IMG/VR virus record: IMGVR_UViG_3300010389_000051
Location: 1 to 37,274 of that record
Reading direction: 5' to 3' (one strand)
DNA length: 37,274 nucleotides
Source: a virus
The notes beneath the pieces are model-generated. The model did no database searches. It saw nothing but the letters and a program-made list of their open reading frames with translations, and was not told the origin of the DNA. A program made the position numbers and the translations under genes. Positions 1 to 37,274 of this stretch are shown here, piece by piece (the first letter of the stretch is position 1; every line of letters starts with the position of its first letter).

Positions 1-2
1 TG

Positions 3-1001
3 GCTCTCACTGACGATCAGAAAAAGGCGGACAAGAATAAGGACGGAGTCCTTACTGATAAGGAAGTTCGCAAGTACAACAAGAAGAACCCGGACAAGCC
101 TCTCGCTGACACGTTCACGATTGAGGACGCTAGGGCTGAGTACGGCTACTCGGTAGCCGTTATCGAGTCTGACCCGAAGCTGCAGGAACTGTTTATCCAG
201 GCGACCGCCAATGAGTGGTCGGCTGATAGATTTGAACTGGCAGTTAAGAACTGGGCATCGGAATCTGGCTACGGTACTGGCTCCGCTCTTGCCGCGTACA
301 AGATGGAGAAAGAGGGCGGGGACGCTTGGTCCCGCGCCCTTGAAGAGGCAGTCGGGCAGATCAAGGCTCAAGCTGTCAACCTTGGTATTGATGTCGGCGA
401 CCTGAACCTGAGCGCTGAAGCTGGGCAGGAGCTGGCACGACAGTGGGTGTACGGCGGCTACAACTCTCGCCCGAAGGAAGCCATCGTTGAGTTCCTTGCC
501 CCTGGTGGGGTTGAGGGTGTCAGCGGTGTCACCGCTGACGTTAACGACACCTTGAAGCAGTTGGCTATGAACAACGGTGTGACGATGTCGGATGACTGGT
601 ACCGGCAGGTAACAGACTCGATTGCTCGTGGCGATAGCGACTTGAACTATTGGGAGACGGACATTCGGGAGCAGGCAGCGATGCGGTTCCCGGTGTACTC
701 AGACAAGATCAAGGCTGGCGTGAATGTTCGGGAGCTTGCGTCCCCGTACATGAGTGCGATGCAGCGGATCCTGGAACGCAGCAACATTGACTTGGATGAC
801 CCGTGGTTGTCGAAGGCCATGAACGATGTGGACGACAAGGGCAACCCGAAGGCTATGGCGGTGTACGACTTCGAGACTGCTTTGCGTCAGTCACCTGAGT
901 GGGCGAACACGAACAACGGTAAGAACACGTTGTTGAACTCGGGTGAGAAGTTCCTGCGGTCGATGGGCTTTGTCACTGACGATGCAGGGATGGTGGTCTA
1001 G
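3..1001 (+). CDS. Head-associated structural protein with EF-hand-like loop (5' edge)
   Basis: The frame is open from the first base. The two bases before the first full codon are TG and the next codons read ALTDDQ, so the start codon (ATG or GTG) is probably cut by only one base and about 333 aa are nearly complete. Residues 11-22 (DKNKDGVLTDKE) match a 12-residue EF-hand or dockerin calcium loop, with D1, N3, D5, G6 and E12 in place. The rest is charged and mostly helical, with no membrane segment. Its stop overlaps the GTG of the next gene by one base. Position upstream of scaffold and capsid suggests a minor head or internal virion protein; that role is inferred from position only. Confidence 0.75.
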   Translation, partial: ALTDDQKKADKNKDGVLTDKEVRKYNKKNPDKPLADTFTIEDARAEYGYSVAVIESDPKLQELFIQATANEWSADRFELAVKNWASESGYGTGSALAAYKMEKEGGDAWSRALEEAVGQIKAQAVNLGIDVGDLNLSAEAGQELARQWVYGGYNSRPKEAIVEFLAPGGVEGVSGVTADVNDTLKQLAMNNGVTMSDDWYRQVTDSIARGDSDLNYWETDIREQAAMRFPVYSDKIKAGVNVRELASPYMSAMQRILERSNIDLDDPWLSKAMNDVDDKGNPKAMAVYDFETALRQSPEWANTNNGKNTLLNSGEKFLRSMGFVTDDAGMVV

Positions 1002-2050
1002 TGGCTGACTACAGTGCAATCTTCGGGGACGGGGGTTTCCAGGGTGCAGCCTGGAACTCAGGATTCTTCGCGGGCGCTCAGCAAGAGCAGCAACAAACCC
1101 AGGAACCACAGTTCGACTATGGCGCTTGGCGTAAGGGCGAGGACGAGCGGCTAGCCCGCGAAGCTGAGCAGCAACGCATCAACCAAGCCCTTCAGTCCAT
1201 GCAGGGTTTCTTCCAAACCAACGGACTCATGTCCCTGTGGGGCGGCGTAGACAAGTACGTTCGTCAGGGCTACAACGACTTCGAAACGATCTTGGGAATC
1301 CTGTCCAGGGATTCCGAATACCAGAACGCTTACAACAACCGCTTCCCGGCAGTGAAAGCTATCCGGGAGCAGAACGCCCAGCGTGCAGCCCAAGGGCTGC
1401 CGCCTCGCCCAGAACCCAGTGCTGCAGCGTATGTGGCCCTTGAGGCTGGTTACCGTCAAGCATTGACGGGCCTACCCGAGGGTGTGTGGGGTACTTCGCA
1501 GGACATCACGGATTGGATCGTGAACGAAGTGTCACCTCAAGAGGTGACGGATCGTGTGACGACAGCGAAGAACTACATCTACTACAACGCCAACGACTTC
1601 GTGAAGACGGAGCTGAAAAGCATTTACGGGTTGACGGACGAGGAGATGGTGTCGTACGTCCTTGACCCGGAGCGTGCCCTGGAGACGATTGAACGTGAGT
1701 ACGACCGTCGCTTGAGTCAGGCCAATGTTGCGGGTGGTGCCCGCAGTCAGGGTGTTGGGTTGAGCGAGTTGCTTCGCGACGAGATCGCTCAGACTCAGTT
1801 CGGTTCCACGTTCGATATGTCTAGCCAAACCTTCAAGGGTGTGGCTAGTGAGTCGAAGGCGTATGAGCGTTTGGGTTCGCTGTCTCGGGAAGAGACTTCT
1901 CAGGCGGATCTGATTCGTGAGGCGTTCAGTATCAGCGGTGGGGCTGAGGCGGGCGAGAAGAAGCAGAAGCTGGCTTCGCAGGAGCGAGCTCGCTTCTCGG
2001 GGCAGTCGGCTTTGAGTAGAACATCATTGGCAACGAAGAGAGCGAGGTAG
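1001..2050 (+). CDS. Virion-associated protein upstream of scaffold
   Basis: 349 aa starting at GTG 1001, which shares a base with the previous TAG, so the two genes are translationally coupled. A Gln-rich N-terminus (QQEQQQTQEPQ, about residues 28-38) precedes a helical body containing the phrase YGLTDEEMVSYVLDPERAL, followed by a basic tail. No enzymatic motif or membrane segment is seen. Gene order (before scaffold and major capsid protein) suggests an internal head or ejection protein, or a portal-associated factor. I do not recognise a named family with certainty. Confidence 0.7.
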   Translation: MADYSAIFGDGGFQGAAWNSGFFAGAQQEQQQTQEPQFDYGAWRKGEDERLAREAEQQRINQALQSMQGFFQTNGLMSLWGGVDKYVRQGYNDFETILGILSRDSEYQNAYNNRFPAVKAIREQNAQRAAQGLPPRPEPSAAAYVALEAGYRQALTGLPEGVWGTSQDITDWIVNEVSPQEVTDRVTTAKNYIYYNANDFVKTELKSIYGLTDEEMVSYVLDPERALETIEREYDRRLSQANVAGGARSQGVGLSELLRDEIAQTQFGSTFDMSSQTFKGVASESKAYERLGSLSREETSQADLIREAFSISGGAEAGEKKQKLASQERARFSGQSALSRTSLATKRAR

Positions 2051-2054
2051 GAAT

Positions 2055-2270
2055 ATGAATTGGCCAGGAATTGCAGCGGATAACCCTGAGGGTGGACCGA
2101 TCACTCGCAGCCAAGCAGCCGCTATGGGTGTGACGGTTACGCCGGGTAAGAGTCCGAAGCCTAACGACATGGATGCTGACGGCGTTACCACCAGCAAGCC
2201 GGGCAAGACCAGCACGATAGCTGGGGAAGACTCAGATGACACCGACCCAACCAAGGGAAAGAATCCGTAG
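2055..2270 (+). CDS. Small hydrophilic protein of unknown function
   Basis: 71 aa. ATG 2055 follows a GAGGTAGGA Shine-Dalgarno (SD) by a few bases and starts 4 nt after the previous stop. The protein is rich in Pro, Thr, Lys and Asp and looks disordered (TSKPGKTSTIAGEDSDDTD). It ends just before a strong AGGAGGT site. No family is recognised; it is probably a small head-operon accessory protein. Confidence 0.5.
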   Translation: MNWPGIAADNPEGGPITRSQAAAMGVTVTPGKSPKPNDMDADGVTTSKPGKTSTIAGEDSDDTDPTKGKNP

Positions 2271-2283
2271 GAGGTGAACACAA

Positions 2284-2445
2284 CTGAACAAGTCACGGAA
2301 TCTCAAAAGGAAACTTCGTGAAGCATATCGTGAATGGGATAAGCAACGCCTACAGGCGATGGGTCCCAACGATAGGGCAGAAATCGACGCAATCTTCTCG
2401 CGTGAGATTGCGCGGATGGAGGACCCAGATTATCAGTTGCGATAA
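2284..2445 (+). CDS. Small basic helical protein, apparent CTG start
   Basis: 53 codons reading LNKSRNLKRKLREAYREWDK onward and ending DPDYQLR. A TGA lies in frame at 2275, so the only initiator in the gap is CTG 2284, placed 8 nt after a consensus AGGAGGT (2269-2275). The alternative GTG at 2274 overlaps that SD and gives only 15 codons. The peptide is strongly helical and charged, like real small phage proteins. It overlaps the zinc-ribbon ORF at 2402 in another frame. The start is uncertain; function unknown. Confidence 0.45.
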   Translation: MNKSRNLKRKLREAYREWDKQRLQAMGPNDRAEIDAIFSREIARMEDPDYQLR

Positions 2446-2545
2446 CTGCGGCCTGGAGTACGACGGGACATGGCACCGATGGTTATGTCCCCACTGCAAA
2501 ACGAAGTCCCATTGTTGTGAGGGTTCACCGCTCTGTGAGCGGTAA
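2402..2545 (+). CDS. Mini zinc-ribbon protein
   Basis: About 47 aa from GTG 2402; the frame is also open back to GTG 2318. It contains CDNCGLEYDG...WLCPHC, two CxxC pairs 18 residues apart as in a zinc ribbon, followed by a further Cys-rich tail (HCCEGSPLC). It overlaps the end of the preceding small gene. Its stop lies inside a stable hairpin (2521-2548). Zinc binding is inferred from the cysteines; the exact start is unclear. Confidence 0.45.
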   Translation: MRLRGWRTQIISCDNCGLEYDGTWHRWLCPHCKTKSHCCEGSPLCER

Positions 2546-2548
2546 CCC
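2521..2548 (+). terminator. Stable stem-loop upstream of the tRNA-like element
   Basis: GGGTT (2521-2525) pairs with AACCC (2544-2548) and ACCGCT (2527-2532) with AGCGGT (2538-2543). This gives 11 bp with one bulged C and a CTGTG loop. There is no T-tract, so it is a weak terminator candidate; it may instead be a processing or stability element for the RNA that follows. Confidence 0.4.
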
Positions 2549-2552
2549 TTCA

Positions 2553-2630
2553 GGGGGTGCACTGGTTAGCCCCAGATGAAAGCCGCATGCGGAACATCTG
2601 GGTACGGCGGTTCGACTCCGCCCACCTCCA
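2553..2630 (+). ncRNA. tRNA-like element with G3-U70 acceptor stem
   Basis: A 7-bp acceptor-type stem, GGGGGTG (2553-2559) with CACCTCC (2623-2629), is followed by an unpaired A at the discriminator position. A perfect T arm lies at 2606-2622: 5-bp GGCGG/CCGCC around the canonical loop TTCGACT. Pair 3 of the acceptor is G-U, the alanine identity determinant of tRNA-Ala and tmRNA. The middle does not fold as anticodon and D arms: instead CCCAGATG (2571-2578) pairs perfectly over 8 bp with CATCTGGG (2595-2602), enclosing a smaller CCG/CGG hairpin. CCA is not encoded. Acceptor plus T arm plus one long central helix resembles the tRNA-like domain of tmRNA without its message. Alternatives are a decayed tRNA or an attP copy of a host RNA gene 3' end. 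Confidence 0.55.
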
Positions 2631-2633
2631 CGC

Positions 2634-2660
2634 CACACCGGATCGATCGGCCCCGGTGTG
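2634..2660 (+). other. Stem-loop after the tRNA-like element
   Basis: CACACCGG (2634-2641) pairs perfectly with CCGGTGTG (2653-2660) over 8 bp with an 11-nt loop. With the preceding elements it makes 2521-2660 almost continuously structured. It lies about 90 nt before the scaffold start and could terminate, attenuate or protect the capsid-gene message. Confidence 0.4.
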
Positions 2661-2751
2661 TGTCATAAGTCCGATAGTCACTTCTTCCATCTCTTCCCCT
2701 GGCGGTGGAACGTGTGGCGAATCCTCGATTAGGAAGAAAAGGGTGATTGAT

Positions 2752-3180
2752 GTGTCTACCGAATACGACGCATTGTTCGATGAAGACAACGATTCGGCTG
2801 ACTTGCCGAAGAAGTTGCGTGCCAAAATCAAGGAACTCCAGAAGGAGCGAGATGAGCTCGCTGGAAGGTTCGCTGAGATTGAGGCGGAGCGACGTAAGCA
2901 GAGTTTGGGTGAGTCCATCGCACAGCGTGGACTGAATCCGAAGATTGCTGCGTTTGTTCCTGCCGATGTTGAGGGCGAAGCTCTTGATGAATGGCTTAAC
3001 GAGTATGCCGATGTGTTCGGCGGACAACCAACGCAACAGCAGGTCGATCCTGCTGCTGCAGAAATTAATCGCATGAATGCCGTTCAGGCAGGTGCTGCGA
3101 CTCCTCAGTCAGACATCATGGCGCAGATTGATGCTGCCGAGTCTGAGGAAGAGTTGTTGGCTCTGCTGCGGCGTTCGTAA
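2752..3180 (+). CDS. Capsid scaffolding protein
   Basis: 142 aa from GTG 2752 (STEYDALFDED...); GTG 2743 is an alternative start behind AGGAAG. Longer readings run into the structured RNA region and are unlikely. The acidic N-terminus is followed by a coiled-coil stretch (about residues 16-52, LPKKLRAKIKELQKERDEL onward) and a helical C-terminus ending EEELLALLRRS. Size, charge and position directly before the major capsid gene fit a scaffold that is lost during head maturation. Confidence 0.75.
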   Translation: MSTEYDALFDEDNDSADLPKKLRAKIKELQKERDELAGRFAEIEAERRKQSLGESIAQRGLNPKIAAFVPADVEGEALDEWLNEYADVFGGQPTQQQVDPAAAEINRMNAVQAGAATPQSDIMAQIDAAESEEELLALLRRS

Positions 3181-3204
3181 CTCTTTTACCTAAGGAGGTA
3201 AAAA

Positions 3205-4488
3205 ATGGCTCTAGCTCCAACCCCGCCGGGGAAGAATGCCCCGGTAGGCGATCCGGCCCTTACGGCCGGTCGCTCCCTTAATGACGACCAGCATGCTGGT
3301 TCAGGTCCGGCGCTAACTGCGTCTGGCGTTGGCGTTGATGGCGCCCCCAACCTGTTCGCCCCGAGCACTGATCTTGCTCGCGGAGCAGGAACGGGTACCA
3401 GCGTTGACATCATCGATGACAAGGCTGTTGTCGGCGCAACGTTCGACAAGATCATCAAGTGGCGGCTTCGGTTCGAGCCGATGTACCGCAACTTCGCCAA
3501 CGTGCGAATGGTTGATCAGGCTGCCTACCCGGGCAGCAAGGTCACTTTGTTCCGCACTGGTGCGAATGGTCTCGGACTTGCGGTTGATCCGCTGTCCGAG
3601 TACGCGGACCCGGATGCTGTCGCACTGCCTGGCCTTGAGGACAAGCTGGACGTTACTGTCAACGAGTACGGCAACAGCACTGTTGTCACTCAGCGGCTGC
3701 AGCGTTTCTCGTGGACCGAGATCAACCCGATGCAGGCGGAGTACGTGGGCCGCAACATGCGGGACACGGTTGACGCGATCTACATGAACGCTGTCTACGG
3801 CGGAGGTGGGTTCCTTGGCGGCGGTTTCCGTCAGGCAACTCTGACGAGTGCAACCGGCGTGGAACTTACAGGTCCCGGCACGGGCGCGCTGACGATGGCG
3901 GACGACAAGATGTTCCCTGCTGCCACCGGCCATGGCCTCATCTCCACTGGCAAGACTGGTGGAGCGGCGGCGGGTGCATCAACCCAGAAGTTGACGGCTG
4001 CACATGTTCGTCGCATCGTCGCACACTTCCGTTCACTCGGGGTGCGTCCGTTTGCGGATGGGCTGTACAACGCCTTCATCACTCCGGAGATCGCAATCCA
4101 GTTGCGTGAAGGAGCGGACCTCACCGGATGGCGTTACCCGCACCTTGACGGTTCGGCTAACGGCAACATCTGGAATGGCACCGTGGGGGTCTTTGAGGGC
4201 GTGCGCTTCATTGAAGGCCCGCAGTTCAAGGGCCTCACCAAGGGCGCGAAGGTGGACAAGTCTGTGAACAGCATCATCAACGTCAAGCCCGCTGAGGCTG
4301 CGACTGCGAACATCCTGTTCCTCGGCGCGGAAGGTATCGGCGACGTGGTCGTGGAGGAGCCCCACGCAGTTGTCACTCCGACGTCCGACAAATTTGGTCG
4401 CCTAGCTGGCCTAGGATGGATTGGATGTTTCGGCGCTCAGGTGTACGACAACAACGCTGGCCTTCTGGTCGCCGTTAACAACGCCTGA
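3205..4488 (+). CDS. Major capsid protein (N4 gp56-like)
   Basis: 427 aa; ATG 3205 follows AAGGAGG with good spacing. A flexible Gly/Ala/Pro-rich N-terminal arm (residues 1-70) precedes the core. The core phrase VNEYGNSTVVTQRLQ, followed by AEYVGRNMRDTVDAIYM, resembles N4 gp56-type HK97-fold capsid proteins. It follows the scaffold gene and is followed by a strong hairpin terminator, as expected for a highly expressed coat protein. The family assignment is by eye; a coat role is well supported by context. Confidence 0.85.
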   Translation: MALAPTPPGKNAPVGDPALTAGRSLNDDQHAGSGPALTASGVGVDGAPNLFAPSTDLARGAGTGTSVDIIDDKAVVGATFDKIIKWRLRFEPMYRNFANVRMVDQAAYPGSKVTLFRTGANGLGLAVDPLSEYADPDAVALPGLEDKLDVTVNEYGNSTVVTQRLQRFSWTEINPMQAEYVGRNMRDTVDAIYMNAVYGGGGFLGGGFRQATLTSATGVELTGPGTGALTMADDKMFPAATGHGLISTGKTGGAAAGASTQKLTAAHVRRIVAHFRSLGVRPFADGLYNAFITPEIAIQLREGADLTGWRYPHLDGSANGNIWNGTVGVFEGVRFIEGPQFKGLTKGAKVDKSVNSIINVKPAEAATANILFLGAEGIGDVVVEEPHAVVTPTSDKFGRLAGLGWIGCFGAQVYDNNAGLLVAVNNA

Positions 4489-4500
4489 CACTAACTGCTT

Positions 4501-4528
4501 GGAGGGGGTCACTTCGGTGGCCCCCTCC
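4501..4528 (+). terminator. Rho-independent-type terminator after the capsid gene
   Basis: A 12-bp stem (4501-4512 with 4517-4528; one T-G pair, otherwise Watson-Crick) is capped by the stable tetraloop TTCG. The T-run afterwards is poor. It probably sets the level of fibre-gene transcription below that of the capsid gene. Confidence 0.75.
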
Positions 4529-4550
4529 TCGTATACCCGAAAGGAAACAG

Positions 4551-4946
4551 ATGCCACTCCTTCGTCCCATGACACACAGCAACTCATACACCGCTGCCTA
4601 CTTCCAACACCCGCAGCATGGTCATCCGTTCTGGATCAACTTCGACATGGGAGAACCGCAAGGCATCGTCATCCGCAACGCGGATGGTTCATTCACGAAG
4701 ACTGACATGAACGTTGAAGAGGCGACAGCCTCCGGCATTGACCCCGATGACATCTTCGAGGTTGGCCGTGACGGCTACTACCTGACGATGGCGGAAGCTC
4801 GTCAGGCAATCGACAAAGACTTTATCCACGGCGTCCACTATGTGGACGATTTTAACGATGAGTTCCAGGACTACTTCGTTTGTGAGGCCGATGGCCTTGA
4901 CCCGGAGCCTTTCGCTGAGGCTCACAAAGCCGAACCCATTCAGTAG
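4551..4946 (+). CDS. Acidic protein of unknown function
   Basis: 131 aa; ATG 4551 follows AAAGGAAACAG. Aromatic-rich and acidic ([17 protein letters not shown]). No signal peptide or membrane segment. It is the first gene after the capsid terminator and directly precedes the collagen-like fibre, so a virion or fibre-attachment role is possible but not shown. Confidence 0.65.
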
Positions 4947-4954
4947 GAGTTTGC

Positions 4955-7108
4955 ATGGCATTCCAAGCGGGACAAAGCGGCCACCTTGATGAGCACAACA
5001 AGTGGCACCAGTTCCTAGACGACGTTAAGGACCCGAACAAGAGGGGCCAGTATCCCGGCATTGAGGGACCGCCGGGGCTTGATGGACCTATCGGTCCCGC
5101 TGGTCCGGGTGCCGAGTATCAACCGGACGCCCCAACGCAGCGGAAGGACAGCACGCCGCTGGAGTCTGGCGACATCTGGGTGGACTCCGATGATGTGATG
5201 TTCGCATACGAACTGATCGCCACGGGCACTGCTCCGGCGAATCCGCTGGATGGTCAGTTGTGGTTCAACACGGGCACGAACATTCTTCACCGCTTTGAGG
5301 CTGCATCGAGCAACTGGGTGCCGATGGGTGTGTCGCAGGGTCCGGTCGGCCCGCAGGGACCGCCTGGACCTCAAGGAATCCAAGGGCCGAAGGGCGACCC
5401 TTCAAGTGTCCCCGGACCTAAGGGCGACAGGGGTGATGTTGGGGCAACGGGAGCGCAAGGTCCGAAGGGTGACCCTTCCACGGTTCCTGGGCCGCAGGGT
5501 CCGAAGGGTGATCGGGGAATCGCGGGGCCGACTGGCCCGGTCGCGACGTATGCCACCCCGACCGTTCAGAAAATCAATCCTGGCTCCACCCCTTCCATAA
5601 CGATCAGTGGAACGGGCACGACAGTGGACCCGTACATCCTCGCGTTGAAGATCCCCGAGGGGCAGCAGGGCATTCAGGGTGTGAAGGGTGATAAGGGTGA
5701 TCAGGGGCCTAAGCCTGAGTTCGCTCAGCCTGTCACTTCCGCTGAGCCTGCCGGTGGTACACCGAGTGCAGCCCTGTCGGGGACGGGCACCACGGCTGAC
5801 CCATACGTGCTCCGTCTCGGTCTTGTCACGGGTGACACGGGTGTGCAGGGAGTCAAGGGCGACAAAGGTGATCCGGGCACGTCGGTGACGATTAAGGGGT
5901 CTGTCGCCACGGCAGCGGATCTTCCGACAACGGGTGTGACTGCCGGGCAGGGCTACCTGACTAGCGACACTGGCCACCTGCACGTCCACGACGGTACGGC
6001 GTTTCATGACGTTGGCCTGATCCGTGGTCCTCAGGGTATTCAAGGCGTACAGGGTCCTCAGGGCGTTCAAGGCCCGAAGGGCGATCAGGGTGTTCAGGGC
6101 TTGCAAGGCGTGAAGGGCGATGTCGGGCCTGCGTCCACTGTGCCTGGCCCTGCCGGGCCTAAAGGCGACCAGGGCATTCAGGGGATTCAGGGGGTTCAAG
6201 GCCCCAAGGGAGACAAGGGCGACACGCCTACTGTCTCAGCTACGGCGAGCACCCTTGCTGCTGGGTCTGCCGCGACAGCGGTGGCGACTCCGAACGCTAC
6301 GGGTGTAGCGGTTGAGTTCGGGGTGCCCAAGGGTGACAAGGGTGACACCGGGGCAACTGGCCCTGCCCCGAAGATCACCGCACTGGCGTCGTCGCTGCCG
6401 ACTGGTTCAACTCCGACGGCCACGGCGACGGAGACTACGCCGGGAACGTTCCGCATCGACTTCGCCATCCCTGACGGGGCGAAGGGTGTAGCGGGGCTTC
6501 CTGCCCGCATGGAGGCTGGGTCGGTGACGGCGCTTGCCGCAGGGACTACGCCGACCGCTCAGATCGTTCAGAAGGACGCGACCACGAACCAGTGGGCGTT
6601 GAATCTTGGTTTGCCCCAAGGCACTACAGGTGCCAATGGGCCTGCCGGTGCAGCGGGTCCTGCTGGACCGCCTCCCGTTATCACGGTGGGGACGGTGAAG
6701 CAGGGCGCTCCGGGGAGTACCGCGTCAGCGACGCTGGTGCCGGGCGCGAAAGCGGGCGAATACACGCTGGACCTGACAATCCCAGCAGGCGCTACAGGTG
6801 CTACGGGTGCTCCAGCGTACCCGTCTGTGGGCGCGACGGATGCCGGAAAACTGTTGACTGCTGGTGCTCTTGGCACGGCTCCAACGTGGCAGCCTGCTCC
6901 GGTTGCCTTGCCGAATGGTGGCACTACAGGTCAGGTGTTAGCGAAGAAGTCTGGCGCTGATGGTGATTCGGAATGGGTGGACAACACCCATTTGGCTTTG
7001 GCTGGGTCTGGGACGGCTACGACAGCTTCGAAGTCTGATCACACACACAACATTCCTGCCCTCACTTGGGGCGACATGAAGACCGGCAAGACAGGAGGGA
7101 TCGCCTGA
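4955..7108 (+). CDS. Collagen-like tail fibre protein
   Basis: 717 aa. Many Gly-X-Y runs (for example [17 protein letters not shown] around residues 130-150) form collagen-like triple-helix segments. They alternate with about 45-residue beta-rich modules containing Gly-Thr-Thr, Asp-Pro-Tyr and Leu-x-Ile-Pro-Glu-Gly motifs. Such proteins form trimeric phage fibres. The TGA overlaps the ATG of the next fibre gene. The only obvious ATG start is 4955, behind AGTAGGAG. The long repeat is a likely recombination hot-spot between related phages. Confidence 0.85.
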
Positions 7109-9720
7109 TGGCTCGCCCCGCATACACATACGACAAGAACGCCACTACGTGGGTTCCATTCTCGGGACCGGAGGGCAAGCCCGGTCCGTCGATGACGATC
7201 CTTGGGTCCGTTGCCACAGTTTCGAACCTTCCCGCTGCTGGCGCGAACGGTGACGCTTGGATTGTTCAGGATACAGGCGACCTGCATGTGTGGGACGTGG
7301 CGTCTGGGGCGTGGCGGAACGCTGGCAAGGTTAAGGGCGATAAGGGTGACGCTGGTGAGACGCTGAAGATCAGTGGCGCTGTCGCCACCCCAGCGGATCT
7401 GCCTGCTTCTCCTGCTCCCCTGACGGTGTACATCTCGCAGGACAACTCGGCCCTTTACATCTATGACCCGGCTTCGACGGGTGCCGGGGTGAACGCCCCT
7501 ACGGGGTACGTGAACCTTGGCAAGATCGCTGGACCTAAGGGCGATGATGGCCCCACTGGTGCTGTTGGCCCAGCTGGTGCCAACGCGGTGATCCGCTCGT
7601 CTGTCTCTGAGACAACTGACCTGCCCGCCACTGGCGCGGCGGGCGATATGCGTGTTGTTGAGAAAACTGGGCATCTGTGGTCGTGGGATGCAGTTGGAGC
7701 CACATGGATTGATGGCGGCAAGATCCGTGTCGATGGGAAGGCGGCGTTCTTCGGTCCTGCTGTCGCTGACTTAGCGTCGCTGCCGTCCCCCGGCAGCCCA
7801 GGCGAGGCCCGTATCACCGAGGACACGATGAAGGTCTACTCGTGGCATTCGGATACGAATACGTGGGAAGAAGCGGGTGTACTCAAGTCTGTGCCGGATG
7901 GCTCAGTGGATGGGCAGATGCTGGTGTGGAATGCGGGCGCGTGGGTTGCGGTGCCCGGTATCCCGAAGGGGACAAACAACGGCGATGTCATGTCCTGGGA
8001 CGCGAACCAGCTGAAGTGGACGGCCAACAAGTCTCATCTTGGGTTGGAGGACAATGTCACCATCACTCCCACGGACAGTGATGGTGGCACTCTGGTCTAC
8101 AAGGAAGCCACTGATGATTGGGATGTTCGCAAGATCAAGGTCAGTGAACTCGCTGACGGACCGGGGGCGGTTGCCCCGGCCAACGGTGACGTGCTCGGCT
8201 TCTCAACGGCGCAGCAGAAGTGGGTGCCGACGAGTGTGAACAATCTGGTGCTGCCGTGGACGGCACGCACCTACTTGACGGGTTCACTGGTTTACCACAA
8301 GAACGATACGTGGCGGGCAATGTACGACGCCATCGCTACCGACGAGCCGGGTGATCTCGGCAGTCAGCTGGCGCTCCCACTGGACGCTGCTAACAAGCGT
8401 GACCGCGTGGGTGCGGTATCGGTTACGGGGACGAATGGTGTTGAGGATGCCGATTGGGGCAACTCAATGCGCAACACGTTCAAGGTCGGTGACTACTGGT
8501 TCTTCGAGGACTCGGGGGTTACGTACCCGTACACGGTGAAGCAGGGACCCTTCATGGGGTACGTCCTTGAAAAGAACGCAAAGATCGTATGGACTGGCGA
8601 ACCGCATGCTGGTGTTCTGGGCTGGCTTGTCGTTCATCCTGCGGAGTGGGACGAGTCGTCACCGACGGCCATCAATCTGTCCTCGAACCCGGTGTGGAGA
8701 ATTGTCGGCCCGAACAGTCTGGATGAGATTCCCGACGTTGACGCATCAGCAGCGAAGTCCGACTACCTGCTGGTCTACGACGGCACGACGTGGACTGCGA
8801 CCCCTTCGGAGTTCGCTAAGCGTGCTGATGTGAATCTGCGGATGGAGCAGTTCGCCAAAGGCATTGCGCACACGACTTCGGTGGTTGCGATCACGAACAC
8901 CCCGCCGTCAGCACCGAGCGGTTTGACGTTCTTCATTGTGGGCACGAGCCCGACAGGTGATTGGGTTGGTCACGCGAACGATGTCGCCTACTGGTCGGTC
9001 ACGTCTACGGGCACATACGGGTGGCACTTCAATAGTCCCCGCCTGGACGAGACTCACCTCGTTGAGGATGAGGCGAAGTTGTACACGTTTGATGGTGCCA
9101 AGTGGGTTGCTGCCACCGTGTCAACGGGAACGGGGATACCTGATGGTTCCACTGATGGCGAGTTGCTGGTGTGGAAGCAGAGCCTTTCCCGGTGGGAGCC
9201 GGAACTTCCGCAGGCTGCCGCTAGCACTGCTGCTGGTGCAGTTGTCGGATCGATCGTCAGCAGTACGCTGACGGAGAATCAGTTCATCACGGCGACGGGT
9301 AAGGATTCAGCGAACTGGCGGATGTGTGATGGCCGGTCAGCGGTTGGTACGACGTATGCAACGTTGACGGGTCGCGCGAATGTTCCTGATCTGCGTGGCG
9401 CGTACTTCCGCATGGCGGGCAACAACTCCACGAACCCGGCGTGGAAAGGTGGGAACCTGCTTGAGTGGCAGGAAGACGCCACCCGCATGCCCCACAACAA
9501 GTTCACCACCAGCACGAGCGGCAATCACCGCCACACTCTGAGCAAGATGCAGGGCGGCAACGCCGGTGAATGGGCGTCCACCAACTTCGCGTCAGGTAAC
9601 GGCAACAAGGAATGGCCAACCACTGATGTCGACGGTAACCACTCCCACAACGTCTACGGTGGTGACACGGAGACTCGCCCGAAGACGTTCAACGTGAACT
9701 ACTTTTTGCGCGTAAACTAA
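7108..9720 (+). CDS. Large tail fibre with carbohydrate-binding and collar-like tip modules
   Basis: 870 aa. ATG 7108 overlaps the previous TGA and sits behind AGGAGG; an open extension to 7066 is ignored. The N-terminal half has at least four tandem copies of a 40-50 residue module (LP-x-x-G...GD...DTG-x-L...W...G). A segment near residue 385 (WTARTYLTGSLVYHKNDTW) resembles a chitin- or sugar-binding CBM5/12 module. The C-terminus has PDLRGAYFRMAG, a phage collar-type motif, and HxH motifs (GNHRHT, GNHSHN) as in T4 gp37-like tips. It is probably the receptor-binding fibre. Confidence 0.8.
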   Translation: MARPAYTYDKNATTWVPFSGPEGKPGPSMTILGSVATVSNLPAAGANGDAWIVQDTGDLHVWDVASGAWRNAGKVKGDKGDAGETLKISGAVATPADLPASPAPLTVYISQDNSALYIYDPASTGAGVNAPTGYVNLGKIAGPKGDDGPTGAVGPAGANAVIRSSVSETTDLPATGAAGDMRVVEKTGHLWSWDAVGATWIDGGKIRVDGKAAFFGPAVADLASLPSPGSPGEARITEDTMKVYSWHSDTNTWEEAGVLKSVPDGSVDGQMLVWNAGAWVAVPGIPKGTNNGDVMSWDANQLKWTANKSHLGLEDNVTITPTDSDGGTLVYKEATDDWDVRKIKVSELADGPGAVAPANGDVLGFSTAQQKWVPTSVNNLVLPWTARTYLTGSLVYHKNDTWRAMYDAIATDEPGDLGSQLALPLDAANKRDRVGAVSVTGTNGVEDADWGNSMRNTFKVGDYWFFEDSGVTYPYTVKQGPFMGYVLEKNAKIVWTGEPHAGVLGWLVVHPAEWDESSPTAINLSSNPVWRIVGPNSLDEIPDVDASAAKSDYLLVYDGTTWTATPSEFAKRADVNLRMEQFAKGIAHTTSVVAITNTPPSAPSGLTFFIVGTSPTGDWVGHANDVAYWSVTSTGTYGWHFNSPRLDETHLVEDEAKLYTFDGAKWVAATVSTGTGIPDGSTDGELLVWKQSLSRWEPELPQAAASTAAGAVVGSIVSSTLTENQFITATGKDSANWRMCDGRSAVGTTYATLTGRANVPDLRGAYFRMAGNNSTNPAWKGGNLLEWQEDATRMPHNKFTTSTSGNHRHTLSKMQGGNAGEWASTNFASGNGNKEWPTTDVDGNHSHNVYGGDTETRPKTFNVNYFLRVN

Positions 9721-9740
9721 CTATGCGGGTCTACTGTGTT

Positions 9741-10211
9741 TCAGCCAACGCTCTTGTAGCGGACGCGGTGAACTATGCCGTAGATGACTTGCCGCGAGAC
9801 ACCGTACTCGCGGGCGAGGGCGGCTTGCCTTTCGCCAGCGGTGACACGGTTCCTGATGTCGATGACAGCATCGTGTGGCAACGATCTGGGCTGCCTGTCG
9901 GCGTCAACCATGTCCATGCTGTTGTCATGGGGAGTCCCGACCCGGAGATGTTCTGGGCGGACGCAGGCCGGGTTGTGGCAGGAGTGGAGGACCCACTCGC
10001 TGCTGGTGATGGGGCCGTTCAGGTGCGCGTAGATCCAGCGGTGAGCAAGGATGTTGTCCTGTCCAACGTAGAAGAGTCCGTACCCGTGTTTGTTGAGCCG
10101 TGCGGTCCATTCCCAGCATTCTCCGTTGACGTTGACTCGCTCCCAGAAACGTTCTTCCGGGGGTCGAACGGCTCGGGGCTTGCGCGGCTTCTTGTCTGGT
10201 CCTCTCACCAT
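9741..10211 (-). CDS. HNH homing-type endonuclease
   Basis: 156 aa on the opposite strand to all neighbours. AHRW (56-59) and HSCHNPACVRPEHL (76-89) form an HNH ββα-metal site. The C-terminal residues 128-148 (ERQAALAREYGVSRQVIYGIV) form a helix-turn-helix, as in free-standing phage homing nucleases. No good SD precedes the ATG. It is wedged between fibre and holin genes, consistent with invasion of a phage intergenic site. DNA cleavage is expected, target unknown. Confidence 0.85.
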   Translation of the reverse strand: MVRGPDKKPRKPRAVRPPEERFWERVNVNGECWEWTARLNKHGYGLFYVGQDNILAHRWIYAHLNGPITSSEWVLHSCHNPACVRPEHLRVGTPHDNSMDMVDADRQPRSLPHDAVIDIRNRVTAGERQAALAREYGVSRQVIYGIVHRVRYKSVG

Positions 10212-10259
10212 TCGATAATTGTAAACCCTATACGAGTGAAGTGCAAGAGGTGAACTGAC

Positions 10260-10589
10260 ATGGAACCCGCCCCGTCACCTGTGGACGTTGGCATTCTCGC
10301 TGAGGCAACCATCTTCGCCGTTGTCATTGGTGTCGTGGTCGCTTTCGGTGTGATCGGTCTGATAGCGGCGCTGCTACTGCGAGCAGCCCGCCATCCCATG
10401 CCAGTTCCCCTGATCGCTCCGCTGGCAATGCTCGCGTTGGTGGCGATGCTCGTAGGTGGGTTGGTGGATTCCGCGCAGGAACTGATTCCGATTGCTGGCG
10501 CAGCGGTAGGTGCGTTGGCTGCTGTTTTGACGAGTGTGTTCAACGCAGACAAAAAGAAAGGCAAGGACGATGAGCGAACCGACGATTGA
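10260..10589 (+). CDS. Candidate holin (three membrane segments)
   Basis: 109 aa; ATG 10260 follows AAGAGGTGA. Hydrophobic segments lie at about 12-41, 50-69 and 77-95, followed by a short charged tail (NADKKKGKDDERTDD). This is the size and topology of a class I holin. It lies just ahead of the NlpC/P60-like endolysin, the usual lysis-cassette order. Holin function is inferred from topology and context. Confidence 0.7.
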   Translation: MEPAPSPVDVGILAEATIFAVVIGVVVAFGVIGLIAALLLRAARHPMPVPLIAPLAMLALVAMLVGGLVDSAQELIPIAGAAVGALAAVLTSVFNADKKKGKDDERTDD

Positions 10590-10662
10590 GGACTTCGAAG
10601 AGGAGTTTGAGCCTTTGAAGTTTGAGGACGGGCATGAGGAGGACACTGATGACGAAGCCTAA
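10570..10662 (+). CDS. Tiny acidic protein in the lysis cassette
   Basis: 30 aa, beginning MSEPTIEDFEEEFEPL and ending DTDDEA, almost entirely acidic. It starts inside the holin gene (20 nt overlap) and ends inside the endolysin gene, so it lies across the holin-endolysin junction. AAAGGCAAGG provides a ribosome site. It may simply couple translation, or modulate lysis. Unknown family. Confidence 0.45.
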   Translation: MSEPTIEDFEEEFEPLKFEDGHEEDTDDEA

Positions 10663-11119
10663 GAGTGGAGCGGAAGCGATCCGCTGGTTCCATCATCAGA
10701 TTGATCATCCGTCAAAGGACTGGACACATTTGTGCCAGTCCTCAGTTCGCACAAGCCTGGGTCTTCCAGCGTGGGCACCGTCTGCCCGTAAAGCGTTTGA
10801 GGCTACGCCTGACCGTGAGGTGCACCGAGTGCACCACTGGCAGGAGGTGCCACCGGGGGCAATCATGTACGGGTTGCTGGATCACACGTATGGCCATGCC
10901 TGGTTGGCTGGCCATAAGGGTCACGGCTTCAGTATTGATTACAAGCGTCGGGGAAAGATTGACCGTGTCCCGTTGCTGTTGCCGCATTGGACACATAACC
11001 AAGGTGTCTATTGGTCTACCTGGACTCCGTTTGGTCACATCGATGTTGATGTTGATGACGCTTGGTGGCCGCACTACCACGACAAGCATTTCCCTCACCA
11101 TCACGAACATAAGGGTTAG
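10649..11119 (+). CDS. Endolysin, NlpC/P60-like amidase/peptidase
   Basis: 156 aa. ATG 10649 lies 6 nt after GAGGAGG; a longer reading from 10622 is unlikely. Cys29 (HLCQSSVRTSLGLP), His83 (HTYGHAWLAG) and Asp97 (GFSIDYKRRG) form a plausible Cys-His-Asp triad of papain-like cell-wall hydrolases. The protein ends in an unusual His-rich tail (WWPHYHDKHFPHHHEHKG, residues 139-156). It sits directly after the holin candidate. Cleavage of peptidoglycan peptide bonds is expected from the family; the substrate bond is unknown. Confidence 0.75.
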   Translation: MTKPKSGAEAIRWFHHQIDHPSKDWTHLCQSSVRTSLGLPAWAPSARKAFEATPDREVHRVHHWQEVPPGAIMYGLLDHTYGHAWLAGHKGHGFSIDYKRRGKIDRVPLLLPHWTHNQGVYWSTWTPFGHIDVDVDDAWWPHYHDKHFPHHHEHKG

Positions 11120-11121
11120 TG

Positions 11122-11187
11122 ATGGGGCCGTTTGATTGGGATCCCGATATGCCTGTTTACACCTACGAAGATGAGGATGCTGAGTAA
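11122..11187 (+). CDS. 21-codon acidic ORF
   Basis: MGPFDWDPDMPVYTYEDEDA followed by E. It is preceded by AAGGG and its TAA overlaps the ATG of the next gene by one base, as in the neighbouring coupled genes. It may be a real micro-protein or a translational coupler for the fibre protein behind it. Confidence 0.4.
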   Translation: MGPFDWDPDMPVYTYEDEDAE

Positions 11188-11963
11188 TGCCACAGGATTA
11201 CACACCAACGACTGGTCTTGCTAGTGGCAAGAAAGTAAAGATTCCTGCCGATGCCGACATTGCTGACGTGGTGAAGGCGTTTAAGGATTACACGGATTCT
11301 TTACCGGGCATCGACTGGCGATTCCCGGCTGGCCGCAATGACGTATCCATCAATGAAACTAATGCTGAGTTCGCGGCACGGTTTAACCGCATCCCTGCCC
11401 AGTGGGACCCGGAGATGGGTTCTGGTGGTGCCACGGCTGCTCTCGCCGCTAATGACTCCGGCGAGGGCAACATCTTCGACATTGATAGTCCTGGGACATG
11501 GCTGTATGTTTCCGCTAAGTCCACTGATGATGCGGCGGCGACGTATGCAATGCCACCGGACCCGGACTCCATGAACACGTTGCTGAAAACTAAGTCGGCT
11601 ACAACAGCAGCTGATTTCACCACTGTTGAGATTGGCCCAAGTGCGGCGATGGAAGCGAATTTGAAGCTGGGTGACTGGTTCGTTATTGAGAATGGTACGA
11701 CAACCACACAGATATTCCTTCCCTTAATGCTGTGGGGGGCTAGTGCGCCTGACTACTCCGTCACCTCGGGTATGGCTGCGTTAAATCCGGGCGAGGCTGC
11801 TCTGTACGTTGTTACTGCGGAGCGTTCCGGTGCTGGCAACGGCGACGGGGAGATCTTGGGCATCCCGTTGACGAGTCCCGTGGCTACCAAGATTACCAAA
11901 GCCACCACTGTTCCCGGAGCAGGCGGCAATGACGGCGACGTTTGGCTGGTTTATAAGCCATGA
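11187..11963 (+). CDS. Fibre-like virion protein with shared N-terminal anchor
   Basis: 258 aa. The N-terminus (G-x-K-x-x-K-IPADADIADVVKAFKDY) aligns by eye with that of the 12175 gene (IPELTDSAHVVTAFEDF), suggesting a common virion-attachment domain. The remainder is beta-rich with Gly, Ser and Thr, and ends in a segment resembling GDVWLVYKP fibre modules. Its stop overlaps the start of the triple-repeat ORF. Probably a receptor-binding or fibre accessory protein. Confidence 0.65.
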   Translation: MPQDYTPTTGLASGKKVKIPADADIADVVKAFKDYTDSLPGIDWRFPAGRNDVSINETNAEFAARFNRIPAQWDPEMGSGGATAALAANDSGEGNIFDIDSPGTWLYVSAKSTDDAAATYAMPPDPDSMNTLLKTKSATTAADFTTVEIGPSAAMEANLKLGDWFVIENGTTTTQIFLPLMLWGASAPDYSVTSGMAALNPGEAALYVVTAERSGAGNGDGEILGIPLTSPVATKITKATTVPGAGGNDGDVWLVYKP

Positions 11964-12103
11964 GCCAGCATGTGAATGTCGGCGGTAGTTGGAAAGAAGT
12001 TACCACTACCTATGTGAATGTTGGCGGCACATGGAAAGAAGCAACCGAAGGTTGGGTGAATGTCGGCGGCACATGGAAGAAAGTGTGGCCTACTAATCCG
12101 TAG
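11960..12103 (+). CDS. 47-aa protein made of three VNVGGxWK repeats
   Basis: ATG 11960 overlaps the preceding TGA. The peptide has three copies of VNVGG-[S/T]-WK at residues 5-12, 19-26 and 33-40, spaced exactly 14 residues apart, with Trp and Lys conserved. Similar VGGxWK repeats occur at the C-termini of phage tail fibres, so this looks like a detached fibre tail expressed as its own gene. It may trimerise or assemble with the 11187 product. Confidence 0.6.
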   Translation: MSQHVNVGGSWKEVTTTYVNVGGTWKEATEGWVNVGGTWKKVWPTNP

Positions 12104-12174
12104 GGCATCGACCCAGCGACAGGGAAGCCACGTCCCTAAAGACCGGGTAGTTAGTTATTAATGAAGGAGCATTA

Positions 12175-13668
12175 ATGCCTCAAACAATCACTGGTGCCCT
12201 AAGTGGGCACAGCTACACAATCCCAGAACTCACCGATTCGGCGCATGTTGTGACTGCATTCGAGGATTTCGCAAACACCATACCTGCGTACCCGCAGGTG
12301 CGGATGGATGTAGCGCATGTCACTGCTGATGTGCCTGCTGCTTCCGTGCAGAAGGTGTACTTCGTTGAAACGGCGGCACCGTCAACAGTAACGTTGCCGG
12401 ATGTCGGCTTGGCGGACGGTGACCGGGTTGTCGTCTACCAGTTGGGTGACGGGATTGTTTCCTTCCTTCCGGGTGCCACCCCGGTGGGTGGGGGAATCCC
12501 GAACACGGGATCCAAGTACAACTCGTGTACCGCGACGTACCTGGGTGGGAAGTGGTACTTCGCCCCTTTTGGCTATAGCGGTACCCTGCCATCTGACTCT
12601 ATTGGCGGCGACGAGATCGTTGACGCAGTGGATCCTTCGGATGGTAAGACGTACCGCTACCACATTTTCCGCACTGTAGGTCCTGCACTGTTTACGTCCG
12701 CCCTGAGGGGGCAGACGGTTGAGGTGCTTACTGTTGGTGGTGGCTCCGATGGGGAGACTTCTTCCTACACCGCTGCCGGTTTAGGTGGCGATGGGGCTGA
12801 TCTAACTGAGGGTTCTGTCACTGCCAACTATTACGACATCTACACCCTTGAGGTTGGCGGTAAGGATTCACCTAGCCACATCAACCTGCCGTCAGGGAAG
12901 GTGACTGCTGATGGTGGTACGGGTGTGCGTGCTCCTGGTGATGACGAGTTGCCTTTGTCGCTTCGTCCTGGCTGGGCTTCAGTGTTGAAGATTTCCGATG
13001 TCTGTGGGTCTGGTGCTGATGGTGTTGGGCCAGTGGACGGATCCACGTTCGGTGCTGGCGGTGGTGGTGGCTTCAAGCTGAAGGAACCCTATAAGCAGCA
13101 GTCGTACACGCATACGTGGACGACGGGTGGGGCGTACGACTATGACTGTTCGTATGGTGCTCGGGGTGAGCAATATCAATCTGGGACGAACAACATCACG
13201 GGTGATCAGCGACCCTGTAATCCGTGTCCGGGACACGCCGTCATTTGCCATGGCCCGTGTCAATGCAACTTCGCGTGGCATGACTCTAGCGGAAGAGCGC
13301 ACTGGGGTGAGCGAGGACAGATGGGTTGCCCTGGTGGCTGGCATGTGTGTGGCTGCAACTGCTGCACCTCTCAACCCGTGTATTCAACCCGATACCACTG
13401 CGACAGCGGTGGATCCCTTTCGGGTTCCACCTGCCACAAGACGTGCCGTGGCGATAACACTCAGCATCACAGCGAGACTCGCTGGACTGACTGCGTCTCC
13501 GGCATGGCACCGGACGCTGACCGGAACTGTAAGGACACCCGCCCGGAGGGTAAGGGTTCAGGCAAGACAGGTGTCGTTGTTGTGCGTTACGAATTGACGA
13601 CCCCACCGGCGGGTAACTTCCGCTCGCTGAACGTGGCCGGGCTTCCCGGCATTCCAACCATCTATTAG
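12175..13668 (+). CDS. Fibre-like protein with Cys-rich insertion
   Basis: 497 aa; ATG 12175 follows GAAGGAG. The order is: anchor domain shared with the 11187 product (1-45), beta-rich body, and a Gly-rich stretch (GAGGGGGF near 297). About 130 residues with 16 cysteines follow (316-449, including CGCNCC), and then KTGVVVVRYE, the usual end of glycine-rich phage fibre domains. The Cys-rich segment appears to be inserted between the two halves of that Gly-rich module. Receptor binding is likely; disulfide or metal stabilisation is inferred. Confidence 0.7.
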   Translation: MPQTITGALSGHSYTIPELTDSAHVVTAFEDFANTIPAYPQVRMDVAHVTADVPAASVQKVYFVETAAPSTVTLPDVGLADGDRVVVYQLGDGIVSFLPGATPVGGGIPNTGSKYNSCTATYLGGKWYFAPFGYSGTLPSDSIGGDEIVDAVDPSDGKTYRYHIFRTVGPALFTSALRGQTVEVLTVGGGSDGETSSYTAAGLGGDGADLTEGSVTANYYDIYTLEVGGKDSPSHINLPSGKVTADGGTGVRAPGDDELPLSLRPGWASVLKISDVCGSGADGVGPVDGSTFGAGGGGGFKLKEPYKQQSYTHTWTTGGAYDYDCSYGARGEQYQSGTNNITGDQRPCNPCPGHAVICHGPCQCNFAWHDSSGRAHWGERGQMGCPGGWHVCGCNCCTSQPVYSTRYHCDSGGSLSGSTCHKTCRGDNTQHHSETRWTDCVSGMAPDADRNCKDTRPEGKGSGKTGVVVVRYELTTPPAGNFRSLNVAGLPGIPTIY

Positions 13669-13673
13669 GAGAG

Positions 13674-13838
13674 ATGATGAGCGAGAAATCTCGCAAAGAA
13701 ATAGCGAAAGAACGTTGGGACATTTGCACACAGTGCCCTCGTTTCTTCAAGCCGACGGGAACCTGCAAGGAATGCGGATGCTTCATGCGCATTAAAACGC
13801 AGATCCCATCCGTTAAGTGTCCTATCGGGAAGTGGTGA
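13674..13838 (+). CDS. Small zinc-finger protein
   Basis: 54 aa (or 53 from the second ATG, 13677), behind AGGAG. Cysteines are arranged CTQC...CKECGC...KCPIGKW; CxxC plus CxxCxC plus a late CP-x-GKW motif is typical of a small phage zinc protein often found near tail genes. It is coupled to the next gene (TGA at 13836-13838, ATG at 13840). Function unknown. Confidence 0.7.
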   Translation: MMSEKSRKEIAKERWDICTQCPRFFKPTGTCKECGCFMRIKTQIPSVKCPIGKW

Positions 13839-13839
13839 C

Positions 13840-14157
13840 ATGGACATCATCTCAAACCGCATTGGTGTGCCGTCTCTCGTTGAAGAGGACGGCACTGTTG
13901 TTTACCTGGCAAACGCTGAGATCGATAACTTGACTGCCATTGATCTTGATGACCCGACAGTGATTGACGGGCTTTACGAAAGCATCAAGGTTGCCGTGAG
14001 CAACCTTGCTCCGATTGATCCAACTCTTGGGATAGGCGATTGGATGCAGAAGTACAACGAGTTTGCGTTGATCAATGAATTTCAAACAGCCTTGTTTGTT
14101 TTGAACCAGGCTCGCATGGGTAGTCATCGGATTCGCGAGGAGATGGATGATGAGTAA
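13840..14157 (+). CDS. Tail-region protein of unknown function
   Basis: 105 aa, acidic and helical, with no membrane segment. It overlaps the next gene by 11 nt. No family recognised. Its position between fibre and adaptor genes suggests a virion assembly role. Confidence 0.6.
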   Translation: MDIISNRIGVPSLVEEDGTVVYLANAEIDNLTAIDLDDPTVIDGLYESIKVAVSNLAPIDPTLGIGDWMQKYNEFALINEFQTALFVLNQARMGSHRIREEMDDE

Positions 14158-14413
14158 CTGCACGACGGGATGCAAGACACAGGATCATGCTTCCTACGGA
14201 GAGTGCCTAAGGTCGAACACTCCAAGTGTTCGTAACAGCACCCAATCCAAGAGCGGTTTGTATTCAATGGAACAGCGGAACGCTCAAGAGATCAGTGAGT
14301 ACAAGGCTGCTCGCGCCCAGGGTATTCAACCTGCTGGCACGAAGTTGCATCAGATCCGTAACGCCGTTGAGCAGTCGCGTAAGGCTGACGCTGCACTGAC
14401 CTTGAGGAACTAG
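14147..14413 (+). CDS. Small Cys-containing phage protein
   Basis: 88 aa from ATG 14147 (87 from ATG 14150), overlapping the preceding gene. The N-terminus CTTGCKTQDHASYGECLRS carries three Cys and one His and could bind a metal; the C-terminal half is a helix ending one base before the ATG of the adaptor-like gene. No function assigned. Confidence 0.6.
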   Translation: MMSNCTTGCKTQDHASYGECLRSNTPSVRNSTQSKSGLYSMEQRNAQEISEYKAARAQGIQPAGTKLHQIRNAVEQSRKADAALTLRN

Positions 14414-14414
14414 T

Positions 14415-15314
14415 ATGAAACTGTTTGGCGAGATGGTGGAAGAGACCGCAGGTTACCTGCGGTCTTTTGTTCGTGACCAGGAGATCAGTACTCATCTGAC
14501 GAAACCGATCCAGGGTGCACCGGGTGCGTCGAAGGTCGTTGTCGCTGATGCTGGTGTTGTGAGCCGTGGCCGTATCCAGATTGACGACGAGTTGATCTGG
14601 GTGGACAAGGTTGACCGCAACACTAACTCTCTCGAGGTCCCGCCGTATGGGCGTGGCATGGATGGGACGAGTGCTGCTGACCATGAGTCTGGGACGAGGG
14701 TGATTGTTGCCCCGTTGTATCCACGTAAGTTCTTGAAGGACACGTTGAATCAGACGATCCGCCAGGTTGGTGCCCAGCTGTATGGGGTTGAGCAGTTGAC
14801 GTTGACGGCTAACCGGATGGATTTCAAGTACGAGCTGCCGTCGTATGTGCGTGACGTGTTGACGGTGATGACGAGCGCGAACGGGTACTACTCTGACCCG
14901 ATCTACTTGCGGGATTGGACGTTCGATAAGTCTGCCCCGTTGAACGTGTCAACGACGGGTAAGGCGTTGTACCTGTATGACGACTGGTGGGATTACAACA
15001 ACGACCTGACGATCACGGTGTCTCGTGACCCGATGACTCTCACGGGTGACTTCCAACCTTTCTCTGACACGTTCCTGCCGGAGAGTGCGGAGGACATTCC
15101 TGTGCTGGGTGCTGCTGCTCGTTTGCTGTCTACGTCTGATTCGTATGACCTGCAGACGAGAGCGGTGGAAGCTAATACGCTGGATTCGAAGGTGCCTGTC
15201 AGTGCTGCCCAACAGCAGTCGAAGTATTTGCAGGCGTTGTTTATGCAACGCCTTGAAGAGGAACGTATGCGTCTACTTAACTCCACTAACAACCGGGCGA
15301 GGTATTACCGATGA
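14415..15314 (+). CDS. Head-tail adaptor-like structural protein
   Basis: 299 aa. Residues 30-105 hold a small beta domain (IDDELIWVDKV...YGRGMDGTSAADHESG) of a kind common in phage tail and adaptor proteins; a helical C-terminus rich in Arg and Gln follows. It overlaps the next structural gene by 4 nt. Size and position before a large nozzle-like protein fit a short-tailed phage adaptor; the functional label is inference. Confidence 0.6.
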   Translation: MKLFGEMVEETAGYLRSFVRDQEISTHLTKPIQGAPGASKVVVADAGVVSRGRIQIDDELIWVDKVDRNTNSLEVPPYGRGMDGTSAADHESGTRVIVAPLYPRKFLKDTLNQTIRQVGAQLYGVEQLTLTANRMDFKYELPSYVRDVLTVMTSANGYYSDPIYLRDWTFDKSAPLNVSTTGKALYLYDDWWDYNNDLTITVSRDPMTLTGDFQPFSDTFLPESAEDIPVLGAAARLLSTSDSYDLQTRAVEANTLDSKVPVSAAQQQSKYLQALFMQRLEEERMRLLNSTNNRARYYR

Positions 15315-15709
15315 AGATGAACTACACGAACACTGCACCTGATGCGGAGTTGATTGCTGCTGTCTCGGGGAGTGCCACAACGTTGAACGTTGACAACGTG
15401 ACGGGATTCCCTGCGGTTCCGTTCTATGTGATTGTTAACCCTGACGTTAGCGAGGAAGAAGTTGTGCGGGTCACCGCTGTCAGTGGCACCATTCTCACTG
15501 TTGAGCGTGGCATAAATGATCAGGGTGTCGCTTCTGGTTCCGGTAACTCTCACGCCATCGGTACCCGTGTGCTGCATGGTGCTGTCGCTTCGGACTTCAA
15601 CAACTTGGCTACTGTCTTCGATGCTCTCGCTGATCCTTCGCAGCCGGGTGCTGTTCAGCCACCGATGGTGAAGCCTTCGGGTGGCTTGGTGTGGGGTGAC
15701 TTGCTGTGA
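15311..15709 (+). CDS. Small tail protein with EEVVRVT/RG-H domain
   Basis: 132 aa. It carries the same beta domain type as the preceding protein: ATTLNVDNVTGFP, then EEEVVRVTAVSGTILTVERG, then a His-containing GTRVLHG. Start ATG 15311 is coupled to the upstream stop, and its stop overlaps the next GTG by 4 nt (GTGA). Likely a tail or baseplate component. Confidence 0.65.
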   Translation: MKMNYTNTAPDAELIAAVSGSATTLNVDNVTGFPAVPFYVIVNPDVSEEEVVRVTAVSGTILTVERGINDQGVASGSGNSHAIGTRVLHGAVASDFNNLATVFDALADPSQPGAVQPPMVKPSGGLVWGDLL

Positions 15710-17646
15710 CCCAGTTTCTGAACGATGAGATCCATGACGTACCTCACGACCTGTATGTCGTTCAGAACACTTCCGACTTCGATTCACCCGAGTTCGACGC
15801 TGACTACATCATCACTGGCATTAAGTGGTTGAGTGCTGCCAGTGACGAGTACCCGTATCAACGGACGTTGACGAAGGTTCTGAAGGATCAGGTTGACACC
15901 TCGGATGAACCTGGCGATAACAGCTTGCAGGGTTGGTGGACGAGAAGCCAAACGGACTGGTCTGGTGGTGCAGGCCAGGAGTATATGGAGCCAGCGACGG
16001 ATGATCTGGTTCGCCGCATGTTCTGGCGTTCGGCTGGTGTTGATGTGTTCACTCGCCCTGGGTTTGTGCGACTTCTCCCTGAGGCACGGTATGGAGTTGG
16101 GGAGACACAGTGGAGGCCGGGGTCTGTCACGCATCTGGCTAAGTTGCCTGGCGGGTGGGTATGGACGGTTGACAACCGTGCCTGGTTTAGCGTTGATGGC
16201 AGCACATGGGAAGTTCAGGGTCAGGGCGGGGCGAAGGCTAGTTTCACAACGGCTGTAGCCGCCGGGGAACACATGCTTTTGGGTAGACCTGATGAGGTTG
16301 TCATCCATCACTGGAAGACCCATAACCAGAATCACATTACTGGTTTCACTGGTGTGCCGGTGCTGACGTGGGTGAAGCAACGTTTGATGTTGAGTGTCGG
16401 TGACAAGGTGTGGGAGATCCCAGCCGGTGACCTTGCTGCGGATGTTGACTTGTCCAGTAAGACCCCCATCGTGGACATGAAGGATGCTTCGTGGGCTTTC
16501 GTTGGGGCTACAGGGACACCGTCAAGCATTCTGCTTGCGGGTAGTGGTGGTTCTGGCTCTGCGATTTTGTCGCTTGTCTTGGACAACAAGGGTGCCCTTC
16601 CAACGTTGACTGCCCCGATTGAGGTGGCACAGTTCCCGAACAATGAAAAGATCTTAGGGATTGCTTCTTATCTCGGCACTTATATTGGGATCCTCACGGA
16701 CAAGGGTGTCCGTGTGGGCACGGTGTCTGATGGTGGTGGCCTGGTTTACGGCCCACTGATTGGTGCACCTTCGTCTGTTGGTGACGGTAACGACATCAGC
16801 ATGTATGACAGGTTCATTTTCTACCCGGTCGCTGACGCTGGCGATGGTCGTGGTGGTATGGCGATTGTTGACTTGTCCACTGCGGATGAGGATGGGCGTA
16901 ACGCTTGGTCTACGTGGATCAGGGTCCCGAAGGACGCCGGGATGGTTGTTGACGCGATTGTCACGGGTGAACGTAAGGCGATGCTGGTGTCGGTCCGTGT
17001 TGGTTCTGGTGGCCAACAGGAGGTGATGCGTTGGGAAGCTGACCCTGATGTTGCTTTGGAAGAGAAGGGTTGGTTGAGCACCTCGTGGGTTCGGTACGGG
17101 ACCCTGGAGAAGAAGTATTTCGATGAGGTGAAGGTTGTGTGCGACCCTCCGATGGCGGGTCGTGTTGGTGTTTTCGCTTTGGATGACGAGGTGACCTCCA
17201 CGAGCCTTGGTCATTTGACTGCGGAGATTGGGCAGGAGGCTACGTTCAAGGTGAACGGACGTAAGTCCGTCACCGATATGGCGTTGCGTTTCGAGCTGGA
17301 AAGGTCAACGTCTGATGTGAAGAGTGGGCCGGTGTTGGCGGCTTGGAATCTTCGTGCGTGGCCGAGTGTGGATAGTCGTGGTGAGACGGTGGTGTTGCCG
17401 TTGTTGTGTTTCGATTTCGAGCGTGATTCTTTTGGTGTGAAGGTTGGCTATGAGGGTTATGCGAAGGATCGGTGGAATGCTTTAGTCGATGTGTTGAGTG
17501 AGGGCACTGGCGTGCAGGTGGTGGAGCAGCACTCTGGTTTCAAATACACGGCTATTGCTGAGGACGTTACGTTCACTCAGGTCGCTCCACCGACGGGTGC
17601 GTCAGGGTTTGGCGGTATCACCCAGGTTATGTTCAGAACCACATGA
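15706..17646 (+). CDS. Large tail protein, nozzle- or propeller-like
   Basis: 646 aa from GTG 15706. Repeated beta-strand blocks (GGWVWTVDNRAWFSVDGSTW; LTWVKQRLMLSVGDKVWEIP; LGTYIGILTDKGVRVGTV) suggest a beta-propeller, followed by a C-terminal beta domain. Such propellers occur in nozzle proteins of short-tailed phages such as T7 gp12. With no tape measure in the window, a tail-nozzle role is plausible but not proven; a minor tail protein of a siphovirus is the alternative. Confidence 0.65.
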   Translation: MTQFLNDEIHDVPHDLYVVQNTSDFDSPEFDADYIITGIKWLSAASDEYPYQRTLTKVLKDQVDTSDEPGDNSLQGWWTRSQTDWSGGAGQEYMEPATDDLVRRMFWRSAGVDVFTRPGFVRLLPEARYGVGETQWRPGSVTHLAKLPGGWVWTVDNRAWFSVDGSTWEVQGQGGAKASFTTAVAAGEHMLLGRPDEVVIHHWKTHNQNHITGFTGVPVLTWVKQRLMLSVGDKVWEIPAGDLAADVDLSSKTPIVDMKDASWAFVGATGTPSSILLAGSGGSGSAILSLVLDNKGALPTLTAPIEVAQFPNNEKILGIASYLGTYIGILTDKGVRVGTVSDGGGLVYGPLIGAPSSVGDGNDISMYDRFIFYPVADAGDGRGGMAIVDLSTADEDGRNAWSTWIRVPKDAGMVVDAIVTGERKAMLVSVRVGSGGQQEVMRWEADPDVALEEKGWLSTSWVRYGTLEKKYFDEVKVVCDPPMAGRVGVFALDDEVTSTSLGHLTAEIGQEATFKVNGRKSVTDMALRFELERSTSDVKSGPVLAAWNLRAWPSVDSRGETVVLPLLCFDFERDSFGVKVGYEGYAKDRWNALVDVLSEGTGVQVVEQHSGFKYTAIAEDVTFTQVAPPTGASGFGGITQVMFRTT

Positions 17647-17655
17647 GGAGAATTA

Positions 17656-18051
17656 GTGCGAATAAAGAATAAGAAGATTGTCCTCCCGACCCTTGCGGTC
17701 GGGATGCTGCTCGGTGGCGGTGTCGCATTCGCGGCTTCCGGCTCTCTCAACACCAGCCAGCTCGGTTCCGGCTCAGCGTCGGTGTCCACATGTGACTCTG
17801 CATGGGACTTGGGATTCGGTACTCCGGTTTATGACGCTGGTACCGCTACCTATCGCGTTTCGACTGTTGACTTCTCTAACGTGGCGGCTGGCTGTAATGG
17901 TCAGACGCTTGCCGTGACTGTCGTCGATGGGTCGAATGCGTCCTTGGCTGATGGCACTGTCGCTATCGCGGGAACGACTGGCACGGTAACGCTCAGCACG
18001 TCAGTTGACGCTGCAGCTACTACTAGCCTTGTGTCGGCTATTTACCAATGA
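17656..18051 (+). CDS. Exported protein with signal peptide
   Basis: 131 aa from GTG 17656 behind AGGAG. A basic start (RIKNKK), hydrophobic core (VLPTLAVGMLLGGGVAFA) and AFA-A cleavage site form a clear Sec signal peptide of about 26 residues. The mature part is Ser/Thr/Val-rich, beta-type, with two Cys (CDSAWDLGF; AAGCNG) that could form a disulfide. Its stop overlaps the next exported gene (ATGA). An exported protein at the end of the tail operon suggests a cell-surface or lysis role. Family not recognised. Confidence 0.7.
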   Translation: MRIKNKKIVLPTLAVGMLLGGGVAFAASGSLNTSQLGSGSASVSTCDSAWDLGFGTPVYDAGTATYRVSTVDFSNVAAGCNGQTLAVTVVDGSNASLADGTVAIAGTTGTVTLSTSVDAAATTSLVSAIYQ

Positions 18052-18413
18052 AAGCATTGCCCTTGGCTTTGGGTGTTGCTGTTGCTGCCATTGCCACTTC
18101 TAGTGTGGCTTATGCGGCGGGTGCGACTGTTCGGGTGAGCGCACCTCCAGCGGTTGATAGTTGTCTAACGCCTGAGTTAGAGCCGGTGATAGTTGAGGTT
18201 CTTGTGGAGGTGCCCGTGGAAGCGGAGCCAACACCAGAGCCAACACCAGAGCCAACACCAGAGCCAACCCCGGAGCCAGTCATTGAGGAATCTGTTGAAC
18301 CGTCCGAGACGGTGGAAGAGGTAGTAGATGAGCCAGTTCTGGTACCTGGGACCGGGGGACCAACACCCAGTGATTGTTCAGGTGAAGACGAAGTTGGGTG
18401 TGTTTCCGATTGA
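18048..18413 (+). CDS. Exported PTPE-repeat protein
   Basis: 121 aa. Signal peptide MKALPLALGVAVAAIATSSVAYA, then a short domain with Cys39, an acidic spacer, four to five PTPE units (about residues 60-77), an acidic region and a C-terminal GGPTPSDCSGEDEVGCVSD with two Cys. Proline-rich repeats of this type usually span the cell wall. The last 86 nt overlap the peptidoglycan-binding-like ORF in the +1 frame. A frameshift would fuse signal, spacer and wall-binding domain. Confidence 0.65.
   Translation: MKALPLALGVAVAAIATSSVAYAAGATVRVSAPPAVDSCLTPELEPVIVEVLVEVPVEAEPTPEPTPEPTPEPTPEPVIEESVEPSETVEEVVDEPVLVPGTGGPTPSDCSGEDEVGCVSD
18225..18278 (+). repeat. 12-bp tandem repeat coding PTPE
   Basis: The unit GAGCCAACACCA occurs at 18225, 18237 and 18249. 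A variant GAGCCAACCCCG follows at 18261 and a partial copy at 18273. The near-identical units indicate recent slippage expansion; copy number is likely to vary between relatives. Confidence 0.85.
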
Positions 18414-18528
18414 TGACGAGTTCACTGACCAGCTTGCTGCTCGCATACGTGGGTGGAGGAAGCTCCACGGTGAAGACCCGGATGACATCTTCATAGATGC
18501 AGCGACCTTGCAGGCTTTAGGCCTGTAA
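18328..18528 (+). CDS. Peptidoglycan-binding-like mini protein
   Basis: 66 aa. HPVIVQVKTKLGVFPIDDEF ... IRGWRKLHGEDPDD ... IDAATLQALGL resembles a PG_binding_1-type domain (LQ-x-x-LG, then a helix, then T-x-x-AL). ATG 18328 has GGAAGAGG upstream, so independent initiation is possible, but the product would then lack a signal peptide. It lies entirely downstream in another frame of the exported PTPE protein. It ends just before the bidirectional terminator. Confidence 0.6.
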   Translation: MSQFWYLGPGDQHPVIVQVKTKLGVFPIDDEFTDQLAARIRGWRKLHGEDPDDIFIDAATLQALGL

Positions 18529-18532
18529 GGCT

Positions 18533-18560
18533 GAGAGGGGAGGCTTAGGCCTCCCCTCTC
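18533..18560. terminator. Strong bidirectional terminator
   Basis: A perfect 12-bp stem (18533-18544 with 18549-18560), loop TTAG, then TTTT. It lies between the convergent late operon (ending 18528) and the leftward zinc-protein/integrase genes (ending 18570), so it probably stops both. Confidence 0.9.
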
Positions 18561-18569
18561 TTTTCGCGT

Positions 18570-18776
18570 TTAGTCCTGGACCTGGAACGTGGAGCGTCGT
18601 TTCTTGTTCGTGGTGGATAGCCCGAACTGTTTCTCCATCGACTCGATGCACCGAGTACAGAGGTCTCCCACTGTTCTCAGGCCGTCGGATCTTTTGGCGT
18701 CGATGTGGACGACTTCTCGTTTGGCGGACTCGATGGTTCCGCAGGCGTCACACAGCCTTGTCGGTATTACGGCCAT
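18570..18776 (-). CDS. Small zinc-binding protein downstream of integrase
   Basis: 68 aa. CDACG (9-13) and CTRC (40-43) form two CxxC pairs, a treble-clef or zinc-ribbon pattern, with a Lys/Arg-rich tail. ATG 18776 has GGAGAAGG upstream and lies 29 nt inside the 3' end of integrase, so the two are co-transcribed. It could be a recombination accessory or DNA-binding factor; not recognised further. Confidence 0.6.
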   Translation of the reverse strand: MAVIPTRLCDACGTIESAKREVVHIDAKRSDGLRTVGDLCTRCIESMEKQFGLSTTNKKRRSTFQVQD

Positions 18777-19749
18777 GGCCTTCTCCTAAGTACGTCACGT
18801 TGTCGGCTTGTAAGGAAGGATACAGGGGCCCGGATCGGGCCTGCTTGTCCCGCTCCGAACGGTCAACGTCGATGCCGATGTACACCTCGGACTGGTATTG
18901 GGATTTGTGGTGCAGCCAACTGGCGACCTGTCGGAGGGCTCCGTCGTATCCGAGGCGTTTCTTCTCCATGAACACGGCGGCAGCTGCAGAGCGCCTGAGG
19001 GTGTGCATTCCGGCTTTAGTTGTCGGGTATCCCATCTTCCCTAAAATCCTCTGTATGGGCCTGCTGAGACCTCCTGGGCCCAGTCCACGGGTGGGGCACA
19101 TCTCGTACTCTTGCCACCTGTTGGTGAGCTTCATCTGCGGGAGCAGATACCAGTCGTCCTGAAGCTCCCCATGTTGCTGGGCGTAGGCGATCAGGTACCG
19201 GCGGAGCTCGGCATCGAGCTCCGGGCTGATGGGCATCTGGTCATACTTCCCTGACTTATGAACGTGGACTCCAATCCAACCTTCGTTCAGGTTGATGTCA
19301 CCGAGTCGGATGCTTCGGGCTTCCGACTCTCGGGTCATCAGGTAGATCCCGATGGCCACAGCCATTCGGTCTCGACTGTTGGTGGCGGCATTCAGCAGGG
19401 CAGGGAACTGCCCCAAAGGAATGCGGAGCTTGGGTGTCTCAGGCTTCGGCTTGACCCGCTGGCCAACCAGCGGATCGAAGTCAATGGGGACGTGCTTGCG
19501 TTGCCTGGCCCACTTGAAGAAGTTCCGCAGGGCGGAGAAGTACAGGTTGTAGGTGCCGGGGCTGTTCGGGTTCATGGGCTTGGAACGCAGGAACTCGTCC
19601 ATCACTTCCGGGGTGATGGTCTTGATGTTGATGTCACCGAGGTGGGCGATCAACTTCTTCAGAACTTTGGTGTCGTTCTTGACGGTGGACTCTGACCAGC
19701 CGTTGCGGCGGTAGGCCAGGTAAGCGTCGATGGCGATGCTCAGTTTCAT
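18748..19749 (-). CDS. int: Tyrosine integrase
   Basis: 333 aa. An N-terminal SAM-like core-binding domain (1-100) precedes the catalytic domain with Arg140 (MTRESEARSIR), Lys165 (HKSGK), His249-x-x-Arg252 (HTLRR), His280 or His281 (WLHH) and nucleophile Tyr290 (SEVYIG). All key residues are present. It catalyses integration at attP/attB and so marks the phage as temperate. ATG 19749 has AGAGGAG upstream. A promoter candidate and a perfect palindrome lie in its leader. Confidence 0.93.
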   Translation of the reverse strand: MKLSIAIDAYLAYRRNGWSESTVKNDTKVLKKLIAHLGDINIKTITPEVMDEFLRSKPMNPNSPGTYNLYFSALRNFFKWARQRKHVPIDFDPLVGQRVKPKPETPKLRIPLGQFPALLNAATNSRDRMAVAIGIYLMTRESEARSIRLGDINLNEGWIGVHVHKSGKYDQMPISPELDAELRRYLIAYAQQHGELQDDWYLLPQMKLTNRWQEYEMCPTRGLGPGGLSRPIQRILGKMGYPTTKAGMHTLRRSAAAAVFMEKKRLGYDGALRQVASWLHHKSQYQSEVYIGIDVDRSERDKQARSGPLYPSLQADNVTYLGEGHGRNTDKAV

Positions 19750-19763
19750 GGTTGCTCCTCTGT

Positions 19764-19782
19764 GGTGCGCGACTCGCGCACC
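19764..19782. promoter_or_regulatory. Perfect palindrome in the integrase leader
   Basis: GGTGCGCGA, one central C, then TCGCGCACC: a 9-bp perfect inverted repeat 15 nt upstream of the integrase ATG. It could be an operator, or an RNA hairpin that hides the ribosome site (AGAGGAG lies just beside it). Confidence 0.55.
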
Positions 19783-19805
19783 GTTGTTTGGTTGTCTTGT
19801 TGGGA

Positions 19806-19834
19806 ATCATACTAACCCAGTGCGTGGAATGCAA
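19806..19834 (-). promoter_or_regulatory. Candidate integrase promoter
   Basis: On the minus strand TTGCAT (19834-19829), a 17-nt spacer, and TATGAT (19811-19806), a 5/6 match to the -10 consensus. The start would be near 19799, leaving a leader of about 50 nt that includes the palindrome. Confidence 0.45.
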
Positions 19835-19850
19835 GAACCCATCAAAGGTA

Positions 19851-19872
19851 ACCACGGTAACCATACCGTGGT
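19851..19872. promoter_or_regulatory. Inverted repeat in the int/regulator divergent region
   Basis: ACCACGGT (19851-19858), AACCAT spacer, ACCGTGGT (19865-19872): perfect 8-bp arms, with GGTAACCA directly repeated at the left. It lies between the two divergent promoters and is a good operator candidate for the regulator encoded at 19966. Confidence 0.5.
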
Positions 19873-19929
19873 GCGTACTTGGGCAAACCGGGCACGGTCC
19901 ACGAGAGAAAACTCTGACCGTCGATTTTT

Positions 19930-19959
19930 TTGGGTAAAGGGGCATCCCTGTCATACACT
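19930..19959 (+). promoter_or_regulatory. Rightward promoter for a leaderless regulator mRNA
   Basis: TTGGGT (19930-19935), 18-nt spacer, TACACT (19954-19959). The ATG of the regulator begins only 7 nt after the -10, so transcription should begin at or next to the A of the ATG. No SD is seen before this ATG. Leaderless mRNAs are common in actinobacteria. Confidence 0.55.
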
Positions 19960-19965
19960 GCAAAC

Positions 19966-20403
19966 ATGCCAGCGAAGAGATTGTTGCCATCGGACTCCAC
20001 CCTCAAGAAGTGGGTGGAGGAAGGGCTGTCTCACCAAGACATCGTGGACCGGGTTTTGGAAAGAGAAAATGTCGTTGTTTCCAAGTCTGGTGTAGCCGCA
20101 GCCCTATCAAGGGCTGGGCTTACCAACCGCATCCGCTACGACAAGCATGTTCCGTGGACACCGATCCGGCCAGACCACGCACGGGCGTATCCGTTGACGA
20201 TGCTGCGGTACCTGGCCCGGCGAGATGCCGGGGAGCAGCTGCTGCCACAGACAGGGGAACGACTGAACTCGTGGCTTGAGCGTCTTCGTGAGGAAGACGC
20301 GGTCGTGGACTACGACTACAACAGCGCCCAAGGTTTCATTTACCGGAGACGAAAGAAGGGGGATCTCGATGATCCCCCGATCAGGCCGCCGAAGAAGACC
20401 TGA
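19966..20403 (+). CDS. DNA-binding regulator (helix-turn-helix), repressor candidate
   Basis: 145 aa. Residues 11-45 (TLKKWVEEGLSHQDIVDRVL...VSKSGVAAALSRAGLTNR) look like a helix-turn-helix; residues 65-120 (YPLTMLRYLARRD...LNSWLERLREEDAVVDYD) look like a winged-helix or second helical domain. An upstream open extension from 19930 would include the promoter and is rejected. First gene right of integrase and divergent from it, the classical place for an immunity or early regulator. The repressor role is inferred. Confidence 0.65.
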   Translation: MPAKRLLPSDSTLKKWVEEGLSHQDIVDRVLERENVVVSKSGVAAALSRAGLTNRIRYDKHVPWTPIRPDHARAYPLTMLRYLARRDAGEQLLPQTGERLNSWLERLREEDAVVDYDYNSAQGFIYRRRKKGDLDDPPIRPPKKT

Positions 20404-20693
20404 GTTACCAGAGCTCGGCTTGCCGAGCGACGCCTCGCTCTGTTCCCCCGTCAGGAGCCGGACCTATGTCCCGGCTCCTCCTCCGTTCTCCGCTTCGCTC
20501 GCTTGCATCCGCCGCTCGCTCAGTGTAATGAGGACTATGAAGCCTTTCCTGGCTGAGCGCAAGTGCGACACAAGCACTTGTTACCAAAGTGTTATTCCTT
20601 TCAAGACGACACGCCGAAAGTTTCTGTTTGGTACTTGCGTCTGTCACACCCAGGCTTTATGGTCAGTGACCTGCCAATGGATACGGAGGAAAA
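20404..20693. other. 290-bp gap with hairpins and an inverted repeat
   Basis: No convincing gene. GCTCGGC/GCCGAGC (20413-20428) is a 7-bp stem with a TT loop. CAAGTGC (20560-20566) and GCACTTG (20574-20580) form an inverted repeat with a 7-nt spacer, a possible operator for the replication operon. A weak frame encoding MKPFLAERKCDTSTCYQSV and later CVCH runs through 20528-20722 but overlaps the structured DNA and the next gene. Confidence 0.4.
20454..20478 (+). terminator. Terminator-like hairpin after the regulator
   Basis: GGAGCCGG (20454-20461) pairs with CCGGCTCC (20471-20478), loop of 9 nt, followed by a C/T-rich tract. It would isolate the regulator transcript from the replication operon. 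Confidence 0.55.
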
Positions 20694-20912
20694 ATGATGG
20701 AACAGTCGACCGTTCTGGTTGACGGGGAGCACATCTACGCAACCCAAGACAGTGACGGGATCCTCGTCACGTACAGCGACAAGTGCCCTGTTCAAGAACT
20801 CAGCACGATCCTCGTCCTGGCCGCTAATGCCGGACTGGACATGAACGACCAATGGTGGGACACCCAAGAAGAACGTCACGTCCTGACGTTCGGGAACAAG
20901 GAGATCGAATGA
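20694..20912 (+). CDS. Small acidic protein, first gene of the replication operon
   Basis: 72 aa (two adjacent ATGs at 20694 and 20697), behind GGAGGA. Hydrophilic, with one Cys and a Trp-Trp pair (NDQWWDTQEERHVLTF). Its TGA overlaps the ATG of the exonuclease N-terminal ORF. Unknown function. Confidence 0.6.
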   Translation: MMEQSTVLVDGEHIYATQDSDGILVTYSDKCPVQELSTILVLAANAGLDMNDQWWDTQEERHVLTFGNKEIE

Positions 20913-21091
20913 CACCGGACAACTATTCGTTCAGCCAAGTTAACTCTTGGCTGCACTGCCCAAAGCAGTACCAACTGTCACGGCTCCTGGGTGCACCACA
21001 AACACCGAGCGTGTGGCTGGCAGCAGGCACCGCTCTCCACCAAGCCATCGAAACAATCAACCGAGCACATCATGAGAGGACAAAGAAATGA
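20909..21091 (+). CDS. Cas4/RecB-type exonuclease, N-terminal fragment
   Basis: 60 aa. SFSQVNSWLHCPKQYQLSRLL gives the family's first motif with Cys17, the usual lone N-terminal Fe-S ligand. GTALHQAIE carries His44, the family's first catalytic-site motif. The family is normally one chain of about 280-300 aa; here the frame stops after HHERTKK and the rest lies at 21237. ATGA overlaps join it to the genes on both sides. Two small polypeptides may assemble the enzyme. Confidence 0.7.
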   Translation: MTPDNYSFSQVNSWLHCPKQYQLSRLLGAPQTPSVWLAAGTALHQAIETINRAHHERTKK

Positions 21092-21240
21092 GCATCAAAG
21101 CTCCCGCGTATGAGATCCGTATCGCAGCCGAGTTCTACGGCGACAAGTGGTACCCGTTAGGCAGCGACACTCCGCTGCCGAAGGAATCCATCGTAGAAAT
21201 TTACGACGGCGGCATCCATGGGGCTGAGGATTTGGCATGA
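21088..21240 (+). CDS. 50-aa ORF lying between the exonuclease halves
   Basis: MSIKAPAYEIRIAAEFYGDK onward, ending GIHGAEDLA. ATG 21088 overlaps the upstream TGA and its own TGA overlaps the ATG at 21237, so the three genes are coupled in three different frames. It is soluble, with mixed charge and no Cys. It shows no nuclease, intein or HNH motif. It may be an inserted gene, or a subunit or inhibitor of the split enzyme. Confidence 0.55.
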   Translation: MSIKAPAYEIRIAAEFYGDKWYPLGSDTPLPKESIVEIYDGGIHGAEDLA

Positions 21241-21923
21241 TTGCAAGTTCCTCGCACGACTTCACAGATGTTTGGGCTAACGCCTTGGCGACACAGGTGG
21301 AGCGGGTCAGCGGCAGCAACCCTGACCTGCCCACGTCGCAATGGCGACGAGCCGGACGGAAGACAACAGCGAAGCCACACGGGGAAGACCTGGAATGGTG
21401 GCAAGCCGAAGGTCTCCAACAGCTCAACACTTACTACGAGTGGCTATCGAGTAGCGACTGGACTTTCGTTGAACACAACGGTGACCCGTTGATCGAGTTC
21501 AACGTGTCCGGGAACCTGGGCGACAACTACGTCAAAGGCTTCATCGACTCCGTCATGACAGACGGAGAGAAGACGATGCTGATCGACTATAAGTCCGGGT
21601 CGCGCACACCATTTGGGCTCATGCAGCTCGGCGTCTACCGCATTCTGCTGCGGAACCTGACTGGTGTGGACGCCACGCATGGCGTGTTCTGGATGACGAG
21701 GAAGGGTGAACCAACCGAGCCAGCACCACTGGATCGGTACACCAACGACTACGTCTCCAACATCTTCGCGCAGTTTCACTCCGCAGTGGACAACCGAGTG
21801 TTCATCCCGAACGAGGGATCGCACTGTTGGTCCTGCGATGTTCGCTCCGCCTGCTACATCCAAGGCGGCGTCGATGCATGGAAGTGGGACCCCGACCACC
21901 CGCAGTACGGAGGTGGCAAGTGA
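21237..21923 (+). CDS. Cas4/RecB-type exonuclease, C-terminal catalytic part
   Basis: 228 aa. GFID (Asp104), DYK (Asp117, Lys119) and QLGVY (Gln130, Tyr134) are PD-(D/E)XK motifs II, III and the Q-x-x-x-Y motif of RecB/Cas4 nucleases. Cys197, Cys200 and Cys206 (CWSCDVRSAC) form the typical C-terminal trio of the [4Fe-4S] cluster. The fourth Cys and the motif-I His are on the separate ORF at 20909. The role is probably DNA end resection for phage recombination. Confidence 0.8.
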   Translation: MIASSSHDFTDVWANALATQVERVSGSNPDLPTSQWRRAGRKTTAKPHGEDLEWWQAEGLQQLNTYYEWLSSSDWTFVEHNGDPLIEFNVSGNLGDNYVKGFIDSVMTDGEKTMLIDYKSGSRTPFGLMQLGVYRILLRNLTGVDATHGVFWMTRKGEPTEPAPLDRYTNDYVSNIFAQFHSAVDNRVFIPNEGSHCWSCDVRSACYIQGGVDAWKWDPDHPQYGGGK

Positions 21924-22210
21924 GCGAGTGGGACGACTACATCTGGAACGAAGAACCGATGGCGATGCTGGAGAACGAGTTCACTGTGTTCTGGAATCGC
22001 ATCTGCGATTCGATGTGGGAAGACGACTCCGAAGACATCGATGACGTGACCGTCACAGGTGCACCGTTCTGCGGCTGCAGCGTCTGCAGTGCCAGAGAAA
22101 CGTTCGCATTCCTGATGCCCAGGTTTATTGACCTGTGGGAATCAGGCGACATCAAGCTTGCAACAACGCAAGAACCCAACAAAGAAGGAGCAGTCAATGT
22201 CGATGAGTGA
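21920..22210 (+). CDS. Acidic protein of unknown function
   Basis: 96 aa from GTG 21920, overlapping the exonuclease TGA (GTGA). Very acidic centre (WEDDSEDIDDVTVTG) followed by CGCSVC, which could bind a metal. It overlaps the next gene by 14 nt. No family recognised. Confidence 0.6.
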   Translation: MSEWDDYIWNEEPMAMLENEFTVFWNRICDSMWEDDSEDIDDVTVTGAPFCGCSVCSARETFAFLMPRFIDLWESGDIKLATTQEPNKEGAVNVDE

Positions 22211-22631
22211 AGCGCCGTACTCAGTGACCACGAAGGTGGGCACTGATTTGCTGACCGTTCGTGGAAGTTCAGCGGACGAGTTCGTTGAGAATCTCACGAA
22301 CCTCAACGAGAACCCACTGTTCGCTGATGCCCTCGCGACTTTCCAGTCGCTCGGCGGTGGCGTGTCAGTGCAGCAGGCGGTGGCTAACGTGAAGGAAGCC
22401 ATCCCCGGCACCACGGAAGTTGGCGGTGAGCCTGAGGTTGTCACCAACCAGAAGGGGACCCGCTACACCTACAACCATCCCGATGCACCGGCGACCGCTG
22501 ACGGTCGCAAGATGCTCCTGATGGAGGGCTCGAACGCTAAGGGCCCGTTCCGTGGATGGGTGGACCCGACGCAGGGTCCGAAGCCTGCCACTCCAACGGA
22601 GAACAAAGAAGCTACTCGTTGGATTAAGTAG
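22197..22631 (+). CDS. Replication-operon protein, possible ssDNA-binding role
   Basis: 144 aa; ATG 22197 is behind GGAG. A beta-strand start (YSVTTKVGTDLLTVRGSSADEF) and a basic, Trp-containing C-terminus (GPFRGWVDPTQGPKP) make up a soluble protein. Placement between exonuclease and helicase suggests a DNA-binding accessory, for example a single-strand binding protein, but no OB-fold signature is certain. Confidence 0.55.
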   Translation: MSMSEAPYSVTTKVGTDLLTVRGSSADEFVENLTNLNENPLFADALATFQSLGGGVSVQQAVANVKEAIPGTTEVGGEPEVVTNQKGTRYTYNHPDAPATADGRKMLLMEGSNAKGPFRGWVDPTQGPKPATPTENKEATRWIK

Positions 22632-23458
22632 TGAAGCGTCTATCGCAACGTCGGCGGAAGGGGACATCTGCGGGTGTCCCCCTCCCCGACTTCTTTCCAC
22701 TGTTGAAGGCGAACGATATTCGCCTGCGTCGTGGTCAGGTAACTGCGGTGGTTGCTCAACCGAACGGCGGCAAGAGCCTGTTTGCGATGTTCGCTGCGAT
22801 GAAGATGCAGGTGCCGACACTGTTCATCAGTGCCGACACTGACGAAGCGACGATGCGTATCCGAGCTGCAGCGTCACTGCTGCAGACCGAATGCAAAGAG
22901 ATCGAGGAGATGATGCAGAGCTCAGGCGCTGTCATCATTGACGCGGAGATGGAACAACTCGATGACTTCCTGTTCTGGAGTTACGAGCCGTCGCCGAACC
23001 TGGAGTACATCGAGCAGGAGATCCTGGCGGTGGATGAAGTGCTTGGCCACTTCCCCCACCTGATCGTCTTGGACAACTTGATGAACGTTGCTCACTCCTC
23101 GGACGCTGAATGGCAGGAGATGCGGGCCACCATGGCTGCACTCCACACGCTAGCGAGGAAGACGGACAGTTGCGTGATGGTTCTCCATCACGTTTCCGAG
23201 AACGACTCACGTCCGTTCCTACCCCCGCCACGCAAAGCCATCCAAGGAAAGGTGTCGCAGCTGCCGGAGCAGATCCTGTCGGTAGCGATGAACCCGAAGG
23301 ATGGGCTGTTCAAGATCGCAGCAGTGAAGAACAGGCACGGTGCTCACGATCCGACAGGTGAGGAGCACGTCACGTTGTGCGTTGATGCTGCACGGATGTC
23401 CCTGTACCAGTCCCAGCAGGACATGCAGCGGGCGAAGACGATGTTGGAATACCAGTGA
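22631..23458 (+). CDS. DnaB/RecA-like ATPase, replicative helicase candidate
   Basis: 275 aa from GTG 22631, which overlaps the previous TAG. Walker A AQPNGGKSL (42-50), a FISADTDE strand and Walker B LIVLDN (144-149) are present, followed by a MVLHHVSE sensor-like motif and a region KNRHGAHDPTGEEHVTL typical of DnaB-type C-terminal domains. The N-terminal DnaB domain is absent, as in many actinophage helicases. It would unwind DNA with the split primase downstream. Confidence 0.8.
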   Translation: MKRLSQRRRKGTSAGVPLPDFFPLLKANDIRLRRGQVTAVVAQPNGGKSLFAMFAAMKMQVPTLFISADTDEATMRIRAAASLLQTECKEIEEMMQSSGAVIIDAEMEQLDDFLFWSYEPSPNLEYIEQEILAVDEVLGHFPHLIVLDNLMNVAHSSDAEWQEMRATMAALHTLARKTDSCVMVLHHVSENDSRPFLPPPRKAIQGKVSQLPEQILSVAMNPKDGLFKIAAVKNRHGAHDPTGEEHVTLCVDAARMSLYQSQQDMQRAKTMLEYQ

Positions 23459-23470
23459 AAGGAAACGCCC

Positions 23471-23659
23471 ATGCCTATCTGCTCACCATGCCTCGCCGGA
23501 GGCAGGGCCAACAAAAGGTTGGCGCTGCTCACCGATGAAGGCGACCTTGAGGGCGCTGACCAGGCTCGCGTTGATGCCATGGAGCATCATTCTCATTGCG
23601 TGGGAAGCAAGCAGTGTGTTTGTCAGCACGCAGTCGGATACGGACTCATCAAGCGATAA
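23471..23659 (+). CDS. Mini zinc-binding protein (CxxC...CxCxH)
   Basis: 62 aa behind AAAGGAA. CSPC (4-7) and a C-terminal HSHC...CVCQH cluster are consistent with one zinc site. A short acidic helix joins the two halves. One of several such proteins in this operon; function unknown. Confidence 0.6.
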   Translation: MPICSPCLAGGRANKRLALLTDEGDLEGADQARVDAMEHHSHCVGSKQCVCQHAVGYGLIKR

Positions 23660-23681
23660 CCCTTTGAAGCTCCTGTTGTCG

Positions 23682-23864
23682 ATGGAGCTTGACGGTACGG
23701 ACTTCACCTGGATGGGGCCAACCACGGTGTGTGTGTGCGGCGGAGAGCTGTGGCACATCGTGTGTTGGTTCGATCCGGTGGATCGAGAAGTCGGTGGACG
23801 GTTCTTGGAGATGCAGTGTGTGAACTGCGGATCGTATTGCAAGAGCCCAACGCCAATAGATTGA
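23682..23864 (+). CDS. Mini zinc-ribbon protein
   Basis: 60 aa from ATG 23682; the frame is open further up but overlaps the previous gene. CVCGGELWHIVCW and CVNCGSYC supply paired cysteines about 33 residues apart, a zinc-ribbon layout. The SD is weak, so it may depend on coupling. Function unknown. Confidence 0.55.
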   Translation: MELDGTDFTWMGPTTVCVCGGELWHIVCWFDPVDREVGGRFLEMQCVNCGSYCKSPTPID

Positions 23865-23874
23865 GAGGTGCACG

Positions 23875-24360
23875 ATGTTAGAGACACTCGCGTTGGCCGC
23901 TGCAGTAGCGAGCGGCCCTGACCACATCACGCTGCTTGATCGCAGCGTGAACATGAAGAAGCCTGCTACTGGTGCTTTCGGTGATCAGATTGGTTCCGCT
24001 GCCAGGGTCCCGAAGAAGTGGCGACCGTTCGCCAGGTGTGTGCTTGACCGTGAGTCCGGTGCGAACCTGGAGAACTTGAACTCCGGTGAGGGTGCGAAGA
24101 ACCCACGCTCGTCAGCTTCAGGCCGATTCCAATTCTTGAATAGCCAGTGGCAGCACGGCGGTTCCTTCATGGTGAAGGACCGCCTGGTCACGTTCGGTGT
24201 TCCGAAGTCTCACGCCAGCAAGGTGCGGAAGAAACTTGGCCGCACTCCGATCCATAAGTGGGACGGGCATTTTCAGCAGGCCCTGTTCAACGAGGTGGTT
24301 CGTCGGGGTGGCTGGTTCCACTGGCGTAACGGTGACCGCTGCGACGGTCAGCGGCCATGA
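23875..24360 (+). CDS. Lysozyme-like / transglycosylase-like protein
   Basis: 161 aa behind GAGAGGTG. CVLDRESGANLENLN (55-69) resembles the catalytic Glu motif of lysozyme-like (SLT/Rpf) domains, with Glu60 the likely acid. SASGRFQFLNSQWQHGG (80-96) and RGGWFHW near the end match the family's fold core. It lies in the replication operon, far from the lysis cassette, so an early or virion role (DNA entry) or second lysin is possible. The first 15 residues are mildly hydrophobic but not a clear signal peptide. Confidence 0.65.
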   Translation: MLETLALAAAVASGPDHITLLDRSVNMKKPATGAFGDQIGSAARVPKKWRPFARCVLDRESGANLENLNSGEGAKNPRSSASGRFQFLNSQWQHGGSFMVKDRLVTFGVPKSHASKVRKKLGRTPIHKWDGHFQQALFNEVVRRGGWFHWRNGDRCDGQRP

Positions 24361-24506
24361 GTGAAGAACCGATGAGTTACTGCGCGGAATGCAACAAGAC
24401 CGCGAAAGCATCACAGTACGCATGCTTTTGTGGAGCGTGCGTCGTTTGCGATTGCGACCAGCCAACTGAAACTGTCTTGCCGAACGGGAGGACGTACACC
24501 CGATGA
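24357..24506 (+). CDS. Cys-rich mini protein
   Basis: 49 aa; ATG 24357 overlaps the previous TGA. CAEC (9-12) and CFCGACVVCDC (23-33) give seven cysteines in 25 residues, enough for a two-zinc or Fe-S site. Coupled by overlap to the next ORF. Function unknown. Confidence 0.55.
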   Translation: MSEEPMSYCAECNKTAKASQYACFCGACVVCDCDQPTETVLPNGRTYTR

Positions 24507-24613
24507 ATTTCCTAATCGCAGTTATTGATGAGTTGATCTTCAGGCCACTTTTGTGGCTGGTCAACTGGAAGCCAGACATATCCAACCCGTACATACACAA
24601 GGAGGAACAGTGA
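24503..24613 (+). CDS. 36-aa amphipathic/membrane-associated peptide
   Basis: MNFLIAVIDELIFRPLLWLV followed by a short polar tail. The hydrophobic N-terminal 20 residues could insert in, or lie on, the membrane. It overlaps genes on both sides (ATGA, GTGA). Unknown role. Confidence 0.5.
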   Translation: MNFLIAVIDELIFRPLLWLVNWKPDISNPYIHKEEQ

Positions 24614-24777
24614 ATAAGTACCGCAACAGTGTGACCGTGTACAGCGACGAGCCCGTCGATGTTCTTGCGTTGGCTAAGGCCATGCAGAAGTTTGGCCGTG
24701 TCGCTGATGTGTCTAGCCACCCCGTCTCTAAGTGGGATGGCGAGGGTTACTTCGATGGCGAGGGAGAAGGAGAATGA
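24610..24777 (+). CDS. Small acidic protein
   Basis: 55 aa from GTG 24610 with AAGGAGG upstream. A regular beta-alpha-beta start (NSVTVYSDEPVDVLALAKAM) and a Gly/Glu-rich tail (DGEGYFDGEGEGE). Coupled to the next gene by an ATGA overlap. Not recognised. Confidence 0.55.
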   Translation: MNKYRNSVTVYSDEPVDVLALAKAMQKFGRVADVSSHPVSKWDGEGYFDGEGEGE

Positions 24778-25175
24778 ACCGTCCGAAGAATGTGGAAGTG
24801 CGAGGCTTCGCAACTATCGAAGCCCGCATCACCTGCGTCGCAGACATCCTGGATCTCGCCGAGTACTTGAAGTATCTCGGTGTTGAGGAAGCTGCGGAGA
24901 CTGACTGCGATGCAGGGAAAGTGTGGGTTGATCTGCACGAGACTGCAGTGACTGTCGAAGACATCGAATGCAGCAGCCATGTCCCCGTCAAAGGGCAGAT
25001 GCACTTCGATCTGTTGCTCCCACTGCATGACTGCGACAGTCGCCCAGTGGAAGAGCGGAAGACCCACGGGGCTGTCCCGCAGTACGACTTCCCCCGCAAA
25101 GACCGAGGCATCGAATGCGTTTGCGGTGACGTCGACTGTCCGATGGATTGGAGAGTCAGTGCTGGATATCGATGA
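24774..25175 (+). CDS. Protein of unknown function with C-terminal Cys motif
   Basis: 133 aa; the N-terminal half is a two-helix domain (ITCVADILDLAEYLKYLGVE), the C-terminal part carries CVCGDVDC, a possible metal site. Coupled both ways by overlaps. No function assigned. Confidence 0.55.
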   Translation: MNRPKNVEVRGFATIEARITCVADILDLAEYLKYLGVEEAAETDCDAGKVWVDLHETAVTVEDIECSSHVPVKGQMHFDLLLPLHDCDSRPVEERKTHGAVPQYDFPRKDRGIECVCGDVDCPMDWRVSAGYR

Positions 25176-25254
25176 GCACGAACACCGGACGCAAGGCCCA
25201 TACGAGCCTTGCGAACTGTGCGGCCTGCCCTGGGAGGAGCTGGGTGATGACTGA
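25159..25254 (+). CDS. 31-aa zinc-knuckle-like peptide
   Basis: GTG 25159 behind GGAGAG. VLDIDEHEHRTQGPYEP followed by CELCGLPWEELGDD. CxxCG with two upstream His could bind zinc. It resembles the next tiny ORF (CEICGVEEKDHA), suggesting duplication of a minimal module. Confidence 0.4.
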   Translation: MLDIDEHEHRTQGPYEPCELCGLPWEELGDD

Positions 25255-25339
25255 GCAAAAGCACAAGCCGTTGTACCTCACCTGGCGTGGCCGGATGGTG
25301 TGCGAGATCTGTGGAGTTGAGGAGAAGGATCATGCCTAG
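25247..25339 (+). CDS. 30-aa zinc-knuckle-like peptide
   Basis: ATG 25247 behind GGGAGGAG; MTEQKHKPLYLTWRGRMV then CEICGVEEKDHA. It overlaps both neighbours. The CxxCG plus His ending resembles the preceding ORF. Function unknown. Confidence 0.4.
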   Translation: MTEQKHKPLYLTWRGRMVCEICGVEEKDHA

Positions 25340-25670
25340 CAAAGGCAAGGCGAAAGGCAGTGCTGCTGAACGTGCAGTCGTGACGTGGCTCCGGGACCAA
25401 GGCTGGATCGGTGCCGAGAGAACCAGGGCTGGATGGCAGGACGACCGAGGTGACATCGATGGTGTCCTCGGTGTCACGTTCGAGGTGAAGAACCAGCAGC
25501 GCATGGAGTTGGCGCAATGGGTGGAAGAGCTACTCGTTGAGATGGTCAACGGTCGCAACAACGTTGGGGCCGTTGTGCATAAGCGTCGTGGAACTACGGA
25601 TGTTGGTGACTGGTACGCCACCATGCCGGTGTGGGTGTGGGCGTACCTGCTGAAGCAGGCGGGTTACTGA
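25332..25670 (+). CDS. Holliday-junction resolvase-like nuclease
   Basis: 112 aa. GSAAERAVVTWLRDQGW carries Glu13; Asp41 lies in DRGDIDGV, and Glu51-x-Lys53 in FEVKNQ. Together these are the PD-(D/E)XK motifs of archaeal-type Hjc-like resolvases. It would cut branched DNA during phage replication or recombination. ATG 25332 overlaps the upstream ORF and its TGA overlaps the WhiB ATG. Confidence 0.8.
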   Translation: MPSKGKAKGSAAERAVVTWLRDQGWIGAERTRAGWQDDRGDIDGVLGVTFEVKNQQRMELAQWVEELLVEMVNGRNNVGAVVHKRRGTTDVGDWYATMPVWVWAYLLKQAGY

Positions 25671-25963
25671 TGATTATGGAATGGGCCGAGAGGGCCAACT
25701 GCATTGGCACTGACACGAACGGTTGGTACTCTCCTGATCAGGGCAGTAAGCAAATACCTGACAAGGGTGAGTTAAAGCGCATCTGTGACAGGTGTGAGGT
25801 GATTGACCAGTGCCTGGAATGGGCGGTCAAGCATGAGACCCATGGCTTCTGGGCTGGCACGACACCGGATGACCGACAGCGGATGCGCCACACCCGGGGC
25901 TTGTGGGTTGACGATCCGATGTATTGGGACAAGGGCAGGTGGGCGAAAGTTGGACGAGGATGA
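25670..25963 (+). CDS. WhiB-family Fe-S transcription factor
   Basis: 97 aa. Cys11, Cys39, Cys42 and Cys48 (ANC...ICDRCEVIDQC) provide the four [4Fe-4S] ligands, followed by GFWAGTT (59-65), the family's G-[VI]-W-x-G turn, here with Phe, and a basic C-terminus. WhiB proteins occur in actinobacteria and their phages and act with the housekeeping sigma factor. Probably modulates host or phage transcription. The alternative start ATG 25676 would drop two residues. Confidence 0.85.
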   Translation: MIMEWAERANCIGTDTNGWYSPDQGSKQIPDKGELKRICDRCEVIDQCLEWAVKHETHGFWAGTTPDDRQRMRHTRGLWVDDPMYWDKGRWAKVGRG

Positions 25964-26327
25964 CAAGGCTGCCTTATTGGCAGCCGTGTTCGATCACTAT
26001 GACCTTGCTTACCCGCGAGGGTACGGGGACCGGAGCTGCAAGTGCCCGGTCCATGAGGACACTCACGCATCCGCGAGTGTCAATACCGAGACTGGATTGT
26101 GGACGTGCTTCGCCTGCGGGTCAGGCGGGGATGGGTTCACGATCATCGAGATGAAGGAAGGTGTGGGCTTTGCAGACGCTCACAGAATCGCAGAGGGAAT
26201 TCTTGGCGGAAGCGACTCAGGCGTACGCCGAGAGTCTTCTGAACTCTTCGGCAGCAGAGTATCTAGCAAGCCGAGGAATCGACCCCGAAAGGGCGAGGGA
26301 TACGTTCCGCCTTGGTCACGTCTCTAA
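25950..26327 (+). CDS. Primase zinc-binding part
   Basis: 125 aa from TTG 25950, placed behind AGGTGGG; no ATG/GTG start is better. Cys32, His35, Cys53 and Cys56 (CPVH...CFAC) form the CHC2 zinc site of DnaG-type primases, followed by GSGGDGFTII. The frame ends after VPPWSRL; the catalytic TOPRIM part is in another frame starting at 26161. Overlap with WhiB is 14 nt. Confidence 0.75.
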   Translation: MDEDDKAALLAAVFDHYDLAYPRGYGDRSCKCPVHEDTHASASVNTETGLWTCFACGSGGDGFTIIEMKEGVGFADAHRIAEGILGGSDSGVRRESSELFGSRVSSKPRNRPRKGEGYVPPWSRL

Positions 26328-26847
26328 CCCACTGCCGTCACATGAACGGTTCAAGGACATGCTCGCGATCCCATACATCGCGAAGTCAGGTCCGGTCGGG
26401 TTTAAGTTCCGTCGCCTTGACGACAACGGCCCGAAGTATCTGGCCCCGGAGAACAGTCGTGTTCGACTGTTCAATGTGACGGACGTGTTCGTGAACCATC
26501 CGCAGGTGTTGATTGTGGAGGGTGAGTTGGATGCGGTGACGGCGAAGCTGGCTGGTGTGCCAGCTGTCGTCGGTGTGAGTGGTGCCCAGAACTGGAAGCC
26601 GCACTTCGCTCGCGTGTTAGATGGGTTCGAGGAAGTCATTGTCTGCGTGGACAACGACTTGGATAAAGAGTCAGGACAAAACCCTGGTCAGCAGTTAGCT
26701 CAGAAAATTCTCAAAGATATTCCACATGCACGAAACGTTGTAGTCAGTAGCGGTCTGGACATTAATGCCTTATACTTACTTAAAGGACACGAAGGCCTGT
26801 TCTCCACCCTGGGAATCAAGGTCGAACCTGAAGAACCAATGGAGTAA
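26161..26847 (+). CDS. Primase TOPRIM catalytic part
   Basis: 228 aa at most, in the +1 frame relative to the zinc part, overlapping it by 167 nt. LIVEGELDAVTA (Glu120, Glu122) and VIVCVDND (Asp164, Asp166) are the TOPRIM metal motifs. The start GTG 26161 has its SD too close, so the true start may be downstream, or the two parts may be joined by frameshifting. Adjacent, split primase ORFs are known in mycobacteriophages. Confidence 0.75.
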   Translation: MWALQTLTESQREFLAEATQAYAESLLNSSAAEYLASRGIDPERARDTFRLGHVSNPLPSHERFKDMLAIPYIAKSGPVGFKFRRLDDNGPKYLAPENSRVRLFNVTDVFVNHPQVLIVEGELDAVTAKLAGVPAVVGVSGAQNWKPHFARVLDGFEEVIVCVDNDLDKESGQNPGQQLAQKILKDIPHARNVVVSSGLDINALYLLKGHEGLFSTLGIKVEPEEPME

Positions 26848-26849
26848 CC

Positions 26850-27140
26850 GTGTCCCTTGACCAACACCCCGCTGTTCGCAACCTGGGCAGCGGGGTTTCT
26901 TCTATCGACCTTGCGGATCTCATCAACCAACTATCCGAACGGGCTCGGCGTCGCGTCATCACCATCGGTGAGACGCAGTACGGGGGCGCTGTTCAGAAGT
27001 TCGAAGAGATGAGTCCTGAAAAAATTTTCGACGAGTTACTTGACGAGGTTGCCGATGTCTACGCCTACTCCGCCTTCCTCGTTATACATGCAATGGCTAT
27101 CCGCAACAAGTCTCACGGAGTTCGAGGAGATGATCAATGA
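26850..27140 (+). CDS. MazG-like nucleotide pyrophosphohydrolase
   Basis: 96 aa from GTG 26850 behind GGAG. The helical motif DELLDEVADVYAYSAF (61-76) matches the acidic E-x-x-x-E/D pattern of the all-alpha NTP-pyrophosphatase superfamily, with an upstream IGETQYGG. Likely removes unwanted dNTPs or alarmones. Overlaps the next gene by 4 nt (ATGA). Confidence 0.6.
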   Translation: MSLDQHPAVRNLGSGVSSIDLADLINQLSERARRRVITIGETQYGGAVQKFEEMSPEKIFDELLDEVADVYAYSAFLVIHAMAIRNKSHGVRGDDQ

Positions 27141-27889
27141 GCAGGCGGATAGTGATCGTGCCGGACCTTCAGGTCCCGTTCCACAGTAGGGGTGGGGTCG
27201 AAGCTCTCGCCCAGTTCATCGAGGACTACAAGCCTGATCAGGTCGTCTGTGTTGGCGACCTGATTGACATGCCCCAGATCTCACAGTGGACCAAGGGCAC
27301 GGCGGGTGAGCACACTCGTGACCTGCACAAGCACAGGAACCAGGCCATCGAAGTGATTGACATGCTGCAGATCGATGTGATCTCCCGTGCCAACCACGAG
27401 GACAGGCTCTGGAAGAGCCTGAGCCAAAGGCTGCCGGGTTTGCTGGACTTGCCTGAGCTCCGCATTGAGAACTTCCTGAAGCTCGATGAGATGAACGTGG
27501 TCTATTCGCATGAGCCTTTCAAGTTGGCCCCTGGTTGGTACTTGCTTCACGGTGACGAGAGTGCACAGTCATCGAAGTCGGGAATGACAGCCAGCAACCT
27601 GAGCCAAAAATTAGGCGCCTCCGTGGCCATAGGCCACACCCACAAGCTCGGGTTGATCCCGACCACCCACATGGTGGGCGGGGTTGTCACTCGAACGGAC
27701 TGGGGTTTCGAGGTCGGCTGCATCTTGGACTTCAAGTCTTCGGGCTTCAAGTACATGAAGGGCATGGCCAATTGGACTCAAGGGTTCGGGATGTTGCATG
27801 TGGACGGGAAGACCGTCACTCCCACCCCGGTTCCGATCATCAACAAGAGCTTCGTTGTGGAAGGCGAGACGTACAGGTGGAAAAAGTGA
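27137..27889 (+). CDS. Calcineurin-like metallophosphoesterase
   Basis: 250 aa. The motif order DLQVPFH (10-16), GDLID (40-44), NHE (86-88), HGD (138-140) and GHTH (166-169) covers all five metallophosphoesterase blocks. The C-terminus is beta-rich. Typical of phage phosphatases of unknown substrate. Coupled to the sigma-like gene by GTGA. Confidence 0.85.
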   Translation: MSRRIVIVPDLQVPFHSRGGVEALAQFIEDYKPDQVVCVGDLIDMPQISQWTKGTAGEHTRDLHKHRNQAIEVIDMLQIDVISRANHEDRLWKSLSQRLPGLLDLPELRIENFLKLDEMNVVYSHEPFKLAPGWYLLHGDESAQSSKSGMTASNLSQKLGASVAIGHTHKLGLIPTTHMVGGVVTRTDWGFEVGCILDFKSSGFKYMKGMANWTQGFGMLHVDGKTVTPTPVPIINKSFVVEGETYRWKK

Positions 27890-28515
27890 ACGCATGGCCT
27901 GATGGCGTGGACGTGGAGAAGCTCGCTGATGCGGTGGCGATTTCATCGGCCCGCGTCTATCGCAGGTACCCAAACCTGAAAGCTATCGATGATCAGGACG
28001 TGGCTCAGGAGCTGTGGCTGTTCGCGTGGAAGAAGCGGCTGAAGATCCAGGAGTACATGGACCGTGAGGATCGCAAGTCCATCCGTAAAGGATGGTCTGC
28101 GTTGCTGACGATGATGGATCGTGCAGCGGAGCGGTACTGCCAGAAGGCAAAGGCGAAGGAGGGCGGGTACGAGATTCAGGATCTCGTGTTCTACACCCCG
28201 GACTCGATCAAGGATTGGCTCGCAGTCCTGGTGCATGGCTCCGGCGTTCTCACGAACCAGGCTGATGAAGAGGTCCGGCATACCAGGCTGGCGAACGAGG
28301 CGTACAACCTTGAAGCGACAGTGGCGGACATTCAGTCCGCTCTCGGGAAGCTGGATGTTCTTGATCAGTACATCCTGTTGGAGCATTACGGGCACATGAC
28401 ATCGAGGCGGAAGATCGCCGAGGTGTTGGACATCTCGGAGTCGACGTTAGCTCGGCGGCTCGATGATGGGTTGAAGCAGATGGTCAACCATCTGGGCGGG
28501 CAGCGTCCGTGGTGA
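27886..28515 (+). CDS. Sigma-factor-like DNA-binding protein
   Basis: 209 aa from GTG 27886 (overlaps TGA; AGGTGG upstream). Residues 36-52 (DDQDVAQELWLFAWKKR) resemble sigma region 2. Residues 155-198 (KLDVLDQYILLEHYGHMTSRRKIAEVL followed by DISESTLARRLDDGLK) resemble region 4 with a helix-turn-helix. It may direct host RNA polymerase to late phage promoters. Region 2 is weak, so an HTH-only regulator is the alternative. Confidence 0.65.
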   Translation: MNAWPDGVDVEKLADAVAISSARVYRRYPNLKAIDDQDVAQELWLFAWKKRLKIQEYMDREDRKSIRKGWSALLTMMDRAAERYCQKAKAKEGGYEIQDLVFYTPDSIKDWLAVLVHGSGVLTNQADEEVRHTRLANEAYNLEATVADIQSALGKLDVLDQYILLEHYGHMTSRRKIAEVLDISESTLARRLDDGLKQMVNHLGGQRPW

Positions 28516-28601
28516 CAATCACCGATGTGTTCCTACTGTGGATAGCCATAACGGGGGCGATGGCTTTCCTGGTTTTGTGGACGGCGTACTGGTACATGTG
28601 A
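28512..28601 (+). CDS. 29-aa single-span membrane peptide
   Basis: GTG 28512 overlaps the upstream TGA. VTITDVFLLWIAITGAMAFL then VLWTAYWYM: almost entirely hydrophobic with aromatic ends, one transmembrane helix. Last gene of the rightward replication operon; just before the terminators. Confidence 0.5.
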   Translation: MTITDVFLLWIAITGAMAFLVLWTAYWYM

Positions 28602-28612
28602 CCGGGCATGAA

Positions 28613-28681
28613 AGAACCCCCGAGGTGGGCTTCCCTTCCCAATCGACCGGCGCTCGTAACTGGTCTACCCTCGGGGGTTCT
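28613..28681. terminator. 13-bp inverted repeat with structured 43-nt loop
   Basis: AGAACCCCCGAGG (28613-28625) pairs perfectly with CCTCGGGGGTTCT (28669-28681). The loop can hold TGGG/CCCA and GACC/GGTC hairpins, giving a possible multi-branched RNA. Lies between convergent operons, followed by TCTCTTG. Probably termination; a small RNA is an alternative. Confidence 0.6.
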
Positions 28682-28687
28682 CTCTTG

Positions 28688-28719
28688 AGAGGAGCGGAAG
28701 TGCGAACAACCGCTCCTCT
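28688..28719. terminator. Second convergent terminator
   Basis: AGAGGAGCGG (28688-28697) pairs with CCGCTCCTCT (28710-28719), 12-nt loop. It stands 7 nt after the previous repeat and 10 nt before the leftward gene end, completing a double terminator. Confidence 0.65.
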
Positions 28720-28729
28720 TACTGTACAC

Positions 28730-29164
28730 CTATTGTGAGGTTCTTGCAATCCTCTCCTGCATGCGAGCTTGCCAGTAGGAGTTGTGGCAGGGCCAGCAGC
28801 GCCCGCCTGCGTACCGGGTCATGCAGGTGATGTCGGCGTTGCAGTCCGAGCAGTACTCGGGAGTGACCTCGTACTTGCCGTCCCATTCGGTCGATCCGGT
28901 CTCATCGATCTGCTTCCGCTGCTCAAGCATCGCCTTCTTGGTAGCTCGGGCGGATGCACACAGACCCAGGAACTCCTGCGGAGGATCGAAGTCTCGGTGG
29001 TCGGAGTAGTAGTCAGCGTCGCTGATCATGTCATGTGCACCTTCAGCTGACAGTCGGACGTATACGTGCTGCTTGGATTCGTGAACGACCCAGTCGCCCT
29101 CGAATACGAGGTCACGTCCCCAGTGGTCTTCCGGGAAGCGCTTGGGTAGGCGGTAAATGTGCAT
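28730..29164 (-). CDS. Leftward-arm protein with C-terminal zinc site
   Basis: 144 aa. A mixed N-terminal domain and C-terminal CSDC...CWPCH zinc-ribbon-like motif (about residues 109-131). Start ATG 29164 behind GAGAGGAGC, the arm's standard ribosome site. Last gene of the leftward arm. Unknown function. Confidence 0.6.
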   Translation of the reverse strand: MHIYRLPKRFPEDHWGRDLVFEGDWVVHESKQHVYVRLSAEGAHDMISDADYYSDHRDFDPPQEFLGLCASARATKKAMLEQRKQIDETGSTEWDGKYEVTPEYCSDCNADITCMTRYAGGRCWPCHNSYWQARMQERIARTSQ

Positions 29165-29197
29165 GTCTTGCTCCTCTCGTTTGGAAACTACAAATAC

Positions 29198-29216
29198 ATT
29201 GTATCATGCCTGTCAA
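29198..29216 (-). promoter_or_regulatory. Extended -10-like site with GCCTGTCAA motif
   Basis: On the minus strand TTGACAGGC (29216-29208) lies just upstream of TGATACAAT (29206-29198), a TGN-extended -10 sequence. TTGACA is too close (7 nt) to serve as its -35, so it may be an operator. Could drive 29164. Confidence 0.4.
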
Positions 29217-29217
29217 A

Positions 29218-29517
29218 TCACGATACAACAGGAACGTCGTAGAGCCGCCAGATTCCTGCCTTGGCAGGAGTACCAGGGAAGGGGCTACTGAGCCCTTTAA
29301 GGGCCCTCTCAGCCTCGCTACGGCTAAGGTACGGGCCATACAGGCCCGTCTGCCCAGGACCAATCTCCATCCCGACGACATAGAACTCCCGGTCACCAAG
29401 GAACCGCTCAAGGACAGCGATCACGCCATCCTTGAGCACCTGGTCCTTGTCCTCCGACGGTTCCGAGACGACCTTGGACAGGGCATCTCGCTCAGCCTTC
29501 CTGCTTTGAAGGGCCAT
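29218..29517 (-). CDS. Leftward-arm protein of unknown function
   Basis: 99 aa from ATG 29517, 6 nt behind AGGAGG; a longer reading from 29586 lies inside the upstream gene and has poor context. Helical N-terminus (SRKAERDALSKVV) and a beta-rich C-terminus (YVVGMEIGPGQTGLYGPY). Overlaps the upstream gene by 26 nt. Confidence 0.6.
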   Translation of the reverse strand: MALQSRKAERDALSKVVSEPSEDKDQVLKDGVIAVLERFLGDREFYVVGMEIGPGQTGLYGPYLSRSEAERALKGLSSPFPGTPAKAGIWRLYDVPVVS

Positions 29518-29965
29518 CGATGTCCTCCTGTTCCTCCGGGTCGTCCGTGAATTCCCAGCCAGCAATCTCGTACTCGTTCGGGTCACGAGCGTCCAGCTTG
29601 TGCGGCTCCATGCAGCGACCGATCAGCAGCCACGCACCCCGCTCATCCTTGCGTTGAGCTCGGGTGTGGTAGTCGCCCATGAATCCGGCATCGAACCGGA
29701 TCGAGAATTGGAAGCGACCCACCTTCGAGAAGGCCGAGTCTTTCTTCCGGTACTCGTTGGCTCTAGCGTCGGCGCTCTTGTAGCCACGGTCGTCGGGTGG
29801 GTAGGCCCGGAGCATCGCCCACTTCTTGGGGTAGCGGGCTATCTGCCGGGCCAGCTCCAGGTTCTTCTCCCGAAGCGGGTTCCTCTTGCGAGGAACCTTC
29901 TTCACCCACACGACCTTCACCTTTGGGTTGGGGTTCGGGTCGTTCTCTTTCCTGCGTGGTGGCAT
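29492..29965 (-). CDS. Basic leftward-arm protein
   Basis: 157 aa. Strongly basic N-terminus (KVKVVWVKKVPRKRNPLREK) and acidic C-terminus (DDPEEQEDIDG). ATG shares one base with the upstream TAA. A DNA- or RNA-binding role is possible from charge only. Confidence 0.6.
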   Translation of the reverse strand: MPPRRKENDPNPNPKVKVVWVKKVPRKRNPLREKNLELARQIARYPKKWAMLRAYPPDDRGYKSADARANEYRKKDSAFSKVGRFQFSIRFDAGFMGDYHTRAQRKDERGAWLLIGRCMEPHKLDARDPNEYEIAGWEFTDDPEEQEDIDGPSKQEG

Positions 29966-30504
29966 TACTCCTCCTCTGTCACGTCAGACAGGGCAGCCAG
30001 GGCTTCCTGGTATTCGAGGTCACCGATCAGGTCGGGGTCCTCTGTGCCATGGAACTCGGCGATACCGAACCGCTCATCCATCTGTTGCTTTGCGGTCTCA
30101 TGTATGGCAACGAGATCGTTGTAGTACTTCGTGTAGTGCTTCGGGCCAGGGCCATTGGGGAAGAGGTCGTATGAATCTTGTAAATGGTCAAGCACGCCAG
30201 CTTTCAGCGAGTAGTAGTCGATGCCACTGACAAGATCGTCCATGATCTTCGGCATGTGCTCAGCCCATATCAAACCTCGGTACGGGTAGTCGGCACGCAT
30301 GTCAACGAACACTTGCTGTTCGTCACCGATGATCATCTTGATCAGGTCACGGTCCCAGCCTCGGACTAGGTAGTGGCGTTCGCCAGCTGCCGCGTCGTCG
30401 TGGATAGCCCGACGTTCTTTGTCATCCAGCCAGCCGGGTGCGTTCTTCTTGTCTGGCTCATACGAGGCGAAGGCCGCGAGGCCATCGCGTGTGAATATGT
30501 ACAT
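29965..30504 (-). CDS. Leftward-arm protein of unknown function
   Basis: 179 aa, acidic, soluble, with aromatic-rich stretches (DYYSLKAGVLDHLQDSYDLF). ATG 30504 overlaps the stop of the upstream 50-aa gene. No recognisable motif. Confidence 0.6.
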   Translation of the reverse strand: MYIFTRDGLAAFASYEPDKKNAPGWLDDKERRAIHDDAAAGERHYLVRGWDRDLIKMIIGDEQQVFVDMRADYPYRGLIWAEHMPKIMDDLVSGIDYYSLKAGVLDHLQDSYDLFPNGPGPKHYTKYYNDLVAIHETAKQQMDERFGIAEFHGTEDPDLIGDLEYQEALAALSDVTEEE

Positions 30505-30656
30505 CAGTCACTCTCCTTTGTTGTGTCGTGGCACGGGCAAGCACACTCGAAGTGCTTGCGGTACGTGCCTTGCTGCTTATCTGTGCGTTCGATGTTGATG
30601 ACGACCGGGCACATGCCGTGATCACCAACGCTGCAAAAGCCGAACGGTTTCACCAT
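30504..30656 (-). CDS. 50-aa Cys/His mini protein
   Basis: MVKPFGFCSVGDHGMCP ... HFECACPCHD: Cys at 8, 16, 38, 40 and 42 plus His, a possible zinc site. RBS GAGAGGATCCA precedes ATG 30656. Overlaps both neighbours. Confidence 0.6.
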   Translation of the reverse strand: MVKPFGFCSVGDHGMCPVVINIERTDKQQGTYRKHFECACPCHDTTKESD

Positions 30657-30799
30657 TGGATCCTCTCTTCGAGAGAGACCGACATGGTCTCGATCTGCTC
30701 TGCCTTGTCAGGCTCTTGCATTAGGTGCGAGTCAAGAGCGTTGAGGATGAGTGAGATCTCGGCCTCGCTCATCACGAATGTGAATCGGTTACTGCTCAT
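30650..30799 (-). CDS. 49-aa helical protein
   Basis: MSSNRFTFVMSEAEISLILN, then a helix ending LEERIQW. Overlaps the next gene by 7 nt and the previous by 11 nt; a typical small soluble phage protein. Function unknown. Confidence 0.5.
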   Translation of the reverse strand: MSSNRFTFVMSEAEISLILNALDSHLMQEPDKAEQIETMSVSLEERIQW

Positions 30800-30941
30800 A
30801 GCACTGCTTCATGACTTCGGCGTACAGTTCTTCAGCGTCACGGTTGCCGTCACCACTGAATGCTGCATGCCCAACGAAGTGCTTGAGCCTGCTGATCATG
30901 AGGGGACTCAGGGTCAGCGTGATTTCCTTGGCGTCTTCCAT
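30789..30941 (-). CDS. 50-aa helical protein
   Basis: Start ATG 30941 (MEDAKEITLTLSPLMISRLK) behind GGAGA; the longer frame to 30983 lies inside the upstream gene. Pattern of a two-helix protein, possibly a homolog in shape of the neighbouring 49-aa ORF. Unknown. Confidence 0.5.
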   Translation of the reverse strand: MEDAKEITLTLSPLMISRLKHFVGHAAFSGDGNRDAEELYAEVMKQCYEQ

Positions 30942-31228
30942 CGCTTCTCCATCTCCTTCCGCTTCTTGTATTGGCGCAGCCACTCACGATTCTCCTCCGC
31001 TTTCACGGGGTCGTACGGTGCTGCCTTGATTGGTGGTTCGGGGGATCGCCACGGTACTGGTTCGCCTCGCTCGATGCGGCCCACGATCATGGCGATGATC
31101 ATTGCGATGCCCCAGAAGGGGAGCACAACAACGAGAGCTATCCATAGCAGCCCGGTGCTGATGAATGGCAGCATCGGGTAGGTCCACATCGTGCGGATGA
31201 GGATCTCAAGTATGCCAATCACGTCCAT
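30914..31228 (-). CDS. Membrane protein with charged C-terminus
   Basis: 104 aa. Two close hydrophobic spans (about 3-24 and 25-51), then IERGEPVPWRSPEPP and a highly basic tail (RQYKKRKEMEKRWKTPRKSR). RBS GAGAGGAG. A phage-encoded inner-membrane protein such as superinfection exclusion is one option, not shown. Confidence 0.6.
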   Translation of the reverse strand: MDVIGILEILIRTMWTYPMLPFISTGLLWIALVVVLPFWGIAMIIAMIVGRIERGEPVPWRSPEPPIKAAPYDPVKAEENREWLRQYKKRKEMEKRWKTPRKSR

Positions 31229-31282
31229 GTTTCCAACTCCTCTCAGTGGGGTATCAATCGTGATGGTATCAGACCAAACAGA

Positions 31283-31304
31283 ACCCGGCCCCGAAGGGCC
31301 GGGT
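31283..31304 (-). terminator. Terminator after ParB-like gene
   Basis: ACCCGGCCC (31283-31291), CGAA loop, GGGCCGGGT (31296-31304): 9 bp, symmetrical, with a weak T-rich tail (TCTGTTTGG) on the leftward strand. Separates the ParB-like gene from the small genes. Confidence 0.7.
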
Positions 31305-31320
31305 CTGTTGGCCTCTTGTG

Positions 31321-32160
31321 TTAGTCGACTCGACGGGCAGAGCGACGGTCAAGGTCGCTCCATTCGGCAAGCTTCTTGCTAGACAGGCCGCTGTTGTACA
31401 ACTCGTGGATGACCTGAGCCACCCAGTTGGACACACGGTTGCTGCCTACTGCCCGTGACCGGGCAGCCACCATGATCTCGGTGGCGTCAGCCTTCGATAG
31501 CACCTTGGCCAAGCGGTCGGCACTGAACTGCGAGTCGGACATCGCCCGGTCCAGGAACAATCCAAGACCCTCAACGATCTCGCGACGGTAGGCAGCCTTC
31601 GGCATGTTGTTCTTTGCCAAAGCTTTCGCTGCCCGCAGAGCCTCAACGATCAGGATCTCTGCCTCAATGCGGTTCGATCCCAGCTTCTGAGCCATGCTCA
31701 GCAGGCCACCGACACAGGACACCGTGTCCTTCGACACGGTGCTGCCGATTGTGAACCCGGCGATCTTGGCTGCGCTAGCCACGGTCAAGTGGTCCGGGTC
31801 CTTGCCCAACACGCCACCCTTGTACTTCTCAATCGGCGAAGCGTTGGCACGCTGGCCGTTGAACTTCAGGTACATGTCGGCCTCTTCTTGCAGTGTGAGG
31901 CCGGAGTATTCGAGAGCATCGAACATCGTGTCGATGTCCGTGTCGCCGCTCTCGATACGCATGCGTGTTGCTGCCTGACGGTGGCCACCATCCACGAGAG
32001 CCAGGGTTCCGTCGGATCGCTTGGAAACGACGACGAATCCGGCAATCTCGGGCTGCCAGTTGTCTGCCATCTTCTTGACGTGGCTCTTGCGAACTTCACG
32101 CTGATACTTCAGGTCGTGCTTCACATCAAGGATGTTTACTTTGCAGGTCCGCTTTTGCAT
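31321..32160 (-). CDS. ParB-like nuclease-domain protein
   Basis: 279 aa. The N-terminal half shows the ParB/Srx pattern: YQREVRKSHVKKMADNW, GFVVVSKRSDGTLALVDGGHRQAA (26 onward), then helices. The C-terminal half includes an HTH-like SSKKLAEWSDLDRRSARR. May be a DNA-binding, partition-like or DNA-modifying regulator. Stands behind an unusual leader with four hairpins. Confidence 0.75.
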   Translation of the reverse strand: MQKRTCKVNILDVKHDLKYQREVRKSHVKKMADNWQPEIAGFVVVSKRSDGTLALVDGGHRQAATRMRIESGDTDIDTMFDALEYSGLTLQEEADMYLKFNGQRANASPIEKYKGGVLGKDPDHLTVASAAKIAGFTIGSTVSKDTVSCVGGLLSMAQKLGSNRIEAEILIVEALRAAKALAKNNMPKAAYRREIVEGLGLFLDRAMSDSQFSADRLAKVLSKADATEIMVAARSRAVGSNRVSNWVAQVIHELYNSGLSSKKLAEWSDLDRRSARRVD

Positions 32161-32176
32161 GACCTTCTCCTGTTCT

Positions 32177-32271
32177 CCCGACCCAGTTGTCGGGCTAGTT
32201 CCCTGCCCTGTTGCAGGTATTTGGTTCCCCTGTCGGGGTTCCCCCCCAGGTCGGGGCTAATGCCCCGGCCT
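32177..32271 (-). promoter_or_regulatory. Hairpin array in the ParB-like gene leader
   Basis: In about 95 nt: CCCGAC/GTCGGG (32177-32194, loop 6), CCTGC/GCAGG (32202-32217), CCCC/GGGG (32227-32238, loop TGTC), and AGGTCGGGGC/GCCCCGGCCT (32248-32271, loop TAAT, one G-U). No ORF fits here. Likely a structured 5' leader or attenuator of the ParB-like gene. Confidence 0.6.
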
Positions 32272-32324
32272 GAGAGCCAACCTCGGAAGGTACTTGCAAT
32301 CATACAGCCGGACTGTGGTCTTGT

Positions 32325-33341
32325 TCAGGCCACGATCAGGTCGAACGCCTTGGTCTTGAACGAATCGCTCATGCCCATGAGGGCACGCTCGGCACGCCGA
32401 GCTTCCTGGTCCTTGCCCTTGACGGACTGGACGTGGTCGCTCCATTCCACGGCTGCGTTCCACAGGCTCCAACCATCAGAACCTTGAGCCCGGTACGGGC
32501 TCGTGGTCATCAGGTCGTTCACCTCACGACGTGACTGCGTCACGATGGAGAACTTGCGCTTCTCCCCCGTGCTCATGTCCGCGTAAGGCTTGACGACCAG
32601 GTCGGCAGGCATCACGAACAGTTGCTTGAGGATGTCGTTGACGTCCTCCTGTCGCAGGGTCACGGCCTTGAGCGTGGAATACACGGCCTCGGTCATGTCC
32701 TGCTGCTCGCGCATGATGCCCAGGATCTGAGCGGTCTGGTTGGCGTCGTTGCTATCGAGCGCAACACGGTGACCGACCTTGGCCTTCTTGTCCTTGGCCG
32801 CCCCATCGGAGAAGGCCAGGGTGTTGGAGCAGACCACGCGGATCGGGCTCACGGTGGCAGTCGTGGCACGGGTACCGTCGTGTCCAGTGGACACGGTCAG
32901 GTACATCTGCGTCTTCTCGTCACCGAGCAGAGCATCACCGGGCAACTTGATGGTGGCGAACGAATGCGCTCCATCCTTCAGGTTGCCGACCGTTTCCACG
33001 GTCGCACCATGACCGAGCAGGTCTTCAGCCCAGCCCCATAGATCGAGCAGGCTGTGCGGCTTGAAGCGTGTGCTCAGCCCACCACCGAAAGCCTTGATGT
33101 CAGTAGGCACATCGATGTTCCGGCGAAGCACGGCCTGACGCTCACCGCTCACCTGAACGGCAGCCCCGTCCACGTCTACGAACACGGGCGCTAGTTCATA
33201 GGTGTAGCGCATCTGCGCAATGAGCAGCGCCTCTTCCATCGTCACATCGTCGGGCATGACAGTGCCGAGACGATGCCAGCCCGGCTCGCGTACTGCGAGG
33301 AACGCTGCGGTTCCGTCTTCTCTGATCTCTAGATTGTGCAT
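32325..33341 (-). CDS. DUF932 / TIGR03299-type phage-plasmid protein
   Basis: 338 aa. The N-terminal EPGWHRLGTVMPDDVTMEEALLIA and central SPIRVVCSNTLAFS (the family's TPVRVVC-N-like strand), with the helical C-terminus, match this widespread phage and plasmid family of unknown function. RBS AAGGAG. Precedes the ParB-like gene in the same operon. Confidence 0.8.
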   Translation of the reverse strand: MHNLEIREDGTAAFLAVREPGWHRLGTVMPDDVTMEEALLIAQMRYTYELAPVFVDVDGAAVQVSGERQAVLRRNIDVPTDIKAFGGGLSTRFKPHSLLDLWGWAEDLLGHGATVETVGNLKDGAHSFATIKLPGDALLGDEKTQMYLTVSTGHDGTRATTATVSPIRVVCSNTLAFSDGAAKDKKAKVGHRVALDSNDANQTAQILGIMREQQDMTEAVYSTLKAVTLRQEDVNDILKQLFVMPADLVVKPYADMSTGEKRKFSIVTQSRREVNDLMTTSPYRAQGSDGWSLWNAAVEWSDHVQSVKGKDQEARRAERALMGMSDSFKTKAFDLIVA

Positions 33342-33397
33342 TGTGTTCTCCTTGTGTGTGTTGGTACTTCGGTTATGTGTATCTTGACAGGCTCTTT

Positions 33398-33553
33398 CTA
33401 TCGCGTCAAGTCGTTATAGCGGCGCAAGTTACGCATCCGCTTTTCGGTCTCGGTCATGGCACGCTCTTGCCCCACCCGGATCCCGTCCTGATGGACGAGG
33501 ACCAGGGTGGTGGCTGCTGCCAGGAGCACCAGTATCACTAGGACTGCGCTCAT
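33398..33553 (-). CDS. 51-aa single-span membrane protein
   Basis: MSAVLVILVLLAAATTLVLV, one transmembrane helix, then a basic cytoplasmic-type tail (EKRMRNLRRYNDLTR). ATG 33553 overlaps the upstream TGA. Resembles small phage spanin- or exclusion-like peptides in size; role unknown. Confidence 0.55.
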   Translation of the reverse strand: MSAVLVILVLLAAATTLVLVHQDGIRVGQERAMTETEKRMRNLRRYNDLTR

Positions 33554-33852
33554 GCTGCACCCCTCCAAAGAATGTCCAAGCTTGCCTCGAAGGGCACTAG
33601 CCCGGTCGGCTCCATGTACAGGCTGTTCACCATGCGCGCGACATGGTCCCTGACCATCGTGTCGGTTGCCTCAGGGTGATCGGCGCGTGCGTTCTCCAGC
33701 ATCACGGTCACGTTCCAGCGGACCTGGTCTCGTGTCCAACGCTTGGCCACTGCCTGCCCGATCAGGGTCAGCGTGGCCGAATACACGGCGACGTTCCCCT
33801 CATCTGAGAAGAGGCCCATGTAGTGCTCATGTTCGAAAGTGATAGTGCTCAT
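33550..33852 (-). CDS. Leftward-arm protein of unknown function
   Basis: 100 aa; soluble, helical, His-containing N-terminus (EHEHYMGLFSDEGNVAVY). RBS GAGAGGAGC before ATG 33852. Coupled to both neighbours by ATGA overlaps. Confidence 0.6.
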   Translation of the reverse strand: MSTITFEHEHYMGLFSDEGNVAVYSATLTLIGQAVAKRWTRDQVRWNVTVMLENARADHPEATDTMVRDHVARMVNSLYMEPTGLVPFEASLDILWRGAA

Positions 33853-34037
33853 GCTTGCTCCTCTCGTTGCTTGTCTTCGATGTACTGATGAAGGGTGCTA
33901 ACCGCACCCAGGATTTCGTTCGCCAGCACCTCAAGTTCTTCGAGGTCATTGGCTGTCAGCGCCTGATCTACCAGGCGCATGCAATGCCGGGCGTATGCCT
34001 GGCTACTGCGAACGTTGCTCTTAGTCACGTTGTCCAT
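33849..34037 (-). CDS. 62-aa helical protein
   Basis: MDNVTKSNVRSSQAYARHCM onward, almost all helix, acidic in the second half. Begins with the same MDN as the gene at 34429. Unknown function. Confidence 0.55.
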   Translation of the reverse strand: MDNVTKSNVRSSQAYARHCMRLVDQALTANDLEELEVLANEILGAVSTLHQYIEDKQREEQA

Positions 34038-34043
34038 GGTGGT

Positions 34044-34178
34044 CTAGTCCTCCCCCGAGCAGTCCAGGCACAGGTCCTGCGCGTTGAACGAGCGCAGCCC
34101 TGACTCTTCGATCTCAGCACTGCACCAAATGCAGTGCGTATACGGCTTCCCCGTATTGGGGTCAATCACTCTCGCCAC
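34044..34178 (-). CDS. 44-aa zinc-ribbon protein
   Basis: GTG 34178 behind GGAGGAG. CIWC (16-19) and CLDC (37-40) are separated by 17 residues, a minimal zinc ribbon. Function unknown. Confidence 0.55.
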   Translation of the reverse strand: MARVIDPNTGKPYTHCIWCSAEIEESGLRSFNAQDLCLDCSGED

Positions 34179-34180
34179 GG

Positions 34181-34429
34181 TCACTCCTCCTCTTCTTCTC
34201 CGTGCACCATCTCGCGTGCACGCTCGATCAACTCCGCTGCGTACTCCATCGGGCGCGGGTTCTCCATGATCACCTGGATAGCGATCATCTGACCCATGAG
34301 GCGGTACGCCTCAAGGGTTTGGTCAGGGTCGGAGCATCCATTGCGCTCAAACTCTCCCGACCATGACTCCCAGTCGTCGAGCATGTTGCACGCCTCGTCT
34401 AGGTCGCCTGCCGTCACCATGTTGTCCAT
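34181..34429 (-). CDS. 82-aa acidic helical protein
   Basis: Acidic, helical and ends in a Glu run (HGEEEEE). RBS GAGAGGAAC. Preceded by the structured intergenic element at 34462-34516. Unknown function. Confidence 0.6.
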   Translation of the reverse strand: MDNMVTAGDLDEACNMLDDWESWSGEFERNGCSDPDQTLEAYRLMGQMIAIQVIMENPRPMEYAAELIERAREMVHGEEEEE

Positions 34430-34461
34430 GTTCGTTCCTCTCGTCGTATTTTTAGGCTCTG

Positions 34462-34516
34462 ATTGTAAGGCCCAGGCAAGGCCGGGACAAGCCCGGCCCT
34501 GCGAGGGTCCTGCAAT
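34462..34516 (-). promoter_or_regulatory. Intergenic nested-stem element (A)
   Basis: ATTG (34462-34465) faces CAAT (34513-34516). Inside is an 11-bp stem (34476-34486 with 34492-34502), loop ACAAG. On the plus strand one pair is A-C, but in leftward RNA it is G-U, so the structure fits the leftward transcript. The CAAT overlaps the stop of the upstream gene. Confidence 0.6.
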
Positions 34517-35235
34517 TAGTCAATGATGTCACTGGAGTCAAGTTCCCCAGCGCCTAGCAGGAGCGCCTTCGCCCGGACCACTGCGGGTCCGACCGTGTAC
34601 CAGGACTCTTCCCGCATGGCGGTGCCCCGTTCGACTCCCAGGATCCACCAAACCGGGTCCTCGCCCGCTTTCGTCGTCCATCCACGCTCATCGATGATCT
34701 CGATGGCGCGAGCAATGATCGCGTGAGAGTAGTCACGGGTTAGTTGCCGCTCAGCCTCAACCTTGGCCCTTTCGGTGGCCGCTTTAGCGTTAAGTGTCTG
34801 CTGCTCTTCCCACGTGCGCTCAATGCGCACGCCGTAGGCGACCACATCCCACCGCGTGACTTTGCCGTCATCCCCCAGCAGGGCAAACAGGGCACGCTTA
34901 GCGTTGCCCCGGCCATAAGGGGACTGGGCCCGCCACGAGCGGGTCTCGTCCGGGGCGATAACCCACGCCTCGTCCTTGTATTGGCGCACGTAACTATTGC
35001 GCAGTCTTAGCGGCGCGTAACCCTCGCCACGCTTGTAGAAGACGTAGTCACTGCCTTCGGTTTTAGCTTCTAAGCCTGGCGCGTCGAAGCGGATGGAATG
35101 GAGACTGGCTTGTGTGCTGCCACCGAACGTCCATGGGGCGTCACCGAGATAGACGGCACGACGGTAGTGCGGGTAGCGGCGTCCGCCGATGTTGACGGCA
35201 TATTCCGCGCCATAGGTCAATTCATTCTTGTTCAT
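34516..35235 (-). CDS. Leftward-arm protein of unknown function
   Basis: 239 aa. Beta-rich N-terminus (YGAEYAVNIGGRRYPHYRRAVYL) and helical C-terminus (AERAKVEAERQLTRDYSHAI). RBS GAGAGGAAC. Flanked by two similar structured intergenic elements. Unknown function. Confidence 0.6.
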   Translation of the reverse strand: MNKNELTYGAEYAVNIGGRRYPHYRRAVYLGDAPWTFGGSTQASLHSIRFDAPGLEAKTEGSDYVFYKRGEGYAPLRLRNSYVRQYKDEAWVIAPDETRSWRAQSPYGRGNAKRALFALLGDDGKVTRWDVVAYGVRIERTWEEQQTLNAKAATERAKVEAERQLTRDYSHAIIARAIEIIDERGWTTKAGEDPVWWILGVERGTAMREESWYTVGPAVVRAKALLLGAGELDSSDIID

Positions 35236-35266
35236 GTTTGTTCCTCTCGTGTTGTGTTTGGACTGT

Positions 35267-35321
35267 GATTGAAAGTCCCCGCCAGCCCGGGACTAGCCCG
35301 GGCTGACAGGCGCTTGCAATC
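35267..35321 (-). promoter_or_regulatory. Intergenic nested-stem element (B)
   Basis: GATTG (35267-35271)/CAATC (35317-35321), then CGCC (35280-35283)/GGCG (35309-35312), then AGCCCGGG (35284-35291)/CCCGGGCT (35297-35304), loop ACTAG. Three nested perfect stems; architecture matches element A. Contains a GCCTGTCAG motif on the minus strand. Confidence 0.65.
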
Positions 35322-35324
35322 GGA

Positions 35325-36212
35325 TCAGAAGTTGCGGATGAATCCGCTCTCGTCCCGCGCACCCTTGTGACCCTTCACGCGGAGCGCCAGCACCGCACCC
35401 TTACGGTCCTGGGGTCGGTAGTCGCTCGTGTCGCCATCGATCACGGGCATACCGAGCCAGGTCTCAGGGAAGGCTTCATCCTTGCCATAGAAGAACGGCA
35501 CGGCCACGCGCTCACCAGAGGCAACTAATTCTTTGATGTCGCCTTCAGTGTGCCTCTCAGAGGCGCTACGGGTTAGGTCATAGCCCGCGCCCTCCGGGCG
35601 CTGATGTGCGGGTGCCTTCGTGTAGTCGTACCAGTGGACACCATGGGCACGGGCATAGTCCATGCCAGTGACCAGGATCCGCTCGATACGAATGTCCGAT
35701 GTCGTGTTGAATCGGAACGCTACTTCACCCTTACGGCGGGCCAGGGATCCCAATTCCCACCCGATTAGGTAGAAGAACGCGCCCGGATTGCTCAACATGA
35801 ACAGGGTGCGGACACCCTGGGCATACTGCGCAGCGGGCATACCCGACTGGCCAGAGAACGTGAGGCACGCGGACGCGCACCCGGTGCTCGCCCAGGGACA
35901 TAGGTTGAATGCACCCTCAAGGCCATACGCCTGGCGCAGGTCATCGAATTCTGGGCGCATGATGCCGCGCTCAGGCGTGAGCATCAGGCCTACAGTCTCG
36001 ATATCGCTCATCCCTAGTTTGTGTTGCGCCGCAGCGCTCGTGAGAATCTTGGATGCCGTGGCCTTGTAGCCCGCACGGGCCCGGAATGCGGCCCATATTT
36101 CGGTCTCCCACGGGTCACGGCGTGAGCCGTTGAATCCGTGCTCGAAGCCACGCGAGAATTGCGCATCCGCGTGGCCATCAGCCAATAATTGCTCTACTTT
36201 GGTCATGTTCAT
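35325..36212 (-). CDS. Gp88-like phage protein
   Basis: 295 aa. Central CPWASTGCASACL gives CX6CX3C (Cys105, 112, 116), followed by RTLFMLSNPGAFFYLIGWEL and FRFNTTSDIRIERI. Similar arrangements occur in mycobacteriophage Gp88-type proteins, of unknown biochemistry. The three Cys suggest a metal or Fe-S site. RBS GAGAGGAGC. Confidence 0.65.
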   Translation of the reverse strand: MNMTKVEQLLADGHADAQFSRGFEHGFNGSRRDPWETEIWAAFRARAGYKATASKILTSAAAQHKLGMSDIETVGLMLTPERGIMRPEFDDLRQAYGLEGAFNLCPWASTGCASACLTFSGQSGMPAAQYAQGVRTLFMLSNPGAFFYLIGWELGSLARRKGEVAFRFNTTSDIRIERILVTGMDYARAHGVHWYDYTKAPAHQRPEGAGYDLTRSASERHTEGDIKELVASGERVAVPFFYGKDEAFPETWLGMPVIDGDTSDYRPQDRKGAVLALRVKGHKGARDESGFIRNF

Positions 36213-36232
36213 GTGGTGCTCCTCTCAGTGGA

Positions 36233-36287
36233 CTAGGCAGTCCCGTCACGGCAGGAATTTGCATTCCTGCCGTGAAAGCGTGCCTAG
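36233..36287 (-). promoter_or_regulatory. Intergenic nested-stem element (D)
   Basis: Outer CTAGGCA (36233-36239)/TGCCTAG (36281-36287), inner 13-bp perfect stem (36246-36258 with 36263-36275), loop TTGC. Same nested layout as A and B with different sequence, so pairing rather than sequence is conserved. Precedes the 36212 gene and is followed by a GCCTGTCAG motif. Confidence 0.7.
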
Positions 36288-36292
36288 GCCTG

Positions 36293-36523
36293 TCAGTAGT
36301 TGATTGAATAGGTATCGGAGTCAAGGCGGACCCGGTCACCACCGGGTGCGGCGGCATGCCAAAACCCGATAACGAGCAGGGCAACCGGGATCCCGAACAG
36401 GATCCACGGGGCGGTGGCCACGAGCCAGATGCCCGCCACGACGGCAGCAATGCTGCCAACGGTCATGCCACCGAAGAAAGCAATGGCGAACAGTAGCCCG
36501 CCAATCTCTTTGACTGTGCTCAT
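36293..36523 (-). CDS. Small two-span membrane protein
   Basis: 76 aa. Hydrophobic spans at about 8-33 and 36-56, then a polar tail (GGDRVRLDSDTYSINY). RBS GAGAGGA, fused to the upstream TGA. Unknown function. Confidence 0.6.
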   Translation of the reverse strand: MSTVKEIGGLLFAIAFFGGMTVGSIAAVVAGIWLVATAPWILFGIPVALLVIGFWHAAAPGGDRVRLDSDTYSINY

Positions 36524-36534
36524 GTCGAATCCTC

Positions 36535-36741
36535 TCAGTAGTTGACGGCTTGAAAGCAGGTATCGCAGGTGAACGAGTCACCCGCAGTCTGATCAAGAAA
36601 CACCGGGTAGACCGCGTTACCCTCAGAGTCAAAGGCGTGAATCTCGCCTAGGCCAAAGCGGCCAGCGGCACAGTCAAGGCAGTGTTCGCCCGCCTCATAC
36701 GTGTAGGCCACGACAGTGGCGCTCTTGCGCAGTGTCATCAT
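36535..36741 (-). CDS. First leftward-arm gene, mini zinc protein
   Basis: 68 aa from ATG 36741 behind GAGAGGAAT (ATG 36738 is next). CLDC and CDTC pairs near each end of a beta-rich domain suggest a zinc site. The open frame to 36801 lies in the hairpin leader and is rejected. First gene of the arm behind promoter 37015-37044. Confidence 0.55.
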   Translation of the reverse strand: MMTLRKSATVVAYTYEAGEHCLDCAAGRFGLGEIHAFDSEGNAVYPVFLDQTAGDSFTCDTCFQAVNY

Positions 36742-37014
36742 GGTTATTCCTCTCAGCAAAGCGACACGGGCTATCCGTGTCGCCATGCCAAGGCCTGGCA
36801 TAGCCAGGCTTGGCTAGTGCATTGATCCGTTTTCGGTCATCGATCCCAGCGGGATCGTGGGGGCCCTGGGCCCTACGTCACGCCGCCATTACGCGGGACT
36901 ACACCGTAGGGTTCTGTACCCGATGGGACATCGGCGGCTTCACGGTCACCTTCCCCCTAGCCAAGCGGGGCGCGTGACGGGCTTTGCTCACCCATCTGCC
37001 TTGCACTGAGAGGG
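36742..37014 (-). other. Structured leader of the leftward arm, no gene
   Basis: About 270 nt without a convincing ORF. Besides the double hairpin at 36761-36814 it holds CGATCCC/GGGATCG (36841-36857), CCGATG/CATCGG (36920-36934) and long-range GCCGCC/GGCGGC complementarity. A 5' untranslated regulatory RNA is plausible. Confidence 0.45.
36761..36814 (-). promoter_or_regulatory. Tandem strong hairpins upstream of first leftward gene
   Basis: GCGACACGG/CCGTGTCGC (36761-36783, loop GCTAT), then a 12-bp stem with one bulge (36787-36799 with 36803-36814, loop ATA). The pair sits about 20 nt upstream of the standard GAGAGGA ribosome site. Confidence 0.65.
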
Positions 37015-37044
37015 ACGATACGCTCAACGTGTAATGCCTGTCAA
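37015..37044 (-). promoter_or_regulatory. Leftward-arm promoter
   Basis: On the minus strand: TTGACA (37044-37039), a consensus -35, 18-nt spacer, TATCGT (37020-37015). The -35 is part of the recurring GCCTGTCAA motif, so repression by a motif-binding protein is possible. Confidence 0.6.
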
Positions 37045-37274
37045 CTTATGAACGTATGATGTACGTCACACTGCTATTGCCAGGAACATGCACGCTCATA
37101 AGGCAAGAACCGGGGACACGAGCGGAGCGGCCATATATGGAGCGGGGACAGTGCGTCTGCCGACGCGTTGCCGAGGGCGGGTGGGGGTCGGTTTTGCACG
37201 GTCGCAGCGTTGGCAGGGTAACCCTATCGGTACAAAAACGTTCAAACAGGACACTTGACCCACCCGTTGTTAGC
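37045..37274. other. Right-end noncoding region with repeats
   Basis: No supported gene. CGGGGACA is repeated at 37111-37118 and 37143-37150. Between them are AGCGG copies (37121, 37126, 37141) and the palindrome CCATATATGG (37131-37140). AGGGT-A-ACCCT lies further right. Could be an operator, packaging site or origin; nothing decides. Confidence 0.4.

Follow-up and report, generated by a model that had tools for sequence, protein, structure and literature searches.

The Cas4/RecB-type exonuclease of this phage of actinobacteria is divided between two genes. Judged by homology, the first and third of three overlapping ORFs are contiguous halves of a PD-(D/E)XK enzyme that other actinophages make as a single chain, and we consider it very likely that they result from an ancient fission of one gene and have been retained as two translationally coupled subunits of a single enzyme, whose active site and Fe-S cluster would form across the two chains. 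The window, by which we mean the whole stretch of 37,274 nucleotides that was analysed, is an IMG/VR virus record. In it, an N-terminal piece of 60 aa (20909–21091), a middle gene encoding 50 aa (21088–21240) and a C-terminal piece of 228 aa (21237–21923), all on the plus strand, use three different frames and are joined by an ATGA overlap at both junctions; the coordinates, lengths, frames and overlaps are exactly those given in a preliminary description of the locus. Each ORF has its own Shine–Dalgarno site: AAGGAG, 5 nt upstream of the start, for the N piece, GAGAGGA for the middle gene and GAGGA, 6 nt upstream of the start, for the C piece. The chain of overlaps runs beyond the three ORFs first described, as an upstream gene of 72 aa (20694–20912, plus strand) shares an ATGA with the N piece and a downstream gene of 96 aa with a GTG start (21920–22210, plus strand) shares a GTGA with the C piece, making a series of five small genes from 20694 through 22210. 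Searches of the 72-aa protein against Pfam and PHROG gave no match; the nearest relative of the locus, L087, has a similar ORF at the same position.

The two pieces match different parts of one nuclease. The 60-aa ORF matches solely the N-terminal end of PD-(D/E)XK nuclease profiles, at positions 2–50 of Pfam PDDEXK_1 (E = 2e-6) and 90–140 of the exonuclease family phrog_69 (E = 2.8e-12), and the 228-aa ORF matches positions 77–246 of PDDEXK_1 (E = 1.9e-10), 77–296 of the exonuclease family phrog_1870 (E = 2.9e-43) and 54–160 of Pfam Cas_Cas4 (25.3 bits, cut-off 22.7). For the class of PF12705 and phrog_1870, the N and C pieces scored 28.4 and 41.5 bits, respectively, against a cut-off of 22. 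The profile regions covered by the two pieces are contiguous and do not overlap.

Motifs I (His), II (Asp) and III (D-x-K) of the RecB family and the QxxxY motif are all present, divided over the two chains. The N piece carries Cys17, the putative first Fe-S ligand, and His44 in the G40xxxH44 motif-I helix, and the C piece carries Asp104 (GFID), Asp117 and Lys119 (DYK), Gln130 and Tyr134 (QLGVY) and three further putative Fe-S ligands, Cys197, Cys200 and Cys206 (Cx2Cx5C), so that the cysteines follow a pattern of one N-terminal and three C-terminal. All of these residues, cysteines included, align with those of single-chain homologues, and the alignment bears out the placement of motifs originally proposed; that the ligands are divided between the chains is a matter of fact. 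About 1,200 phage records contain a homologue of the C piece, at less than 60% identity, nearly all of them from phages of Mycobacterium, Propionibacterium/Cutibacterium and Rhodococcus. In four annotated phage examples, the homologue is a single-chain gene, annotated as an exonuclease or as a Cas4 exonuclease and lying near a gene for a DnaB-like helicase, and the two window pieces jointly cover the whole of that single chain at 28–31% identity with every motif in place. Comparison with single-chain homologues in related phages, which the preliminary description had proposed as a check, therefore shows two pieces that align as a whole chain, and together with the profiles it supports the proposal that one Cas4/RecB exonuclease is split over two polypeptides with its ligands divided. 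The single-chain actinophage enzyme, known from mycobacteriophage and from Propionibacterium, Rhodococcus and Thermobifida phages, shares the catalytic and Cys motifs and the neighbourhood with the window, but it is a single polypeptide of some 265–320 aa, as is usual for a phage Cas4-like exonuclease, whereas the window uses two genes. A further sign of actinophage kinship is a protein of the structural region of the window, which has 30% identity to Streptomyces phages.

IMG/VR was scanned with alignments covering, in turn, the complete protein, its C piece and its N piece; the results, with the window and the phage records examined, gave 244 sequences including repeats, and profile HMMs applied to stop-to-stop ORFs were used to sort them. 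The two pieces lay on separate ORFs in 158 and on one ORF in 83, and in three the N piece was absent at a contig end. With exact repeats removed there were 115 split loci and 75 single-chain loci, and at 85% identity the full-length loci formed 44 split clusters (from 112 loci) and 25 single-chain clusters. The break falls at the same point in all 115 distinct split loci and, because it recurs in so many, the arrangement is far beyond chance. The scan seeded with the C piece, whose patterns span no N-piece residue, returned 73 split loci, three single-chain loci and three cut at a contig end, with no orphan C piece; wherever the contig extends far enough, the N piece is upstream of the C piece. 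L087 has the same three-gene order, with a C piece 62% identical and an N piece 78% identical to those of the window. The split is also shared by two cultured Planktophila phages, LanE43-AprF5 and AprE7 (OX376641 and OX376640), in which an N piece of 61 aa and a C piece of 202 aa overlap out of frame.

In these two phages (L244 and L245; OX376641.1 and OX376640.1), the split exonuclease lies at 2257–3034 of records that carry no gene annotation in the collection. Their isolation, as freshwater phages of a Ca. Planktophila isolate, has been reported (PMC10202952); neither an exonuclease nor Cas4 turned up when the paper was searched for these words. Searches of viral contigs with P0003 alone, or together with the helicase, gave no relatives, and blastn of positions 19000–26000 against phages gave no match. 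A search of genome contigs with the C-piece alignment was likewise without a match, and hence gave no evidence of a prophage.

A lone metagenomic contig could be wrong, and the split might then reflect an error of sequencing, assembly or binning, or the recent decay of the gene to a pseudogene in a single phage. The chance of this is negligible, as 115 loci with the same break, a relative with a C piece only 62% identical and two cultured phages stand against it; sequencing errors at both junctions, which the preliminary description had named as a way in which its reading could fail, are excluded by the same evidence, and recurrence in independent contigs and isolates refutes the pseudogene too. 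Both pieces have omega values near 0.1 and ten key residues are unsubstituted, which also argues against decay. Over 204 pairs, which share branches and are thus non-independent, median omega was 0.10 for the N piece and 0.12 for the C piece (C-piece dS 0.15 to 1.2), and the two are therefore both under purifying selection and maintained as proteins. Between the window and L087, where dS is near saturation, omega was 0.06 for the N piece, 0.33 for the middle gene and 0.19 for the C piece. Among the 112 split loci there is not one substitution at Cys17, Gly40, His44, Asp104, Asp117, Lys119, Gln130, Tyr134, Cys197, Cys200 or Cys206, the last showing a single alignment gap, and the key residues are likewise free of substitution in the 75 single-chain loci. 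The Cys is itself part of the N-piece scan pattern, and the motif-II Asp is part of the whole-protein one, so that the fair test for these two residues comes from the loci found by other scans; the C-piece patterns contain none of the key residues.

The position of the break was examined on an AlphaFold2 model of a single-chain relative, L166 (mean pLDDT 95). Two proteins from GenBank phage records were left out of the alignment used for AlphaFold. In the L166 model, a helix bearing GxxxH (37–57) is followed by a loop (58–66) and a second helix (67–86), and the aligned splits map to the loop. In the PDB the model matches ACE1 Cas4-family proteins, AdnA, Dna2, Exo5 and Cas4, and in BFVD it matches single-chain phage exonucleases. 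These comparisons bear on the view that the C piece works as an enzyme by itself, with the N piece serving some other function. The C piece modelled alone does have a confident core (pLDDT 85), but this isolated model fits Cas4 structures poorly (TM 0.3–0.45), compared with values of up to 0.63, by target length, for the single-chain model against solved structures. Moreover, the N piece is always upstream, and it alone holds the motif-I His and the fourth Cys, both unchanging. An independent C piece is consequently very unlikely, and relatives in which the C-terminal part has N-terminal motifs of its own, a second finding that the preliminary description had said would count against it, never occur.

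In a tree of the 69 clusters, all of the splits fall in one larger group (support 100/99), which also holds nine single-chain clusters. The distribution of split and single genes requires three changes on this tree, two of them forced by well-supported branches, and the single-chain branch of L145 and L166 adjoins the subgroup of the window. The AU test does not reject a topology that unites all splits (p 0.097), but a single origin is not proven, because L145 and L166 lie inside or beside the split group. It is possible that there was one fission with later re-fusions, or that two or three fissions occurred at the same loop. The genes of L145 (3755–4666) and L166 (3989–4849) are single-chain and may be natural re-fusions.

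The junctions themselves suggest how the pieces are translated. In 38 of the 44 split clusters, the start of the C piece overlaps the preceding stop by 1–17 nt, and in 20 of these 38 the overlap is exactly 4 nt, of the ATGA or GTGA type; the count is mildly biased, as the choice of start favoured Shine–Dalgarno sites. The pieces are within 30 nt of each other, and in every case overlap, in eight of the 44 clusters, and are 41–835 nt apart in the other 36. Where the pieces are adjacent, their ORFs overlap in shifted frames, and it is conceivable that some translation events fuse them through consecutive programmed frameshifts or through ribosome bypassing. However, a canonical slippery heptamer is absent at the window junctions and, by eye, at nine adjacent junctions; the frame relation varies, being +1 in L090 and L093 and −1 in the others; and frameshifting cannot yield a fusion of N to C where several genes separate the halves. 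We give this explanation very little credence.

Because the gene is interrupted and ORFs lie in the interruption, splicing also comes to mind: the halves could be exons joined by removal of a group I or II self-splicing intron that contains small ORFs, or exteins joined by a split intein. A search of L006, L008, L009, L013, L015 and L027 against Rfam, at the gathering threshold, found no match, and the window gave only sub-threshold chance matches. In several split loci the two ORFs overlap out of frame, leaving no gap, and each window junction has a stop codon and a start codon with a Shine–Dalgarno site. At 145 nt, the stretch separating the halves in the window falls below the size of known group I introns, which counts against an intron, and on either piece there are too few residues past the conserved helices to make intein halves. 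Inteins are known in Cas4-like exonucleases of cluster C1 mycobacteriophages (PMC5050341), an enzyme of the same class that is likewise interrupted by coding sequence, but there protein splicing restores one chain, and no intein was found here. Rejoining by splicing is thus highly improbable, and separate translation of two coupled pieces is the reading that we retain.

What lies between the halves varies, from nothing to one or several small unrelated genes. A family with the motif YPxGSDTPxP occupies the gap in the window, L087 and L006; the homologue of the middle gene encodes 45 aa in L087, whereas in L006 it is the first part of a 105-aa ORF, found with a profile of the window and L087 sequences (E = 1e-5). 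The middle ORF has no Pfam or PHROG match, and against phages gave just a chance match (E = 9). Within the large clade, three families recur in the gap: a zinc-ribbon family, in 31 of the 36 insert-bearing clusters, a helical one, in 27, and a small beta-type one, in nine. Neither the middle ORF nor representatives of the insert families matched a homing endonuclease in Pfam or PHROGs.

The zinc-ribbon family, with the motif CPCGS...CxxC, moves within the replication operon of these phages; it has no significant Pfam or PHROG match, and a search of the zinc-ribbon protein against phages found nothing. It also occurs outside the gap. In the window it corresponds to the C-terminal part of an ORF behind the helicase (23340–23864, plus strand; HMM E = 1e-14), in L087 to positions 6080–6406, and in L109 and L125 to a gene upstream of the N piece. 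The helical-looking family, of some 65–85 aa (e.g. L008 5792–6052, L015 5245–5487 and L091 3802–4002), usually lies directly before the C piece and, among the loci examined, is found solely between the halves; it has no Pfam match.

The middle protein could be a dedicated third subunit or an assembly factor. The gene has been kept in place in the window, L087 and L006, with an omega of 0.33, and the zinc-ribbon and helical genes recur between the halves in 31 and 27, respectively, of the 36 insert-bearing clusters. Against this, the halves follow each other with no intervening gene in eight split clusters and in the cultured phages, the insert families vary by clade, and the zinc-ribbon gene is found elsewhere in the window, L087, L109 and L125. 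A third subunit is thus improbable, and the middle gene as a universal subunit is ruled out by the splits without an insert. Of the two roles first suggested for the middle product, subunit or invader, both are weakened, since some splits lack a middle gene, the contents of the gap vary and no homing endonuclease was found. We read the gap as a permissive place in the replication operon rather than the seat of a required third subunit, and the 50-aa gene as one passenger.

The window and the single-chain actinophages have in common the order small gene, exonuclease, DnaB-like helicase. In the window the helicase (22631–23458, plus strand) matches its PHROG with E = 2.5e-64, and the same order is found in L002–L005. 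Homologues of an integrase (18748–19749, minus strand) and of a transcriptional repressor (19966–20403, plus strand) lie to the left of the exonuclease, and because of these two genes the phage is probably temperate. Downstream of the helicase are genes for a Toprim-domain, primase-like protein (26161–26847) and a calcineurin-like phosphoesterase (27137–27889), and the right arm carries, on the minus strand, DUF6551 (31321–32160), DUF932 (32325–33341) and GP88 family (35325–36212) genes. The structural region includes a 497-aa ORF (12175–13668) with no PHROG match.

From these observations we infer an assembly, with Fe-S formation, nuclease activity and a role in replication, along the following lines. 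The ribosome would make the 60-aa N piece, comprising the helices with the first Fe-S cysteine and the motif-I His, and, by way of the start–stop overlaps and the separate Shine–Dalgarno sites, would go on to the small unrelated protein and then to the catalytic C piece of 228 aa. Bound to each other non-covalently, N and C would rebuild the single-chain fold, bringing His44 in trans to Asp104, Asp117, Lys119, Gln130 and Tyr134 in a metal-dependent active site, and Cys17 in trans to Cys197, Cys200 and Cys206 in an Fe-S staple; the interface proposed here is extrapolated from homology with the single-chain enzymes. The two small proteins must probably join to form a working enzyme, which would serve the replication and recombination module beside the DnaB-like helicase, and small genes of the operon would have been placed repeatedly into the gap between the halves. 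The fission may also be non-neutral and give the phage control over the nuclease: in an obligate heterodimer, with an active site and Fe-S staple that close upon assembly alone, cleavage would be gated, across a widespread actinophage clade, through coupled translation or through the small proteins between the halves (zinc-ribbon, helical or 50-aa), a view that we hold to be unlikely.

The CRISPR-associated Cas4 proteins SSO0001 and Pcal_0546 share with the window the RecB fold, the motif-I His, the Asp and Asp/Glu residues, QxxxY and the pattern of one plus three cysteines, but they are single chains, and both by sequence and by structure AdnA and ACE1 are nearer; no cas genes, including cas1 and cas2, were present among the subset of window ORFs scanned. 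In Pcal_0546 four cysteines, one N-terminal and three C-terminal, bind a [2Fe-2S] cluster, whereas SSO0001 binds [4Fe-4S], and the conserved His of Cas4 has been proposed as a metal ligand (PMC4176176). Cysteine mutants of Pcal_0546 lose the cluster but retain cleavage (PMC4176176), and because of this a complete cluster may be dispensable for activity.

Phage enzymes split into two polypeptides have been reviewed, the cases being tied to homing endonucleases: NrdA of Aeromonas phage Aeh1 is split by mobE and is reported to be fully functional, and the gene for the large subunit of the T4 topoisomerase is split with mobA (PMC2988022). Like the window, Aeh1 NrdA has complementary ORFs of one phage enzyme in two polypeptides. 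The Aeh1 and T4 splits, however, are linked to insertion of a homing endonuclease in particular phages, whereas here none was found in the inserts examined, and the split extends over a large clade in which some members have no insert. A search of the literature, with most subscription papers outside its reach, turned up neither a split Cas4 nor a split phage exonuclease; genes in pieces are known, and the two-gene Cas4-like nuclease is apparently undescribed, although such a search is not proof.

An Fe-S nuclease is thus kept in two pieces, broken at one loop, across a diverse phage clade that includes cultured phages. An N piece of 60–75 aa is easily overlooked or labelled hypothetical, and the C piece then resembles a Cas4 without the motif-I His and the fourth Cys. 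With single-chain relatives available for comparison, and with LanE43-AprF5 and AprE7 as a laboratory system, the family offers a naturally occurring test of how two chains jointly build an active site and an iron-sulfur cluster, of whether fission is neutral or regulatory, and of why genes gather in the gap.
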